Source of the DNA: Aquiluna sp. | Lineage (GTDB): Bacteria; Actinomycetota; Actinomycetes; Actinomycetales; Microbacteriaceae | Length of the DNA stretch: 64,000 bases | Direction: 5' to 3' | Assembly (NCBI GenBank): GCA_021741585.1 | Contig: JAIOXN010000003.1 | Location: 62,001 to 126,000, forward strand | Part shown: positions 1 through 64,000 of the stretch, piece by piece | Numbering within the stretch: the stretch's first letter is position 1 | Layout of the letters: each line of letters opens with the position of its first letter | Program-made: the position numbers and the translations under genes | The notes under the pieces: model-generated | Told to the model about the DNA's origin: nothing | Database searches by the model: none | What the model saw: only the letters and a program-made list of their open reading frames with translations

Positions 1-2937
1 GCCGGAGTCCGCAAGCGAGTTATCCTTGCCACCAACGTTGCCGAGACCAGCCTCACAATTCCAAATATCAAATACGTGATTGATGCTGGAACCGCAAGAA
101 TCTCCCGCTACAGCCCAAGGGCGAAAGTCCAAAGACTTCCCATTGAAGCCATTTCTCAAGCAAGCGCCAATCAGCGCGCAGGGCGCGCTGGAAGAACATC
201 GCCCGGTATTTGCATAAGGCTATATTCCAAGGAAGATTTCGAGTCTCGTCCGGAATTCACAGCTCCCGAGATTCTTCGCACCAACCTGGCGTCCGTTATC
301 TTGCAGGCTGCAACCATCGGGCTTGAGGACATCACCAAGTTCCCGTTTCTGCAGCCACCTGATTCAAGGGGCGTGAAAGACGGGCTTGGTTTGCTGACCG
401 AACTCGGTGCAATTGAGCCATCAAGCGAAAAGAGCCTGAGTCTCACACCGCTTGGCAAGACTCTCGCAAGACTTCCGATTGAGCCAAGATTTGCCCGCAT
501 GCTGATTGAGGCAAAGCAAAACAACGTGGTTCGAGAGGTCATGGTTATTGTTGCCGGACTGACCATTCAAGACCCAAGAGAGCGCCCGCTTGAAAAGCGG
601 GTGCAGGCAGATGCCCTGCATGCCAGATTTGCAGATCCAACAAGTGATTTTTTGTCTTTGGTGAATCTCTGGAACCATATTGAAGAACAGCAAAAACAGC
701 TCTCATCCTCAGCTTTCAGAAGGCTCTGCAAAAAGGAATACCTCAATTACCTGAGGGTCCGAGAGTGGCAGGATCTGGTCAGACAGCTGTCTTCGATTGC
801 TAAACCACTCGGTTTTGAGGTTCGTGGCCCAAGAGTTGACCCAAATGGGATCCACAGGTCCCTGCTGGCAGGACTATTGAGTCAGATCGGGCTCAAGCAG
901 GTTTCGGACAAGAAGCAATACGTCAACGGCAAACTCAAACCTTCAAAGGGGCCGGTTGAATACTTGGGTTCAAACGGCAAGAAGTTTGTGATCTTCCCGG
1001 GCTCTGCAATTGCCAAAAAACCTCCGGTTGCAATGATGAGCGCGGAATTGGTGGAAACCAGCCGGCTTTATGCTCGAATGAATGCTGCAATTGAGCCCGA
1101 GTGGGCAGAAGCACTGGGTGGAGAGCTCTGCAAGCGCAGCTTCTCAGAACCACATTGGGAAAAGAAGATGGGTGCCGCGGTTGCACTTGAGCGGGTGTTG
1201 TTGTTCGGGGTGCCAATCGTGGTTGGCAGAAAGATGCAATACTCCCGGATTGATCCGATGTTCTCGAGAGAGCTGTTTATTAGAAACGCACTTGTCTTGG
1301 GGGATTGGGATTCGAGACAGCAGTTTGAGGCACCCAATAAGGCTCTGGTTGAGTCCCTAACTTTGGAAGCGGATCGCCTCAGAGATCCGAGCCTGATTCC
1401 AGATGAAGATGTTAGGTACTCATTTTTCAATAACCGGATTCCACTAGATGTTTTTTCGACCAGAAGTTTTGAGGGTTGGTGGCGCAAGCACAAGCTTGAC
1501 AAACCAGAACTACTTCTGATGACCAAAGAGAAGCTCTTTGAAGAAATCAAGACCGTGGACAACGAGGTCGAATACCCCGATCACATAGAAGTAGACGGCC
1601 AAGTCTTTTCTTTGAGCTATCGATTCGCACCGGGCACCATGGACGATGGCCTAACTGTCGATATCCCGCTCGAGATTCTTGATTCAGTTTCAAGCGACGG
1701 TTTTGATTGGTTGGTTCCGGGGATGCGTCAGGAGCTTGCAACTGAATTGATTCGCTCATTGCCTAAGGCAATTAGAAAAAACGTCGTTCCGGCAGCAGAC
1801 TGGGCGAGCAAGATTCTTTTGGATATTGGTGATGAACCCTCTGGCAATCTATTCGAGAAGTTTGCCGCGAGCATTCAGAAGCTCACCGGCACAGTTGTCT
1901 CGACAAGCGACTTTGATGTGACTAAATTGCCGGTTGCGATGCGAATGACATATCGGGTGATTGGGAAATCGGGTAAGCCGCAGGGGAGCGATGTAAATCT
2001 TGCTCTTCTCAAAGAAAAGTATGCGAGCGTTTCTAGGCAGGCGGTAGCAAAGGTTGCAGCCACTGTCCACTCGAATATTGAACGAGAAAACATCTCAGCC
2101 TGGGACTTCCAAGAATTGCCACTTTTGATTGAAACCGAAAGTAGTGGCAAGAAGGTTAGGGCATTTCCAGCCCTGGCAATTGAAGGCAAAAGCCTGAGTC
2201 TCAAGGTTTTTGCATCTGAGGCAGAGCAGAGAAAACGCCATCCCCATGGAATCGCAAGGCTCATTCAGCTGTCTATTCCAAGCCCCGCCAAATATGTCGA
2301 GAGTCATCTCAAGCAGGATGAAAAATTGGCGCTAGTGACTCTTGGATACGGTTCTGTTGAAAGTTTTGTGCAAGACCTAATTTTTGCAAGCGCACTTGAA
2401 CTGCAAGAAACTCAGACAGCTTTGGTTTCAACCAAGGATGCCTTTGAGATTTTGCGTAATCGCGTGGAGGCGGAGCTATTGGAAAAGGCCTTCCAGGTTG
2501 CCGGAGTTTTGGCTAACGCAGCGAAGGCTATGCGAGATGCTGGCAAGGTTATTTCTGACGCGAGAGCAATCGACTTTCTCTCAGAACTTCAAAGCGAGAA
2601 ACAGCACATTGCAGAACTCACCTCACCTAATTTGCTGAGTTCAATAGGTCTGCATCGTGTTTCCCGTTTGCCGATTTGCTTCCGAGGGATTGGCATGCGC
2701 ATACAGAAACTTCAGGAGAATCCGGCGCGTGACAGTGTTGCAAATTCTGAGTTGCGAAAGGCTCTTGATGTCTTTTCCAAGGCAGGTGGCTCAATCCCGT
2801 TGCCTCTTGACGCCCCAACTCACTTAGTAACAGCGCGGTGGTTGCTCGAAGAGTTCAGAATCAGTTTGTTTGCCCAGTCACTGGGAACCAGTCAGCCCGT
2901 TTCACTTCAGCGAATTCAAAAAGCTTTAGCTGTTTAG
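1..2937 (+). CDS. hrpA: ATP-dependent RNA helicase HrpA, C-terminal part (5' end outside window)
   Basis: The reading frame is open from base 1, so the start lies upstream; 978 residues are visible of a family usually near 1300. DEAH-box helicase motif V (TNVAETSLTIP) is at about visible residues 12-22 and motif VI (QRAGRAGR) at about 58-65. They are followed by the helicase-associated and OB-fold regions, then the long DUF3418-type C-terminal domain typical of bacterial HrpA. The family unwinds RNA and in E. coli resolves collided ribosomes and processes mRNA. The Walker A and DEAH boxes must lie to the left and are not seen. The stop overlaps the stop of the convergent gene at 2934 by four bases. 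Confidence 0.95.
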   Translation, partial: AGVRKRVILATNVAETSLTIPNIKYVIDAGTARISRYSPRAKVQRLPIEAISQASANQRAGRAGRTSPGICIRLYSKEDFESRPEFTAPEILRTNLASVILQAATIGLEDITKFPFLQPPDSRGVKDGLGLLTELGAIEPSSEKSLSLTPLGKTLARLPIEPRFARMLIEAKQNNVVREVMVIVAGLTIQDPRERPLEKRVQADALHARFADPTSDFLSLVNLWNHIEEQQKQLSSSAFRRLCKKEYLNYLRVREWQDLVRQLSSIAKPLGFEVRGPRVDPNGIHRSLLAGLLSQIGLKQVSDKKQYVNGKLKPSKGPVEYLGSNGKKFVIFPGSAIAKKPPVAMMSAELVETSRLYARMNAAIEPEWAEALGGELCKRSFSEPHWEKKMGAAVALERVLLFGVPIVVGRKMQYSRIDPMFSRELFIRNALVLGDWDSRQQFEAPNKALVESLTLEADRLRDPSLIPDEDVRYSFFNNRIPLDVFSTRSFEGWWRKHKLDKPELLLMTKEKLFEEIKTVDNEVEYPDHIEVDGQVFSLSYRFAPGTMDDGLTVDIPLEILDSVSSDGFDWLVPGMRQELATELIRSLPKAIRKNVVPAADWASKILLDIGDEPSGNLFEKFAASIQKLTGTVVSTSDFDVTKLPVAMRMTYRVIGKSGKPQGSDVNLALLKEKYASVSRQAVAKVAATVHSNIERENISAWDFQELPLLIETESSGKKVRAFPALAIEGKSLSLKVFASEAEQRKRHPHGIARLIQLSIPSPAKYVESHLKQDEKLALVTLGYGSVESFVQDLIFASALELQETQTALVSTKDAFEILRNRVEAELLEKAFQVAGVLANAAKAMRDAGKVISDARAIDFLSELQSEKQHIAELTSPNLLSSIGLHRVSRLPICFRGIGMRIQKLQENPARDSVANSELRKALDVFSKAGGSIPLPLDAPTHLVTARWLLEEFRISLFAQSLGTSQPVSLQRIQKALAV

Positions 2938-3344
2938 GAAGCGGCTTTTTTGACCAGGTCGGTGATTTCTTTTTCGACCTCTGGTGTGATTTCAATCACT
3001 GCGTAAGAAGTTGCCCAGAACGTGCCCTCATCAAGGTTTGCTGCATCCTGGAAGCCAAGGGTGCTGTAGCGAGATTTGAACTTGCCACCATCCTGGAAAA
3101 AGCAAACAACTTTGCCGTCTTTGAAATAGGCCTGCATGCCATACCAAGTCTTAGGGTTTAGTTCTGGCGCGGCCTTGGTGACGATCTCGTGCACCTTCTT
3201 GGCAAGCTTTTTATCGGCCGGAGACATTGCCTCGATCTTGGCTTGGACTTCGGCTGCTGCCTGCTCAAGTGAGAGGTTTGCCTTGCGCTCTTTTGCGGCT
3301 TCGCGCATTGCTGCGCGTTCTTCTTTGCTAAATGTCTCTGCCAT
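2934..3344 (-). CDS. DUF1801-like (YdhG/iron-chaperone-like) small protein
   Basis: A 136-residue soluble protein with a highly charged, probably helical N-terminus (residues 1-60) followed by a DUF1801-like fold. Typical features are the stretch around KTWYGMQAYFKDGKVVCFF, a conserved alternation of aromatics in the core, and a helical tail ending LVKKAAS. Proteins of this fold are often annotated as iron chaperone or YdhG-like, but their function is largely unknown and I assign none. The ATG start has a good ribosome site (AGGAGAGA) five bases upstream. It overlaps the end of hrpA by four bases tail to tail and lies just downstream of kynA on the same strand with a nine-base gap, so it may be the last gene of the kyn transcript. 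Confidence 0.75.
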   Translation of the reverse strand: MAETFSKEERAAMREAAKERKANLSLEQAAAEVQAKIEAMSPADKKLAKKVHEIVTKAAPELNPKTWYGMQAYFKDGKVVCFFQDGGKFKSRYSTLGFQDAANLDEGTFWATSYAVIEITPEVEKEITDLVKKAAS

Positions 3345-3353
3345 TTCTCTCTC

Positions 3354-4178
3354 CTAAAACTTCGATCTAATTGCCCAGAGGTCTGGGAAAACCGGGTTGA
3401 ACAATGTTGATGCGAGATAGCCAGCTCCTGAGGAACCACCACTGCCCATTTTTCTGCCAATTGTTCGCTCGACCATTTTCACATGACGGTAGCGCCACTC
3501 CTGTAAGCCTTCGTCTAAATCAACTAGGGCTTCGCCAATCATGGCCGCTTCCGGGTCAGTTTTATGGATGTGAATCAGTTGTTCCTGGACAACTTCATTT
3601 GGCTCCCAGCCCTGAGTGACATCTCGGCTAAGAACTTCTTTCGGCATAGCTGCACGTGAATCAAAGTAATGCAGCGCTGAATCCCAGAGGGAAGGCCTGA
3701 GCATGGCAGCTTCGACTCTAGCTCTTGCGGAAGAGCCTGGAATCAGGTGTTCTGCCATTCCCATGCCTGAAGACTTATCTGCTGAGTTTCCAGCTAGATC
3801 TCTTCTTCCAAGCACGGCCTCTAATTCTCTGAATTGAGCGGACTGAAAACCGGAGGCTGAGCTGAGTCTTTCCCGAAAGGAATTGAACTGCAAGGGGGTC
3901 ATAGTTTCCAGAATGTCCAGCTGAGAAACGCAGGTCTTCATGATGGTTCTGATGCGACCCAGAAGCGCCATTGAGCGGTGTGAGTCGCCCAGCTCCAAGG
4001 CCACTTGAAGCGCCTCGGCCTCATGGAGAATTTGTTTGAACCAAAGTTCATAAACCTGGTGGATGGTGATGAACAAGAGCTCATCGTGTTCTGGACCATC
4101 ACTTAGTGGTTTTTGGAGCTCAAGTAGTTCATCGACCTTGAGATAAGAAATGTATGTAACGTGCTTGTCGTGGGTCAT
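3354..4178 (-). CDS. kynA: Tryptophan 2,3-dioxygenase
   Basis: Haem-dependent enzyme that opens the indole ring of L-tryptophan with O2 to give N-formylkynurenine, the first step of the kynurenine pathway. The 274-residue length fits the family. The family signature FITIHQVYELWFKQILHE is at residues 36-53 and carries the distal His40. The C-terminal haem-ligand region (RHVKMVERTIGRK, then GSGGSSGAGYL) is intact around residues 232-255. The ATG start overlaps the TGA of kynU by four bases (ATGA), so the two are translationally coupled with kynU upstream. No arylformamidase (kynB) adjoins the pair; that step must be done elsewhere or spontaneously. Confidence 0.95.
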   Translation of the reverse strand: MTHDKHVTYISYLKVDELLELQKPLSDGPEHDELLFITIHQVYELWFKQILHEAEALQVALELGDSHRSMALLGRIRTIMKTCVSQLDILETMTPLQFNSFRERLSSASGFQSAQFRELEAVLGRRDLAGNSADKSSGMGMAEHLIPGSSARARVEAAMLRPSLWDSALHYFDSRAAMPKEVLSRDVTQGWEPNEVVQEQLIHIHKTDPEAAMIGEALVDLDEGLQEWRYRHVKMVERTIGRKMGSGGSSGAGYLASTLFNPVFPDLWAIRSKF

Positions 4179-5491
4179 GTGACGCGGTTCCCATCGATTT
4201 GAACGCTCTTGTAGTCACCGGATTCAACCAGCTCTTTTAGTCGGAGGAAACCGTCCCAAACTTCAACAAAAGAAGTCGGCAATGGCGAAATGGCAAGGCG
4301 AATTGCATTTGGTTCGCGATAGTCCGGAATCACGTTCTTTAGCTTTCGAAGCGCGAGTGCGATTTGCTTTGCGTCTTTGTGCTTGAGGATGATGTGGCCA
4401 CCGCGAAGCTTGGGGTTTCTAGGTGTGCCAAGTTCAAATCCAAGTGGTTTTAGCCAGGCATCGTGGAGCGCGATCATGAGCTCTGTGCCAAGTGCAGCCT
4501 TTGCCTCAATTGCTTCGATGCCGGCTTCTTCAATCATTTCGTAGGCAACCTGGACGCCTCTGATTCCAATGATTGAGGGGCTGGCGATTTGGTACCGGCG
4601 GATAGTCTCCGCTGGCTCATAAAACGGTCCCATTTCAAATTGCTTCTCCTGGGAGAACCAACCTTGAATAGGAACTCTTAGTTCGGTTTGGATTCGCTTT
4701 GAGACAAACAACCAAGCCGGTGACCCAGGTCCTGAGTTGCCGTATTTATAGGTGCAGCCAACGGCAAGATCCACACCATTTTTCTCAAAATCGAGGCTGA
4801 TTGCACCGGCGGCATGGGAGCAATCCCACACCACAAGTGCACCGTATTTTCTTGCGATGTCGGTTATTTCTTTGAGGTTTGGTCTGGCTCCTGAGCGATA
4901 GTGAATCGCCTGCAGGGTGACAAGTGCGACATCTTCAGATAGGTATTTTTCGAGCTCCTCGGCAGTGATCATTTCGTCTGGAGCATCGATTGGAACCGCC
5001 CCTGGTCCGCCCAAACCATCGTTGTCCAGGGTTATGAGATTCAGCCCAAGCTGGTCTGCAATTCCGGAGAGAATGTATCTATCGGTGGGGAAGTTAGCGG
5101 CATCGATAATGACGGTTTTTCTTCCAGGGCGAGCTTTGATTGCCGCCACACAAAGTTGATAGAAATTCACCGAGGTGGTGTCGCAAACCAAAGTCTGACC
5201 AGGGTTAGCGCCAAGCACAGACCTAGCTAGCAGGTCTCCGGCCGGTTGGGCTTGATCAATCCAGTGGCTCCAGCCATCAACCAGTTCTTTTCCCCACTCC
5301 TGAGTCAAAAAGTGATTGACAACTTCAACGGTCTTTAGGGGTAGTCGGCCTAAAGAATTCCCATCTAGGTAGCACAGATCGGGGTCTGAAATTTGGAATA
5401 GTGCTTTGTATTTGGCAAGGGAATCGGCTGCATCAAGCGATTCTGCATAGCTTCGTTGCGTAGCCGAGTTTGGGTCTAGAACCATACTCAT
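4175..5491 (-). CDS. kynU: Kynureninase
   Basis: PLP-dependent hydrolase that cleaves kynurenine to anthranilate and alanine (or 3-hydroxykynurenine to 3-hydroxyanthranilate). At 438 residues it is full length. The aminotransferase class V fold is clear: the substrate/PLP region YLDGNSLGRLP is at residues 41-51, the PLP-contacting WDCSHAAGA at 222-230, and the Schiff-base lysine is Lys249 in CTYKYGNSGPG. It is the first gene of the kynU-kynA pair and overlaps kynA by four bases. The start is ATG at 5491; a second in-frame ATG two codons later is possible. With no kynurenine 3-monooxygenase or 3-hydroxyanthranilate dioxygenase nearby, the product here is most likely anthranilate. Confidence 0.95.
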   Translation of the reverse strand: MSMVLDPNSATQRSYAESLDAADSLAKYKALFQISDPDLCYLDGNSLGRLPLKTVEVVNHFLTQEWGKELVDGWSHWIDQAQPAGDLLARSVLGANPGQTLVCDTTSVNFYQLCVAAIKARPGRKTVIIDAANFPTDRYILSGIADQLGLNLITLDNDGLGGPGAVPIDAPDEMITAEELEKYLSEDVALVTLQAIHYRSGARPNLKEITDIARKYGALVVWDCSHAAGAISLDFEKNGVDLAVGCTYKYGNSGPGSPAWLFVSKRIQTELRVPIQGWFSQEKQFEMGPFYEPAETIRRYQIASPSIIGIRGVQVAYEMIEEAGIEAIEAKAALGTELMIALHDAWLKPLGFELGTPRNPKLRGGHIILKHKDAKQIALALRKLKNVIPDYREPNAIRLAISPLPTSFVEVWDGFLRLKELVESGDYKSVQIDGNRVT

Positions 5492-5506
5492 GGTTCTACC
5501 CTATCC

Positions 5507-7294
5507 CTAGACCAGCAGCTGGTGTTTCGCTAGCTCCGCATACAGCGGAGTGCTTTTCACGAGCTCTGAGTGAGTGCCTGTTCCAACAACTTGGCCGTTT
5601 TCGAGCACGATGATCTGATCGCTGTCAACCACTGTTGAGAGCCTGTGTGCAATCACTACCAATGTGCGGTTTTTGGCAACTGCATCAATTGCTTCGCGCA
5701 TTCTTTGCTCGTTTGGTCCATCCAGCGCGCTGGTGGATTCATCAAGCAACAGGATGGCAGGTGCAGCAAGCAATGCTCTGGCGATTGCAAGTCTTTGGCG
5801 CTCGCCTCCGGAGAGCATGATGCCGTTTTCACCAACCTCGGCATCCAATCCTTTTGGATCTCTTGCTAGAACTTCACTGAGATTCACCTGGCCTAAAACT
5901 GCGGTGAGTTCTGCGTCTGTAGCATCAGCTTTTCCAAGCAGCAGGTTGTCTTTTAGGGATCCAGCTAATACGGGCGCATCCTGCTCCACATAACCAATTT
6001 GTTCCCGCAGTGATGCTCTCGAGAAATCGGTTACCCTCTGGCCATCAAGCAGAATCTCACCCGAGGTTGGCTCATAGAAGCGCTCAATCAAGGAGAAGAT
6101 TGTTGACTTTCCGGCACCTGATGGTCCAACAAGAGCAACTCGCGAGCCACGCGGGATTTGTAGGTTTACCGAATTGAGAATCTGCTTCGGTTCTTCATCT
6201 TCGCTTGGCGCATAGTGAAACGACAGTTCCTGGAATTCCAGGGCAATTTCATTCACTGGCTCACGCAAAGACTGGGCTTCTCCGGTTTTTTCCTCAGGGA
6301 TGATCATGATTTCCTGGATGCGAGCCAGTGCCCCAAGTGCTCCCATAACGGAGCTGTAGGCGCCAAAGGCTGAGATTAGTGGCCCAACCATAAAGAACAG
6401 CAAAATCACAAATGTCACAAGCGAAGCGATTGATGTTGCACCAGTTGCAACCCTCAAACCACCTAGTCCCAACACCACAATAAAAGCGGTGTTGAAGGCG
6501 ATTTGGGCGATAGGGGCGACCACTGCAGATAGCTTGGCGATCTTCACGCCCTGGTCATAGGCGGCGGTGGCATCTTTGTAAATCTCTTCGGTTTCGCGCC
6601 CTTCGGCGCGAGCTGCTCGAATGGTTCTAATTGCCCCAAGTGCGCGCTCAACGGATGCGCTCATTGCACCTACTTTTTGCTGAGCTTTCGTGGTGGCAGA
6701 CCTGATTCTTCTTCCCGTAATGGCAATCGCAATGATGGCCAGGAACACAACGCCAAGAGTGGAGCCAAGTAATACGGGGTCGATGAAAGCCATAACTACA
6801 ACGGCACCGGTGAACTGCAGTAGACCGCCTAGGGCATCAACTAACCCCTGGGTCAGAACTGCTCGCAACAAAGTTGAGTCGGAACCGACCCTGGAAACCA
6901 TGTCTCCGATTCTTCTGCGGTCATACTCTGGAATCGGCAGCCTGAGCATTCTGGCCACTAGGGATTTTCTAGTGCTTAGGACAACACCTTCACCTGTTTT
7001 ATAAAGCAAGAAATACTGGAATCCATTCACCAAAGCACCAACCAGAATCAACACCACAATCCCGATCGCAATAAGAGTGAACTCTTCACTAGCTTCAACG
7101 GCGGCAATAACCTGGCCCATCAAAAGTGGTTGCGCGAGCGAGAGGGCTGATGCGACGACCGAGAGAATCAGTGCGAGAGTGAGCGCTTTGCGGTGATCGG
7201 CAAGATAGGGAAGGAGGTCTTTGAGCTTTGCCCTAGGTCCCTTGTATTCGCGGCTTTTTGGGTTCTGGGTTGGGTCCTGCTGGTAGTCGCTCAT
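5507..7294 (-). CDS. ABC exporter, fused permease and ATPase (MDR/MsbA type)
   Basis: A 595-residue half-transporter expected to work as a dimer in the inner membrane. Residues about 35-330 form an ABC type-1 membrane domain with six hydrophobic segments. The ATPase follows, with Walker A (GPSGAGKST) near residue 390, the signature LSGGERQRLAIARA near 495, Walker B (ILLLDESTSALD) near 516 and the H-loop (IAHRLS). The substrate cannot be read from sequence; relatives export drugs, lipids or peptides. It starts 15 bases after the stop of the methyltransferase gene upstream and is probably cotranscribed with it. The spacer is a short direct repeat (AGAGAGTT twice). Its 3' end lies 15 bases from the start of kynU. 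Confidence 0.9.
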   Translation of the reverse strand: MSDYQQDPTQNPKSREYKGPRAKLKDLLPYLADHRKALTLALILSVVASALSLAQPLLMGQVIAAVEASEEFTLIAIGIVVLILVGALVNGFQYFLLYKTGEGVVLSTRKSLVARMLRLPIPEYDRRRIGDMVSRVGSDSTLLRAVLTQGLVDALGGLLQFTGAVVVMAFIDPVLLGSTLGVVFLAIIAIAITGRRIRSATTKAQQKVGAMSASVERALGAIRTIRAARAEGRETEEIYKDATAAYDQGVKIAKLSAVVAPIAQIAFNTAFIVVLGLGGLRVATGATSIASLVTFVILLFFMVGPLISAFGAYSSVMGALGALARIQEIMIIPEEKTGEAQSLREPVNEIALEFQELSFHYAPSEDEEPKQILNSVNLQIPRGSRVALVGPSGAGKSTIFSLIERFYEPTSGEILLDGQRVTDFSRASLREQIGYVEQDAPVLAGSLKDNLLLGKADATDAELTAVLGQVNLSEVLARDPKGLDAEVGENGIMLSGGERQRLAIARALLAAPAILLLDESTSALDGPNEQRMREAIDAVAKNRTLVVIAHRLSTVVDSDQIIVLENGQVVGTGTHSELVKSTPLYAELAKHQLLV

Positions 7295-7309
7295 TTAGTC
7301 TCTAACTCT

Positions 7310-8155
7310 CTAACTCTCTAGTTCTAAATACCCATCCCCAAAGATTTGCTCATTGAGCAGGAAATTAATCTCCGGGAAGGAAAGCGCCTTGGTGAAGGCG
7401 GTGTTATTCGAGAACCTCTCATAATCTAGGCCCTCAATGTGGTCCCAAACTCTTTTGTCCAAAACCCTCAGGAACATCAGAGTCGTGTTCTTCTCTTTTG
7501 GGAAATTCTTCAAAATCTTGCCGCAGCCATATCCAAATACTCGAATTGCAAAATCAGCATCTTCTGGGCTGGATTTTGCAATCAGGTCCTGGTTCTGGAT
7601 TTTTACCTTGCCTCTTTTGGAATCTCTTCTTTCCCAGATCTGGAAGCAGGTGCGAAGTTCATTCTTTTCACCAAATGGAGAGCCGTCCTCTCTCACATAA
7701 TCAACATCGACGTCCTGGTCGTGGATGAGGTGGAAGTTTTGGTCAAGCCGATTCTGTACAGACCACTTGCGCCAGGATCTTGGCACCAAGAAAGCAATCA
7801 CGTCCGAGAACTGCGCAGCGTGATTGAAGAACGGGATAGACAGCGCGTTGTTTCTCCCAAAAGGCGGGTTTGAGATGGTGATTAAGTTTCTCTTAGTGGT
7901 CTTGAAATCCAAGAAGTTTTGCTTTTTTACCTCTTCATGTTTTGGATGCAGGTCAACCGCTTCATAGTTTGTGATGCCAAGAGCTTTAAGAGCATTTAGG
8001 AAGCTTCCGGTGCCACCAGCGGGTTCAAGAAAAGACTTTTCGAGGGGCGAAACTAATTTCTCCAGTAACGATTTTGTGAGCTCCAACGCTAAATCACTTG
8101 GCGTGTAGTACTGCTCGGTACCGGTAACTCTGCGGTTCCCAAGTTTTTCACTCAC
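7310..8155 (-). CDS. Solitary SAM-dependent methyltransferase, DNA N6-adenine type
   Basis: A 281-residue protein with the two hallmarks of amino-methyltransferases: a SAM-binding motif I (FLEPAGGTGSFL) at about residues 43-54 and the catalytic NPPFG (motif IV) at about 95-99. The N-terminal QYYTPSDLA (about 15-23) resembles motif X of N6-adenine DNA methylases, which often reads FYTP. A strand like AFLVPRSWRKW follows, as in that family. No restriction endonuclease, specificity subunit or phage gene is adjacent; the neighbours are ABC transporter genes on both sides. It could be an orphan epigenetic methylase or could act on RNA or protein; NPPF does not decide between these. The GTG start is at 8155. 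Confidence 0.7.
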   Translation of the reverse strand: MSEKLGNRRVTGTEQYYTPSDLALELTKSLLEKLVSPLEKSFLEPAGGTGSFLNALKALGITNYEAVDLHPKHEEVKKQNFLDFKTTKRNLITISNPPFGRNNALSIPFFNHAAQFSDVIAFLVPRSWRKWSVQNRLDQNFHLIHDQDVDVDYVREDGSPFGEKNELRTCFQIWERRDSKRGKVKIQNQDLIAKSSPEDADFAIRVFGYGCGKILKNFPKEKNTTLMFLRVLDKRVWDHIEGLDYERFSNNTAFTKALSFPEINFLLNEQIFGDGYLELES

Positions 8156-8251
8156 CGCACAAACATATCAACTAAATCAGCTGTAGCTATCAGGCTTTGG
8201 TTTGCTAATCTGAAACGCTGGCCAAAGGCGGCAAGAAAGAGAGTTGTCTAA

Positions 8252-9184
8252 TTGGACAATCGTGAAGTTGTGATCCGAGCGCGCGGTCTAAAGAAAACCT
8301 ATAAAGATTTTGCAGCAGTCGACGGTGTTGACTTTGATGTTTATCGCGGTGAAGCATTTGGTCTTCTGGGGCCCAACGGTGCCGGGAAATCCACCACAAT
8401 GAAAATGATTTCATCGGTCTCCCAGAGGACCGATGGCGAGCTCACAATCCTGGGTAAAGAGCCAAACACCCAAGGTCCTGAGATCAGGGCCCACCTGGGC
8501 GTTGTCCCACAAAAGGACCTACTCGATAGAGAGCTCAAAGTTTGGGAGAACCTATTTACCTACGGTCGTTATTTTGGTCTTTCGAGGAAGTGGCTCAAAA
8601 CTAAGGTCGATGAGCTTCTGGAGTTTGCTCAGCTGACCGAAAAACGAAACTCCAAAGCCGATGATCTTTCTGGCGGAATGCAGCGCAGGCTTGCGATTGC
8701 CCGCGGTTTGGTCAACGAGCCTGAAATCTTGTTGCTGGATGAACCAACCACAGGCCTTGACCCTCAGGCCAGGCACATTCTCTGGGATCGCCTGTTCCGC
8801 CTCAAAGAGCAGGGTGTCACTTTGGTTATCACCACCCACTACATGGACGAGGCCGAGCAGCTCTGTGATCGCTTGATCGTCATGGACAAGGGCAAGATCA
8901 TGGCAGAGGGATCCCCAGCCAGTCTGATCAAGGAGTACTCCTCAAAAGAGGTTGTCGAAGTTCGTTTCGGCACCGACAAGAACGAGTCTGCCGCCAAGCA
9001 ACTTGAAGGCCTTGGAGATCGCATCGAGGTCCTGCCAGACCGCATCCTTCTTTACACTGAGAAGGGCGAGGAGCTCCTCGCCAAGATTGTTGATTCGGGT
9101 CTAAATCCGATTACTTCTTTGGTTCGCAGGTCTTCGCTCGAAGATGTCTTCCTAAGGCTCACCGGAAGAACCCTGGTTGACTAA
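8252..9184 (+). CDS. ABC transporter ATP-binding protein (DrrA-like)
   Basis: A 310-residue ATPase of an ABC-2 type exporter. Walker A (GPNGAGKST) is at about residues 38-46, the signature LSGGMQRRLAIARG at about 138-151, Walker B (ILLLDEPTTGLD) at about 158-169 and the switch histidine in ITTHYMDEAEQ near 194. The C-terminal 80 residues match the DUF4162 extension common in DrrA/NodI-type ATPases. The start is TTG at 8252, preceded by a purine-rich ribosome site (AAGAAAGAGAG). The permease gene follows with no gap (stop, then ATG). It powers the two permeases that follow; the exported substrate is unknown. Confidence 0.9.
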   Translation: MDNREVVIRARGLKKTYKDFAAVDGVDFDVYRGEAFGLLGPNGAGKSTTMKMISSVSQRTDGELTILGKEPNTQGPEIRAHLGVVPQKDLLDRELKVWENLFTYGRYFGLSRKWLKTKVDELLEFAQLTEKRNSKADDLSGGMQRRLAIARGLVNEPEILLLDEPTTGLDPQARHILWDRLFRLKEQGVTLVITTHYMDEAEQLCDRLIVMDKGKIMAEGSPASLIKEYSSKEVVEVRFGTDKNESAAKQLEGLGDRIEVLPDRILLYTEKGEELLAKIVDSGLNPITSLVRRSSLEDVFLRLTGRTLVD

Positions 9185-10018
9185 ATGGCAGAACTGAAAT
9201 TCGCTCCCGGAGGAGCGGTGGATACCCAGAAGGCGATTCGATTCGGCGCGCTCAGGGTGGCCGAATATCGCTTTTACTCGATGAGCAAGTGGATGACGGC
9301 AGTCATTGCTTTTGGCCTTGGCAACCCAATCTTGTATTTGGTTTCTGTCGGTCTTGGTATTGGTGCTTTGGTAGACGCCAATACCGGTGGCGGTGGAGTT
9401 TTGGGTGTTCCATATCTTCAGTTTGTTGCTCCGGCACTTTTGGCAACCGCTGCAATCCAGGGCGTTATGGATGAGGTGACTTTCCCGACTATGGACGGCT
9501 TTGTCTGGGACAAGTTGTTCTTTGCAATCAATGCCACCAGTGTTTCCTCAAGGCAGATCGCCGATGGCGTGATGATTACAGCATTGGGTCGAGGGCTTTT
9601 TACCACTCTGATGTATTTGGGAGTGCTTTTGGGCTTCGGGGCAATTCCGCTTTCAAGCGCATTGCCACTTCTTTTCTCTTCAATGCTTGCCGCTTGGGGT
9701 TGGTCAGCCGTGATGTTGGCAGTTACCGCAAGGCTAGAGAATGACGAGGGTTATTTCGCAATTATTGGCCGGTTTGTCGTGGCACCAATGTTCTTGTTTT
9801 CCGGAACTTTTTACCCGCTCGAGCAAATGCCAATCTTCTTGCAGCCGCTTGGATGGATATCTCCTCTTTGGCACGCGACCCAGCTGGGTCGATTCTTGGC
9901 ATACGGAATGCCGATTGAGACCTGGTTGGTAGTTGTGCACTTTGCCTACTTGGCTCTAATGGGTGTTATTGGAATGCGGTTTGTTTATCCAAAGTTCGCA
10001 GAAAGGCTGTCTCGATGA
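9185..10018 (+). CDS. ABC-2 type transporter permease (first of two)
   Basis: A 277-residue integral membrane protein with about six hydrophobic segments and the ABC-2 arrangement of a cytoplasmic N-terminus, a short amphipathic stretch and a late FSGTFYPLEQMP motif (about residues 201-212), typical of DrrB/NodJ permeases. It begins directly after the ATPase stop and overlaps the next permease by four bases (ATGA). Two unequal permeases with one ATPase suggest a heterodimeric channel. Relatives export drugs, glycolipids or lipo-oligosaccharides; nothing here identifies the substrate. Confidence 0.88.
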   Translation: MAELKFAPGGAVDTQKAIRFGALRVAEYRFYSMSKWMTAVIAFGLGNPILYLVSVGLGIGALVDANTGGGGVLGVPYLQFVAPALLATAAIQGVMDEVTFPTMDGFVWDKLFFAINATSVSSRQIADGVMITALGRGLFTTLMYLGVLLGFGAIPLSSALPLLFSSMLAAWGWSAVMLAVTARLENDEGYFAIIGRFVVAPMFLFSGTFYPLEQMPIFLQPLGWISPLWHATQLGRFLAYGMPIETWLVVVHFAYLALMGVIGMRFVYPKFAERLSR

Positions 10019-10857
10019 TCGCCAATGCTGTGATTACCCAGGCCGTTGCCCTGGCCGAAAAACGCGCCCAAAAACGCGGTTCCGGGGTTTATGCCGGACG
10101 TGCGACGGTGTTGATTGAGCGCGGGCTTTATGCCGCCAAGAGTTCAAACTGGCTTGTGATTCTCTCGGGTTTTGTTGAGCCGGTGCTTTATTTGATGGCC
10201 TTTGGTTTCGGCATCGGCCAGCTGATTGGGGATATGCAAGACGGCAACGGCAATCCGGTGAGCTATGCGGCCTATATCGCACCCGCTCTTCTGGCAACTA
10301 GTGCCATGAATGGCGCGATTTACGACGCCACCTGGAACGTTTTCTTCAAGATGCACTTTGGCAAGATCTACCAGGTGATGCTTTCTTCATCGCTTGGGCC
10401 ACTGGATGTCGCCCTTGGTGAAATTGCCTGGGCGCTGTTGCGAGGATTGACCTATTCGCTTGGCTTTATGGCAATCGTGGTGCCGCTAGGTCTTGTGACC
10501 AACTGGTGGGGCATTTTGGCAATTCCGGCAGCAACTCTGATTGCCTTCGCCTTTGCCTCGTTAGGTATGGCGGTGACTTCGTACATGAAGAACTTCCAGC
10601 AAATGAACTGGATTAACTTCTTCTTGTTGCCGATGTTTTTGTTCTCGGGAACCTTTTTCCCGGTGAGCGTTTATCCAGAGTGGATTCAGATGATTGTCAA
10701 GGCATTGCCCCTTTGGCAGGGCGTTGACCTGGTTAGGTCTTTGATGCTCGGGGTATTGGACATCGGCGTGCTGTGGCACGTTTTGTACTTTGTGGTTTTG
10801 ATCGTAGGCGGATTGTGGTTTACCACCACCCGCCTACGAGCTTTGTTTATGCGCTGA
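10015..10857 (+). CDS. ABC-2 type transporter permease (second of two)
   Basis: A 280-residue membrane protein with six predicted hydrophobic segments, related to the preceding permease: both carry the FLFSGTFFPV/FLFSGTFYPL motif and a similar spacing of segments, as expected after a duplication. The N-terminal 30 residues are basic and cytoplasmic. The ATG overlaps the TGA of the preceding permease. The stop abuts the stop of the convergent small membrane protein at 10858 with no spare base. It is probably one half of a heterodimeric exporter driven by the ATPase at 8252. Confidence 0.88.
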   Translation: MIANAVITQAVALAEKRAQKRGSGVYAGRATVLIERGLYAAKSSNWLVILSGFVEPVLYLMAFGFGIGQLIGDMQDGNGNPVSYAAYIAPALLATSAMNGAIYDATWNVFFKMHFGKIYQVMLSSSLGPLDVALGEIAWALLRGLTYSLGFMAIVVPLGLVTNWWGILAIPAATLIAFAFASLGMAVTSYMKNFQQMNWINFFLLPMFLFSGTFFPVSVYPEWIQMIVKALPLWQGVDLVRSLMLGVLDIGVLWHVLYFVVLIVGGLWFTTTRLRALFMR

Positions 10858-11211
10858 TTACCAGAACACCGCTAGAACGATATTGGTGATGGTCAGTGCG
10901 CCAATTGACCCAAAGACTGGAGTCTTGACGCTCTCTTTTTTGCGGTTCATCAATACCAAAACCAAAATCACTGTCAGAACAATGCTCTTGACGGCAATTT
11001 TCATGTTGTTTAGTGGCTCTTCTGAGCCCATTTCGTGAACGCCAACTAGCAGAAGGCCGGTTGCCAGCATTGTCCAAGCGCCGTGGCGCATGGCAGCAAC
11101 AATCTTCGCGGTGCCGGTTTTTAGTGACTTCATTTGGGTAAGAAAACCGCCCAAGAGCGAGGCAAGGCCAATAAAGTGCAGGACAACGAGTGTGTTTAGT
11201 AGAAATTCCAA
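10858..11211 (-). CDS. Small integral membrane protein, unknown function
   Basis: A 117-residue protein, mostly hydrophobic, with four likely membrane segments (about residues 3-22, 42-61, 70-86 and 97-115) joined by short charged loops such as LTQMKSLKTGT and MNRKKESVKT. The layout resembles small four-helix actinobacterial membrane proteins of unknown role; I do not recognise a named family. The gene lies just downstream of ribH on the same strand (42-base gap), so it may be read through from the riboflavin operon. A transport role for flavin is possible but has no motif support. Confidence 0.65.
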   Translation of the reverse strand: MEFLLNTLVVLHFIGLASLLGGFLTQMKSLKTGTAKIVAAMRHGAWTMLATGLLLVGVHEMGSEEPLNNMKIAVKSIVLTVILVLVLMNRKKESVKTPVFGSIGALTITNIVLAVFW

Positions 11212-11253
11212 GATAACTCCTTAGGTCTCTAACAGCCTAGGACAGTTGGATTA

Positions 11254-11709
11254 CTAAAGGTTTGACATGTAGAGCGCGGCTTGGACCGCCTCTGCACCCT
11301 TGTCCTCTTTGGAGTCTTCTAGGCCGGCGCGATCAAGCGCCTCTTTTTCATTGTTTACGGTCAGCAAACCAAAACCAATTGGGACACCGGAATCTAGTTG
11401 AACCCTGGTTAGGCCATCGGTTGCTGAGTTGCAGACATAGTCAAAGTGGGGGGTCTCGCCTTGAATCACAACACCGAGTGCGATTACCGCATCAGCACCC
11501 TTGGAGATAGCTTTCTGGGCGGCCAAGGGTAGTTCGAATGCTCCGGGGATTACCTGGTAAACCACGTTCACCGCACCTGATTTTTCAAGCTCGCGCTTCG
11601 CTCCTGCAACTAGGCCATCCATGATCTGGGTGTGCCAAGAAGTGGAAATTACAAATACTTTTTTACCCTTGGCAGAAACTGCTAATTGGGGTGCTCCGGA
11701 ACCGCTCAT
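11254..11709 (-). CDS. ribH: 6,7-dimethyl-8-ribityllumazine synthase
   Basis: Condenses 5-amino-6-ribitylamino-uracil with 3,4-dihydroxy-2-butanone 4-phosphate, the penultimate step of riboflavin synthesis; it usually forms a pentamer or 60-mer capsid. The 151-residue length is standard. Family features present are the N-terminal FVISTSWH segment, PGAFELPLAAQKA (about residues 55-67), the loop GVVIQGETPHFDYV carrying the catalytic His near residue 88, and GFGLLTVNNEKEAL near 112. The start overlaps the ribBA stop (ATGA). It is the last rib gene of the operon governed by the FMN riboswitch at 14634-14779. Confidence 0.97.
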   Translation of the reverse strand: MSGSGAPQLAVSAKGKKVFVISTSWHTQIMDGLVAGAKRELEKSGAVNVVYQVIPGAFELPLAAQKAISKGADAVIALGVVIQGETPHFDYVCNSATDGLTRVQLDSGVPIGFGLLTVNNEKEALDRAGLEDSKEDKGAEAVQAALYMSNL

Positions 11710-12947
11710 TCACCTAGGTTAGCGGGAATTTCGTGTCCCATGCGGTCGCGCTTGACCCCTAGGTAACCCTCATTCTCTGCAGCTAGCCCAACAATGAGCG
11801 GAACGGTCTCGATTACCGGAATTCCGGCATCTTCCAAGAACTTCTTCTTCGCTGGGTTGTTGGTCAATAGCCTTACGCTCTTGATGCCAAGTTCGCGAAG
11901 GATTGCAACCGCAGCACCGTATTCACGGGCTTCGGATGGCAAACCTAGGGCTAGGTTGGCGTCAACGGTGTCAAGACCAGTGTCCTGCAAGGCGTAGGCC
12001 TTGAGCTTGTTTAGAAGTCCAATACCGCGACCCTCCTGGCCACGAAGGTAGACAACTACGCCACCGTCTTTGTTTTCCTGAACGGCGTCCATTGCAGCTT
12101 CTAGCTGTGGGCCACATTCACACTTTAGGGAACCAAATGCTTCACCTGTGATGCACTCGGAGTGCATGCGAATCAAGACGCCTTCACCAGTTGGGTTACC
12201 GGCAATTAGGGCGACGTGATCCGCGGTGGTCTCAACGTCGTAGTAGCCGCGAACCTTGAAATCTCCGTGGGTGGTTGGCAACTTTGCCTCAGCCTCGAAA
12301 CGAATGCGGTTGGTGGTCTTGTTTAGGCCAGTCTCGCGCTTTGCGAGGTGGTCCTTTAGATGAGCAATTGTGGTCATGGGAATATCAAACCTTTGGGAGG
12401 CTTCCAATAATTCCCCAAATCTCATCATTGTTCCGTTGTCGTTCACCATCTCCGCCATCAGAGCCACTGGCTCGAGGCCTGCAAGGGTCATTAGGTCGAC
12501 AGCTGCCTCGGTGTGGCCAGGGCGCTCCAGCACCCCACCAGGCCTTGCGCGCAGTGGTAAAACGTGTCCTGGGCGGATCAAAGACTTAGGTGTTGAGTTT
12601 TTATCGGCGAGTACTCGAGCGGTCAGTGCTCGTTCTTTTGCGCTGATGCCGGTTGATTCACGTGCTGCAGCATCCACGCTCACTGTGTAGGCGGTTTGGT
12701 GTGGGTCTTGGGTCTTTACCCACATCAATGGCAAATCTAAATCGTTGGCGCGCTCTTGGCTCATTGGAGCGCAGAGGTATCCCGAGGTGTGGCGAACCAT
12801 CCAGGCGATCCACTCTTCTGATGCGTATTGCGCGGCGATGATTGCATCGCCTTCGTTCTCCCGGTCCTCGGCATCGCTAACCAATACCGGTTTTCCAAGC
12901 CTGAGCGCATCGAGTACTTCCTCAATGCTGCTGAGTTTTTGGGTCAT
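11706..12947 (-). CDS. ribBA: Bifunctional 3,4-dihydroxy-2-butanone 4-phosphate synthase / GTP cyclohydrolase II
   Basis: A 413-residue fusion supplying both precursors of lumazine. The N-terminal half (about 1-205) is the butanone-phosphate synthase, with the acidic metal site DAEDRENEGD (about 25-34) and RPGHVLPLRARPGGVLERPGHTEA (split across about 122-145). The C-terminal half is GTP cyclohydrolase II, with RMHSECITGEAFGSLKCECGPQL (about 258-280) supplying the three zinc cysteines, and LRGQEGRGIGL (about 299-309). The key residues of both halves appear intact. It overlaps ribE upstream and ribH downstream by four bases each, so the operon is translationally coupled. Confidence 0.97.
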   Translation of the reverse strand: MTQKLSSIEEVLDALRLGKPVLVSDAEDRENEGDAIIAAQYASEEWIAWMVRHTSGYLCAPMSQERANDLDLPLMWVKTQDPHQTAYTVSVDAAARESTGISAKERALTARVLADKNSTPKSLIRPGHVLPLRARPGGVLERPGHTEAAVDLMTLAGLEPVALMAEMVNDNGTMMRFGELLEASQRFDIPMTTIAHLKDHLAKRETGLNKTTNRIRFEAEAKLPTTHGDFKVRGYYDVETTADHVALIAGNPTGEGVLIRMHSECITGEAFGSLKCECGPQLEAAMDAVQENKDGGVVVYLRGQEGRGIGLLNKLKAYALQDTGLDTVDANLALGLPSEAREYGAAVAILRELGIKSVRLLTNNPAKKKFLEDAGIPVIETVPLIVGLAAENEGYLGVKRDRMGHEIPANLGE

Positions 12948-13537
12948 TTTTTGAACTCCAATAATCTTTCAATGTGCTTTGCAAGCACATCGGCCTCCAC
13001 GTTTATTAGGTCGCCTGGGTTCTTATATCCAAGAGTTGTGACCGTTAGAGTCTCTGGAATCAAGGAGACTCCAACCACATCGTCAATGATTTCGTTCACA
13101 GTGAGCGAGATGCCATCCAGGGTGATTGAGCCCTTGTGGACGACGTACTTTAGAAGATCTTGCGGAATGCGAATTCTTACCCAATCCCAGTTCTCGCTCT
13201 TCTCGCGAGAAACCACTTCTCCAACGCCATCAACGTGTCCCTGGACGATGTGGCCACCAAACCTCGTGTCGTGAGCCATAGCGCGTTCTAAGTTGATTGG
13301 ATCCCCAACTTTCACCTGGCTCAGGCTTGAGCGCTTCAGGGTCTCCAACATCACGTCAGCGGTGAAACTGTGGTCATCAATTTCAATGGCCGTCAGGCAG
13401 GTTCCCGAGCAGGAGATCGAGTCGCCGCGACCTAGGTCAGACAGTACTTTCTTGCAGCCGATCGTTAGTCGCACCGCATCATTTTGGGTTTCGATTGCCA
13501 AAACCTTGCCAAGCTCTTCAATAATTCCTGTGAACAC
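12944..13537 (-). CDS. ribE: Riboflavin synthase alpha subunit
   Basis: Converts two molecules of 6,7-dimethyl-8-ribityllumazine to riboflavin and the ribitylamino-pyrimidine. The 197-residue length and the internal duplication of two lumazine-binding barrels fit: the first opens MFTGIIEELGKV, and the second opens with HIVQGHVDGVGEV near residue 97. The GTG start (13537) shares one base with the ribD stop and has AAGGAGA upstream. The stop overlaps the ribBA start (ATGA). It is the second gene of the FMN-riboswitch-controlled operon. Confidence 0.97.
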   Translation of the reverse strand: MFTGIIEELGKVLAIETQNDAVRLTIGCKKVLSDLGRGDSISCSGTCLTAIEIDDHSFTADVMLETLKRSSLSQVKVGDPINLERAMAHDTRFGGHIVQGHVDGVGEVVSREKSENWDWVRIRIPQDLLKYVVHKGSITLDGISLTVNEIIDDVVGVSLIPETLTVTTLGYKNPGDLINVEADVLAKHIERLLEFKK

Positions 13538-14568
13538 TAGCTTCTCCTTGCTCTTATAAAAATGTCCTCGCCGAGCATCTTGGTCTCGACAAACTTCAAT
13601 TTGTGGGCATCCTTGATGTTTTCAACGCCGATGTTGCGGAGAGAGGTTTTTTCGCCACCAATCAGCATTGGAGCCAGGTAGATGATGTACTCATCGACCA
13701 AGCCCAATTTTTCAAACTTGCTAGCAACCTTTGGGCCACCCTCAACCCAAACGTGCTTGATGCCTCTTGCCCAAAGTTCAGCCAAGGCTCCGTGGATTGA
13801 TCTGGTCTTGAGTTCCAGAGTCTGAGCCTTGTCGTTGAAGATCCGCAAGTCTTTGGAAAGCTCGCTCTCACCAAGTACCACTCGCAGTGGTTGGTTCTCG
13901 TAGTAGCTGCCGTCTGGTTTTCTTGCGGTTAGCTCCGGATCGTCATCGATTGCGGTTCCAGTGCCAACCAAGATGGCGTCAACCTCGGAGCGTCTTAGGT
14001 GTGATTCGGCTCTTGATTCCGGACCGGAAATCCACTGGCTAGAACCATCTTCGGCGGCGGATCTTCCATCCAATGAGCTGGCATATTTCAGTGTGACAAA
14101 AGGTCTCTTGAGGCGATTGGCGGTCAGCCAAACTCGGTTCTGCTCTTCTGCCTCTTGGAGCAAGACTCCGGACAGCACTTCAATTCCGGCATTTCTGAGA
14201 ACTTGTGCACCATTGGAGGATGCATCTCCTGGATCACTGGATGCATAAACAACATTGGCGATCCCGGCTTCAATCAATGCAAGTGAACAAGGCCCGGTTT
14301 TGCCTGTGTGATTGCAGGGCTCAAGTGTTACAACTGCCGTGTAATTCTGGGGGAGGGCGTGAACACCAAGTTTGGTTCTGAGGTTGTGAATCGCCATTAC
14401 TTCTGCGTGCGGGGTGCCAGATCCTTCGTGCCAACCCTCGGCGGCAATATTTCCGAATTCATCAAGAATCACGGCACCAACCTGCGGATTGATTCCAACC
14501 GCTGGACCGTTTAGGGATAGCTCAAGTGCGCGTCGCATCGCGACCTCTAGCACCTGTTGATTCAGCAT
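13537..14568 (-). CDS. ribD: Bifunctional diaminohydroxyphosphoribosylaminopyrimidine deaminase / reductase
   Basis: Carries out the deaminase and NADPH reductase steps of riboflavin synthesis. The N-terminal zinc deaminase has HAEVMAI (about residue 54) and the Zn-ligand stretch TLEPCNHTGKTGPC (about 82-95). The C-terminal half is the RibD_C reductase, with VTLKYASSLDGR and a VEGGPKVAS segment. I place the start at ATG 14568 (343 residues) because GAGGG lies four to five bases upstream and the protein then begins like its family; an upstream in-frame GTG at 14592 adds eight residues. It is the first gene of the rib operon, 65 bases downstream of the riboswitch. Confidence 0.95.
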   Translation of the reverse strand: MLNQQVLEVAMRRALELSLNGPAVGINPQVGAVILDEFGNIAAEGWHEGSGTPHAEVMAIHNLRTKLGVHALPQNYTAVVTLEPCNHTGKTGPCSLALIEAGIANVVYASSDPGDASSNGAQVLRNAGIEVLSGVLLQEAEEQNRVWLTANRLKRPFVTLKYASSLDGRSAAEDGSSQWISGPESRAESHLRRSEVDAILVGTGTAIDDDPELTARKPDGSYYENQPLRVVLGESELSKDLRIFNDKAQTLELKTRSIHGALAELWARGIKHVWVEGGPKVASKFEKLGLVDEYIIYLAPMLIGGEKTSLRNIGVENIKDAHKLKFVETKMLGEDIFIRARRS

Positions 14569-14633
14569 TTTGCCCTCTTTATCCTTTGACACAGGACCGC
14601 GGGCACGCGAAAAGATAGGCGCGACTAGCGCCT

Positions 14634-14779
14634 AGGTTCTTCTCCCATCCGGACTTTAACCGTCGGTATCGGAATTTCACCGATTCAACCGATTCCAACG
14701 CTCTTACTGGCTGCAAGAGTTGCAATCGGGTCGCGGACTCTCACCGCCGGCTCAGATTTTCACTGACCCCGAAGAACTG
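14634..14779 (-). promoter_or_regulatory. FMN riboswitch (RFN element)
   Basis: Read on the minus strand, the leader has the full RFN core. P1 closes between AGTTCTTC (14778-14771) and GAAGAACCT (14642-14634). Conserved RFN blocks follow: GGCGGTGAGAGTCCGCGACCC, GAATCGGTGAAATTCCGATACCGAC, then TAAAGTCCGGATGGGAGAAGAA next to P1 (some blocks abridged by similarity). It sits 65 bases before ribD and in known cases represses riboflavin genes when FMN binds. I could not tell whether it works by termination or by hiding the ribosome site. Confidence 0.95.
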
Positions 14780-14825
14780 TGTTAGTTAGAACAATACTCT
14801 CTTAGAGCTATAAATTCCCTGAGAG

Positions 14826-15827
14826 CTATGGGCGGACAAAACCAAGGCGGTCATAAACCAAAGCTAGAGTTGCCTCGGCTTGCTCATTTGCCTTCTTGGC
14901 TCCCTTTGCCAAAAGCGAATCAAGCTCACCTTTGTCTTCCAGTAGCTCAAGCGCTCTTACCCTGATCGGGTCGAGGGTTGCGATTACTGCTTCTGCTACT
15001 TCAGATTTGAGTGATCCATAGCCTTGGCCTGAAAGCGACGCTTCAATTTCTGCCACGCTCTTGCCGGTGATCGCGCTGTAGATTCCAAGAAGGTTGGATA
15101 CGCCCGGCTTATTGGCCTGGTCGAATCTGATTTCGCCATCGGTGTCGGTGACAGCCGATTTGATTTTCTTGGTGATGACAGCTGGCTCATCCATCAGATT
15201 GATTAGTCCCTTGGGGTCAGCTGCCGACTTGGACATCTTTGCGGTTGGGACCTGCAGGTCATAGATCTTTGCAGTCTCTTTCAATATCTGTGCCTGAGGG
15301 ATAGTGAACGTGTCACCGAAGCGCGAGTTGAATCGCATCGCAAGGTCTCGGGTTAATTCCAAGTGCTGGCGCTGATCTTCGCCAACTGGAACGGATTTTG
15401 GTTGATACAAAAGGATGTCTGCGGCCTGAAGGATCGGGTAGGTGAAGAGACCAACCGATGAGTTATCAGCACCACCTTTTTGACTCTTGTCCTTGAACTG
15501 AGTCATGCGGCTAGCCTCACCAAAACCAGTGATGCAGTTGAGCACCCAAGCCAATTGCGCGTGAGCTGGGACATGAGACTGGACAAATAATGCTGATTGC
15601 TCTGGGTCTAGACCTGCGGCTAGGTACTGGGCTGCGGTGCGCCTGGTGTTCTCGCGTAACTCTTTAGGATCCTGCGGAACGGTGATTGCGTGGAGGTCAA
15701 CTATCACGTAGTACGCGTTGTAATCCTTTTGCATCGCAACCCATTGGGTTAGCGCCCCTAGGTAGTTTCCAAGGTGAAGGCTCGATGCGCTGGGCTGCAT
15801 GCCCGATAGAAGATTTGGCTTGGTCAT
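14826..15827 (-). CDS. trpS: Tryptophan--tRNA ligase
   Basis: Class I aminoacyl-tRNA synthetase charging tRNA-Trp. At 333 residues it has the standard bacterial length. The HIGH-like motif appears as [14 protein letters not shown] (about residues 12-25), and the KMSKS loop as [12 protein letters not shown] (about 196-207). The [15 protein letters not shown] stretch (about 147-161) is typical of TrpRS. The ATG start lies six bases after the stop of xthA. Its position next to kynA/kynU within 10 kb is notable only in that both draw on tryptophan; I see no T-box or trp leader. Confidence 0.97.
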
Positions 15828-15833
15828 AAATTC

Positions 15834-16646
15834 CTAGAGGTTGTAGTCGACAAGAACTGGAGTGTGATCACTCCAACGAGTGTCATAGCTTTCTGCCTTA
15901 TCAACCCGATAATTCTGGCCTAGTTTGGCAAGGGCTGGGGTGGCAAGTTGGTAATCGATCCGCCAACCGGCATCGGTATCAAAGGCTTGCCCGCGATAGG
16001 ACCACCAGGTGTATGGGCCAGGGGTATCAGGATGCGCGGCTCTTCCCATATCCACCCAACCCTGCTTGGCAAAATCATCAAAATAGGCGCGCTCCTCAGG
16101 CAAGAAGCCGGCATTTTTGAGATTTCCCTTCCAGTTTTTGATATCAAGCTCGGTGTGGCCAACGTTTAGATCACCAACAATTAGCGCTAGTCGATCCTTT
16201 TTGACGAGCTCTGCCATGCGCTCTCGCATGGCTTCTAGAAACCTGTATTTCTCAACCTGCTTTGGGGTATCAACTTCACCAGAGTGCACATAGACGCTCA
16301 CCACGGTCAAGATCCCGGCCTCGGTTTGGAAATCAGCCTCCAGCCAGCGACCAGCCGAATCGAATTCGTCGGGTCCTAGGGTGGTGCGAATCGCCAGAGC
16401 TGGGTTCTTGCTCAAAATTGCAACTCCGGCACGGCCCTTGGCTGATGCCTCGTGGTCATAAATGTTCCAACCTGGGGTAATTGCAATTGGTCCATCTTGA
16501 GCTGCAAGGGTTAGAAGCTCTCCCTGAGGAGCTCTAACTTCCTGAAGGCAAAGAATGTCTGGATTTGCTTCTTTGACCCAAGCGTCCATTCCCTTGCGGG
16601 CGGCTGCTCGAATCCCGTTCACGTTCACGGTTGCGATTTTTAGCAT
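15834..16646 (-). CDS. xthA: Exodeoxyribonuclease III (AP endonuclease, XthA family)
   Basis: Base-excision repair enzyme that incises DNA at abasic sites and has 3'-5' exonuclease activity. The start is taken at ATG 16646, giving MLKIATVNVNGIRAA, the canonical N-terminus with the Mg-binding Asn. The longer reading frame to 16685 would overlap the Rieske gene and adds 13 unconserved residues. The EEP-fold motifs are present: LCLQEVRAP (Mg-binding Glu), GDLNVGHTELDIKN, WRIDYQLATP and a terminal SDHTPVLVDY with the catalytic Asp-His. It begins ten bases after the Rieske stop, and trpS follows six bases after its end. Confidence 0.95.
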   Translation of the reverse strand: MLKIATVNVNGIRAAARKGMDAWVKEANPDILCLQEVRAPQGELLTLAAQDGPIAITPGWNIYDHEASAKGRAGVAILSKNPALAIRTTLGPDEFDSAGRWLEADFQTEAGILTVVSVYVHSGEVDTPKQVEKYRFLEAMRERMAELVKKDRLALIVGDLNVGHTELDIKNWKGNLKNAGFLPEERAYFDDFAKQGWVDMGRAAHPDTPGPYTWWSYRGQAFDTDAGWRIDYQLATPALAKLGQNYRVDKAESYDTRWSDHTPVLVDYNL

Positions 16647-16656
16647 GTCGGCAAGC

Positions 16657-17091
16657 CTAGATTGTGATCCAGAGTTCTGAGCCACGAACCTCTAAAGCAA
16701 TCTTTCCAAGAGCAGTTTTTGCAGGTCCAGCGAGCACCATTCCGTTGTCCGGGTCAAAGCGGGCGCCATGGCAACCGCAAGCAATTTCTTCTTGCTCGAC
16801 TCCGTTCACAATGCAACCGGCATGGGTGCAGGTGGCAGAGAAGGCTCGGAACACTCCAGCTCTTGGTTGGGTAATCAACACGGTGAGCATCGCATCAATT
16901 GGGAACTTTTTGCCAGAACCGACCGCTACCTCGGATGTCTCTCCAAGCAGAATATCGCCGGTGGTTGTCACCTGGGCCGGTTTTGAGGTTGAGGTTTCTT
17001 GGGCAGGGGTTTCTGCAGCACAAGCAGAAAGCGCAATTGCGGTTCCAGAAGCAAGGGATGCTCCTAGAACTGCTCTGCGGGAAATGCTCAT
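16657..17091 (-). CDS. Rieske [2Fe-2S] protein with Tat signal and lipobox
   Basis: A 144-residue exported iron-sulfur protein. The N-terminus has a twin arginine (SRRAVLG, residues 4-10), a hydrophobic stretch and LSAC at about residues 21-24, so it looks like a Tat-exported lipoprotein. The Rieske fold follows, with the cluster ligands in CTHAGCIV (Cys-x-His) and CGCHGARFD (Cys-x-x-His), near residues 88-112. The cluster would be held outside the membrane. It is not next to cytochrome b/c genes and is shorter than the QcrA subunit, so it is a stand-alone Rieske protein with unknown partners. It lies between sdhB (two bases upstream) and xthA and may be cotranscribed with the sdh operon. Confidence 0.88.
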   Translation of the reverse strand: MSISRRAVLGASLASGTAIALSACAAETPAQETSTSKPAQVTTTGDILLGETSEVAVGSGKKFPIDAMLTVLITQPRAGVFRAFSATCTHAGCIVNGVEQEEIACGCHGARFDPDNGMVLAGPAKTALGKIALEVRGSELWITI

Positions 17092-17093
17092 AG

Positions 17094-17828
17094 TTATGGG
17101 CGGCCGCGAAGGATGGCTTGCTTTACCTCAGCAATAGCCTTTGTTACCTCAATGCCACGAGGACAAGCCTCGGTGCAGTTGAAGGTAGTTCGGCAGCGCC
17201 AAACACCCTCTTTGTCGTTCAGGATGTCCAGGCGAACCTGAGCTGCATCGTCGCGAGAGTCAAAGATAAAGCGGTGGGCATTCACAATTGCCGCAGGGCC
17301 AAAGTACTGACCATCGGTCCAGAACACTGGGCAAGAAGAGGTGCAAGCGGCACACAAGATGCACTTGGTGGTGTCATCGAAGCGAGCACGATCCTCGGGG
17401 GACTGCAGGCGCTCTTTCTCTGGCTTGGTGTTTGAGATCAAGAATGGGTTGACGTCTTTGAATGCCTGGTAGAAGGGGTTCATGTCAACGATTAGATCTT
17501 TTTCAACCGTTAGACCCTTGATTGGCTCAACATAGATCGGTGCCGAGATGTCTAGGTCTTTGATCAGGGTCTTGCAGGCTAGGCGGTTGCGGCCGTTGAT
17601 GCGCATTGCATCGGAACCACAGACACCGTGAGCACAAGAGCGACGGAAGGTTAGCGAACCATCCTGTTCCCACTTGATCTTGTGAAGTGCATCGAGGACG
17701 CGGTCGGTGCCGTGCATCTGGACGTCGTAGTCCACCCACTTTGGTTCTGAGTCAGTCTCTGGATCAAACCTTCTGATCATCAGTGTGACAGTGAAGCTTG
17801 GAACCTCTGCTATTTCTTGCTGTGCCAT
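17094..17828 (-). CDS. sdhB: Succinate dehydrogenase iron-sulfur subunit
   Basis: Electron-transfer subunit of complex II, passing electrons from the flavin of SdhA to quinone. It carries the N-terminal [2Fe-2S] ligands (CAHGVCGSDAMRINGRNRLAC) and two ferredoxin-type clusters (CILCAACTSSCPVFW and CRTTFNCTEACPRGI). I take ATG 17828 as the start (244 residues), since it forms a TAATG junction with the sdhA stop. A longer frame to 17879 would lie inside sdhA and adds unconserved residues. It is the last subunit gene of the operon, with the Rieske protein following after two bases. Confidence 0.97.
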   Translation of the reverse strand: MAQQEIAEVPSFTVTLMIRRFDPETDSEPKWVDYDVQMHGTDRVLDALHKIKWEQDGSLTFRRSCAHGVCGSDAMRINGRNRLACKTLIKDLDISAPIYVEPIKGLTVEKDLIVDMNPFYQAFKDVNPFLISNTKPEKERLQSPEDRARFDDTTKCILCAACTSSCPVFWTDGQYFGPAAIVNAHRFIFDSRDDAAQVRLDILNDKEGVWRCRTTFNCTEACPRGIEVTKAIAEVKQAILRGRP

Positions 17829-19591
17829 TAGTACTTGCGCTCCATCGGCTGGTAGTTGGTGACGACCACAGGCTTCCAACCGATTGCAATGTTGCTGCCG
17901 GTTTCCTTCTGTGCCTTGTCCTTGAGGTATGCCATGGAGTGAACCATGAATTTCTTGTCATCGCGGTTTGGGAAATCTTCACGAAGGTGGGCACCACGGC
18001 TTTCGCGGCGCTCGCGGCAGGTGATAACAGTTACTTCTGCAAGATCAAGCAAGAAGCCCAACTCGACGGCTTCTAGCAAGTCGGTGTTGAAGCGCTTGCC
18101 CTGGTCTTGGATTGAGATGTTCTCGTATCTAGCGCGAAGCTCTTGAATCTTGTCGTAAGCCTCGGTGAGTGTTTCCTCGGTTCTGAAAACCTGGGCATTC
18201 TTGTCCATGGTTTCCTGAAGTTCGCGGCGCAATACTGCAACTTTTTCTTTGCCCTTTGCCTTGCGGACCTTCTCCAGCATTGAAATCACTTCATCCGCTG
18301 CGTTCTTTGGAACCGGAACCTGCTTGGCGGTCTTGGCGTATTCAACCGCGTACTGCCCGGCACGCTTACCAAAGACGTTGATGTCCAAAAGCGAGTTGGT
18401 GCCAAGGCGGTTTGCGCCGTGCACTGAAACACAGGCGCACTCTCCAGCGGCATAAAGACCTGGAACAACGGTGTCGTTGTCCGAAAGCACCTCGGCCTTG
18501 ATGTTGGTTGGGATACCACCCATCGCATAGTGCGCAGTTGGGAATACTGGAACCATCTCGGTGTAGGGCTCAACACCTAGGTAGGTTCTTGCAAACTCTG
18601 TAATGTCTGGAAGCTTGGCGTCGATTACAGCTGGTTCTAGGTGAGTTAGATCTAGGTAGACGTAGTCCTTGTTTGGGCCAGCACCGCGACCTTCACGAAC
18701 TTCGTTTGCCATTGCTCTTGCAACCATGTCGCGAGGAGCAAGGTCCTTGATGGTTGGCGCATAGCGCTCCATGAAGCGCTCACCGGAAGCGTTTCTTAGA
18801 ATTCCACCCTCACCACGTGCTGCCTCGGAGAGCAGAATTCCAAGACCGGCAAGACCGGTTGGGTGGAACTGGTAGAACTCCATGTCCTCAAGCGGCAATC
18901 CCTTGCGGTAGATGATGCCAACGCCGTCACCGGTGAGAGTGTGAGCATTTGAGGTGGTCTTGTAGATCTTTCCGAAACCACCGGTTGCAAAGATGATTGA
19001 TTTGGCGGCAAAGACGTGGATGTCTCCGGTTGCCAATTCATAAGCGACAACCGCAGATGGCTTGCCGTCGTTCATCGCAAGGTCTAGCACGTAGAACTCG
19101 TTGTAGAACTCAATTCCAAGCTTTACGCAGTTTTGGTAAAGGGTCTGCAGAATCATGTGGCCGGTGCGGTCAGCCGCGTAGCAGCTTCTGCGAACCGGAG
19201 CCTTGCCGTGGTCACGGGTGTGGCCACCAAAACGACGCTGGTCGATCTTGCCATCTGGGGTTCTGTTGAATGGCAAACCCATGTTCTCAAGATCAATAAC
19301 AGCCTGGACAGACTCCTTGGCCAAAATCTCAGCTGCATCCTGGTCAACTAGGTAGTCGCCACCTTTGACGGTGTCGAAGGTGTGCCATTCCCAGCTGTCT
19401 TCCTCAACGTTTGCAAGAGCTGCTGCCATGCCACCCTGGGCGGCACCGGTGTGGCTTCTGGTTGGAAATAGCTTGGAAACTACTGCAACCTTGGTGTCAG
19501 AACCAGCTTCAATCGCTGCGCGCATGCCAGCTCCACCGGCACCCACGATCACAACGTCGTACTCGTGGTAGGTCACATTTTGATTCGACAT
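17828..19591 (-). CDS. sdhA: Succinate dehydrogenase flavoprotein subunit
   Basis: Catalytic subunit of complex II, oxidising succinate to fumarate in the TCA cycle. About 587 residues: the FAD dinucleotide fold VVIVGAGGAGMRAAIEA is near residue 12, the FAD-linking His is in RSHTGAAQGG near residue 46, and the active-site loop HPTGL is near 240. A second dinucleotide-contact region (GECACVSVHGANRLGTNSL) lies near 385. ATG 19591 is preferred to TTG 19594 because AGGAAA lies at proper spacing. The order sdhC-D-A-B is the usual actinobacterial one. Confidence 0.97.
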   Translation of the reverse strand: MSNQNVTYHEYDVVIVGAGGAGMRAAIEAGSDTKVAVVSKLFPTRSHTGAAQGGMAAALANVEEDSWEWHTFDTVKGGDYLVDQDAAEILAKESVQAVIDLENMGLPFNRTPDGKIDQRRFGGHTRDHGKAPVRRSCYAADRTGHMILQTLYQNCVKLGIEFYNEFYVLDLAMNDGKPSAVVAYELATGDIHVFAAKSIIFATGGFGKIYKTTSNAHTLTGDGVGIIYRKGLPLEDMEFYQFHPTGLAGLGILLSEAARGEGGILRNASGERFMERYAPTIKDLAPRDMVARAMANEVREGRGAGPNKDYVYLDLTHLEPAVIDAKLPDITEFARTYLGVEPYTEMVPVFPTAHYAMGGIPTNIKAEVLSDNDTVVPGLYAAGECACVSVHGANRLGTNSLLDINVFGKRAGQYAVEYAKTAKQVPVPKNAADEVISMLEKVRKAKGKEKVAVLRRELQETMDKNAQVFRTEETLTEAYDKIQELRARYENISIQDQGKRFNTDLLEAVELGFLLDLAEVTVITCRERRESRGAHLREDFPNRDDKKFMVHSMAYLKDKAQKETGSNIAIGWKPVVVTNYQPMERKY

Positions 19592-19603
19592 CAATTTCCT
19601 TTT

Positions 19604-20047
19604 CTAGCGTGCAGGGCAGAACGATGGGAGCAGCTCGGCCGCTCCATTTGCAGGACATGGATCGAAGGTGAAAATCACCAAAGTTCCCAAAAGAATTAGC
19701 ACTCCGGCAACAGCCCAAAGGGTTGTAATAAGAGCCTTGCGAACCTTTGGCTTTTCGACGTAGTCGTTGACGATGGTGCGCATGCCGTTGGTGCCGTGGA
19801 TCAATGCAAGCCAGAGCATCGCAAGGTCCCACCACTGCCAGAATGGGTCAGCCCACTTGCCGCCAACAAAGGCAAAGTCAATCGCCTTGATGCCATCGCC
19901 AAGAACTAGGTTCACAACCAGGTGGGTGAAAATTAGAACAACAAGTAGCGGTCCGGAGACGCGCATGAACAACCAACCGTATTTCTCCCAGTTGGCAGCT
20001 TTGCGACTTCTAGGAGCCTGCGGAGTTTCGATTACAACGCTCATCAT
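19604..20047 (-). CDS. sdhD: Succinate dehydrogenase membrane anchor subunit D
   Basis: A 147-residue hydrophobic subunit with three membrane segments (about residues 30-50, 72-92 and 113-133) that helps hold SdhAB to the membrane and form the quinone site. Features fit the actinobacterial SdhD: WEKYGWLFMRVSGPLLVVLIFTHL with a likely haem-ligating His, and a middle helix with HGTNGMRTIVNDY. Two adjacent ATGs (20047 and 20044) follow AAGGAGT; the second has the better spacing. It lies six bases after sdhC and nine bases or so before sdhA. Confidence 0.92.
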   Translation of the reverse strand: MMSVVIETPQAPRSRKAANWEKYGWLFMRVSGPLLVVLIFTHLVVNLVLGDGIKAIDFAFVGGKWADPFWQWWDLAMLWLALIHGTNGMRTIVNDYVEKPKVRKALITTLWAVAGVLILLGTLVIFTFDPCPANGAAELLPSFCPAR

Positions 20048-20053
20048 TACTCC

Positions 20054-20443
20054 TTAGTGGGAAAAGACTCGGGCAATGTGCATTGGCGCGAAGCCTGCAA
20101 CTGCGATAACGGTGATTGCGATTACAAGCCAGAACATGATGCTCTGGAACTTGGTTCCCTTGGACCAGAAGTCAATCGCGATTATTCTTAGGCCGTTGAG
20201 ACCGTGGAACAAGATTGCTCCAACCAAGCCAAGCTCCGCCAAGCCAATAAGTGGAGTCTTATAGGACTCGATCACTACGTTATAGGCCTCAGGGCTCACG
20301 CGCACAAGGGCTGTGTCAAGCACGTGAACTAGAAGAAAGAAAAAGATTGCTACACCGGTGATTCGGTGCAATACCCAGGACCACATGCCCACTTTGCCGC
20401 GGTACAGGGTTCCTGCTGGCCGTGTTGCCAAGCTAGCCTCCAT
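20054..20443 (-). CDS. sdhC: Succinate dehydrogenase cytochrome b556 subunit
   Basis: First gene of the sdh operon, a three-helix membrane subunit. The family N-terminal stretch GTLYRGKVGMWSWVLHRITG precedes helix 1, which contains the haem-ligand candidate in LVHVLDTALV. Helix 2 contains FHGLNGLRIIAIDF, matching the paired sequence in SdhD. I set the start at ATG 20443 (129 residues); a TTG at 20464 would add seven residues. The gene is divergent from manC, with 82 bases between the two starts. Confidence 0.93.
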   Translation of the reverse strand: MEASLATRPAGTLYRGKVGMWSWVLHRITGVAIFFFLLVHVLDTALVRVSPEAYNVVIESYKTPLIGLAELGLVGAILFHGLNGLRIIAIDFWSKGTKFQSIMFWLVIAITVIAVAGFAPMHIARVFSH

Positions 20444-20513
20444 GGATAGACGTTTATTTCCCAAAAGTCTAACCGCAATCGCGGTTTACCTTTTGGAAAT
20501 GCGAGCGAACACT

Positions 20514-20519
20514 TAGGGT
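20514..20519 (+). promoter_or_regulatory. Candidate -10 box giving a leaderless manC transcript
   Basis: TAGGGT fits the actinobacterial TANNNT -10 pattern and ends exactly six bases before the GTG at 20526, which would place the transcription start at or next to the start codon. There is no purine-rich ribosome site before this GTG. A -35 box is not convincing. Leaderless mRNAs are common in actinobacteria. Confidence 0.4.
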
Positions 20520-20525
20520 GAATCT

Positions 20526-21635
20526 GTGAATTCAGCTAACGAGCACATCAACAAGCACTTTTTCGCGGTTATTCCAGCCGGCGGGATTGGATCAAGGCTT
20601 TGGCCGCTATCCAGAGCTGCAGCCCCCAAGTTCTTGCATGATCTGACCGGATCCGGGCAAACCTTGTTGCAGGACACCTGGGATCGATTGCTGCCGTTGG
20701 CCAAAGGTCGCATCATGGTTGTGACGGGAAATATTCACGCTCAGGCCGTCGAAGAACAGTTGCCGGAGCTGGATCTTCAAAACATTATTTTGGAGCCAAC
20801 CCCGAGGGATTCCACCGCGGCCATCGCGCTGGCCGCAGCCGTTCTTGCGCAGCGCGATCCGGATGTGATCATCGGATCCTTTGCGGCAGACCACGTGATT
20901 TTGGATCAGGCGCTTTTTGAAGCCACCGTGAAAGAAGCAATCGAGGTTGCCGCAACCGGCAAGATCGTCACCATTGGCCTTCGGCCCACCGAGCCTTCGG
21001 TTGCCTTCGGTTATATCCACAAGGGCGAAAGACTGTCAACCAAGAGCGCCTGCGAGGTGCTGAACTTCGTTGAAAAACCAAACATCAAAATCGCCAAGCA
21101 GTACGTGGATTCCGGAGACTATTTCTGGAACGCGGGTATGTACATCGCCCCAGCAAAGTTGCTGCTAGAGGTCTTGAAAGAAACCGAACCCGAACTGCAC
21201 GAGAGCATCATGGCTTTGGCAAGTGCTTGGGGAACAAAAACTCAAGAATCCGAAATGGCCAAGCGCTGGGACAAGCTCAAAAAGATTGCCATTGATTACG
21301 CAATCGCCGAGCCGGCTGCCAAAAAAGGTTTGGTTGCGGTGGTGCCAGGAGAGTTCGAATGGCACGACGTTGGAGACTTTGCATCGATTGCTGAATTGCA
21401 GTCTCAGGGGCGCAAGGGCAACCTAGCTGTCTTAGGTCACGGCCGCGTGCTAGCAGATTCTTCCTCGGGCATTTTGGTTTCTGACACAGGTCGTTTGGTT
21501 GCATTGATTGGCTTGGAGGACGTGATTGTGGTTGACACTCCAGACGCACTTTTGATTACAACTAAAGAACATGCACAAAAAGTGAAGTCCTTGGTTGATG
21601 TCCTAAAAGCATCCGGACATTCAGAACTTCTCTAA
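20526..21635 (+). CDS. manC: Mannose-1-phosphate guanylyltransferase (GDP-mannose pyrophosphorylase)
   Basis: Makes GDP-mannose from mannose-1-phosphate and GTP for cell-envelope glycans. At 369 residues it is a single-domain form without the isomerase domain of long ManC proteins. The nucleotidyltransferase signature PAGGIGSRLWPLSR is at residues 17-30, and the substrate loop FVEKPN and YFWNAGMY segments lie further on (about 176-205). The start is GTG 20526, with no ribosome site and a likely leaderless promoter. The phosphomannomutase that would feed it is at 55396 in the same window. It stands alone between the divergent sdh operon and the nucleoside operon. Confidence 0.92.
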   Translation: MNSANEHINKHFFAVIPAGGIGSRLWPLSRAAAPKFLHDLTGSGQTLLQDTWDRLLPLAKGRIMVVTGNIHAQAVEEQLPELDLQNIILEPTPRDSTAAIALAAAVLAQRDPDVIIGSFAADHVILDQALFEATVKEAIEVAATGKIVTIGLRPTEPSVAFGYIHKGERLSTKSACEVLNFVEKPNIKIAKQYVDSGDYFWNAGMYIAPAKLLLEVLKETEPELHESIMALASAWGTKTQESEMAKRWDKLKKIAIDYAIAEPAAKKGLVAVVPGEFEWHDVGDFASIAELQSQGRKGNLAVLGHGRVLADSSSGILVSDTGRLVALIGLEDVIVVDTPDALLITTKEHAQKVKSLVDVLKASGHSELL

Positions 21636-21668
21636 GTTTTGTAACGCAGTTGTAAACCTTTGGGTCGC

Positions 21669-21698
21669 TTGCAATTTAGCTTGAAAATCCCCGATAGA
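21669..21698 (+). promoter_or_regulatory. Candidate sigma-70-type promoter of the nucleoside operon
   Basis: TTGCAA at 21669-21674 and GATAGA at 21693-21698 are separated by 18 bases, which would start transcription near 21705, just ahead of the palindrome at 21712-21729. An alternative -35 is TTGAAA at 21681. It is predicted from spacing and similarity only. Confidence 0.45.
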
Positions 21699-21711
21699 GT
21701 GTTCACAAATC

Positions 21712-21729
21712 TGGTGCCGATCGGCACCA
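21712..21729 (+). repeat. Perfect 18-base palindrome in the leader of the nucleoside operon
   Basis: TGGTGCCGATCGGCACCA reads identically on both strands, with no unpaired centre. It lies between the predicted promoter and the ribosome site (AGGAGG at 21739-21744) of the BMP lipoprotein gene. A centre without loop bases favours an operator for a dimeric protein over an RNA hairpin. It is not repeated at the punA start region. Confidence 0.8.
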
Positions 21730-21748
21730 ACCCATATCAGGAGGAACC

Positions 21749-22834
21749 TTGAAACTAAAGACTGCATCTGCAGCTTTTGCTCTAATTGGAGCGTCTGCAC
21801 TAGTTCTCTCTGGCTGCGCCGCAGCTCCAGAAGAGACTCCAACTGAGACTGCGACCGCAACTGAGTCCGCAGCCCCAACTATCGACTACCTAGCCTGTGC
21901 AGTATCAGACGAGGGTAGCTGGAACGACAAGTCCTTCAACGAGTCCGTTTACGACGGTATCGAGAAGGCAGAAGCTGAGCTAGGCGTTCAGATTGCTGAC
22001 GCAGAGTCCAACTCAGCAGAAGATTTTGCTCCAAACCTTCAGGCAATGGTTGACCAGGGCTGTGACGTTACCTTCGCAGTTGGCTTCAACCTAGTTGCAG
22101 ATGCAAACGCAATTGCAGCAGCTAACCCAGAGATGAACTTCGTAACCATCGATGGTTGGTCAGAGGGCAACGCAAACCTAAAGCCAGTTGGCTACGCAAT
22201 GAACCAGTCCAGCTACCTAGCTGGCTACGTTGCAGCTGCTTACTCAACAACCAAGGTTGTTGGAACCTACGGTGGAATCCAGATTCCTGCCGTTACTGAC
22301 TTCATGGACGGTTTCTACGCAGGTGCAATGGCATGGGGCGCAGAGAACGGCGTTGACGTGAAGGTTGTCGGTTGGGACAAGGTTGCACAGACCGGTCAGT
22401 TCATCGGTGACTTCACTCCAAACTCCGGAACCTCAAAGTCAATTGCAGCAGCGTTGATCAACGAGGGTGCTGACGTATTGTTCCCAGTAGGTGGCGACCA
22501 GTTCGGCGCATCATCTGAGGCAATCAAGGAAGCTGGCATTGACGGCGTCATGATCGGTGTCGACAAGGACGTAGCTCTAACCAGCCCAGAGTACGCATCA
22601 ATGGTGCTTACCTCAGCTGAGAAGCGCATGACCAACGCTGTTTACGACATCATTGCTGAGCTATCAGCTGGTGGCGCATTCTCCGGCGAGCAGTACACCG
22701 GTACCTTGGCAAACGGTGGAACCGGCCTAAGCCCGTTCTACGAGTTTGACTCCAAGATTGACGACGCCACCAAGGCACGTCTAGCCGAGATCGAAGCAGG
22801 CATCATTGCTGGCGAGATCGACCCACTGAGCTAG
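21749..22834 (+). CDS. BMP-family nucleoside-binding lipoprotein
   Basis: The substrate-binding lipoprotein of an ABC importer; relatives (PnrA, BmpA) bind purine or other nucleosides. The TTG start has a strong AGGAGGAA site. The signal peptide ends in the lipobox LSGC (Cys23), followed by a T/E/A-rich linker (about 25-45) and then the two-lobed BMP fold (CAVSDEGSWNDKSFNE near 52). Codon use is unlike the neighbours: 12 of 19 leucines are CTA. This suggests very high expression. A terminator-like hairpin follows the stop and separates it from the ATPase and permeases, which would give an excess of binding protein. Confidence 0.93.
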   Translation: MKLKTASAAFALIGASALVLSGCAAAPEETPTETATATESAAPTIDYLACAVSDEGSWNDKSFNESVYDGIEKAEAELGVQIADAESNSAEDFAPNLQAMVDQGCDVTFAVGFNLVADANAIAAANPEMNFVTIDGWSEGNANLKPVGYAMNQSSYLAGYVAAAYSTTKVVGTYGGIQIPAVTDFMDGFYAGAMAWGAENGVDVKVVGWDKVAQTGQFIGDFTPNSGTSKSIAAALINEGADVLFPVGGDQFGASSEAIKEAGIDGVMIGVDKDVALTSPEYASMVLTSAEKRMTNAVYDIIAELSAGGAFSGEQYTGTLANGGTGLSPFYEFDSKIDDATKARLAEIEAGIIAGEIDPLS

Positions 22835-22850
22835 TCTCAAATAGCATCAA

Positions 22851-22887
22851 AAGGGGGCCGCAGGTTTTGCCTGCGGCCTTCTTATTT
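22851..22887 (+). terminator. Intrinsic terminator-like hairpin between BMP gene and transporter genes
   Basis: GGCCGCAGG (22856-22864), a five-base loop TTTTG and CCTGCGGCC (22870-22878) form a nine-pair GC-rich stem, followed by TTCTTATTT. It lies inside the operon, 17 bases after the BMP stop and 33 bases before the ATPase start, so partial readthrough or a second promoter is needed for downstream genes. Confidence 0.85.
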
Positions 22888-22919
22888 GCAGGTAGTGTTA
22901 TTGCACAAAGGAGTGCCTA

Positions 22920-24425
22920 GTGAAGTTAGAGTTGCGCGGAATAACCAAGCGCTTCGGAACACTGGTAGCAAATGCTTCAATTGACCTAACGGTCAATCCT
23001 GGTGAGATCCACGCCCTATTGGGTGAAAATGGCGCAGGGAAATCCACCCTGATGAATGTCCTGTATGGCCTTTATACGGCCGACGAGGGCGAAATCCTAT
23101 TGGACGATAAGGTCCAGAAATTTTCAGGTCCTGGCGATGCCATGGCCGCTGGTATCGGAATGGTCCACCAGCACTTCATGCTGATTCCAGTCTTCACAGT
23201 TGCCGAGAATGTTGCATTGGGCAATGAACCCACCGGTGTTCTTGGAACACTCAAGCTTGCCGAAGCTAGGCAGAGAGTTTTAGATATCTCAAAGCAGTTC
23301 GGCTTCAATGTTGACCCGGATGCCTTGATCGAGGATTTGCCAGTCGGCATCCAGCAACGAGTTGAAATCATCAAGGCCCTCTCGCGCGATGCAAAGGTTT
23401 TGGTCTTAGACGAGCCAACTGCGGTCTTGACTCCTCAGGAAACCGACGAGCTGATGGACATCATGCGCCAGCTTGCGAAAAACGGCACTTCAATTGTTTT
23501 TATTACCCACAAGCTTCGTGAGGTGAAAGAGGTTGCTGACAAGATCACCGTAATCCGTCTCGGCAAGGTGGTTGGATCTGCATCTCCTTCAGCATCAACA
23601 AATGAGCTTGCCTCTTTGATGGTTGGCCGTGAGGTTGATCTCAAGGTCGATAAGGCCCCAGCGCAACCCAAGGATTTGGTACTTAGCGTTGATGCAGTTT
23701 CCGTGCTGGACGATCGGTCGCAGCGAGCGGTCGACTCAGTTAGTTTCGAGGTTCGTGCTGGTGAGATTCTGGCAATCGCAGGAGTTCAAGGCAATGGCCA
23801 AACCGAGTTGGCTGAGGCACTGCTTGGATTGCGGCCAGTTATCAAAGGCTCCGGCACAATCAAGCTTGGCGACAAGGACATCACTGAGGCATCTGTGAAA
23901 CAGGTTCTAGAAGCTGGCGTTGCATTCGTTCCAGAGGACCGCAAAAAAGATGGTTTGGTTGCAGAGTTTTCTGTGGCCGAGAACCTAATGCTCGATTCAT
24001 CCTTCAAGTCCCGCTTCACAAAAGGACTCAACATTAATCTCAAGGCAAGACGCAAAATTGCCGACGACCTGGTACAGGAGTTCGATGTCAGAACTCAAAC
24101 TTCAGATTCACCAGCCGGCAAGCTTTCTGGTGGAAATCAACAGAAGGTTGTTGTGGCGCGAGAGCTTTCCCGAGAGGTCAAACTCTTGGTTGCGTCCCAG
24201 CCAACTCGCGGTGTTGATGTTGGTTCAATCGAATTTATTCACGAGCGCATTGTCGCCGAGCGTGACGAGGGTAAGGCTGTTGTTCTAGTCTCCACCGAGC
24301 TCGATGAGGTTTTGGCTCTGGCGGATCGGATTGCTGTGATGTACCGAGGAAAGATTGTTGGCATTGTTCCGCCAACGACTTCCAGATCAGATCTTGGAAA
24401 GCTCATGGCGGGAGTAAGCGCATGA
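22920..24425 (+). CDS. Nucleoside ABC transporter ATP-binding protein (two ATPase domains)
   Basis: A 501-residue protein with tandem ABC domains, as in NupA/RbsA-type importers. Domain one has Walker A GENGAGKST (about residues 36-44), a reduced signature LPVGIQQRVEIIKAL and Walker B VLVLDEPTAVLT. Domain two has a degenerate Walker A GVQGNGQTE, the signature LSGGNQQKVVVARE and Walker B-like LLVASQPTRGVD, where Asp-Glu is replaced by Ser-Gln. Such asymmetry is normal for this family. The GTG start has AAAGGAG upstream. It overlaps the following permease by four bases. Confidence 0.93.
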   Translation: MKLELRGITKRFGTLVANASIDLTVNPGEIHALLGENGAGKSTLMNVLYGLYTADEGEILLDDKVQKFSGPGDAMAAGIGMVHQHFMLIPVFTVAENVALGNEPTGVLGTLKLAEARQRVLDISKQFGFNVDPDALIEDLPVGIQQRVEIIKALSRDAKVLVLDEPTAVLTPQETDELMDIMRQLAKNGTSIVFITHKLREVKEVADKITVIRLGKVVGSASPSASTNELASLMVGREVDLKVDKAPAQPKDLVLSVDAVSVLDDRSQRAVDSVSFEVRAGEILAIAGVQGNGQTELAEALLGLRPVIKGSGTIKLGDKDITEASVKQVLEAGVAFVPEDRKKDGLVAEFSVAENLMLDSSFKSRFTKGLNINLKARRKIADDLVQEFDVRTQTSDSPAGKLSGGNQQKVVVARELSREVKLLVASQPTRGVDVGSIEFIHERIVAERDEGKAVVLVSTELDEVLALADRIAVMYRGKIVGIVPPTTSRSDLGKLMAGVSA

Positions 24426-25654
24426 CAAAAAAAGAAGTGAATCAAGATGGTTTCAACCAGGCGATGAAGGAGATTCTCGCCGGAGGTGCCACCAGAACAA
24501 TTCTTTCGGTGCTGCTTGGATTCCTGGTCGGTGCCATTTTCATGGTGATTTCCAATAAGGAGTTCATCGAGGGATTGGGTTATTTCTTCTCGAGACCCGG
24601 AGATTCTTTAGGGGCCGCTTGGCAAGTCGTGTCAGATGGCTACGGCGCGCTATTCCGCGGTTCGATTTACAACGCTGATGCTGACACCTTTGAGAAGGCA
24701 ATTCGCCCGCTCACCGAAACCCTGCGCCTAGCAACACCGCTGATTGCAGCCGGACTCGGAATCGCTCTCACATTCAGAGTGGGACTATTCAACATTGGTG
24801 GAACCGGACAGCTAATCTCCGGAATGATTTTTGCAACCTTTGTTGCAACCAAGGTTGAACTTCCATTCTTGCTCCACATGCTGGTTGCTGTGATTGCGGC
24901 AATCATCGGTTCAACTTTGATGGGTGCACTGATCGGCTTCTTGAAAGCCAGAACAGGTGCCCATGAGGTGATCCTCACCATCATGTTCAATTACGTGATG
25001 CTGTATCTGTTCACCTTCATGCTCAGAGAGCAATCTCTTTTGCAGGGCGAGGGAATCATCGGAAACCCAAAGGCAGATCCAGCTGCAGAGAATTCTCTTC
25101 TGCCAAAGCTTTTGGGTGACAGCTATTCGCTGACCTGGGGTTTGATTTTGGCGCTGATGGCTGTCGTGGTTTATTGGTGGCTGATGGAGCGATCCACAAT
25201 CGGATTCCGACTTCGAATGGTTGGGTTCAACCCTGATGCAGCCAAAACTGCCGGTGTGAATGTGAATCGTACCTACATCCTTGCAATGGCTCTTTCGGCT
25301 GCATTTGTTGGAGTCGCAGCTGCAAACCAGACTCTTGGAACCGCTATTGGAGTTACCCCTTCGTCGCACGCAAACATTGGTTTTGATGCCATTACTGTTG
25401 CCCTCCTTGGTGGCTCTACAGCCCCTGGTGTCCTGATGGCAGGCTTGCTGTTCGGAGCTTTCAAGGCTGGTTCTCCTTCGATGCAGGTGATTGGTATTTC
25501 TCCAGAGGTGTTGGGCATCGTGCAGGGAGCAATCGTGCTCTTTATCGCTGCCCCTCCTTTGATCAGGGCGCTTTTCGGTCTTCCTAAGCCTCAAACCAGC
25601 AATGTGTTGGGCAAGTTGCGAAGTCGAATCTTTTCGAGGAAGGTGACCAAATGA
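24422..25654 (+). CDS. Nucleoside ABC transporter permease 1
   Basis: A 410-residue membrane protein of the branched BPD-transport family 2 (RbsC/NupP/NupB class). About ten hydrophobic segments are seen, with the conserved cytoplasmic loop LRMVGFNPDAAKTAGVNV (about residues 262-279) that contacts the ATPase. It has a long N-terminal cytoplasmic stretch and a large extracytoplasmic loop (about 45-100), as in BMP-linked permeases. The ATG overlaps the ATPase stop, and the gene overlaps the next permease by four bases. Confidence 0.92.
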   Translation: MTKKEVNQDGFNQAMKEILAGGATRTILSVLLGFLVGAIFMVISNKEFIEGLGYFFSRPGDSLGAAWQVVSDGYGALFRGSIYNADADTFEKAIRPLTETLRLATPLIAAGLGIALTFRVGLFNIGGTGQLISGMIFATFVATKVELPFLLHMLVAVIAAIIGSTLMGALIGFLKARTGAHEVILTIMFNYVMLYLFTFMLREQSLLQGEGIIGNPKADPAAENSLLPKLLGDSYSLTWGLILALMAVVVYWWLMERSTIGFRLRMVGFNPDAAKTAGVNVNRTYILAMALSAAFVGVAAANQTLGTAIGVTPSSHANIGFDAITVALLGGSTAPGVLMAGLLFGAFKAGSPSMQVIGISPEVLGIVQGAIVLFIAAPPLIRALFGLPKPQTSNVLGKLRSRIFSRKVTK

Positions 25655-26901
25655 GCTCGTTAGTCACTGAAACCAAGATTGGCTTCAAAGCTCCTATCGT
25701 TATGGCGGCAATCGGTCTTGTTGTTCTCGTCTTCTTCGGATTGCTTGGCCGTGATGGGATGGCGAATTTTCAAATCTCTCGCCGCCAAGATGCGATTCAG
25801 TTGCCAGATGTTCCTATTGACTCGAGCCTTCTTGGGGTTGTTTCTGGAATCTTGATGTTGGCTTTGGCCGGATTCTCGCTTTGGCTGACACTTCGCAATC
25901 GCAAGACTCGAATGTGGAGCATTTCAATTTTTGGTTTCTTGGGAATTGTTTCGCTGCTTGGCTGGCTGGCTGCCGATAACTCGGTCCCAGTGAGCTTTAT
26001 TGCAGGAACCGCTCTGGTCTTGGCGGTGCCAATTGTGCTCGGTGCAATGGGTGGGGTCATGAGCGAGCGCTCAGGAATCACAAACATTGCCATCGAAGGG
26101 CAGTTGCTCACCGGTGCATTCATGGCGGCGGTTGTCTCCACTATCACCGGTAGCTTCACGCTGGGAATCATCTCGGCGATGGTTGCGGCAGCGCTGCTTT
26201 CGATGATTCTGGCGGTATTCGCACTGCGGTTCCTGGCTCAGCAGATCATCGTCGGTGTGGTGCTGAATGTTTTGGTGATTGGTGTGACCAACTTCTTGTA
26301 TCAACAGTGGTTGACTCAAGACAGCGAGAACACCAACTTCCCTGGCACCCTGGACATCATCAAGATCCCATTCCTAAGTGATATTCCGATCATTGGTCCA
26401 GTTCTATTTGAAAACAGAATCACAGTGTTCGCTGCCCTTTTGATTGTCCCAGCGCTTTGGTTTGTCTTGTTCAAGACCAAGCTTGGCCTAAGGGCTAGGG
26501 CGGTTGGCGAGCACCCGCTTGCTGCCGACACTGTTGGCATCAATGTTGCCCGAACCAGATTCTGGTGGGTGACAATTGGCGGAGCAATCGCAGGCCTTGG
26601 TGGCGCAGCATTGACCATTGGAAATGCTGGTGCCTTCGGTCGCGAGATGTCTGGTGGCTTTGGATTCATTGCCCTTGCGGTTGTGATTCTTGGTCGCTGG
26701 CACCCAATCTCCGCTTCCTTGGCAGCGTTGCTATTTGGCTTCTCAATCATTTTGCGAGTCTGGGCAAACCAGGTGAGCCCGGGTATTCCATCGGACTTCA
26801 TCACGATGGTTCCTTATGTTGTGACGATTATTGCCGTGGTCGGATTTGTTGGTAAGTCCCGCCCACCAAAGGCAGTAGCCGTCCCATATGTGAAGGGTTA
26901 G
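25651..26901 (+). CDS. Nucleoside ABC transporter permease 2
   Basis: A 416-residue membrane protein of the same family as permease 1 (BPD-transport 2), with about ten hydrophobic segments. The ATPase-contact loop LRARAVGEHPLAADTVGINV lies at about residues 275-294, and the GGVMSERSGITNIAIEG motif at about 133-149. Together with the two-domain ATPase and the BMP lipoprotein it completes a nucleoside importer. Its stop lies two bases before the cdd start, tying transport to salvage. Confidence 0.92.
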   Translation: MSSLVTETKIGFKAPIVMAAIGLVVLVFFGLLGRDGMANFQISRRQDAIQLPDVPIDSSLLGVVSGILMLALAGFSLWLTLRNRKTRMWSISIFGFLGIVSLLGWLAADNSVPVSFIAGTALVLAVPIVLGAMGGVMSERSGITNIAIEGQLLTGAFMAAVVSTITGSFTLGIISAMVAAALLSMILAVFALRFLAQQIIVGVVLNVLVIGVTNFLYQQWLTQDSENTNFPGTLDIIKIPFLSDIPIIGPVLFENRITVFAALLIVPALWFVLFKTKLGLRARAVGEHPLAADTVGINVARTRFWWVTIGGAIAGLGGAALTIGNAGAFGREMSGGFGFIALAVVILGRWHPISASLAALLFGFSIILRVWANQVSPGIPSDFITMVPYVVTIIAVVGFVGKSRPPKAVAVPYVKG

Positions 26902-26903
26902 AA

Positions 26904-27299
26904 ATGGAAATCAATTGGGATCTGCTTCGCGAAGAAGCCAAGCTTGCTATGGCTAAGGCGTACGCACCCTATTCAAAGTTTCCGGTTGGTGCTGCAGCCC
27001 TGACTGACTCGGGAAAGATTATTTCCGGTGCAAACGTTGAGAACGCTTCCTATGGATTGGGGCTTTGCGCCGAGTGTTCGTTGGTTAGCGAGCTTTTCCG
27101 CCAAGGTGGCGGAAAACTAGTTGCCTTTGCCTGTGTTGACGGTCACGGAAATGCGCTGATGCCCTGCGGCAGATGCCGGCAATTGCTTTTCGAGCACCGA
27201 GCTCCCGGGATGCTTTTGGATACGGTCTCCGGCATCAAGACAATAGACGAAGTTTTGCCTGATGCATTTGGGCCAGAGGATTTGGAGATCCGCAAATGA
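26904..27299 (+). CDS. cdd: Cytidine deaminase
   Basis: Zinc hydrolase turning cytidine and deoxycytidine into uridine and deoxyuridine. The 131-residue length fits the homotetrameric class. Zn ligands and the catalytic Glu are present in GLCAECSLV (about residues 52-60) and PCGRCRQLL (about 89-97). The substrate-side stretch YAPYSKFPVGAA is near 16-27. It follows the permease by two bases and overlaps deoA by four bases, placing it firmly in the nucleoside operon. Confidence 0.96.
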   Translation: MEINWDLLREEAKLAMAKAYAPYSKFPVGAAALTDSGKIISGANVENASYGLGLCAECSLVSELFRQGGGKLVAFACVDGHGNALMPCGRCRQLLFEHRAPGMLLDTVSGIKTIDEVLPDAFGPEDLEIRK

Positions 27300-28573
27300 C
27301 ATTCAGTGCAGTTGAACTAATTATTAAAAAACGCGAGAAGCAGGAACTCTCAAAAGCGGAGATTGATTGGCTAATCGATAACTACACCAAGGGCACAGTT
27401 GCCGACGAGCAAATGTCTGCATTTGCGATGGCGGTTCTTCTCAACGGTATGGCGCGCTCCGAAATCAAAGACCTAACGATGGCAATGATTGCCTCCGGGG
27501 AGACTTTAGATTTCCAGGGGCTTTCGATGCCAACCGCCGACAAGCACTCAACCGGCGGTGTCGGTGACAAGATCACTTTGCCTCTTGCTCCTCTGGTCGC
27601 ATCCTACGGAGTCGCGGTTCCTCAGCTAAGTGGTCGTGGCCTTGGCCACACCGGTGGAACGCTGGACAAGCTTGAAGCAATTCCTGGCTGGCAGGCATCG
27701 CTCTCCAACACAGAGATGTATTCGCAATTGGCAGAAATTGGTGCGGTGATTTGTGCTGCCGGTACGGGCCTGGCCCCTGCCGATCGCAAGCTTTATGCCC
27801 TGCGCGATGTCACCGGAACGGTTGAAGCGATTCCACTAATTGCATCCTCAATTATGAGCAAGAAGATTGCCGAGGGCACCCAAGCTTTGGTTCTGGATGT
27901 CAAGGTCGGCTCCGGTGCATTTATGAAGACGCTAGACCGCGCCACAGAATTAGCTCAGACTTTGGTTCAGCTTGGTAAGGATGCCGGAGTGAGAACCTCC
28001 GCACTTTTGACCGACATGTCAACTCCTTTGGGACTCAAGATCGGTAACGCTTTGGAGGTAGAGGAATCTATCGAGGTGCTCACCGGTGGTGGACCGCAGG
28101 ATGTGATTGATCTGACCGTTGCCCTGGCTAAGGAAATGCTTGAGCAGGTTGGCATCACAAATGTTGACCCAAGAGAGAATCTCTCAAATGGCAAGGCAAT
28201 GGACATCTGGCGCAAGATGATTACCGCTCAAGGTGGCGATGTCGATGCACAGCTTCCAAAAGCCAAAGAATGGCATCAGATCAAAGCTACCCAATCTGGA
28301 TACATCTCTAGATTGGATGCACTCGAGGTTGGAATCGCATCCTGGAGACTCGGAGCCGGTCGTGAGCGCAAAGAGGATCAGGTGCAATTTGGTGCCGGAA
28401 TCGAGCTGCATGCTCAACTTGGCGACAGGATTGAGGCTGGTGCTCCGCTTATGACTTTGTATACCGACACCCCAGAGAAATTCGAAAGGGCCATTGAATT
28501 GGCTGAGAAATCGACCACCATTTCAGATGGTCAGGCCGTCGAGCGTAAGCTCATCCTTGGCAAAATTAGTTAG
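27296..28573 (+). CDS. deoA: Thymidine / pyrimidine-nucleoside phosphorylase
   Basis: Phosphorolyses thymidine, deoxyuridine or uridine to base and pentose-1-phosphate. At 425 residues it is full length. The phosphate-binding motif KHSTGGVGDK is at about residues 82-91, and the family signature SGRGLGHTGGTLDKLEAIPG at about 112-131. The C-terminal PYNP domain follows. It receives uridines made by cdd upstream. Its pentose-phosphate product would be isomerised by the mutase at 31034. The ATG overlaps the cdd stop. Confidence 0.95.
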   Translation: MTFSAVELIIKKREKQELSKAEIDWLIDNYTKGTVADEQMSAFAMAVLLNGMARSEIKDLTMAMIASGETLDFQGLSMPTADKHSTGGVGDKITLPLAPLVASYGVAVPQLSGRGLGHTGGTLDKLEAIPGWQASLSNTEMYSQLAEIGAVICAAGTGLAPADRKLYALRDVTGTVEAIPLIASSIMSKKIAEGTQALVLDVKVGSGAFMKTLDRATELAQTLVQLGKDAGVRTSALLTDMSTPLGLKIGNALEVEESIEVLTGGGPQDVIDLTVALAKEMLEQVGITNVDPRENLSNGKAMDIWRKMITAQGGDVDAQLPKAKEWHQIKATQSGYISRLDALEVGIASWRLGAGRERKEDQVQFGAGIELHAQLGDRIEAGAPLMTLYTDTPEKFERAIELAEKSTTISDGQAVERKLILGKIS

Positions 28574-28579
28574 GAAATA

Positions 28580-29671
28580 ATGGACATCCGCTCGCTCCCA
28601 AAGATCTCGCTTCACGACCACTTAGATGGCGGCCTTAGGCCCCAAACCATCATTGAGCTGGCCGCCGAGATAGGTCACAAACTGCCTGCGGACAACGCTC
28701 TCGACCTAGCCAATTGGTTTGCCGAGTCGGCGAACTCCGGTTCATTGGTGCGATATCTCGAGACTTTTGACCACACCGTTGCTGTCATGCAAAACCGCTC
28801 TGGCCTTGAGCGAGTTGCTTACGAGGCTGTTCTTGATCTTGCTGATGAAGGCGTCATATATGCCGAGCTTCGCTGGGCACCCGAGCAGCACCTTGCAGGG
28901 GGCCTAACTCTAGATGACGCTGTTGAAGCAGTGCAGGACGGTCTTGAGCGAGGGATGGAAGAGGTTGCCGACCAAGGTGGATTTATCCGCACCGGTCAGC
29001 TGGTGACTGCCATGCGTCACGCGGATCGAGGCTTGGAAATTGCAGAGCTTGCTGTTCGCCACAGGAACAATGGCGTGGTTGGTTTTGACATCGCCGGAGC
29101 CGAGAAGGGCTTTTTGCCAGTGCGCCACAAGGCAGCTTTTGACTACCTTGCGAGTCAACTGTTCCCTTGCACCGTTCACGCAGGTGAGGCCGATGGCGTC
29201 GAGTCAATCAGGGATGCAATTGTTTCGGGGCGAGCTCTTCGCCTAGGGCACGGAATCCGAATTATCGAGGACATCATGTTCTCTCGCACCGAAGGCGACA
29301 CTGACCTGGTTGTTCTTGGGGATGTGGCGCAGTGGGTTCACGATCGCGGCATCACACTGGAGACTTCGCCGTCTTCAAACTTGCAGACTGGCGCCTTTGA
29401 AATGCTCGGTGACACGATGGCGGATCACCCATTTGATGTTTTGTATGACCTTGGCTTCAAGGTCACCGTGAACACCGACAACCGCTTGATGTCTGCAACC
29501 AATTTGACCAAGGAGCTTGAGATTTTGGTTGACACCTTCGGTTACACGCTTGCCGATCTAGAGGTATTCCAAATCAACGCCGCAGATGCTGCTTTCCAAG
29601 GCGTGCCGGAGCGCGAAGAGCTAATTGAAATGATTGAACTTGGATTCGCTGAGGCGATGGGTGATAGCTAA
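28580..29671 (+). CDS. add: Adenosine deaminase
   Basis: Zinc enzyme converting adenosine and deoxyadenosine to inosine and deoxyinosine, which punA can then split. 363 residues. Metal ligands and catalytic residues are seen in SLHDHLDGGLRP (His13 and His15 region), HAGEADG (about 200-206), GHGIRI and the late NTDNRLMS with the metal Asp. It lies seven bases after deoA. The following PTS IIA gene starts inside its last codons, so the two are coupled. Confidence 0.95.
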   Translation: MDIRSLPKISLHDHLDGGLRPQTIIELAAEIGHKLPADNALDLANWFAESANSGSLVRYLETFDHTVAVMQNRSGLERVAYEAVLDLADEGVIYAELRWAPEQHLAGGLTLDDAVEAVQDGLERGMEEVADQGGFIRTGQLVTAMRHADRGLEIAELAVRHRNNGVVGFDIAGAEKGFLPVRHKAAFDYLASQLFPCTVHAGEADGVESIRDAIVSGRALRLGHGIRIIEDIMFSRTEGDTDLVVLGDVAQWVHDRGITLETSPSSNLQTGAFEMLGDTMADHPFDVLYDLGFKVTVNTDNRLMSATNLTKELEILVDTFGYTLADLEVFQINAADAAFQGVPEREELIEMIELGFAEAMGDS

Positions 29672-30110
29672 AGCTTTCGGGCCCAGCTCCATAGACATAT
29701 CAACTGAGAAACTCAGTTGGCTGGAGGCTCTTGAGCGCTCGGTTAACCTGCTTGTAGAAAGCGGCAGAACCAAACCGGAGTATTTCGAACAGGTGTTGGC
29801 ATCCACTCAGAAGCTGGGTCCGTACTTTGTGGTGGCTCCCGGAATTGCAATCGCACATGCTGCCCCATCCAGTGCCGTTTTAGAAACAGGGTTCGCGTTG
29901 TTGAAGCTGGAAAAGCCCGTGGCATCGGGCTCAATCAACGATCCGGTGAGCTTGCTCTTTTCCTTCGCTTCGGTTGATTCCGAATCCCATATCGAGTTAT
30001 TGGGGGAGTTTGCGAACATGATGAGCACCCCCGGCAAGGTTAACCTTTTGTTAAATGCTTCCGCTATTGGGGAAATCCGGGATATTTTGTCCGAGAACTT
30101 GGTTGGATAG
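29661..30110 (+). CDS. PTS EIIA component, mannitol/ascorbate class (no IIC nearby)
   Basis: A 149-residue single-domain PTS_EIIA type 2 protein (Mtl/Fru/Sga class). The phosphoryl-accepting His is His66 in PGIAIAHAAP, and the usual flanking helix and strand pattern is present. I place the start at GTG 29661, eleven bases inside the end of add, with GAGG at proper spacing; the longer frame to 29634 has no such support. It pairs with the IIB gene four bases downstream. No IIC permease, EI or HPr gene is in the window. It could phosphorylate an external IIC or could be regulatory within the nucleoside operon. Confidence 0.88.
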   Translation: MIAKAFGPSSIDISTEKLSWLEALERSVNLLVESGRTKPEYFEQVLASTQKLGPYFVVAPGIAIAHAAPSSAVLETGFALLKLEKPVASGSINDPVSLLFSFASVDSESHIELLGEFANMMSTPGKVNLLLNASAIGEIRDILSENLVG

Positions 30111-30114
30111 CTGA

Positions 30115-30387
30115 GTGAAGATTTATGCGGTTTGCGGTGCTGGGATTGGCACCTCTGTTTTGTTGAAGTCGAATATCGACAAGGTTTTGTCGGTTTTGGA
30201 TATCGAAGCTGAGGTTTCTGCCGTTTCAATCGCAACTGCAATGGATGCAGAATCACCTGCCCAGGTGGTGCTGATTACCCCTGAATTGCAGGATCAAATC
30301 AAGGGAATCGCCTCTGAGGTAATCACCATCGACAACATCTTTGACCTGGGCGAACTAACCCAGAAATTGAGCGCATCGCTGAGCTAG
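30115..30387 (+). CDS. PTS EIIB component, lactose/ascorbate (SgaB/UlaB) class
   Basis: A 90-residue IIB protein with the phosphocysteine loop near the N-terminus: Cys7 in VCGAGIGTSVLLKSNI. The rest is an alternating alpha/beta domain (TPELQDQI, then VITIDNIFDLGEL), as in UlaB. The GTG start lies four bases after the IIA stop. IIA and IIB of this class normally act with a IIC of the UlaA family to import ascorbate-like sugars; here the transporter genes upstream are ABC type instead. The next gene starts nine bases on and looks unrelated. Confidence 0.88.
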   Translation: MKIYAVCGAGIGTSVLLKSNIDKVLSVLDIEAEVSAVSIATAMDAESPAQVVLITPELQDQIKGIASEVITIDNIFDLGELTQKLSASLS

Positions 30388-30396
30388 GCTCAGAGC

Positions 30397-31062
30397 ATGT
30401 CTAGTCCTGGATCCACGCCAAAAACCACCCTGAATCGGCTTTCTTATAAGGCTTCAGATAAGCAAAGCGATCTATATTCAATTCTGGATTCCAACCTGGT
30501 TGCCCACGTTGGTTTTGTGATTGATGGTGCCCCATTTGTAATACCCATGGCCTATGGCCGGGTCGGAGATGTGATTTATCTGCACGGATCCTCTGGTTCT
30601 CGAATCATGCGGGCACTAGCTTCAAATCCTCAGGTTTGTGTTTCGATCACCGAACTCAATGCTTTGAAGGTTGCAAGAAGCACCTTCAACTCAGGGATGC
30701 ACTACCGCTCTGTTGTGATTTTTGGTCAAGCGGATTTGGTTCCAGATGATCAAAAGGATGCAGCACTTGATGCCATTAGCGACGCAATGATTCCTGGGCG
30801 CGTGAAAGAGGTTAGGTCCTCGACCAAGAAGGAGCTAGCTGCAACCCTCATCATTTCGCTACCGCTAACTGAAACCTCAGTGAAGATCTCGGTCAACGAA
30901 GTTGATGATCCCGAAGAAGACATGAACAAGGGGTATTGGGCTGGGACTGTGCCAATCATCACAAGCATTGGCGAGATTATTCCGGCCGACGAGGAAGCTG
31001 CCAGCCTTCCAATTCCAGAGAGCGTGAAGAACTTTAGGACAGGCCTTGCAAAAGGTCTTTAG
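30397..31062 (+). CDS. Pyridoxamine 5'-phosphate oxidase-related FMN-binding protein
   Basis: A 221-residue protein of the FMN-binding split-barrel superfamily (COG3467-type). Visible features: LNRLSYKASDKQSDLYSIL at the N-terminus, the barrel strands AHVGFVIDGAPFVIPMAYGRVGD (in two parts, about 37-59), the HGSSGSRIMRAL loop (about 65-76) that binds the flavin phosphate in relatives, and MHYRSVVIFGQA. The reaction is unknown; relatives are flavin reductases or pyridoxal-type oxidases. It is the last gene of the nucleoside run and overlaps the convergent mutase by 29 bases tail to tail. Confidence 0.82.
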   Translation: MSSPGSTPKTTLNRLSYKASDKQSDLYSILDSNLVAHVGFVIDGAPFVIPMAYGRVGDVIYLHGSSGSRIMRALASNPQVCVSITELNALKVARSTFNSGMHYRSVVIFGQADLVPDDQKDAALDAISDAMIPGRVKEVRSSTKKELAATLIISLPLTETSVKISVNEVDDPEEDMNKGYWAGTVPIITSIGEIIPADEEAASLPIPESVKNFRTGLAKGL

Positions 31063-32665
31063 CCCAGGTTTTTAGGCTCTCTAGAGTCACATCCGCGCCC
31101 TCTGCGCTGTCGCCTTGAACCTGCAAATAACACTTGAGCTTTGGCTCTGTCCCAGATGGCCTAATAATCACTCTCAGTCCATCTGTTTTGAGCAGTATGC
31201 CGTCGGTTGGAGGCAGGTTTTTGCCTTCTTTCAGATCCTCGTAACTGCAGGGCTGGCCAAGAATCTCGCCTACTGGATTGGCTCTCAGGCCTGCCATGAT
31301 TTTTGAGATGATGCTGAGGTCGCTAACCCTGATTGAAACTTGGCCGGTTGCCAGGTGACCATATTCTTGAGCAAGTTCGGCCAAAAAGTCACCCAAATCC
31401 TGTCCCTTAGATTTGAGGTCGGCCGCAAGTTCTGCGATGAGTAATGCGGCTGTGATGCCATCTTTGTCCGGTGTGAAGTTGGGATCTACGCAATATCCCA
31501 ATGCTTCTTCGTAACCAAAGATTAGATTTTCGACCTTTGATATCCACTTGAATCCGGTGAGGGTGGCTTGATAATTCAAGTTGTGTTTTCTAGCAACCTT
31601 TTCAAGGCCCGCAGAAACAATCGAGTTAGCAAGGGTCCCGGTTTTGTTCTCTCTGGCAACAACCTCGCCGAGAATCAACCCGACCTCATCACCGGTGAGC
31701 ATTAGATAAACGCCATCGCGATTGACTGCAATCGCCAAGCGATCGGCATCCGGGTCATTTGCAATAATCAGTTCGCTTTGATTCTCTCGGCCATGAGCGA
31801 AGGCCAAATCCATGGCTCCCGGCTCTTCGGGATTGGGAAATGCAACGGTTGGGAAGTTGCCATCTGGATCGCGTTGTTGAGGGACGGCGTTTAGCAAGAA
31901 ACCTGCACTGTTGAAAATTGGCTCAATCACTTTGTAGCCAACCCCATGCATCGCGGTGTAGCTGATTTTTAGATTCTGCCTTGCTGAGTTCTTGGCTTCG
32001 ATGAGCTCAAGTGCACGGTCCTGGTAAGCGGAAATTTCATTCTGGCCTAGAGGCTCAATCTCAGAACCCTTTGGGATATCTGCAAAGGTAACGCTGCTGG
32101 AGATTTGATCGATTAGATCTGAAATTTCAGCATCCTGCGGGCTAATTAGTTGGCTTGAACCGTTATCCCCACCCAGATAAACCTTGTAGCCATTATCTCT
32201 TGGGGGATTGTGGCTTGCCGTGACAACTACGGTCGCACTCGAGCGGTGAGCTCTACCCGTGAAGGCTGCAACTGGGGTCGGCACCATCTGGTCAAAAAGC
32301 ATCGCCTTGATTCCAGCGCCAGCAAGAATCTCGGCGGTGTCTTTTGCAAAAACATCGGAGTTGTGCCTGCCATCAAAGCCGATAACAACGCTTAGCTCCT
32401 GATTGCTATCCAAATAGGCGGCACGATTGTTTTGAAGAAAGCGGGCAAGTGCCAGCGCTGCCCAACCAACCACCACACGGTTCATTCTGTTCGGTCCGGC
32501 ACCCAACTCGCCTCTGAGTCCGGCAGTCCCGAACTGCAGACGGGTGGCGAACCTGGCTTCGAGTTCTGCCAATGCCTCTTCCTCAACAAGTTTTTCTAGC
32601 TCAGCTTTGGTCTGAGCATCAGGATCTTGCTGGATCCAGGCTTTGGCGATCTCAAGGTAATTCAT
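31034..32665 (-). CDS. Phospho-sugar mutase (PGM/PMM or phosphopentomutase role)
   Basis: A 543-residue alpha-D-phosphohexomutase. The phosphoserine is Ser151 in TASHNPPRDNGYK, the metal loop is NDPDADRLA (near 289) and the C-terminal phosphate-binding RPSGTEPKLK is near 506. It shares a TAATG junction with punA upstream, so it is coupled to purine nucleoside phosphorolysis. That context suggests conversion of (deoxy)ribose-1-phosphate to the 5-phosphate, as proposed for PGM2-type enzymes, rather than mannose metabolism. A phosphoglucomutase role cannot be excluded. Confidence 0.88.
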   Translation of the reverse strand: MNYLEIAKAWIQQDPDAQTKAELEKLVEEEALAELEARFATRLQFGTAGLRGELGAGPNRMNRVVVGWAALALARFLQNNRAAYLDSNQELSVVIGFDGRHNSDVFAKDTAEILAGAGIKAMLFDQMVPTPVAAFTGRAHRSSATVVVTASHNPPRDNGYKVYLGGDNGSSQLISPQDAEISDLIDQISSSVTFADIPKGSEIEPLGQNEISAYQDRALELIEAKNSARQNLKISYTAMHGVGYKVIEPIFNSAGFLLNAVPQQRDPDGNFPTVAFPNPEEPGAMDLAFAHGRENQSELIIANDPDADRLAIAVNRDGVYLMLTGDEVGLILGEVVARENKTGTLANSIVSAGLEKVARKHNLNYQATLTGFKWISKVENLIFGYEEALGYCVDPNFTPDKDGITAALLIAELAADLKSKGQDLGDFLAELAQEYGHLATGQVSIRVSDLSIISKIMAGLRANPVGEILGQPCSYEDLKEGKNLPPTDGILLKTDGLRVIIRPSGTEPKLKCYLQVQGDSAEGADVTLESLKTWAKDLLQGLS

Positions 32666-33486
32666 TAGAGCTTGGCAACAATCTCCGAGAGCAGCTTGCC
32701 GATTCTGGCCTCTGCATTTCTTCCAGCCTCAAGCACCTCGGCATGGGATAGCGGAGTGCTCTGGATGCCCGCAGCCAGGTTGGTGATCAACGACATACCA
32801 AGAATCTCCATGCCAGCTTCCCTAGCTGCAATTGCCTCCAGGGCGGTAGACATGCCAACAATGTGTCCACCCATGGTCTTTGCCATTTGGACTTCAGCCG
32901 GGGTCTCGTAGTGAGGTCCGCGGAATTGCACGTAAACACCCTCGTCCAGACTCGGGTCGACCTCTCTGGCTAAATCTCTCAGGCGCTTTGAATAAAGATC
33001 GGTCAGATCAATGAAGGTCGCGCCCTCCAATGGGCTGTTCGCGGTGAGGTTGATGTGATCAGAAATCAGAACGGCTGCGCCACCGGCCCACTCCGGCTTT
33101 ATTCCTCCGGCACCATTGGTCAAAATCATGGTCTTTGCTCCGGTGGCGGCTGCGGTTCTTACTGAGTGAACCACGGCGCGAACGCCGTGGTTTTCGTAGT
33201 AGTGAGTCCTGGCGCCGATGACCAAAGCATGCTTACCATTTGGCAGCTTGATGGAGCGAATTGTTCCGACGTGGCCAACAACTGCCGGCTTTGAGAACCC
33301 AGTGATTTCACTACCAGGGATTTCTGCAACTGTCTCGCCAATCAAGTCGGCGGCCTTTGCCCATCCTGAACCTAGCGTCAGGGCGATGTCGTGAGATTCA
33401 ACACCGGTTTTTTGGGCAATTTCTTGGGCGGCTTTTTTGGCAATTTCGAAGGGATTTGCGTTCTCATCATTGAGTGGATTGGTCAT
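32665..33486 (-). CDS. punA: Purine nucleoside phosphorylase
   Basis: Splits inosine, guanosine and deoxy forms to base and pentose-1-phosphate. 273 residues from ATG 33486; a TTG one codon earlier is possible. Trimeric PNP class features: LTLGSGWAKAADLI (phosphate-binding Ser), VVGHVGTIRS, GARTHYYENHG (His/Tyr pocket), LTNGAGGIKPEW, and GMSTALEAIAAREAGM with the Glu/Met pocket. It is divergent from the flavoprotein gene at 33538 and coupled to the mutase downstream. With cdd, deoA and add on the other strand it completes nucleoside breakdown. Confidence 0.95.
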   Translation of the reverse strand: MTNPLNDENANPFEIAKKAAQEIAQKTGVESHDIALTLGSGWAKAADLIGETVAEIPGSEITGFSKPAVVGHVGTIRSIKLPNGKHALVIGARTHYYENHGVRAVVHSVRTAAATGAKTMILTNGAGGIKPEWAGGAAVLISDHINLTANSPLEGATFIDLTDLYSKRLRDLAREVDPSLDEGVYVQFRGPHYETPAEVQMAKTMGGHIVGMSTALEAIAAREAGMEILGMSLITNLAAGIQSTPLSHAEVLEAGRNAEARIGKLLSEIVAKL

Positions 33487-33537
33487 CAAATCAGTCTAGC
33501 GATGGTCAATGTCCTGATTGTGCGGGAGAATACTCCT

Positions 33538-34962
33538 GTGAGTGAAGCTAAGACCCCAATCCATCGAATCGTAATTATTGGCGGTGGCCCAGGTGGCTAC
33601 GAAGCAGCCAGAGCGGGGCGCCAACTTGGCGCCGAAGTTGTCCTGATCGAGGACAGCGGCATTGGTGGAAACGCTGTGCTGACCGATGTGGTTCCTTCAA
33701 AAACCTTGATCGCCACAGCCGAGGCCGCCCAAAGAGTTTCGGTTGCCCAATCGCTCGGTGTGAATTTCTCTTTGGATGGCAAAGTTATTGCTCCAAAGAT
33801 TGAAATTGATCTCAAAGTTGTCAACAAGAGACTGCTTTCTTTAGCAAAGAGCCAGTCCGAGGACATGCTCACCACCTTGAAAAAAGAGGGTGTCAGAGTG
33901 GTTTCCGGAAGAGCTCGCTTGGATGGCAATCACCACGTGATCATCGAACCAAATGTTGGTGGCGAGCCTGAGCGCCTAGAAGCCAAAACCATCATCGTTG
34001 CAGTTGGAGCCCACCCAAGGGAGATGGATTCGGCCAAGCCGGATGGCGAAAGAATCCTCAACTGGAAACAGCTTTATAACCTCAACCATCTGCCAGAGCA
34101 CCTGATTGTTGTTGGTTCAGGAGTTACAGGTGCCGAGTTTGCATCTGCCTATTTATACCTTGGCAGCAAGGTGACTCTGGTTTCATCAAGAGACAAGGTT
34201 TTGCCCGGCAATGATGCCGATGCGGCTGAAATCTTGGAGGATGTATTCCTGCGCAAGGGGATGCAAATTCTTGGTAACTCAAGGGCCGAAAAAGTTGAGA
34301 ACACCGGAACCGGTGTGAAGGTGACGCTTTCTGATGGCAAGGTCATTGAAGGTTCGCACTGTCTAATGGCAGTCGGTGCAATCCCTAACACCGCAGGACT
34401 TGGTTTGGAAGAAGCCGGCATTCGCCTGAATGAAACTGGTCACGTGATCGTAAACAAGGTTGCTAGGACTTCAAGAGCAAACGTTTATGCCGTCGGAGAC
34501 TGTTCCACATCCCTGCCGCTAGCCTCGGTTTCTGCGATGCAGGGTCGAACAGCCGTTTACCACACCATGGGCGATGTTGCCGCTCCAACCAGATTGCGCA
34601 ATGTGGCATCAAACGTCTTTACTTCCCCAGAGATTGCCTCGGTGGGCTGGTCTCAGGCCGAGATCGAGCAGGGCCTGGTGCGGGGTGAGATTGAAAAGGT
34701 ACTCCTAGACACCAACCCGAGAGCCAAAATGGAGGGAATCCGCGAGGGTTTCATCAAGCTTTATGCATCAATTGGTTCAGGCACCGTGATTGGTGGGGTT
34801 GTAATCGGCCCAAGAGCATCAGATCTGATATATCCAATTGCGGTTGCAGTGGAGAATCGACTAACGGTGGATCAACTAGCTAGAACCTATACGGTTTACC
34901 CGTCTATCTCTGGGTCAATCGCAGAGGCTGCAAGCGCACTGCACCAGCCAATCGACGACTAG
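33538..34962 (+). CDS. LpdA-like NAD(P)H quinone reductase (disulfide-reductase fold without the cysteines)
   Basis: A flavoprotein of the pyridine nucleotide-disulfide oxidoreductase family, similar in layout to M. tuberculosis Rv3303c (LpdA). The FAD fold [19 protein letters not shown] is near residue 10, the NAD fold [18 protein letters not shown] near 187, and the second FAD motif NVYAVGDCS near 317. The position of the redox cysteine pair reads [17 protein letters not shown], with neither cysteine, so it cannot act as a disulfide reductase; quinone reduction is the likely role. I start it at GTG 33538 (474 residues), with GGGAGA upstream. Its stop overlaps that of the carboxylase gene by four bases. 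Confidence 0.85.
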
Positions 34963-36731
34963 TCGAGAATATCTAGAATTCTGGTTCCGGCCGAAATAGT
35001 TGCCCCAACGGCTACGCCAATTGAGCTGACAGTTCCCTTGCGGTGAGCCGTAAGTGGCTGCTCCATCTTCATAGCCTCAAGCACTGCTACAAGATCGCCT
35101 TCTTCAACTGCAGCACCTTCTGCCACTGCCAGCTTCACAACTGTTGCCTGCATTGGTGCGACCAATGAGTTACCTTTTGCACCTGTGTGGCTTGATGAAT
35201 GGGCTGACTTCATGCGCTTTGGTGCATGTCCGGCTGCAGATCCGATTTCGCCGACTAGAAGTCTTCTTGGGACGCTAACTTCTAGGCGCTTCCCGGCGAC
35301 CTCAACCACGACATCATGCCGCACCTCAGGTTCAGGAAGATCCTCTGCAATTCCATGCCAAGGTTCGATGTTGTTGTCCCACTCGGTTTCGATCCACCGG
35401 GTGTAGATGCCAAATTTTCCACCCTCACCGATAAACGCCGGGTGTTTCACAATTTCGCGGTGGAAAGGCAGCACGGTTGGAAGTCCGAGAACCTGCATCT
35501 CCTCGAGCGCTCTTCTTGAGCGTGCTAGAGCCTCGTCGCGAGTCTTTCCGGTGACAATTAGCTTTGCAACCATCGAGTCGAAGTTTCCTGAGATGACGTC
35601 TCCTGAAACCACACCGGAGTCAACTCTTACCCCGGGACCACTTGGCGCATAGAAAACGTGGATTGGGCCGGGGGCTGGCAAGAATCCCCTTCCGGCATCT
35701 TCGCCGTTGATCCTGAATTCAAAGGAGTGGCCCTCAACCTTCGGGTCCGCATAATCCAGCACTCCACCTTCGGCGATTCTGAATTGTTCGCGAACCAAAT
35801 CGATACCGGTGACCTCTTCGGACACGGGGTGTTCAACTTGGAGTCTGGTATTTACCTCGAGGAATGAGATTGTGCCGTCTTGGGCAACCAAGAACTCACA
35901 AGTACCGGCTCCGACATATCCAACTGCCTTGAGGATTGCCTTGGAGGAGTCGTAGAGCTTCTGAATCTGCTCATCAGTTAGAAATGGCGCTGGGGCTTCC
36001 TCAACTAGTTTCTGGTGGCGACGCTGCAAAGAACAGTCACGAGTGGAGACAACAACCACATTGCCGTGTTCGTCTGCAAGGCACTGGGTTTCAACGTGTC
36101 GAGGCTTGTCTAGGTATTTCTCCAAGAAGCACTCGCCGCGACCAAATGCTGCAATTGCCTCTCTCGTCGCAGATTCAAAGAGTTCCTTGATTTCAGATTT
36201 CTCACGAACAATCTTGATGCCGCGACCACCGCCACCGTAGGCCGCCTTGATGGCAACCGGTAGTCCGAACTTTTCAACAAATTCTTCAACCTCTGAAACT
36301 TCTTCAACCGGGTTGATAGTTCCTGGGGCTAACGGAGCGCCTACGCTTTCGGCAACCTTGCGAGCGGATACTTTGTCTCCAAGTTGTTCGATTGAATCTG
36401 GCCTTGGGCCAATCCAAATTAGTTCTGCATCAATTACCGCTTGAGCAAACTGGGCATTTTCAGAAAGAAAACCGTATCCGGGGTGAACCGCATTGGCACC
36501 CGATCGCTTGGCAATCGAGATGAGTTTTTCAGAGACTAGATAAGTTTCGGCTGCGGTTTCACCGTGCAGGGCGAATGCCTCATCGGCAAGCTTTACGTGC
36601 TGAGCGTTTCTGTCACCGTCCGCGTAGACAGCGACAGTGAGGATGCCTGCATCCTTCGCTGCGCGAATGATGCGAACCGCGATTTCACCGCGGTTGGCTA
36701 TTAGTAGTTTTCTGATTCGCCGCTCGGTCAT
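34959..36731 (-). CDS. accA3: Acyl-CoA carboxylase alpha subunit (biotin carboxylase plus biotin carrier)
   Basis: 590 residues combining an N-terminal biotin carboxylase ([20 protein letters not shown], then the ATP-grasp loop [14 protein letters not shown] near 165 and [14 protein letters not shown] near 292) with a C-terminal biotin carrier whose biotinylated Lys is in EAMKMEQPL near residue 557. It forms the alpha chain of acetyl- and propionyl-CoA carboxylases with the beta subunit at 41783 and the epsilon subunit at 41556. The biotin is attached by BirA (43499). maf lies upstream on the same strand, 74 bases away. The symbol follows mycobacterial usage. Confidence 0.93.
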
Positions 36732-36805
36732 AATTCCATAGCTTATTGGTCAAAAAGGGCATGGTTTTATAAGCAAGGCACAAAAAACAAAGGTTTTTGT
36801 TGGGG

Positions 36806-37396
36806 TTATCTCCAGAGGCTTAGGTAATCGCGCCCAAGCTCATTCATCATTTTTCTAAGAGCAACCAAGGACAGGCCAACAACTGTGTGGTAATCGCCCT
36901 CGATCCGCTCCACAAATGCCCCGCCTAGGCCATCGATCGTGAAGGCTCCGGCAACTTCAAGCGGCTCCTTGGTGGCAACGTACTTCTCGATGTCTTGATC
37001 ACTGAGGTTTGCAAAGTGAACCTTGGTGCTAGTTACCAAGCCCACTTCTTTACCGGATTGGTGGTCCACCAGATAGTGACCGGAGAACAGCTCGCCGAAA
37101 TTTCCGCGCATTTGCTGCCACCTAGCAAAAGCCACCTCTGGAGCTTTTGGCTTACCTAGAATCTCACCTTGAAACCAAAGCGCGGAGTCGCAACCAAGTA
37201 CTAAATCTTCCCCGGCGACCGCTTTCGCCTTTGCCCTTGCTAGCCAAAGGGTTAGATCGTGGGCACTTGAAGGGGCAAGTTTTTCAACAACTTCTTCCTC
37301 ATCTACCCCAGGGGCAATGGTGTCAAAGACAATCCCGGCTTCAGTCAAAAGCTTTTTTCGGGCAGGGGATGTTGATGCTAAAAGAAGTTTGGTCAC
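36806..37396 (-). CDS. maf: Maf-like nucleotide pyrophosphatase
   Basis: House-cleaning enzyme hydrolysing non-canonical or UTP/dTTP-type nucleotides to the monophosphate. 196 residues. The N-terminal LLLASTSPARKKLL carries the family SxSPRR-like substrate site in the actinobacterial form SPARK. VLGCDSALW holds the catalytic Asp, and GAFTIDGLGGAFVERIEGDYHTVVGLSL is the conserved C-terminal block (about 150-177). The GTG start is at 37396. It is divergent from the RNA methyltransferase, with about 30 bases between starts. The order maf-acc is also seen in mycobacteria. Confidence 0.93.
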   Translation of the reverse strand: MTKLLLASTSPARKKLLTEAGIVFDTIAPGVDEEEVVEKLAPSSAHDLTLWLARAKAKAVAGEDLVLGCDSALWFQGEILGKPKAPEVAFARWQQMRGNFGELFSGHYLVDHQSGKEVGLVTSTKVHFANLSDQDIEKYVATKEPLEVAGAFTIDGLGGAFVERIEGDYHTVVGLSLVALRKMMNELGRDYLSLWR

Positions 37397-37428
37397 AATT
37401 ATTAGGTTAGCTGTGGAACACTTTGTTA

Positions 37429-38604
37429 GTGATCTTGAGATTAGAAATTGAAAAAGTTGCCCACGGAGGCATTTTTATTGCTCGCCACGAAGGGCGTGCC
37501 GTGTTTGTTACCGGCGCAATCGATGGCGAAGTTGTTGATGCAGAAGTCTATGAGGATGCTGGAAAATACCTCAGAGCCAAAGTTGTTGAGGTAATCACGC
37601 CTAGCGAGCACCGCAGACCTCACTTCTGGAAGGCTGTATCAGAGGGCGCCGGTGGAGCAGAGTTTGGCCACATCGACCTCGAATACCAGCGAGTGCTCAA
37701 GGCTCAGGTCCTCGAGGAAGCGCTCGAGCGCATGGCTGGAATCACCCAAAAAGTGGTAGTTGAGCCAGCCCCAAGTGATCTAGATGGCAAAGGTTTGCAC
37801 TACCGAACCAGGGTTCAGCTCAATGTTGACGAGCGCGGCAACGCAGGACCGGTTCGGATGCGCACGAACGAAATTGTTTATTCGCGGGATTTGCCACTTG
37901 CAGTCGGCGAGATTGAAGAACTTGGTCTGCATCTGAAGAACTGGTCAGGCGTGAAAAAGATTTCGATTGCCGCAAGCTCCACCGGAGATTTGCAGTGGAG
38001 CGTCGATTCCAAGGTTCAGGGATCTCAAAGATTGGTTGAAAGGGTTGGGGGCAGAACCTTCCGCCTTTCAAGCGGTGCTTTCTGGCAAGTTCATAAGGAC
38101 GCGGCAGCCATGCTGGTTGAAGCGGTGCAGCAGGGAGCCAAAGAACTCGGGTTTGACCAGACCAAAGAAAACCTTGACCTATACGCAGGTGCCGGACTCT
38201 TTAGCGCAACTCTGAGCGTGCAGTACCCGGAGGCCAGGTTCACTGCTGTTGAGAGCAGCAAGATTGCTGTGGCTGACGGAGAAAAGTCATCCAGGGATCT
38301 GAACAACCTCACTTTTGTGAAATCCGATGTCTTGCAGTATTTGCGAACCCAAAAGGCAACCCCTGGAAGGTTTGACACTGTGGTGCTGGATCCACCACGT
38401 TCTGGTGCTGCCGGCAAAGTGATTGATGCGCTGATTGCAATTGAGGCTAGAAACCTGATTTATGTGGCATGCGATCCAGTTGCACTTGCCAGGGATCTAT
38501 CGACTTTGACCAAGGCCGGCTACCAACTTAGGGGACTTAGATCCTTCGATATCTTTCCTCATACTCACCACTTTGAGTCTGTGGCACTGCTATCTCGGGG
38601 GTAA
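37429..38604 (+). CDS. TRAM-domain RNA uracil-5-methyltransferase (RumA/TrmA family)
   Basis: A 391-residue enzyme expected to methylate C5 of uridine in rRNA or tRNA. An N-terminal TRAM OB-fold (about residues 1-55) contains VAHGGIFIARHEGRAVFVTG. The Rossmann methyltransferase follows, with DLYAGAGLFSATL near 245, LDPPRSGAAGKV near 322 and the catalytic Cys in YVACDPVALARDL near 348. The four-cysteine Fe-S motif of E. coli RumA is not evident. Possible starts are GTG 37429 and TTG 37423; neither has a ribosome site. I chose the GTG because family proteins begin just before the TRAM domain. Confidence 0.88.
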   Translation: MILRLEIEKVAHGGIFIARHEGRAVFVTGAIDGEVVDAEVYEDAGKYLRAKVVEVITPSEHRRPHFWKAVSEGAGGAEFGHIDLEYQRVLKAQVLEEALERMAGITQKVVVEPAPSDLDGKGLHYRTRVQLNVDERGNAGPVRMRTNEIVYSRDLPLAVGEIEELGLHLKNWSGVKKISIAASSTGDLQWSVDSKVQGSQRLVERVGGRTFRLSSGAFWQVHKDAAAMLVEAVQQGAKELGFDQTKENLDLYAGAGLFSATLSVQYPEARFTAVESSKIAVADGEKSSRDLNNLTFVKSDVLQYLRTQKATPGRFDTVVLDPPRSGAAGKVIDALIAIEARNLIYVACDPVALARDLSTLTKAGYQLRGLRSFDIFPHTHHFESVALLSRG

Positions 38605-38613
38605 CCTAGCTCA

Positions 38614-39258
38614 ATGGAGCACGTAAGAGTTGCAATCGTTGATGATCACGAAGCGGTGAGACTAGGTTTTGCTGGAACCTGCGCCGACTTCGGTTTTGAA
38701 CTAGTCGGTTCAGCCCCAACGGTGAACGAACTTCTGGACCAAATAGGCGGCAAAGACTGCGAAGTGATTGTTTCTGATTTGTCTTTGGCAGATGGTTCTT
38801 TGGTGCAAGAAAACATCGAGCGTCTTGTCGAATACGGTGCAGCGGTCTTGATTTTTAGCATCGCAGACAAACCAGCAATGATGCGCTCGGCACTGCGCGC
38901 CGGAGCAACTGCGATTGTTCCAAAATCTCAGCCGATGGTCGACCTTGCCGAAGCAATCAAACTTTCGGCAAAAGGGGCGATCATCAATAACCCTGAAACC
39001 AGCGCAATGATCGATGCTGATTCCCTATTCAAAGAAGCAAATCTCTCTGCTCGTGAACGCGAGGTGCTGTCGCTCTATGCATCTGGGATGAGTCTCAAGC
39101 AGGTGGCATATGAGCTCAACATCAAGCAGAGCTCTGCCAAAGAGCACATTGACCGGGTTCGAGTCAAATACGCCAAATTGGGTCGCGAGGCGGCAACCAA
39201 GGTGGATTTGTTTAAGCGTGCTCTTGAAGATGGCATCCTTTCAGGAGATTTGCTTTAG
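38614..39258 (+). CDS. NarL/LuxR-family response regulator
   Basis: 214 residues: a receiver domain with the acidic pocket IVDDHE (residues 8-13), phospho-acceptor Asp55 in VIVSDLSLADG and the conserved Lys in AIVPKSQ near 107. A C-terminal LuxR helix-turn-helix starts at LSAREREVLSLYASG (about 142-156), with the recognition segment KEHIDRVRVKY. It shares one base with the histidine kinase gene that follows (TTAGTG junction) and is presumably phosphorylated by it. No target operator can be named. The ATG lies nine bases after the RNA methyltransferase stop. Confidence 0.92.
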   Translation: MEHVRVAIVDDHEAVRLGFAGTCADFGFELVGSAPTVNELLDQIGGKDCEVIVSDLSLADGSLVQENIERLVEYGAAVLIFSIADKPAMMRSALRAGATAIVPKSQPMVDLAEAIKLSAKGAIINNPETSAMIDADSLFKEANLSAREREVLSLYASGMSLKQVAYELNIKQSSAKEHIDRVRVKYAKLGREAATKVDLFKRALEDGILSGDLL

Positions 39259-40430
39259 TGTCATCGTCGGTTCTCACCACGGCGGCCTCGGCGCGACTTG
39301 AGTCCTTGTTCCGGAAGCTCTACACAGCAACTGTGGCCCTTTCCGGAATCGAAGTAGTCGCTAACGGGTTGAGCCAGGCTCAATATCTGGATCCCCTCAG
39401 TTATCTCTTTTTGGCACTGTTTGTGGCAAGTGTTTTGGCGCCATTGATCTCAAGTTTTTTCGGATCGGCAAAAGATGTATGGTTCTGGATTCACGGTGGG
39501 ATGAGCATGCTGATCATGCTGATCTGGCCTTGGGCAATTCCTGATCCCACAATGCTTCCTGCTGAATTCCAGCCTTGGATTTGGTGGGGGGTCGGAATGG
39601 CGGCCATCAGTGTTGGTGTGACGACGAGCACTAAATTCGCAATTGTTTATTTGATTGCAAATTCAGTCATCTGGTTTTTGCTTGACACGAGTCCCTTTGG
39701 GGGCGCCTCAGATCAATGGGTGAGTTTCCAGGATTCGGTTTACATATTCTTATTTAGCGGAACCGTAATAGGTTTGGTGAGTTTAGTTAGGGAAGGCGCA
39801 CGCCAGGTGGATTCAACCAACACCGAGGCGATTCAGGCTGCAATTGCTCAAGCCCAGGTCGATGCCATCGAGCGCGAACGGCAGAGAATCGATGCTTTGG
39901 TCCATGATCGAGTCCTGAATACTTTACTGCTAGCCGCCAAGGCCAAGACTCTCGAAGAGCGAGGGCACGCAGTTGCGTTGGCTCAAGAGGCAATAACAAG
40001 TTTGAGCCATGCAGACGAGGATCCGCATGATCAAGATGGTGTGACTCCACTGGGTTTGTTCAGGGCTCTAAAGCGAGCAGCAATTCGACTGGTTCCTGAG
40101 GTTGTGGTTGAAACCTCAACCGGCGGAACCGAACCCATTCCGGGAGATGTTGCCCAAGCTCTAACTGAGGCGACCCTACAGGCTTTGGATAATGCCCATA
40201 GGCACTCGAGGGCTTCCAAAATTCTGCTGCGAATGGACTCTCCTAGCGAATCGGAAATTCAAATCTGGGTTGAAGACAATGGTGTGGGATTTCGAGTTGA
40301 TCGAGTCCCGAGAGATCGCATCGGAATAAAAACATCAATTTATTCAAGAATGAACTTGGTTGGAGGGGCGGCTTCCATCAACAGCGAAGTTGGCCAAGGA
40401 ACAAAAATCCTTCTCAGGTGGGCAGCATGA
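39258..40430 (+). CDS. Membrane-bound histidine kinase, HisKA_3 type
   Basis: A 390-residue sensor kinase with about five to six membrane segments in residues 20-185 and little extracytoplasmic sequence, suggesting sensing within the membrane. The phospho-accepting His is at about residue 216 in ERQRIDALVHDRVLNTLLL. The helix deviates from the usual ERxRIAxELHD pattern by having VHDRV. The ATPase follows, with N-box ATLQALDNAHRHS (about 313), G1 box VEDNGVGF and a G2-like GIKTSIYSRMNLVGG. It partners the response regulator upstream. It overlaps the following membrane protein gene by four bases if that starts at ATG 40427. Confidence 0.9.
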   Translation: MSSSVLTTAASARLESLFRKLYTATVALSGIEVVANGLSQAQYLDPLSYLFLALFVASVLAPLISSFFGSAKDVWFWIHGGMSMLIMLIWPWAIPDPTMLPAEFQPWIWWGVGMAAISVGVTTSTKFAIVYLIANSVIWFLLDTSPFGGASDQWVSFQDSVYIFLFSGTVIGLVSLVREGARQVDSTNTEAIQAAIAQAQVDAIERERQRIDALVHDRVLNTLLLAAKAKTLEERGHAVALAQEAITSLSHADEDPHDQDGVTPLGLFRALKRAAIRLVPEVVVETSTGGTEPIPGDVAQALTEATLQALDNAHRHSRASKILLRMDSPSESEIQIWVEDNGVGFRVDRVPRDRIGIKTSIYSRMNLVGGAASINSEVGQGTKILLRWAA

Positions 40431-41392
40431 TCAAGGTTCCAAGACTCGCACTAATCCTTTTTGCTCTTGGGTTTGGGGCCTTTCACGGAATCCTTGGGCT
40501 CTTGTACTTGCAGCAATATGAGAGATCAGAATATGCAACTATCGCGATTTCACTCTATTTTGTAGCACTGTTGCTGACTCTTCTCTCCAGACCAGGATTA
40601 AGGCTAAAGACACCAATTGCCATCTTCAATCTTCTGGTCACGGTGGCGATACCTATCCTCATAGCGCAGGCCATCCAAGAGGGTTATGTGGTCGGCTACA
40701 GCACCTGGTATGTCGCCGGCCTCGCAACTCTGATGGGGATCACTGCAATTCGCCGACATCCGGTCCTGGCCTGGATAGGTGTGCTTTTTATGGTTGCAGA
40801 AGTTGTGATCTGGGGTGGGCTATCAACCCTTTTTAGCTCGGGCATCGTCGGGGCACTCCTTCTCGTGACGGCTGCCCAAGGCGCATCCATTGCAATCACG
40901 TCCTCAACTAAGGCGGCCAACGAGGCAAAGTCCAAAGCACTTGATAATGAGGCCGCCCTGGTTGCCGCCTCGGCTGCACGAGCTGAGCGAAAGCGACGTG
41001 TGAAAGAGGCACTGCGTGGATCATTGCCCCTCTTGGAGCAGATCGTTGCTAAAAAAGGCAATCTCACAAAGGATCAAAAGCTTGCCGCCATGCTGGCAGA
41101 AGCATCGCTTCGCGACCAGATTCGCGGGCGGATGCTAATTGAACCGGTTTTGGTGGAGGCGATTTCCAACGCAAGAACCCGTGGGGTTGAGGTTCAACTG
41201 CTTGATGATGGCGGCATCTCAGAATTGGATCCCGCTGACCGCACAGCGCTCCTAAGGAGGGTTGCCAGCGAACTTGGTGGAATCAATTCGGGCAAGGTCG
41301 TCATTAGATCCGTTGCTGGAGAAGAGTGGACTCTGACGGTCGCGGCAATTCGAAAAGACTCAGATCGCCCGGATCTTTTCTTGAGGCTTTAA
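40427..41392 (+). CDS. Membrane protein with degenerate kinase-like tail, third gene of a two-component operon
   Basis: A 321-residue protein I do not recognise. Residues about 5-165 hold roughly six membrane segments, like those of the kinase just upstream. A charged, probably coiled-coil stretch follows (about 170-215, Ala/Glu/Lys/Arg-rich). The C-terminal domain (about 230-320) has RMLIEPVLVEAISNARTRG, which resembles the alpha helix of a HATPase N-box, and later beta-like strands (VVIRSVAGEEWTLTVAAI). It has no phospho-accepting His box, no G1 (DxGxG) and no G2 box. It may be a decayed kinase paralogue acting as a co-sensor or partner. The start is ATG 40427, overlapping the kinase stop (ATGA); GTG 40418 is an alternative. 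Confidence 0.75.
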   Translation: MIKVPRLALILFALGFGAFHGILGLLYLQQYERSEYATIAISLYFVALLLTLLSRPGLRLKTPIAIFNLLVTVAIPILIAQAIQEGYVVGYSTWYVAGLATLMGITAIRRHPVLAWIGVLFMVAEVVIWGGLSTLFSSGIVGALLLVTAAQGASIAITSSTKAANEAKSKALDNEAALVAASAARAERKRRVKEALRGSLPLLEQIVAKKGNLTKDQKLAAMLAEASLRDQIRGRMLIEPVLVEAISNARTRGVEVQLLDDGGISELDPADRTALLRRVASELGGINSGKVVIRSVAGEEWTLTVAAIRKDSDRPDLFLRL

Positions 41393-41400
41393 ATGAGAGC

Positions 41401-41422
41401 GGGGCGGATTCTCATCCGCCCC
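41401..41422. terminator. Hairpin between convergent operons
   Basis: GGGGCGGAT (41401-41409), loop TCTC, ATCCGCCCC (41414-41422): a nine-pair GC-rich stem just after the membrane protein stop at 41392 and ahead of the end of the epsilon subunit gene on the other strand. No clean T-run follows on either strand, so it may be a bidirectional, imperfect terminator. The rest of the gap (41423-41555) shows no gene. Confidence 0.65.
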
Positions 41423-41555
41423 ATCTTCCCCGTAGCGATTTCTCGCTTGTCTTTGGCTCCCTTATAGCCACCAAGACTTAACTTCAATCATGGCGCTAAT
41501 CTTGGGTGGCAAAAGGTTTTTGACCTTTTTGTTACATAGCTCTTCGGGGGACGAT

Positions 41556-41783
41556 TTAGAGTCCCGGACGGGAGCTGGCGCTCCAGCTCGAGCCAATGTC
41601 CGCTCTCAAGATATTTGGATTTTTGCTCCAACTCGATTTTGGTGCACGCAGTGCGATGCGTCCGAGCCTGCGAGATTCCCTGATTGCAGACATCACCACC
41701 GCAAGTGCTGCAGCCTGTTCGCCTTCGTTGCCGCCTTTAACGTGGATCAGTTCTGAGATTTCTTCTGCTGAATATTGCTTCAT
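41556..41783 (-). CDS. accE: Acyl-CoA carboxylase epsilon subunit
   Basis: A 75-residue protein in the right place for AccE: it starts at a TAATG junction with the carboxylase beta subunit. The sequence has the epsilon pattern: EISELIHVKGGNEGEQAAALAVVMSAI forms the conserved N-terminal block (IxVxxGNP-like strand then a long Ala-rich helix), and the C-terminus is the typical W/S/R/P tail (SSWSASSRPGL). In actinobacteria this subunit binds and activates the alpha6-beta6 acyl-CoA carboxylase core. It is small and easily missed. The overlapping frame on the plus strand is a shadow. Confidence 0.8.
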   Translation of the reverse strand: MKQYSAEEISELIHVKGGNEGEQAAALAVVMSAIRESRRLGRIALRAPKSSWSKNPNILRADIGSSWSASSRPGL

Positions 41784-43372
41784 TAGAGTGGGATGTTTCC
41801 GTGCTTTTTAGGCGGCAGATTGGCCCGTTTGGTCTTTAGCGCCCGGAGTGAGCGAATGACCGAGGTTCTTGTCGCAGCCGGCTCAATGATTGAATCCAAC
41901 TCTCCGCGTTCTGCTGCTAAAAATGGGCTGGCAACGTTGTAGGTGTATTCGCGAGCGAGCTTATCGCGAACCATTGCAATGTCTTCGCCGGCCTCGGTGG
42001 CCTCTTTTATCTTGTCTCGGAACAGAATGTTTACTGCTCCTTGGCCACCCATAACCGCAATTTCCGCCGTCGGCCAGGCTAGGTTCATGTCGGCTCCAAG
42101 TTGCTTGGATCCCATCACGATGTATGCGCCGCCATATGCCTTGCGGGTAATCACGGTCACCAGTGGCACGGTTGCTTCTGCGTAGGCATACAAAAGCTTG
42201 GCTCCGCGCCGGATAACTCCGGCCCACTCTTGGTCTGTGCCCGGCAGGTAGCCCGGAACATCAACCAGGGTCAAGATTGGAATCGAGAAGGCGTCACAGA
42301 ACCTCACAAAGCGAGCAGCTTTTTCACCAGCCTCGATGTTCAAAGTCCCGGCCATTTGCAATGGCTGGTTCGCGACGATGCCAACGCTGTTGCCGTCAAC
42401 ACGAGCAAATCCGATCAAGATGTTTGGAGCAAAAAGCGGCTGAACTTCTAAGAATTCGCTCTCGTCCACGATCGCCTCGATGATCGTGTGCATGTCGTAA
42501 GGCTGATTCGGGCTGTCAGGAATGATGGTGTTTAGTTTTCGGTCCAAGTCGGTGATTTCTAGCTCCGACTCCGATTGATAGGTGACAGTTTCCGAGAGAT
42601 TGTTTTCTGGAAGGTAACCGATCAGCGCCTTGGCGTAGTCGATGGCATCAGCCTCGTCGTTAGCCAGGTAGTGTGCCACACCTGAAGTTTCATTGTGGGT
42701 CCGAGCACCACCAAGCTCCTCCATGCCAACGTCTTCACCGGTTACGGTCTTGATCACATCTGGGCCGGTGACAAACATGTTTGAGGTTTTATCAACCATG
42801 ATCACGAAGTCGGTTAGTGCAGGTGAGTACACAGCACCACCGGCAGCAGGGCCCATGATGATTGAGATTTGTGGGATGACGCCCGAGGCCATGGTGTTGA
42901 GTTTGAAAATCTCACCGTATTTTCCAAGAGCGATGACGCCTTCTTGGATTCTGGCTCCACCTGAATCCAACATTCCGATCAGAGGAACTCCGGTTTTGAT
43001 TGCAAGTTCCATGATCTTGATGATTTTGTTTCCGGCTGTTTCGCCAAGCGAACCACCGAATACTGTGAAATCTTGAGAATAAACCGCTACCTGTCGGCCG
43101 TGAATGGTTCCAACTCCGGTTACCACCGAATCGCCATATGGTCGCTTTCCATCCATTCCAAACGCGGTTGAACGGTGACGAACATATTCGTCCACTTCGA
43201 CAAACGATCCGTGATCAAGCAGCATTTCGATGCGGTCGCGAGCGGAGTTCTTGCCTTTTGCCTGCTGCTTTTCTTTGGCTAGTTCACCCGGGGTGACGAC
43301 CGCCTCTTGATATCTTTGGCGAAGATTCTCGAGTTTGCCCTGGGTGGTACCTAGATCTGGCTTTTGGGACAC
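41783..43372 (-). CDS. accD: Acyl-CoA carboxylase beta subunit (carboxyltransferase)
   Basis: 529 residues, the carboxyltransferase of acetyl/propionyl-CoA carboxylase, moving CO2 from carboxybiotin to acyl-CoA for malonyl- or methylmalonyl-CoA. N- and C-terminal crotonase-type halves are present: [24 protein letters not shown] near 85-108 (in parts), the oxyanion stretch [14 protein letters not shown] near 170, the second oxyanion loop [18 protein letters not shown] near 410, and [12 protein letters not shown]. It resembles mycobacterial AccD5. It is divergent from birA and coupled to accE. Confidence 0.93.
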
Positions 43373-43498
43373 ATTTTCTCCTATCGCCTGCCCTACTTTA
43401 GCGAGCGACTTCTATTCCTTGTTTGAGCAATTAACACAAGCAAACACCAATTTCATCGTAGCTTCCTACAAATTCGTCGATTGCGATATCGTTTCTTT

Positions 43499-44248
43499 GT
43501 GGAATTACCTAAATCACAATCATTAGTGCAGCGGCTTGAATATCTAGCGAGCGTGGATTCCACGAATCTTGAACTTGGTCGCAGGAATTCAATTTCTTCG
43601 ATTCCTAACTTCACAGCTTTGGTCTCTGGATCTCAAACCGATGGACTGGGCAGAATGGGAAGAGCTTGGGTATCTGAACCAAACAGCTCAATTTCTGTTT
43701 CTCTATTGCTGCGCTCTGATGCGAGCATTGAACAGTTGTCTTGGGTGAACCTCATCGCTGGAGTTAGTGTCCAGGCAACGATTTCGAGTCTTAGCCCAGA
43801 ATCTAAAGTGAGTGTTAAATGGCCCAACGATGTCTTGGTTGAGGGCAAGAAAATCTCCGGAATTTTGTCTCAGCTTCAAGAAGATGGATCTTTGGTGCTT
43901 GGGGTGGGGATAAACCTTCTTAGGCAGGAGGCAGCTCCCGATCACGCAATTTCCCTGAGCGATCTTGGAGTGGAATCTTCGTTTGACGAGGTGCTGGCCC
44001 TGTTTCTAACTCATTTTCGGGCACGCTGGGCAATCTTCCAGGATTCGCCTTCACTTGCAATCAAGAAAACGCGTGGCGAACTCCAGCAGGTCTGCTCGAC
44101 CTTGGGTCAGGCTGTCAGGGCTGAATTGCCGGGTGGCAAGACCTTGCATGGCATCGCATCCGAGATAGATGATTTGGGCCAATTGGTGATTCTCACACCG
44201 GAAAGAGTTGCCTTGGCCGCTGCAGACGTCTGGCATCTGCGAAACTAG
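43499..44248 (+). CDS. birA: Biotin--[acetyl-CoA-carboxylase] ligase, no DNA-binding domain
   Basis: Attaches biotin to the carrier domain of the carboxylase alpha subunit. About 249 residues. The catalytic domain begins VDSTNLELGRRNS, with GSQTDGLGRMGRAW (the biotinyl-AMP loop, usually GRGRxGRxW) near residue 44. VKWPNDVLVEGKKISGILSQ holds the catalytic Lys near 110, and GVGINLLRQ follows. There is no N-terminal winged helix, so it is not a repressor. The start is GTG 43499 or TTG 43481; neither has a ribosome site. It is divergent from accD, and purK follows 19 bases after its stop. Confidence 0.92.
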   Translation: MELPKSQSLVQRLEYLASVDSTNLELGRRNSISSIPNFTALVSGSQTDGLGRMGRAWVSEPNSSISVSLLLRSDASIEQLSWVNLIAGVSVQATISSLSPESKVSVKWPNDVLVEGKKISGILSQLQEDGSLVLGVGINLLRQEAAPDHAISLSDLGVESSFDEVLALFLTHFRARWAIFQDSPSLAIKKTRGELQQVCSTLGQAVRAELPGGKTLHGIASEIDDLGQLVILTPERVALAAADVWHLRN

Positions 44249-44267
44249 TGGTCGGCGAAAGGTTTCG

Positions 44268-45386
44268 ATGCTCAGAGTAGGCGTAATAGGCGGCGGCCAG
44301 CTCGCGAGAATGATGCAGCCTGCCGCTATAAATTTGGGAATACAGCTTCGAGTCTTTGCAGAAGCTGAAAACTCTTCTGCTCATTTGAGCGCAACCGCTG
44401 TCGGTGATTACTTGGATCCGGCCGCCCTTCTCTCATTTGCCAAGGGCGTAGACGCCGTTACTTTCGATCACGAACATGTTCCAAAGCACCTATTGGAAAT
44501 GCTGGAGCGTGAAGGGGTTAAGGTTCGACCAGGCTCGGCCGCTCTAATTCACGCTCAAAATAAGCTTTTCATGCGCAAAAAACTCGCAAGTCTCGGGGTC
44601 TCCCAGCCAATTTGGGCGGCGGCGAAGACGGCAGCGGAAATAGAAGATTTTATTTCTAAAAACGGCCCAGAAATTATCGTCAAGACTCCAATTGGTGGCT
44701 ACGACGGCAAAGGGGTTCGAGTCGTCTCGAGTGTTCAAGAAGTCCAGGACTGGCTGGATTCAATTAGCGATTTTGGTGGCGAGCTGTTGCTAGAGCAAAA
44801 GGTTCCTTTTGTCACAGAGCTTGCTCAACTCAGTGCCCGCAGGCCATCTGGTAAGATCAAAATTTGGCCACTGGCCAAAACTGTTCAAGTCTCGGGGGTT
44901 TGCTCAGAGGTGATTGCCCCGGTCAGTGACGTTGGTGACCAGGCCAAGAATATCGCCCTAACCATCTCCGAGGGGCTCGGAGTTGTTGGTGTCATGGCGG
45001 TTGAGCTTTTCCAAGTTGATTCTGGTGAACTTTTTGTAAACGAGCTTGCGATGCGACCGCATAATTCCGGTCATTTCACCATCGAGGGCAGTGTGACCTC
45101 ACAGTTTGAACAGCACCTCAGGGCCGTTCTAGATCTGCCACTTGGCTCAACAGGATTGAATGCCCCCTTTGCTGCAATGTTGAATTTGTTGGGTCAGGAT
45201 GATAGCAACACGATGCAGCCTCATTTTTCAAAGGCAATGGATCTGGTTCCCGAAGCTAAATTTCACCTTTACGAAAAGGCTCCTCGGAAAGGTCGCAAAA
45301 TGGGACACGTCACGATTTTGGGCGATGAGCCAAATACCATTCTGAAGAGAGCAAATCTTGCAAGAGCAGCAATCTATGGAAACTGA
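44268..45386 (+). CDS. purK: 5-(carboxyamino)imidazole ribonucleotide synthase
   Basis: ATP-grasp enzyme carboxylating AIR to N5-CAIR in purine synthesis. 372 residues from ATG 44268; the longer frame into birA adds unconserved residues. The N-terminal [16 protein letters not shown] is diagnostic. The ATP-grasp loop [17 protein letters not shown] is near 143, the metal-binding [19 protein letters not shown] near 254. The usual partner purE follows directly (13 bases). No AIR carboxylase fusion is seen. Confidence 0.95.
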
Positions 45387-45399
45387 ACCTGGAGGCAAA

Positions 45400-45888
45400 A
45401 TGACAAAAGTTGCGATCGTGATGGGATCAGATTCAGATTGGCGAGTCATGAAGGATGCCCAGGACACACTCAAGGAATTTGGTGTTGAAGCCGAGGTCGA
45501 GGTTCTAAGCGCCCACCGCACCGCAGAAAAGATGATTGCATTTGGTAAAAACGCCTCAACAAATGGCCTGAGTGTCATCATCGCAGGTGCCGGGGGAGCA
45601 GCCCACCTACCGGGAATGCTCGCATCAGTTACCACACTTCCGGTGATCGGAGTTCCGGTTTCACTCAGCAAATTGGACGGCATGGACTCTTTGCTCTCAA
45701 TCGTTCAGATGCCAGCCGGGGTTCCGGTGGCAACAGTATCAATCGATGGCGCTAAAAATGCTGGGCTTTTGGCGATTAGAATTTTGGCCACTTCAGACAG
45801 GACTTTGCAGACCAAATTGGAGCAGTACCAAGAGGGCCTGAAGGAACTTGTGGAGCAGAAAAACTCTGCCCTGAAAGCCTCTCTGTAA
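45400..45888 (+). CDS. purE: 5-(carboxyamino)imidazole ribonucleotide mutase
   Basis: Rearranges N5-CAIR to CAIR in purine synthesis; octameric family. 162 residues from ATG 45400, which has GGAGG at good spacing. The N-terminal [14 protein letters not shown] and the active-site [11 protein letters not shown] (conserved Ser-His-Arg) are intact. [14 protein letters not shown] and [28 protein letters not shown] (in parts) complete the class I signature. It follows purK by 13 bases. A 90-base gap separates it from the lipoprotein gene; a small imperfect hairpin (AGGG/CCCT) near 45895 is too weak to call a terminator. Confidence 0.96.
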
Positions 45889-45981
45889 CTCTCAGGGTGC
45901 ATCCCTAATTCTTCAAAACGCCTAGGTCATCAGGGTATTTTCAGCATCTCAACCTATGGTTGAAGGTGGTGGAGGTGAGTG

Positions 45982-46512
45982 ATGCCGAGAAAATTTGTCG
46001 TGGCCGTTTTGGCGCTGGCTTCGCTTACCCTATCCGGATGCAGTGTCTTCTACCCAAACTGGGGCGCGACTTCATTGCCAACTGAATCCAATTTGGCACC
46101 AGAAATTTCCGAATCAGCTGCACCCGAATCTTCGGAGTCAACTGATGCTGAGGTAGCAATCGAACCATCTGAATCGCCAAGTGCTGAGCCCACTGCAACT
46201 GAAATAAAGCGCAAAGAGACGACCGTTGAAATCATCATGGCGTTTGTAGATCAAGAAGCCGGCGTTCTGCAGGTCGTCGCGCAGTTGCCAGAAATTGTGG
46301 ATCTAGGCGGAACCTGCACATTTAAATTCATCGGCGGATCAGTTAGTAAATCACTTACGGCTAAGGCTGAACCCTCCAGCGACTACACCCAGTGTCACCC
46401 AATTGAATTCGAGCTCAAGGACCTTGCCGTTGGCGATGGAGTAATTTCCGTTAGCTATGAATCAGATGGCTATTTTGGAGAATCAGCCGGCCAGTCTGTG
46501 GTGATTGGATGA
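45982..46512 (+). CDS. Predicted lipoprotein with acidic linker, unknown function
   Basis: 176 residues from ATG 45982; the ribosome site GGAGGTGA upstream fixes this start rather than the GTG at 45979. The signal peptide has a basic start (PRK), a hydrophobic core and a lipobox LSGC with Cys20. It is followed by a Ser/Glu/Pro/Thr-rich linker (about 30-72) that would span the cell wall. The C-terminal 100 residues form a predicted beta-rich domain with two cysteines (TCTFKF and TQCHPI), possibly disulfide linked. The fold could be immunoglobulin-like, but I recognise no family. It overlaps the large LysM protein gene by four bases, so they may work together at the wall. Confidence 0.75.
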   Translation: MPRKFVVAVLALASLTLSGCSVFYPNWGATSLPTESNLAPEISESAAPESSESTDAEVAIEPSESPSAEPTATEIKRKETTVEIIMAFVDQEAGVLQVVAQLPEIVDLGGTCTFKFIGGSVSKSLTAKAEPSSDYTQCHPIEFELKDLAVGDGVISVSYESDGYFGESAGQSVVIG

Positions 46513-49500
46513 TGTTAAAGAAGATTTTTGCCACGCTTTCCTCCGCAACTATGGTTCTAGTTGGATTGGTTGCATTGCCTGCTGCACCTGCAGTAGCCGC
46601 ACCACCTGCCACTGCATTTGATCCAGGCCTAATCATCAGCGATAGCGTGTTTTTTGACTTCGCATCAATGGATCTGGGGGAGATTCAGGCATTTTTAGAT
46701 TCAAAGGTTGAAAATTGCAGGGCCACCGACCCAGCCCTTGATTGCCTGAAGTCCTATCTCTCCGATATTCCAGAAGTGGCGGCAACGCTGCCAACTGAAG
46801 TGGGTCCATGCTTGGCGATCAGTGCCAAATCTGGAGCTACTGCCGCTGAGGTAATTTACACAATCGCGAATGCCTGCGGCATAAGCCCAAAGGTACTTTT
46901 GACCACTCTTCAAAAAGAACAGGGTCTCATCACCTCAACGAAACCAACCGACTACATGTATCGGGCAGCAATGGGATTTGGCTGTCCAGACTCAGATCCT
47001 GGTATCTGCGGCAAGGTTTACACGGGCTTGTTTAACCAGCTTTACCGAGCTGCAAAGCAGTTTCGCTGGTACGGAAACCCCGAGGGCTCATTTACCTATT
47101 GGAAGCCGGGCCGCACCGTTTCCATGCGATACAACCCAAAGTCGACCTGTGGCACAAAGAGCGTTGCACTAAAGAGCCAAGCAACCGCGAACCTTTATTA
47201 CTACACCCCATACACACCAAACGATGCTGCGCTGTCTAACATGTATGGCACTGGTGACAGCTGCTCGGCATATGGAAACAGAAACTTTTGGCGTTTTTAC
47301 CATGATTGGTTTGGCTCCCCAATTGGTGGCGGTTACCTGCTGAGAGCGGAAGGCAGTTCAGAGACCTACCTGATTGTGGATTCGCTTAAATATTTGGTGT
47401 CCGATGCTCGGATGATCGCCGCACTGATGCCGCTTGGTCCAATCGGGGAGATTTCTAGGGGTTACCTGGACAGTTTTGTGACCACCGGAAACATGACTCA
47501 GCTGGTCAAGCAGTCAGACACCGGCGACTACTACCTGCTGGTTGATGGGGTTAGGTATCTAACCGACTGCACAACCGCGTTGGAATTTGGTTTGAGTTGT
47601 GATTTGGCAACTTCAATATTGCCGCCGCAAGTAAATCTCTTTGTAGATGGTGGGACTCTAACTCGATTTATCCAAGCTGGAGATTCAAGATACTGGGTTG
47701 AAAAGGGTCAATCGAGAATCGTGGTTGATGAGTTGGCGCTAAGCACTGTTGGTGCAACTTCGATGACCCCAACAAAGCTGACAATTGAACAGGTGACCAG
47801 CCTGAGCGCTGGTCCAGCATTAGCTTCTGAATTGGTGATGTTTGGAATCAAGAACTCTGGTGATGTGATTATTGCATCGTCTGGATCTGCCTATAGATTC
47901 ACCGCCTCACTGATCGGCGCTACTGGGCTGGCTAAGTGGTTCACGACTTCTAATGCGGTTGTGGATGCAGCCGTGATAGCGCCGAGCATCTCATCTTCTA
48001 CGGTCCGCGGTTTTGTGGCCGCAGAGAATGGCAAAACATATGTTTTGACGGCCGACGGAAAACTCGAGGTCACTGATCCATCCGAGTGGACCGAAGAAAT
48101 TGTGACCTTGCCGGATTCGATGTTGAACCAGATTCCAGACGTTGTCGGCACTCTTGCTACCCCTGCAATGGTCACTTCAGCCGGAAACAAGCTTTCTTAT
48201 TTTGTTGAGGCCGGCGAAAGACGGATATCTAAAACTGCAGACATGACATCCGAGTTTTTGAAACTGCTTGATCAACCTAAGGCGGTGGTTTTGCCTCAGG
48301 CTGCAATTAACACTGTGCCAAACATTGGCACAGCAATCGCACCAGGCACAATCATTAAAGCTTCCGGAACCTCGACTCTTTACCTTGCCGACGATCTAAC
48401 TCGCAAGGTTAAATTGGCTTCAGAATCGCAGGCCAAGAGCGTCTCGGATTCCAAAATCTTTAGCTTTACCAAGACGGAATTAGCAGCGTTGCAAACTCGA
48501 ACCGGGTTCACCTCAATCAAAGTTCAGTGTGGTGCCGACACGTATTTGCTCGATGGTGGAACCCTTTATCCAGTCGCGCCTGAAGCCGCAGCAAACTACC
48601 CCGGCACTCCATACCCACTGGCTGTTTCAACCTGTGCTGGCCTGAATGTTTCAACTCGTGCAGTAGGCCAATTCCTAAGGGACAATAAAGGCGTCTTGTA
48701 TCTAGTAGTAGACGGTAAAAAGGCACGCATCAAGTCTTGGGCCCATTACGCAACCTTGGTTGGCGACGGCCCTGGATACATCAAAGCTAGCTCGTATTTC
48801 TCGTCAAAGATTCCAACCTCGGGCACCGCTCCAGCCACCATTCAATTGGCATCAACAGATGGCACCCCAAGCGGTGTATTCGACGAGGTTTCGTTCACCG
48901 GATCGGTTCCCGAAGTTATCGCGCCAACACCTAGTGCGACTCCGACACCTACCGCGACTCCGACACCTACTGCAACACCAACACCAGCGGCCTCTAGCGC
49001 TCCGAGCCCAACACCTTCGGCCACCGCCGTTGCGACTAATCCTGCGACTTACAAGGTGGTTTCGGGAGATACCTTGAATGCGATTGCTTCAAAGTTCAAG
49101 GTGTCGGTTGCCGAATTGCAGTCGCTCAACAACATTTCTGATCCGAGGCTGTTGAGAATCGGTCAAGTACTAAAGATTCCTGGATCGGTTTCGACCGCGA
49201 CACCAACCCCGTCGCCCACGTCCACACCAACACCAACACCAACACCCACACCAACACCAACAAATAGCCCAAGCCCCGAGCCTGAGGCCGTCGAGGTGAC
49301 TTATGTGGTTCAATCCGGAGACACGTTATACAAGATCGCTTCAAAGTTCGGTGTCTCTGTGAACTCGTTACAGAGCTACAACAGCATTTCCAATGCGGCT
49401 TATATCAAAGTTGGTCAAGTGCTCAAGATTCCAACCAGCACCTCTGCATCAAATGCCGTGGTGGTAACTTCATCTGAGCCCGAGGTGGTCGCAGAACCAG

Positions 49501-49649
49501 TCCTAAAGACCTACAAGGTGGTCTCTGGTGACACCCTCTGGGGCATCGCCAGAAAGCTAGGCGTGAGCGCAACCTCGCTGGCCGAAGCTAATTCAATTAC
49601 AAATGCAAACTTGATCAGAATCGGTCAAGTCTTAAAGGTTCCAAACTAG
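46509..49649 (+). CDS. Large secreted cell-wall protein: lysozyme-like N-terminus, nine repeats, three LysM domains
   Basis: 1046 residues. A Sec signal peptide (about 1-30, ending PAVAAPP) leads into a cysteine-containing domain (about 40-270). Its VLLTTLQKEQGLI segment with Glu137 resembles the catalytic helix of lysozyme-like transglycosylases, and several tyrosine/tryptophan clusters follow. Residues about 276-780 contain nine diverged copies of a 50-65-residue unit built round a Y-x-x-x-D-G-x-x-R/Y-x-hydrophobic core. The tail has two Thr-Pro-rich linkers (about 805-835 and 898-925) and three LysM domains (847-891, 931-975, 1001-1045). LysM binds peptidoglycan. I infer wall hydrolysis or remodelling; no named family covers the whole. 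Confidence 0.82.
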   Translation: MMLKKIFATLSSATMVLVGLVALPAAPAVAAPPATAFDPGLIISDSVFFDFASMDLGEIQAFLDSKVENCRATDPALDCLKSYLSDIPEVAATLPTEVGPCLAISAKSGATAAEVIYTIANACGISPKVLLTTLQKEQGLITSTKPTDYMYRAAMGFGCPDSDPGICGKVYTGLFNQLYRAAKQFRWYGNPEGSFTYWKPGRTVSMRYNPKSTCGTKSVALKSQATANLYYYTPYTPNDAALSNMYGTGDSCSAYGNRNFWRFYHDWFGSPIGGGYLLRAEGSSETYLIVDSLKYLVSDARMIAALMPLGPIGEISRGYLDSFVTTGNMTQLVKQSDTGDYYLLVDGVRYLTDCTTALEFGLSCDLATSILPPQVNLFVDGGTLTRFIQAGDSRYWVEKGQSRIVVDELALSTVGATSMTPTKLTIEQVTSLSAGPALASELVMFGIKNSGDVIIASSGSAYRFTASLIGATGLAKWFTTSNAVVDAAVIAPSISSSTVRGFVAAENGKTYVLTADGKLEVTDPSEWTEEIVTLPDSMLNQIPDVVGTLATPAMVTSAGNKLSYFVEAGERRISKTADMTSEFLKLLDQPKAVVLPQAAINTVPNIGTAIAPGTIIKASGTSTLYLADDLTRKVKLASESQAKSVSDSKIFSFTKTELAALQTRTGFTSIKVQCGADTYLLDGGTLYPVAPEAAANYPGTPYPLAVSTCAGLNVSTRAVGQFLRDNKGVLYLVVDGKKARIKSWAHYATLVGDGPGYIKASSYFSSKIPTSGTAPATIQLASTDGTPSGVFDEVSFTGSVPEVIAPTPSATPTPTATPTPTATPTPAASSAPSPTPSATAVATNPATYKVVSGDTLNAIASKFKVSVAELQSLNNISDPRLLRIGQVLKIPGSVSTATPTPSPTSTPTPTPTPTPTPTNSPSPEPEAVEVTYVVQSGDTLYKIASKFGVSVNSLQSYNSISNAAYIKVGQVLKIPTSTSASNAVVVTSSEPEVVAEPVLKTYKVVSGDTLWGIARKLGVSATSLAEANSITNANLIRIGQVLKVPN
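48930..49265 (+). repeat. Two ACACC-rich coding microsatellites (Thr-Pro linkers)
   Basis: Around 48930-48990 and 49200-49265 the coding strand is made of near-exact ACACC(A/T)/ACNCC units encoding Thr-Pro-Thr-Ala-Thr-Pro and Thr-Pro repeats between the LysM domains. The DNA-level repetition makes slippage and linker-length variation likely. The sequence between them encodes LysM domain 1 and is not repetitive. Confidence 0.85.
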
Positions 49650-49652
49650 AGA

Positions 49653-50603
49653 TTAGCTGGCGTCCCAGGCGGACTTCACGATGTCTTTTAGGTTGTGCTT
49701 TGCACTAAATCCAAGGACTTTTTCAATCCTTGAGACATTCGCCACAAGTTTTGGCGGGTCACCCGCGCGGCGAGGCCCAACCGAAACTTCAAAATCAATT
49801 CCGCTTGCAATTTTCAATTCTGCCAAGACTTCAAAGACGCTCGCACCGGTTCCAGTGCCAACGTTGAAGGTGTCAAAAGGCCGTTCTGATTGAGTAAGGT
49901 AATCCACCGCAGAGACGTGGGCGGCCGCTAGATCTGAAACGTGAACATAGTCTCTAATACAGCTGCCGTCTGCAGTTGGGTAATCCTCACCGAAAACAAT
50001 TGGAGATTTACCGGCTTTGAGTGCGGCAATGGCGATTGGGATCAAATTCAACGGAGCAGTGTCGTTCAGCTCTGGCACCGCGCAACCGGCGACATTGAAA
50101 TACCTTAGGTTGACTCCCTTGAGTCCCCATACCTTGGCGTTTTTAACCATCCATTCACCAATTAGCTTGGTCTCGCCGTAAGGGTTGATTGGAACCCCCG
50201 GGTAATCCTCTGTGACGCTGTCTACATCCGGCATGCCGTATGTGGCAGCAGATGAGGAGAACACCAAAGACTTCAGGTTTGAGTTTCGCATCGCCAAGAG
50301 CAGGTTGGCGAGCCCGCCAATATTGTCCAGATAGTAGCGCTCGGGCTGTTCAACAGATTGACCAACCTGTTTTCTGGCAGCTAGGTGAATAACAGAGTCA
50401 AACTCATGCTTGCGCATTAGGTTTTCAAGCGTAAGTTGAGCAGTTTCAGACGATAAATCTAGGTGAACAAATTCGGAGTCAATTCGTGCCGTAACTCCTG
50501 TTGAGAGGTCGTCCACAACTACGATCGAATGTCCGGCAGCTTCCGCAGCCCTGACAACATGCGATCCGATGTAGCCAGCTCCGCCGGTGACAAGTAGTTT
50601 CAT
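49653..50603 (-). CDS. galE: UDP-glucose 4-epimerase
   Basis: Interconverts UDP-glucose and UDP-galactose for envelope glycans. 316 residues, SDR extended family. NAD-binding KLLVTGGAGYIGSHVVRAA is at the N-terminus, SSSAATYG with the catalytic Ser near 112, the Tyr-x-x-x-Lys pair in NPYGETKLIGEW near 137, and RYFNVAGC near 163. The stop lies three bases from that of the convergent LysM gene. The ATG has no ribosome site but has TATCCT six bases upstream, so a leaderless mRNA is plausible. It is divergent from whiB. Confidence 0.92.
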   Translation of the reverse strand: MKLLVTGGAGYIGSHVVRAAEAAGHSIVVVDDLSTGVTARIDSEFVHLDLSSETAQLTLENLMRKHEFDSVIHLAARKQVGQSVEQPERYYLDNIGGLANLLLAMRNSNLKSLVFSSSAATYGMPDVDSVTEDYPGVPINPYGETKLIGEWMVKNAKVWGLKGVNLRYFNVAGCAVPELNDTAPLNLIPIAIAALKAGKSPIVFGEDYPTADGSCIRDYVHVSDLAAAHVSAVDYLTQSERPFDTFNVGTGTGASVFEVLAELKIASGIDFEVSVGPRRAGDPPKLVANVSRIEKVLGFSAKHNLKDIVKSAWDAS

Positions 50604-50660
50604 GTGTCAAGGATACCTTGAAGCTTTATCCACAGATTTGGCGGTTTGGGATATTCGAAC

Positions 50661-50690
50661 TTGACACGGACATACTTACACCGGTGTAAT
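50661..50690 (+). promoter_or_regulatory. whiB promoter (TTGACA / TGTAAT)
   Basis: A consensus -35 TTGACA (50661-50666) and a near-consensus -10 TGTAAT (50685-50690) are 18 bases apart, the best promoter match in the window. It would start transcription near 50697, about 30 bases before the whiB ATG. The -10 lies inside the palindromic repeats at 50676-50696. Confidence 0.75.
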
Positions 50691-50696
50691 TACACC
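50676..50696 (+). promoter_or_regulatory. Triple alternating 7-mer operator over the whiB -10 box
   Basis: Three contiguous 7-mers read TTACACC, GGTGTAA, TTACACC: each is the exact reverse complement of its neighbour, so two perfect 14-base palindromes share the middle 7-mer. The array covers the -10 box, the expected position for a repressor. The binding protein is not identifiable from this window. Confidence 0.75.
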
Positions 50697-50727
50697 CAAG
50701 AGATTCACAAACGTTAGGAAATTAGGC

Positions 50728-51033
50728 ATGGAACAACGCGGTCAGGTGCCTGCAAACTGGTTTATCGATGTGCTCAAGCTGGGGGTCGCAGGAGCATACG
50801 GCGAAGGCGATTCTGACCCGCTGGCATGGCAGGCAGACGCACTCTGCTCGCAAACCGATCCAGAGGCCTTCTTCCCTGAGAAGGGCGGCTCGACAAGAGA
50901 CGCCAAGCGAATTTGTGCGCAGTGCAACGTAAAGTCTGAGTGCTTGGAATACGCCCTAAAGAACGATGAGCGATTTGGCATCTGGGGCGGTCTTTCAGAG
51001 CGTGAGCGTCGCCGTCTGCGCAGGCGCGCTTAG
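50728..51033 (+). CDS. whiB: WhiB-family [4Fe-4S] transcription regulator (WhiB2/WhmD-like)
   Basis: 101 residues with four cluster cysteines: Cys40, Cys63, Cys66 and Cys72 (C-x22-C-x2-C-x5-C). They are followed by the family turn GIWGGLSERERR (84-95) and a basic tail RRLRRRA for DNA contact. Proteins of this class bind a 4Fe-4S cluster and the sigma-A region 4. Neighbourhood (GT2, DUF5719, Rv3259-like, manB, ahcY, mtrAB) matches that of whiB2/whmD, required for septation in mycobacteria. Strongly predicted promoter with an operator-like array upstream. It lies six bases before the glycosyltransferase gene, so it is probably cotranscribed with it. Confidence 0.93.
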   Translation: MEQRGQVPANWFIDVLKLGVAGAYGEGDSDPLAWQADALCSQTDPEAFFPEKGGSTRDAKRICAQCNVKSECLEYALKNDERFGIWGGLSERERRRLRRRA

Positions 51034-51039
51034 AACATC

Positions 51040-53643
51040 GTGGCTTCGCTCTTTGTAGCGGCCATTGTCGTATCACACGCCCAAGCCGAAAACCTGAATC
51101 GGGTTCTTGAAACAATAGAAAACCAAGACCACCCGATTAACCAGGTTGTGGTTGTTGAAACCGGTGGGGATCAACAAAGTACTGAAAGCGCAAAGCGCCA
51201 CGGTTTTTCTTCCGTTATGGCCCCAGATGTTCGATTGGGTTTAGCAATTCAATCAGGGATCGACTCTCTAGCCCAAGCACCCGGTTGGCTCTGGATTCTT
51301 CACGATGATTCTTTTCCTGAGCCAACGGCTCTCTCGCACTTAGCAAGGGCCGCAGAGATCTCGCCTTCGGTCGCAATCATTGGACCCAAGCTTCTAGACG
51401 CACGGAATCCGATTCGGATTCAACAGCTTGGCCTGACGGTGACAAAGACCGGCCGGCCGTTTCTGCAGGTTCAAAACGAATATGACCAAGGCCAGTTTGA
51501 TTCATCTGGCGACTCTTTCGCCGTTTCAACTGCCGGCATGCTGATTTCTCTTGATGCTTGGCAAAGACTCGGTGGCCTCAACGACAAAACCCCGCCATTG
51601 GCTCAGGACCTAGAGCTTGGCGCAAAGGCCAGAGCAGCTGGCTTCAGGGTGGTTGTTGAACCCAAGGCCAGAGTCCTCCACCACCAGCTTTCGGCATCCG
51701 GAAAGCGCGACCGGAAGTGGCTTGGAGGTTCGCTCACTCAGGCAATCTCCAAGTCGCATTTGCACATGGCAACTCTTTTGTCACCAGCATTGCTAGTGGT
51801 TTTGGGATACCTAATGCTCCCGCTGATTTTCCTCGCGTCGATCCCTGTTCTTCTATTGGCAAAGCGCCCAGGCAGGATCTTTGGCCAACTCAAAGGTTGG
51901 CTTTGGGCCTGGGGTACCATCTCAAGTCGACTGGCAGCTCGCAGGCAGCTCAGAGGCCTGGGGAGCGTCAAGAGTCTTGGCGGTCTTAAAGCGGGCTTTA
52001 GCGAGGTTAGAAAGCGTCGCAAGGCCAGGTTTAGCCAAGAGCCAATGCGAGACTCGGATTCGGTTGCCGGTTTCTTTTCATCCAACTCCGGTTGGTTGTC
52101 GATTATCGTATTGGCAGCAAGCGCCAGGCTTTTCCCTCAGGGTGCGCTACTTAGTGATTCCCTAAGTCCCATTGGTCGTTCTTTTGATTCGATCTGGAAC
52201 GCTACTGCCATCTATTTGCATGGCGGCTCAATTCCTTCAGACCCATTTGGCCAGTTCTACCTATTGATGGCTGCGATATATCCACAGTCCCCATCAATTG
52301 CGCTCGCAAGTTTTGTTTTTGCGGCCCCGACCTTGGCATTTATAGCGAGCTGGCAACTTGGGTCCATATTTTTTCAGAAAATATGGGTTCGTTCTTTAAT
52401 CGGACTAACCTACGCTCTGGTTATAGTTTTGCCGGCCGCAATGAACCTTCAAATAGTTGAATTAGTGAGCTTGACTTTCAGCCCATGGGCAATCTATTTC
52501 TTGATCCGGGCTTCTAGGGCCTATAACAATTCCAGAGCTTGGCGCTGGACGGGCTTAGCGGGAATTGCACTTGTACTGGTGGCGATCTCGTCGATAGTGC
52601 TTTTCTTGCTGCTGGCCGTGGTTTCGATTGGGCTCGGAATTTATCGCCACCGAAGGTCTTTGATTATTTTGGCTGCTCTTATACCTGGGGCCGCACTGGT
52701 TTCTCCTTGGGTGATCTGGATCGTGAAGTCCGGAAATTGGGAGTTGCTAACCGTTTCTGCTGCCGCTTCCTCCGGCCCATTCCAGTTTGAGTTGGGCAAC
52801 CCGGTTGTGATCGCTGGAATCATTATTTTGGCGACATCGATGTTTGGCATTTTTAGGGGAAACCTGAAACTCGTGTCTGTTCTGACAGCCTTGATGATTT
52901 TTGGTTTTGCTGCTGCGCTCTATCAGCCATGGGTTTCCAGTTATCCGCTTTTGGGGTTTGCATTACTTTGCGCTTTGGTGTTGACGGGTATCGGTTTGGA
53001 TTCGCTGAATCTAAAGCGAGTCTCGGCTATTTTTGGAGCGGTTCTGTTCTCTGCGACCTCCATTGGCGGGTTGTATTTCGGTGCCCTGGCAAGCTCGCAG
53101 ATTGACTTTGGTGACGACCGTTTGATGCCAGCTTTGGTTGTGGCTGCGTCGGAGGTGTCGCCAAACGTGAAAACTCTGAAGATAACTGCTGGGGAGCAAA
53201 TTACTGCTGAGGTCATTGAGGGTGACGGGATATCAATAGATGAGGTGCATTTTCTGGATTGGATCCAGCCGTCTCCAGTGCAAGAGGTTGCGGAAATCGC
53301 CAAGCTAACCGCTCTTTTAGTGGCCGCAAATCAAAATGGGGTCGCCGAACTGTTAAATCAAACTCAAATTGATTTCATCTTGCTCGAAGGCGAGGACCCG
53401 CTTTGGTCGAAACCGATCGAGAGTTCTTTGAATTCAATGGTTCAAATGCAGCCTGCGGGGAACACCAAGTATGGGGTTCTCTGGAAAACCGAAGTAATCA
53501 AAACCCAGGATGTCGAATCTCCGCCAAGAGATCAAATTAGGGATTTGATGCTTTTGGTAATCGCAGGTTTTGCACTCCTAGCGATCCCTACTACCGCTAC
53601 CTTGCGAGGCTATCGAAGGCTTGAAGTAGGTGAGATGCAGTGA
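51040..53643 (+). CDS. Family 2 glycosyltransferase fused to a multi-pass membrane region
   Basis: 867 residues. The N-terminal 230 residues form a GT-A domain: VAAIVVSHAQAENLNRVLETIENQ, the metal-binding HDDSFPEPTAL near residue 88, and the late acceptor loop LAQDLELGAKARAAGFRVVVEPKARVLHH (in parts, about 188-215). Residues about 245-275 and 345-690 hold about a dozen hydrophobic segments, and a last one is near 840. The family is universal next to whiB2 in actinobacteria, and its sugar donor and acceptor are unknown. GTG start, no gap-sized promoter. The stop overlaps the DUF5719 start (GTGA). Confidence 0.88.
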   Translation: MASLFVAAIVVSHAQAENLNRVLETIENQDHPINQVVVVETGGDQQSTESAKRHGFSSVMAPDVRLGLAIQSGIDSLAQAPGWLWILHDDSFPEPTALSHLARAAEISPSVAIIGPKLLDARNPIRIQQLGLTVTKTGRPFLQVQNEYDQGQFDSSGDSFAVSTAGMLISLDAWQRLGGLNDKTPPLAQDLELGAKARAAGFRVVVEPKARVLHHQLSASGKRDRKWLGGSLTQAISKSHLHMATLLSPALLVVLGYLMLPLIFLASIPVLLLAKRPGRIFGQLKGWLWAWGTISSRLAARRQLRGLGSVKSLGGLKAGFSEVRKRRKARFSQEPMRDSDSVAGFFSSNSGWLSIIVLAASARLFPQGALLSDSLSPIGRSFDSIWNATAIYLHGGSIPSDPFGQFYLLMAAIYPQSPSIALASFVFAAPTLAFIASWQLGSIFFQKIWVRSLIGLTYALVIVLPAAMNLQIVELVSLTFSPWAIYFLIRASRAYNNSRAWRWTGLAGIALVLVAISSIVLFLLLAVVSIGLGIYRHRRSLIILAALIPGAALVSPWVIWIVKSGNWELLTVSAAASSGPFQFELGNPVVIAGIIILATSMFGIFRGNLKLVSVLTALMIFGFAAALYQPWVSSYPLLGFALLCALVLTGIGLDSLNLKRVSAIFGAVLFSATSIGGLYFGALASSQIDFGDDRLMPALVVAASEVSPNVKTLKITAGEQITAEVIEGDGISIDEVHFLDWIQPSPVQEVAEIAKLTALLVAANQNGVAELLNQTQIDFILLEGEDPLWSKPIESSLNSMVQMQPAGNTKYGVLWKTEVIKTQDVESPPRDQIRDLMLLVIAGFALLAIPTTATLRGYRRLEVGEMQ

Positions 53644-54959
53644 GAATTGCCATTCGCATACAGATTGCATTGTTGGTCCTTGGCTTTGTGTTTGCTTCTT
53701 GGGTTTTTGTCCCTCAGCTTTATGAATCACGCACCATTGCACAAAATGAGGCAACTGAAACTTCGGTAGATCCGGCAAATCTGCAGTTAGTTTGCCCCGG
53801 TGCATTCGTGCAGGTGGGTGGCAGTGATGGTACTTACCTTGGTGCAATAGAGCGGCTTCCAAGTGCCATCGTGAATTATCACAGCACCGCAGATTCACTA
53901 TTGTCTGAGCCAGAAGCCACTTTAATTGATTTTGGTCTATTTGAGGTTCAAAGCTCAGACCAATCCACCGATCTGCTAAACGCAAATCAATTGCAAGAAG
54001 TGGCGACCTCAAGAGCAAGCGGCTTGGCGGGAATTGATTGTTCTATGCCAAAGGCTGCGGGCTGGTTTGTTGGCGCTGAGGCTTCAGTAGGGACGGAGTC
54101 AGTATTGATTCTTTCAAATCCAAACCCAACAGAAGTGACCATCAGTCTGGAGTTCATTGCCCCATCAGGAGCCACCCAAGATCAAGTCACTTTGGCAAGC
54201 GGGGAAACCAAGCTCCTCCCATTGGCTAAGTATGTAGTCGCCGATGAAGCTTTCGCGGTCCGGTTTGAATCCAATTCGAGTGAGGTTTCGGCGACCATGC
54301 AGTCTCGGAACACATCGGGGTTGACGGCAACCGGTGTAGAGCTTTCAGGAGCGATCGCAGAGCCTTTGTTGCAATCATTTTTCCCGGGAGCAAAAGATCT
54401 AACTGGTGGTTATCAGCTTCCGATTTTGAGAGTTTTCAACCCTGGTGATGTAACGGCATCCGTCGAAGTTTTTGCGCAAGGAGCCGGTCCTGAGACCTCT
54501 CTGGGAGTACACGAACTCGAGGCCGGCGAAATAGCTTCGATTGATTTGGAAGTTCCGATTGATGCGACTGGAGTTGCTGTAGTTTCGACGCAGCCGGTGT
54601 TGACTGCGGTCAAAAACTTTGTGGTGCAACCCAAGTTGGATTTCGCGTGGATTTTGCCAGCCCAAGAATTCTCAGAGCTTGCAGTAATCGCCTCTCCCGC
54701 AGAGAATTCGGTTCTTTCTCTAGCTAATCCAAACTCAAGCCCCGTCAATGTGACAATTCAAGCCGGTCAGGTTTATCAAACTTTTGAGCTTGGGGTTGGC
54801 ATGATGTTGGATGCTGAAGTACCAAAGGGGAGTGCGCGGATTCTCTCAAGCGGAAAATTCGTTGCTAATTTGTCAGTTTTTGCGGATGCAGGGTATTCGG
54901 TTCTAACTCCAGGAAACAACCAAAACCTTGGAAGCAACCTTGAGATTTTGGTTCGCTAG
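53640..54959 (+). CDS. DUF5719-family exported protein
   Basis: 439 residues. An N-terminal hydrophobic segment (about 4-24) acts as signal anchor, and the rest is extracytoplasmic. At about 150-430 there are repeated beta-sandwich-like units such as LILSNPNPTEVTISLEF and SLANPNSSPVNVTIQAG. Actinobacteria commonly carry such a protein directly after the WhiB-linked glycosyltransferase; its function is unknown. I infer a partner role at the membrane for the glycosyltransferase with which it overlaps by four bases. The stop overlaps the convergent gene by four bases. Confidence 0.8.
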   Translation: MRIAIRIQIALLVLGFVFASWVFVPQLYESRTIAQNEATETSVDPANLQLVCPGAFVQVGGSDGTYLGAIERLPSAIVNYHSTADSLLSEPEATLIDFGLFEVQSSDQSTDLLNANQLQEVATSRASGLAGIDCSMPKAAGWFVGAEASVGTESVLILSNPNPTEVTISLEFIAPSGATQDQVTLASGETKLLPLAKYVVADEAFAVRFESNSSEVSATMQSRNTSGLTATGVELSGAIAEPLLQSFFPGAKDLTGGYQLPILRVFNPGDVTASVEVFAQGAGPETSLGVHELEAGEIASIDLEVPIDATGVAVVSTQPVLTAVKNFVVQPKLDFAWILPAQEFSELAVIASPAENSVLSLANPNSSPVNVTIQAGQVYQTFELGVGMMLDAEVPKGSARILSSGKFVANLSVFADAGYSVLTPGNNQNLGSNLEILVR

Positions 54960-55351
54960 CGGCCAGGGTGAATCAAATCCCAAGGGTCGAGATCAACCAA
55001 GCTTGCAGCCGCTGAGATGACGGCATGTTCAATCTGCATTCTTGGATCTGGAAGCTTCTCTTTGCTGAATCTCTCAATAGGGATTCGGTAAAGGGTGATC
55101 TCTAGCTTCGTCCTATTAGCACTCCAGCGTTTTACGCTGTCGCCATCACTAATCAGGGGAACCTCTTCGATTCGATAACTCAGCGTTTCAAAGTGCTCTG
55201 GGAAACTTTGCAATAGGTATTCGACGGTGTCATCAACCACCGTTTTGAAGAAACTGGACCTGGCAATTCCAAAGCTAAAAAGTTTTGATGGCAACGGCCT
55301 CCTGAGTCCCCGACCGTGACGGTCTCTGTGTGGTGGAGAGGAATGTGCCAT
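54956..55351 (-). CDS. Metallopeptidase-like protein of the Rv3259 type, lacking HExxH
   Basis: 131 residues from ATG 55351. The N-terminal HRDRHGRGLRRPLP and the later ANRTKLEITLYRIPIERF match the Rv3259-like family (annotated metallopeptidase family protein), where the zinc motif would fall just before the end. Here that stretch is RMQIEHAVISAAASLVDLD: a His follows Glu but no HExxH exists, so it is probably not an active zinc protease. The family is part of the whiB2-manB block. A longer frame to 55402 overlaps the manB start and is disfavoured. It is divergent from manB, with 44 bases between starts. Confidence 0.72.
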   Translation of the reverse strand: MAHSSPPHRDRHGRGLRRPLPSKLFSFGIARSSFFKTVVDDTVEYLLQSFPEHFETLSYRIEEVPLISDGDSVKRWSANRTKLEITLYRIPIERFSKEKLPDPRMQIEHAVISAAASLVDLDPWDLIHPGR

Positions 55352-55395
55352 GCGGTCATTGTATTCTTGGCTGGCCAAACACAGGAGAGAACCCT

Positions 55396-56796
55396 TTGAC
55401 AAACTTTGATGATTTTGTAAAGACCTATGACGTCAGAGGGCTAGTCGGTTCGCAACTAACCCCAGAGATTATTGAGGCTTTTGGGGCAGCATTTGCAGCT
55501 GAGCTGGAAATCAGTGACGGCAAGCTAATCATCGGGCACGATATGCGAGACAGCTCAGCCGGTTTCGCCCAGGCATTTGCCAACGGGGCCACAAAGCTTG
55601 GTGCGAATCCGATTTTGATCGGCCTGTGTTCCACGGACATGACCTATTTCGCTTCTGGTGTGATGGGGCTACCGGCAGTAATGTTCACTGCCAGCCACAA
55701 CCCGGCAAGCTACAACGGAATCAAATTCTCAAGAGCGGGAGCCAGGGGAATCAGCCTGGATACTGGACTTGCGCAAATCAGAGATCGAGCTAAAAAGTAC
55801 CTGGATGAAGGCATCATCCAAGTGGCGAATCCGGGCACAATCTCTAGCCAGGATGTCCTAAATGAATATGCGAAGTACTTGAGGTCCTTGGTTGATTTAT
55901 CCGGCGCTCGGAAACTAAAGATCGTGGTTGATGCAGCCAATGGCATGGGAGGGTTTACTGTCCCAGCTGTCTTCCAGGATGCTGCGGGACTCGAAGACCT
56001 TGGTTTCGAGATCATTCCGCTTTATTTTGATTTGGACGGTACTTTCCCGAATCACGAAGCAAACCCACTTGACCCAAAGAATCTGGTTGACCTTCAAAAG
56101 GCAGTTGTTGCTCATGGGGCTGATTTGGGACTCGCTTTTGATGGCGATGCAGACCGCTGCTTCGCTGTCGATGAAACTGGCGGCTTGGTAAGCCCTTCAG
56201 CGCTTGCTGCGATTGTTTCGAGACGGGAAATTGAACGCGTTAAGAAGCTCGGGGAGACCTCCATAACGGTGCTTCACAATCTCTTGACTTCAAGATTTGT
56301 CGCAGAAACCATTTTGGAAAGTGGTGCAACTCCACATAGAACCAAGGTCGGTCATTCGCTAATCAAGGATCAAATGGCCAATACCGGTGCGGTATTTGGG
56401 GGTGAGCACTCAGCTCACTATTACTTCAGAGACTTCTGGGGGGCAGACAATGGAATGTTGGCTGCGCTCCATTTGGTGAGTGAATTGGCAGCATCGGATT
56501 CAACGATGTCGGAAATTTCCAAACTCAACACCCCATATTTCTCATCCGGAGAAATCAATTCAGTGGTGGCAAATGTGCCAGCTGCGATCCAGAGAATCAA
56601 ATCGGCATTTTCAGACTGCACAGAAGAAAATTTTGATGGGCTCACTCTTTCAGGTGAAACTGAATCTGGATGGTTTTGGTTGAACGTGCGACCATCAAAT
56701 ACCGAACCTTTGCTTAGACTAAATGCAGAATCAAACCACGAGGCCTTGTTGGTTGAGATTCGGGACAAAGCAATTAGTGCGATTCGACAGAGCTAA
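55396..56796 (+). CDS. manB: Phosphomannomutase
   Basis: Interconverts mannose-6- and mannose-1-phosphate for GDP-mannose and envelope glycans. 466 residues from TTG 55396, which has GGAGAG six bases upstream; the upstream frame to 55330 crosses the divergent gene. The phosphoserine is Ser100 in FTASHNPASYNG, the metal loop is FDGDADRCFAV near 250, and the phosphate-binding WFWLNVRPSNTEPLLRLN closes the C-terminus. The usual partner is the GDP-mannose pyrophosphorylase at 20526. ahcY follows 21 bases downstream. Confidence 0.93.
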   Translation: MTNFDDFVKTYDVRGLVGSQLTPEIIEAFGAAFAAELEISDGKLIIGHDMRDSSAGFAQAFANGATKLGANPILIGLCSTDMTYFASGVMGLPAVMFTASHNPASYNGIKFSRAGARGISLDTGLAQIRDRAKKYLDEGIIQVANPGTISSQDVLNEYAKYLRSLVDLSGARKLKIVVDAANGMGGFTVPAVFQDAAGLEDLGFEIIPLYFDLDGTFPNHEANPLDPKNLVDLQKAVVAHGADLGLAFDGDADRCFAVDETGGLVSPSALAAIVSRREIERVKKLGETSITVLHNLLTSRFVAETILESGATPHRTKVGHSLIKDQMANTGAVFGGEHSAHYYFRDFWGADNGMLAALHLVSELAASDSTMSEISKLNTPYFSSGEINSVVANVPAAIQRIKSAFSDCTEENFDGLTLSGETESGWFWLNVRPSNTEPLLRLNAESNHEALLVEIRDKAISAIRQS

Positions 56797-56817
56797 TTTT
56801 CTTGAAAGGCCATTTCC

Positions 56818-58272
56818 ATGAGCAACACCCTAACTTCCCCTGACTATAAAGTCGCAGATCTTTCCCTCGCTGAAGCCGGACGCCACCAGATTCGTCTAGC
56901 GGAGGCCGAAATGCCAGGACTTATGGCGCTTCGTAAAGAGTTCGGTGCGGCTAAGCCCCTGACCGGCGCTCGCATCTCGGGTTCGCTGCATATGACCGTT
57001 CAGACTGCAGTATTGATTGAGACCCTGGTCGAACTTGGCGCATCTGTGCGCTGGGCATCCTGCAATATTTACTCCACCCAGGATGAAGCCGCAGCTGCAG
57101 TAGTTGTTGGTTCCGGCACTCCAGAATTACCGAAGGGCACACCCGTATTCGCCTGGAAAGGTGAAACTCTAGAGGAATACTGGTGGTGCACCGAGCGTAT
57201 CTTCGACTTCAGCTCTGATGGCCATGTCGGGCCAAACCTTATTCTTGACGACGGTGGCGATGCAACATTGCTTGTCCACAAGGGAATCGAGTTTGAGAAA
57301 GCTGGATCTGTGCCGCCTGCCGGGGTGGATGACTCCGCTGAATATCGCGTTGTCTTGAGCGCGCTTACCGAGTCCCTCAGGCGAGACCCTCAGTACTTCA
57401 CCAAGTTGGCTGCTGAGATCCGCGGGGTTTCCGAGGAAACCACCACAGGCGTGCACCGCCTATACGAATTCTTCAAAGAAGGAAGATTGCTTTTCCCCGC
57501 GATCAACGTAAACGATGCGGTGACTAAGTCAAAGTTTGACAACAAGTACGGCATCAGACACTCCTTGCCAGATGGCCTAAACCGCGCAACCGACGTTTTG
57601 ATGGGTGGCAAAGTTTGCTTCGTGGCAGGCTATGGCGATGTTGGTAAGGGGTGTGCCGAGGCTCTCCGTGGCCAGGGTGCTCGAGTAATCGTGAGTGAGA
57701 TCGATCCAATTTGCGCTCTTCAGGCAGCCATGGATGGCTTCCAGGTTGCCAAGTTGGAATCGGTCATCGGCCAGATTGACATCTTCGTCACCTCAACTGG
57801 AAATGAAAATATCATTAGGCCAGAGCACCTTGACCAGATGAAGAACCTGGCAATCCTGGCTAACGTTGGTCACTTCGATAACGAGATTGACATGGCAGGA
57901 ATAGCGCGAATTCCTGGAATCCAGAAGGTTGAAATCAAGCCTCAGGTTCACGAGTGGAGACTTACATCAGGCAAGGCAATCCTGATTCTCTCCGAGGGTC
58001 GTTTGATGAATCTTGGCAACGCAACCGGACACCCAAGCTTCGTGATGTCTACCTCTTTCAGTAACCAGGTTTTGGCTCAGATTGAGCTATTCCTGAGAGC
58101 TGATGAATACGGGCTTGGCGTTCACATCATGCCGAAAGAACTTGATGAAAAAGTTGCCAGATTGCACCTTGATGCTTTGGGAGTTGAGCTAACTTCACTA
58201 ACATCATCGCAAGCACGATACATTGGTGTAAGCGTAGATGGGCCGTATAAGGTAGACCACTACCGCTACTAG
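56818..58272 (+). CDS. ahcY: Adenosylhomocysteinase
   Basis: Hydrolyses S-adenosylhomocysteine to adenosine and homocysteine, clearing the product of methyltransferases. 484 residues with the extra loop of the actinobacterial/plant type. NAD-binding [21 protein letters not shown] is near residue 272, substrate residues lie in [13 protein letters not shown] near 58, and the C-terminus KVDHYRY is the family ending. The adenosine it makes could be deaminated by Add (28580). No SAH riboswitch can fit in the 21-base gap upstream. mtrA follows after 12 bases. Confidence 0.97.
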
Positions 58273-58284
58273 CAGGGAGGCGCA

Positions 58285-58965
58285 GTGAGCCAGAAGATTC
58301 TTGTCGTAGACGACGATGACGCACTGCGCGAAATGGTTGGCTTAGTTCTTTCAGGTGCTGGCTATGAGGCGGTGTTTGCCGCTGATGGAATTTCTGCGGT
58401 AACTGTATGCCGCGACACTCAACCGGATTTAGTTTTGCTGGACATCATGCTTCCTGGCCAAAGTGGTATCGAGGTATGCAGAGAGATTCGCAAGACCTCA
58501 GGCGTTCCGATCGTGATGCTGACCGCCAGGGGAGACACCGAAGATGTTGTGGTTGGCTTAGAGGCCGGGGCTGACGACTATGTCGTCAAGCCTCATAACG
58601 GAGCAGAACTGCTAGCTCGCATCAAGGCCAGGCTTCGCCCGTTCGCCGACGATTCACCGGTTGTCAAAGTTGGTCCCTTGACTCTTGACCCTCGGACCTT
58701 CGAGGTGAAACGTGGAGATAGCAATGTTTCGCTCACTCCGCTGGAATTTAAACTTTTGCACACTTTAGCCGTGAAGCCCCAGCAGGTATTTAGCAGGGAA
58801 ATGTTGTTGGAGTCGGTCTGGGGATATCAATATAAAGCTGATACTCGACTAGTGAATGTCCATGTTCAGCGGTTGCGCTCAAAGATTGAGGACGATCCGG
58901 AGAATCCTCAAATCGTCATGACGGTTCGCGGCCACGGATACAGAGCTGGTTCCGAAACTCCGTGA
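58285..58965 (+). CDS. mtrA: Response regulator MtrA
   Basis: 226 residues, OmpR/PhoB family. Receiver: acidic pocket VVDDDD (7-12), phospho-acceptor Asp53 in LLDIMLPGQSG, Thr/Lys in the later positions (VKPH near 103). A winged-helix DNA-binding domain follows (LTPLEFKLLHTLAVKPQQVFSREMLLE). The GTG start has AGGGAGG. In mycobacteria and corynebacteria MtrA controls replication origin and cell-wall genes and is essential. It overlaps mtrB by four bases (GTGA). Confidence 0.97.
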   Translation: MSQKILVVDDDDALREMVGLVLSGAGYEAVFAADGISAVTVCRDTQPDLVLLDIMLPGQSGIEVCREIRKTSGVPIVMLTARGDTEDVVVGLEAGADDYVVKPHNGAELLARIKARLRPFADDSPVVKVGPLTLDPRTFEVKRGDSNVSLTPLEFKLLHTLAVKPQQVFSREMLLESVWGYQYKADTRLVNVHVQRLRSKIEDDPENPQIVMTVRGHGYRAGSETP

Positions 58966-60503
58966 TCTCATTGCTGCGCAGGTCCCTGACCGCTCGCACC
59001 GTATTTGCAACAATGGTTCTGAGCGGTTTGGCGCTTGTCACACTCGGTGGTTTTCTTTCTTATTCGCTGGCAAATAGCTTTTATCAAAATCGACTTGAGC
59101 AAGTTTTAGATGAAACTGAGCGGGCTGTCAGCTCTGTACAAAACACGATTGCTGCGGCTTCACTGACCGATGAGACAGCACTTCAGACTCTAATTAATTC
59201 GGTGGTGCCCTCTTTGGAGATTTCTGGTGGATCCGGAACCCGGCAGGTGGCTTTATTGCGCAGCCCTGGTCAACCGCAACTTCAATTATTTCAATCGCCG
59301 ATTTCTAGAGACTTGGAACTAAATTCCATTCCAGACAAGTTGCGAACCGCAGTTAGAGATTCGACTGGAATTCTGACCTACACGCCAATTCAATTAGTGC
59401 GAGACGGCCAACTAGTTCCTGGGATCACCGTTGGTGCGCCGCTGTCAATCCCATTGGCTGGAAACTTTGAGCTGTATTTGGTTTTTGATCTGGCTCAAGA
59501 GCAGGCGTCTTTGACCTTGGTCCAAAACGCATTAGCAATCGCGGGCTTGATCCTTATCGTGCTGTTTTCAGGAGTTAGTTACTACGTCACTCGAAGGATT
59601 GTTCGTCCGGTTGAATTGGCAGCTCAAGCTGCTGAGAATTTGGCCCAAGGGAAACTCGACGAGCGACTTTCCGAGAAGGGTCACGATGTAATTGCCAGTT
59701 GGGCAAAGTCCTTTAATAGGATGGCAAATAATTTGCAGGGTCAAATCACTCAGCTGGATTCACTTTCCAGGATGCAGCGCAGATTTGTCTCGGATGTTTC
59801 TCATGAACTTCGAACCCCATTGACCACCATAAAGCTGGCCGGCGAGGTTATTTTTGGTAACCGAGAAAAGCTAGAACCAGCACTCTCGCGTTCGGCCGAA
59901 CTAATGCAGAATCAGATTGAACGCTTTGAAAAACTTCTTGCCGATCTTCTTGAAATTTCACGCTACGACGCCGGAGCTGTAACCCCGGACATGGAGCTGC
60001 AAGACCTCAATGCCGTTGTTGGTGCGGCAATCGCATCGATTGAGCCATTGGCTCAGTCGATGAACACTCAAATTGAGGTTGTTTTGCCCGGAAGTTCGGT
60101 TGAGGCAGAATTTGATGCCAGCCGGATTGAAAGACTATTGCGCAATCTCCTCTCGAATGCCGTCGAGCATGGTGAAGGTAAGCCGATTCGAGTTGAAGTG
60201 GCGCAAAATGCCAACGCCGTTGCTGTTTGTGTTACAGACTCCGGGGTCGGAATGAGCAAACAGCAACTGGAGAGGGTTTTCGATCGTTTTTGGAGGGCCG
60301 ATCCTTCAAGGAAGCGCTCGGTTGGTGGCACAGGTCTAGGCCTAGCAATCTCCAAAGAAGATGCAACCCTGCACAGAGGATGGCTCCAGGTTTGGTCTAG
60401 GCCGCAACGCGGCTCGAGCTTTAGGTTGACATTGCCGAAACGTAAATCTTCGGTGATCGCAAACTCCCCACTGCCGCTGCCACCGAGAGCGATGGAGCTG
60501 TAA
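58962..60503 (+). CDS. mtrB: Sensor histidine kinase MtrB
   Basis: 513 residues, the kinase of MtrA. Two membrane segments (about 13-36 and 187-207) flank an extracytoplasmic domain of about 150 residues. HAMP, dimerisation domain with phospho-accepting His281 in SDVSHELRTPLTTIK, N-box NLLSNAVEHGEG, G1 DSGVGM and G2 GGTGLGLAISKEDATLHRG follow. It matches MtrB, including the tail HRGWLQVWSRPQRGSSFRLTLP (in parts). The GTG start overlaps the mtrA stop; the stop forms TAATG with lpqB. LpqB is known to modulate MtrB in mycobacteria. Confidence 0.96.
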   Translation: MISLLRRSLTARTVFATMVLSGLALVTLGGFLSYSLANSFYQNRLEQVLDETERAVSSVQNTIAAASLTDETALQTLINSVVPSLEISGGSGTRQVALLRSPGQPQLQLFQSPISRDLELNSIPDKLRTAVRDSTGILTYTPIQLVRDGQLVPGITVGAPLSIPLAGNFELYLVFDLAQEQASLTLVQNALAIAGLILIVLFSGVSYYVTRRIVRPVELAAQAAENLAQGKLDERLSEKGHDVIASWAKSFNRMANNLQGQITQLDSLSRMQRRFVSDVSHELRTPLTTIKLAGEVIFGNREKLEPALSRSAELMQNQIERFEKLLADLLEISRYDAGAVTPDMELQDLNAVVGAAIASIEPLAQSMNTQIEVVLPGSSVEAEFDASRIERLLRNLLSNAVEHGEGKPIRVEVAQNANAVAVCVTDSGVGMSKQQLERVFDRFWRADPSRKRSVGGTGLGLAISKEDATLHRGWLQVWSRPQRGSSFRLTLPKRKSSVIANSPLPLPPRAMEL

Positions 60504-62158
60504 TGAAAAAAGTATTTTCACTGATTATGGTTTTGTTGCTTGCCGGTTGCGCAGGGCTGCCAACAGAAATTGATATCAAGACCGGCCCAGAACTCATTGC
60601 ACCCACTGCGCAGGAATTTAGTTATTACACGCCTTCCGGCCCAGTTCAAGGTGCGACTGCTCAGGAAATAATTTCAGGATTTCTTGCAGCTGGAACCGGA
60701 CCGCAAAATGACTACTCGGTGGCAAGAGAATTCCTGAGCCAAAGTTTTGCTCAGCGCTGGAACCCGGACAGCGGAGTTCTTATCAGAACTGGCTCACCTG
60801 AATTTTCATCTTCAGATGGCTCTCTCCAGGTTGTGAACATTAGCGTCGCTGCAACCCTGGACGAGCAGGGGCGGTATCTAGACAGCCAGGGGCAAAAAAA
60901 CACTGCGCTTCGGTTCCAGCTGCAAAAGGAAAATGGTGAATGGCGAATAACTAGCGCGCCAAACCTCACCGTGGTTACGCCTCCAGTTTTTCTGGTTGTC
61001 TTCAGGGCGTATTCGGTGTATTTCTTCGACAGCACTCGAAGCAACCTGATTTCAGACCTTAGATGGTTCCCAACTCGAGCTTCTACCGGAACACGATTGG
61101 TGAATGCGATACTCGCCGGCCCCTCTGACTGGCTATCAGCCGGCGTGCAATCAGCGATTCCAGAAAATACTCATTTGACAATTGATGCGGTGCAGGTTCT
61201 TGAGGGCGTTGCTCAAGTTGACCTTGATGCCAATGCGCTTCAGGCGGACGCCTTGGATCGCAGGCTAATGCTTTCTCAGTTGCGAAACACATTGCTTCAA
61301 CTTCCCGGAGTTAGGGACGTAGCCCTGTCGGTGAATAACTCACCGCAGGAGATCACTCCAGCACCAATCTTTGTCTCTAGCTCTGGAGGTGCCGCGTATG
61401 TCATGTCTGATGAGGGTATCTTTAGAGCCGCCGCCGGTTCATCCTCATTGGTTCCAGGAACCTCCGCTCTAATCAAGTCCAAAATGCCCACCAGATTCGC
61501 AATTAGCAATGGTGGCAATCGCATTGCAATTGCCACCGAGACCGGGATTTATGTATCAGAAGCCAGCGGGCTTTCTTCTCAGGTGACAAAGGTAAGCGAG
61601 CAATCCTCGATCTCAGCGATTTTCTATGATGAGGCGGGACTTCTGTGGATAGTTCCGACCCGGGCAGACGAGGATATTGAAATCTATAACGCCACCGGAA
61701 GCCGTCGAACCGTCAGTGAAAATCTGTTCGGAACCAGAATCTCCGCTGAAATTGGCACCGAGGGCACAAAACTTGCAATTGTCCTAGAAGATTCTGGAAT
61801 CCGAAGAGTCGAAGTTCTCACTATTACTCGAGACAGCGGTTCTTACCCGATCAAGCTGAATCCAGGTTTAGAGATCCAGGCCGTCTTGGGGACTCCTTCG
61901 GCCGTCTCTTGGCAGGACACAAATACAATCCGTCTGCTCGAGACAACCGCGTCGAACCTCACGGCCGTTAGCGATTACCCCCTTAGCGGCCCGAGATTGC
62001 CTGTCACCTTCCCACCTGCTGTCGGTATCAAGTTGGTGCCGGGACCAGCAGCACTCTCGACTTACCTTTTGGCAGATGATGATTCGATTTGGGTGCTCAG
62101 TGGCTCCAGCTGGAGGAAAACCGGCCTAGTCGGATCAGATGTTTCTGGGTTGCGCTAA
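60503..62158 (+). CDS. lpqB: Lipoprotein LpqB
   Basis: 551 residues. Signal peptide with lipobox LLAGCAG (Cys14), so it is anchored to the outer face of the membrane. The N-terminal domain is followed by a GerMN domain (about 195-275, including ILAGPSDWLSAGVQSAIP) and a C-terminal beta-propeller-like region (about 280-545) with repeated strands. It is the accessory protein of MtrB in actinobacteria. The ATG overlaps the last base of the mtrB stop (TAATG), so the three genes are coupled. No terminator is obvious after the stop; an 80-base gap precedes comF. Confidence 0.95.
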   Translation: MKKVFSLIMVLLLAGCAGLPTEIDIKTGPELIAPTAQEFSYYTPSGPVQGATAQEIISGFLAAGTGPQNDYSVAREFLSQSFAQRWNPDSGVLIRTGSPEFSSSDGSLQVVNISVAATLDEQGRYLDSQGQKNTALRFQLQKENGEWRITSAPNLTVVTPPVFLVVFRAYSVYFFDSTRSNLISDLRWFPTRASTGTRLVNAILAGPSDWLSAGVQSAIPENTHLTIDAVQVLEGVAQVDLDANALQADALDRRLMLSQLRNTLLQLPGVRDVALSVNNSPQEITPAPIFVSSSGGAAYVMSDEGIFRAAAGSSSLVPGTSALIKSKMPTRFAISNGGNRIAIATETGIYVSEASGLSSQVTKVSEQSSISAIFYDEAGLLWIVPTRADEDIEIYNATGSRRTVSENLFGTRISAEIGTEGTKLAIVLEDSGIRRVEVLTITRDSGSYPIKLNPGLEIQAVLGTPSAVSWQDTNTIRLLETTASNLTAVSDYPLSGPRLPVTFPPAVGIKLVPGPAALSTYLLADDDSIWVLSGSSWRKTGLVGSDVSGLR

Positions 62159-62238
62159 CAGTCACAAAAATCACCTAGTTATTCCCAAATATGGCTTTCA
62201 CTTAGAAATCCAGTGCTTCTCATTCCAGACTTTCCTAG

Positions 62239-62850
62239 GTGTTTGACTTTCTAATCGATTTTGTTTTTCCAGCCAAATGTGTGATTTGTGGCCAGCCAGC
62301 CAGGCCGCTCTGTTCTGAATGTGCACCTGAGCGGACAGTCGGAGAGTTCTCCCTTGATTCAATCCCAGGGATTTATGTATTTGAGTATTCAGAAGAGCTG
62401 GGGAGGATTCTCTCGGACTATAAGGACAAATCCAAAACCTTCCACGCTAACTTTTTATCTAAGGCTTTGTCTAGCCACCTAAGCGCAATCATCGAGAAAA
62501 CTCAACCGCAATTAATCATCACGCCATCAAGTTCCAGAGCAAATTACAAAATGCGAGGCTTTGTCCCGAGCAAGAAGATAGTCGCTGGTGCCCTAGCAAG
62601 AATCGGCTGGAATGTTGAGATCAAGACCCTAAAGTTGACAAGACAGGTGAGTGACCAGCGTGGACTGGATCGGTATTCCCGGCGCCAAAATGTATCGAGG
62701 GCATTTTTGTCAAAAGATCTGAACGGACTCAAAGTCTTGCTCTTCGATGATGTGATGACAACCGGATCGACCATGCGGGAAATGGTCAGAGCGACTACCG
62801 AAGCCAAGGGAAATATTGTGGGAATCTGTGTTTTAGCTAAAAGGATTTAG
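62239..62850 (+). CDS. comF: ComF-family phosphoribosyltransferase-like protein
   Basis: 203 residues. An N-terminal cysteine knuckle (CVICGQPARPLCSEC, about 14-28) suggests Zn binding. The C-terminal PRTase fold has the PRPP motif VLLFDDVMTTGSTMREMV near residue 171. Homologues take part in DNA uptake or recombination in other bacteria, though in this family the reaction is unknown. GTG start. It lies between lpqB and hpf, the standard actinobacterial order. No other competence genes are in the window. Confidence 0.92.
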   Translation: MFDFLIDFVFPAKCVICGQPARPLCSECAPERTVGEFSLDSIPGIYVFEYSEELGRILSDYKDKSKTFHANFLSKALSSHLSAIIEKTQPQLIITPSSSRANYKMRGFVPSKKIVAGALARIGWNVEIKTLKLTRQVSDQRGLDRYSRRQNVSRAFLSKDLNGLKVLLFDDVMTTGSTMREMVRATTEAKGNIVGICVLAKRI

Positions 62851-62922
62851 TTTTTGGCAACGCAGAAGTTCAAATGGGCGTATTTTGGAACTAGGGCAAA
62901 GTTGCCCCACTAGGAGGTAAAA

Positions 62923-63552
62923 ATGGAACTCAGAATTTCCGCCAAAAACGTCACTGTGTCAGACCGCTTCCGAGAATATGTTTCTGATAAATCCTCCAAG
63001 GTTGAGCAGCTTTCACACCGCCCACAAGAACTCAACATCAAAGTCACGCGTCACGAACACAATCGAAATGCTGGAGTTGAAGACCAAGTAGAGCTAACCG
63101 TTTACGAACCAGGACACGTGGTTCGCGCAGAAGCCAGGGCTTCAGACAAGTTTGCAGCGTTCGATATTGCTTTTGGAAAACTCCTTGAGCGTCTTCGCCG
63201 ATACGGCAATAAGCACAAGGTCCACCGCGGAGGCGGCCACAAGAATTTGGGAACATCTGAGCTGGCAGCAACTGATTTTGCTGCAATAGATTTGGTACCA
63301 GCAGACCTCTCTCTCTTGACTGGTGAGGTCAAGATCGTTGAAGAACCAGCCGCTGAACCGGATATGGGTGATTCCCCAATAGTTTTTCGAAAGAAGAACT
63401 TTGAGAAGGTCCCAATGACTTCAGAGGATGCTGTCGGCCACATGGAGCTAGTTGGACATGATTTCTATTTCTTCCATGACTCTGATACCGATCAACCATC
63501 CGTGGTTTATCGCCGCAAGGGTTGGAGCTACGGAGTAATAACACTCAGCTAG
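62923..63552 (+). CDS. hpf: Ribosome hibernation promoting factor, long form
   Basis: 209 residues. The N-terminal HPF/YfiA domain (about 1-100) begins MELRISAKNVTVSDRFREYV, and the C-terminal dimerisation domain (about 145-205) has IVFRKKNFEKVPMTSEDAVGHMELVGHDFYFFHD (in parts). The long form dimerises 70S ribosomes into 100S particles in stationary phase. The ATG has AGGAGG at good spacing. A 14-base near-palindrome GGGCAAAGTTGCCC (62894-62907) precedes the ribosome site. It is followed by secA after 49 bases. Confidence 0.97.
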   Translation: MELRISAKNVTVSDRFREYVSDKSSKVEQLSHRPQELNIKVTRHEHNRNAGVEDQVELTVYEPGHVVRAEARASDKFAAFDIAFGKLLERLRRYGNKHKVHRGGGHKNLGTSELAATDFAAIDLVPADLSLLTGEVKIVEEPAAEPDMGDSPIVFRKKNFEKVPMTSEDAVGHMELVGHDFYFFHDSDTDQPSVVYRRKGWSYGVITLS

Positions 63553-63601
63553 CGAGAAGGGGCTTCGGCTAGAATTGAAGTCGAAACTCAAGGAGTAAAA
63601 C

Positions 63602-64000
63602 TTGGCGACAATTATCGACAGACTGCTTCGCGCTGGCGAGGGCAGGCTGCTTCGCAAGCTAGAAAACATTGCATCCCAAGTGAATGCACTTGAGCAAGAC
63701 TTCAATTCTTTCTCAGATGAGGAGCTTCGTTCATCAACTCAAGGCCTCCGCGAGAGATATACCGCGGGGGAGTCGCTCGACGATCTACTACCTGAAGCTT
63801 TTGCTGCTGTTCGCGAAGCATCTGTTCGAACCCTTGGAATGCGCCACTTCGATGTGCAGCTTATGGGTGGTGCAGCTCTGCACCTTGGCAATATCTCCGA
63901 GATGAAGACTGGTGAGGGTAAGACTTTGGTCGCCACTTTGGCCGCTTATTTGAACGCAATTCCAGGTCTTGGCGTTCACGTTATTACCGTGAACGACTTC
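63602..64000 (+). CDS. secA: Preprotein translocase ATPase SecA, N-terminal part (3' end outside window)
   Basis: Motor of the Sec export channel. The visible 133 residues start at TTG 63602, with AAGGAG at good spacing. They show the SecA N-terminus: [21 protein letters not shown], the nucleotide-binding region [30 protein letters not shown] (in parts, Walker A MKTGEGKT at about residues 101-108) and VHVITVNDF. The frame is open to the last base. The lpqB-comF-hpf-secA order is the usual one. Confidence 0.97.

Follow-up and report, generated by a model that had tools for sequence, protein, structure and literature searches.

A permease-less PTS IIA-IIB gene pair behind the adenosine deaminase gene of Microbacteriaceae: a candidate regulatory branch for purine-nucleoside salvage

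Introduction

In a 64,000-nucleotide stretch of Aquiluna sp. DNA (the window), the adenosine deaminase gene is followed by genes for a IIA and a IIB protein of the PTS. What do phospho-carriers typical of a sugar transporter do in a nucleoside salvage locus that encodes no permease for them? Most known regulatory PTS branches without a permease come from Proteobacteria. Through binding that depends on its phospho-state, EIIANtr inhibits GlmS (PMC5024086), and Brucella has a permease-free PTS with enzyme partners (PMC2937029). Here we analyze whether the pair serves a permease encoded elsewhere or is better explained in another way.

Results

The pair lies in a nucleoside salvage locus

The IIA gene (29661..30110, forward strand, GTG start) encodes a 149 aa protein of the ascorbate/mannitol class that has no cognate IIC, and the IIB gene (30115..30387, forward strand, GTG start) a 90 aa protein of the ascorbate/galactitol class. 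IIA matches Pfam family PTS_EIIA_2 (PF00359, E 1.9e-26) and carries phospho-His66 inside the motif APGIAIAHAAP; IIB matches PTS_IIB (PF02302, E 4e-13), and its phospho-Cys7 is part of the P-loop motif VCGAGIGTS. The first 11 nt of IIA lie within add, whose stop codon is at 29669-29671, and a gap of 4 nt separates the IIA stop, which ends at 30110, from IIB. These coordinates and Pfam matches confirm the original prediction that the window contains two single-domain genes coupled to add and to each other. The NCBIfam model nearest to IIA is that of UlaC (PRK10372), with a score under its cut-off. The PtsN model scored 22.4 bits against a cut-off of 138.7; since the UlaC model scores best, IIA does not belong to the PtsN subfamily. 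AlphaFold models of IIA (pLDDT 93; top PDB match 3oxp, TM 0.89) and IIB (pLDDT 90; top match 3czc, PtxB, TM 0.83) resemble the IIA and IIB of ascorbate- and mannitol-class PTSs.

The genes upstream, all on the forward strand, begin with a likely nucleoside importer (21749..26901) composed of a BMP-type lipoprotein (gene start 21749), an ABC ATPase (22920) and two permeases (24422 and 25651). They continue with cdd for cytidine deaminase (26904..27299) and a deoA-type pyrimidine-nucleoside phosphorylase gene (27296..28573), both assigned by open reading frame, sequence and synteny, and with add (28580..29671), assigned by synteny and by NCBIfam NF006847 (2.4e-158, above cut-off). Convergent with the pair, on the reverse strand, are the genes for a phosphohexomutase-family enzyme (31034..32665) and a purine-nucleoside phosphorylase, pnp (32665..33489; NCBIfam TIGR01698, 3.3e-91, above cut-off). 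The mutase scored far under the GlmM cut-offs. It is a putative phosphopentomutase, with a likely role in salvage. A gene for a PPOX-fold flavin or F420-type oxidoreductase (30397-31062) follows IIB and shares 29 nt with the convergent mutase gene; it was found at that place only in Aquiluna and some Rhodoluna-like genomes.

The add-linked pair is a family-wide trait of Microbacteriaceae

Gene neighborhoods were read for 40 loci of family genomes and 80 named loci, plus loci from other families of the order. There were 103 add-linked, IIC-less IIA loci (88 with and 15 without IIB) and 51 IIA-IIB-IIC operons, and not a single locus was both add-linked and IIC-linked. Thirteen further IIA loci fell into neither class, some of them ended by contig ends. 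As some loci were present in two collections, 83 add-linked and 31 IIC-linked rows were left at less than 90% identity. The add-linked type was present in 35 genera (26 GTDB genera in which IIB accompanies IIA and ten in which IIA stands alone, with one genus in both groups), among them Aquiluna, Rhodoluna, Leifsonia, Clavibacter, Mycetocola, Okibacterium and Cryobacterium. Genomes G239 and G078 contain both locus types. In the loci read from other families of the order, no IIA/IIB locus occurred with add, and nearly all had a IIC. Conservation of the synteny in 35 genera excludes chance as the cause of the add-pair arrangement. The linkage to add, for which the original prediction had only the window, thus holds across the family without an adjacent IIC at any of the 103 loci. 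We conclude that the add-linked pair is an old, family-wide trait of Microbacteriaceae that has IIC-bearing sister copies.

The steadiest neighbors of the pair are add, the convergent mutase gene and pnp. In the synteny analysis add was the constant upstream neighbor of IIA, and the mutase gene adjoined 26/26 add-IIA-IIB and 15/15 add-IIA loci with enough sequence. The importer is a usual but not a constant neighbor, and ABC genes are missing within 7 kb of some pairs.

A search of plasmids with IIB gave only distant relatives (at most 37% identity among the matches listed), and our search of the open-access literature found no account of an add-linked, IIC-less pair. One metagenome-assembled genome labeled Auritidibacter (locus L099, CAMAQN010000007.1) has an add-linked locus most of whose genes are 74-87% identical to those of the Aquiluna window, to which it is about as close as Aquiluna loci are. 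This genome is probably misnamed or contaminated.

Loss of IIB and relation to IIC-bearing operons

We fetched 34 family genomes with EI and add in which IIB was not detectable. IIA alone was present downstream of add in 15 of them (ten genera), several of these loci having no space for IIB ahead of the next gene, and the remaining 19 kept add without either gene. The absence of both IIA and IIB from 19 of these 34 EI-positive genomes shows that the system is dispensable. In the IIA/IIB tree, the IIA-alone rows are scattered among the add-linked rows (5 changes). Their occurrence at several positions in the tree indicates that loss of IIB probably happened repeatedly.

A single clade of all add-linked genes was not rejected (AU p 0.35). 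The add-linked genes look like derivatives of an ordinary, Ula-like IIA-IIB-IIC system that lacks its permease. The two IIC-bearing relatives that were checked, loci L122 and L156, have the gene order transketolase / ROK regulator / IIA-IIB-IIC, and the IIC of L122 scores over the NCBIfam cut-off for the ascorbate IIC. The transketolase and ROK-family regulator genes stand beside the IIC-bearing operon at about 4100-9870 in these loci. Such neighbors suggest that the substrate of the ancestral PTS was ascorbate- or pentose-like. The three arrangements, IIA-IIB-IIC, IIA-IIB and IIA alone, would represent natural stages of a transporter becoming a switch.

The transketolase gene adjoining IIC-bearing relatives also bears on another explanation, namely that the pair phosphorylates an acceptor other than a IIC (a pentose or salvage enzyme intermediate) as chemistry and not as a signal. 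DhaM, which supplies phosphate to dihydroxyacetone kinase, is a model for such a function, and the fixed place of the pair among nucleoside and pentose-phosphate genes would suit it. However, IIA alone is enough in ten genera and the locus contains no conserved kinase-like acceptor gene, and we consider this explanation unlikely.

PTS inventory of the host genome

The host genome comprises 1,386,222 bases on 3 contigs and is 99.76% complete. It encodes one EI and one HPr, at C1:664.6-666.5 kb, within a mannitol cluster consisting of genes for a regulator, IIC, IIB, IIA, MtlD, HPr and EI. In the mannitol PTS, IIC, IIB and IIA are each encoded by a separate single-domain gene (locus L087, 4560-9545). 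The N-terminal domain of EI gave a rather weak Pfam match (1.1e-13). With its 542 aa, the EI open reading frame is too short to include a GAF domain, and dedicated EINtr and NPr paralogues were not found in the genome. A fructose-class IIA-IIB-IIC set is present as well, so that the three EIIA_2 proteins of the genome are those of the mannitol, the fructose and the add-linked systems.

The IIC searches of this genome covered two families, PF03611 (EIIC-GAT) and PF02378. The profile search of the whole genome with PF03611 detected no UlaA/GatC-type IIC. As a UlaA-type IIC from a Cryobacterium relative is detected by the same model (E 4.8e-123), poor sensitivity is an unlikely cause of this absence. 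Two IICs of the PF02378 class were found, each with its own adjacent IIA and IIB. The absence of IIC, EI and HPr from the window, as originally described, therefore stands: EI, HPr and both PF02378 IICs are encoded outside it. A role of the pair as the missing IIB source for the mannitol or fructose PTS was rejected, as both have their own IIB.

At the level of the family, where counts of genomes are not independent of one another, IIB was detected in 277/398 genomes and an EIIC-GAT gene in 57/398, with both present in 53; thus 224 of the 277 IIB-bearing genomes are without any EIIC-GAT gene. These results argue against the view that the pair serves a IIC encoded elsewhere, for instance the mannitol or fructose IIC of the host, in ordinary sugar transport. 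Two PF02378 IICs do exist in the genome, and cross-talk between PTS proteins within one superfamily is known in general. Yet both of these IICs are self-served, the host has no IIC of the Ula/Gat class, and neither the linkage to add nor the repeated loss of IIB while IIA stays fits such a function. Transfer of phosphate to a distant IIC, one of the two roles originally suggested, is therefore not upheld, in view also of the 224 genomes mentioned and of the ten genera that keep IIA without IIB, and we regard it as quite unlikely.

A permease of an unrecognized IIC family, or one outside the two families searched, could in principle serve the pair. The IIC-bearing sister pairs, however, all have a PF03611 IIC directly after IIB, and downstream of the add-linked pair there is no conserved gene for a membrane protein, which makes this explanation very unlikely.

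Selection and active sites

The phospho-His is kept in 103/103 add-linked IIAs, including all 15 encoded without IIB, and the phospho-Cys in 88/88 add-linked IIBs. Between close relatives the dN/dS of IIA and IIB ranges from 0.04 to 0.18, which shows purifying selection. Judged by these features, IIA and IIB look like working phospho-carriers. Although IIA evolves faster than the neighboring genes and one or both genes are gone in some genera, it is hardly credible that they are functionless relics of a lost sugar PTS, given these dN/dS values, the phospho-residues kept without exception and the retention of the genes in streamlined genomes of 1.1-1.5 Mb. Carriers of the pair include streamlined freshwater plankton, which keep few unneeded genes.

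Co-occurrence with EI

EI (PF05524) was detected in 369/398 family genomes. IIB was present in 275 of the 369 EI-positive genomes and in 2 of the 29 EI-less ones (Fisher p 2.7e-13, not corrected for ancestry). Among the 19 add loci that were read in EI-less genomes, 17 had neither IIA nor IIB; in genomes G183 and G177, add is directly followed by the mutase gene. The two EI-less exceptions are fragmented drafts, G317 (81% complete, 380 contigs) and G396 (92% complete, 130 contigs), and EI may be absent from these assemblies rather than from the genomes. When both drafts were left out, a test controlled for ancestry gave 2 independent pairs for and 0 against the association, which with so few pairs is not significant; in the tree used, G288 was scored as IIA-less though its pair lies ~4 kb from add, and the add sequence of L056 is a fragment.

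In many genomes of several genera (G106, G258, G354, G080, G103, G302 and others) ptsI, the gene for EI, is located 7-23 kb from add. EI and add were within 40 kb of each other in 25 of 36 same-contig cases, which were hand-picked and hence non-random; this is not so in the host genome. Because in several genera no more than about 25 kb separates IIA from EI, their joint loss could be partly regional.

A proposed regulatory role in purine-nucleoside salvage

The IIA gene occurs with EI, keeps its phospho-His, outlasts IIC and sometimes IIB, and stays behind add. A regulator fits this behavior better than a transport protein does. We therefore favor, with moderate confidence, the reading that the pair is an IIC-less, phosphorylation-dependent regulatory PTS branch acting on purine-nucleoside salvage. 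This agrees in outline with the second role originally suggested, sensing of the phospho-transfer state to control nucleoside uptake: the IIC-less linkage to add, the conserved phospho-residues and the co-occurrence with EI support a link between phospho-state and nucleoside metabolism. The choice of ABC-driven uptake as its target did not hold up equally well, as add, the mutase gene and pnp are steadier neighbors than the importer genes.

We infer phosphotransfer, regulatory output, partner and sign of the effect as follows. EI and HPr, common to the mannitol and fructose PTSs, would phosphorylate IIA at His66, and in genomes that have IIB the phosphate would then move on to Cys7 of that protein. 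The share of phosphorylated protein would report the state of PEP and sugar uptake. One form of IIA or IIB would bind, and alter the activity of, a protein encoded in the co-transcribed locus; the first candidates are adenosine deaminase and the nucleoside importer, the mutase or a nucleoside phosphorylase being less likely. As a result, nucleoside use would be held back during flow of PTS sugars. The branch would have originated from a Ula-like IIA-IIB-IIC system by loss of IIC, followed in several genera by loss of IIB. In its most specific form, the proposal is that a free-standing IIA-IIB, or in several genera IIA alone, directly controls adenosine deaminase or the nucleoside importer, driven by PEP, and that this control evolved in Actinobacteria from a permease-stripped sugar transporter. 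We put this forward tentatively, as a possibility. It makes control of nucleoside use by sugar supply directly testable.

Comparison with known systems

The nearest relatives of IIA and IIB in sequence and structure belong to the L-ascorbate-class PTSs (UlaABC; PtxA/PtxB of Streptococcus mutans). The pair shares with them a PF00359-class IIA with a phospho-His and a IIB with a phospho-Cys P-loop, and IIC-bearing operons of this class occur as its sisters within Microbacteriaceae. It differs from them in that it has no UlaA-type IIC, is linked with nucleoside salvage instead of ascorbate or pentose genes, and can dispense with IIB.

Like PTS-Ntr (EINtr-NPr-EIIANtr) and the permease-free PTS of the Brucella type, the pair has a IIA of the same fold superfamily without a IIC, kept where EI exists. 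Unlike in PTS-Ntr, its putative EI and HPr would be those of the sugar PTSs and not dedicated paralogues; moreover, its IIA is closer to UlaC than to PtsN, a IIB is present, and the genes are part of a nucleoside operon. Having phospho-carriers without a cognate IIC, the pair probably belongs to the general kind of permease-free regulatory PTSs. This kind is already known; here, operon structure would bind such a branch to one particular pathway across a large family of Actinobacteria.

In the inducer exclusion of enteric bacteria, one phospho-form of EIIA-Glc restrains a non-PTS importer or enzyme. It offers a model for how the pair may work, although the IIA families are unrelated. P~IIB usually acts on PRD regulators. 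Such an action was rejected for the host genome, which has no PRD regulator, nor do the seven genomes of the same genus that were searched; a PRD regulator was present in 8/24 genomes.
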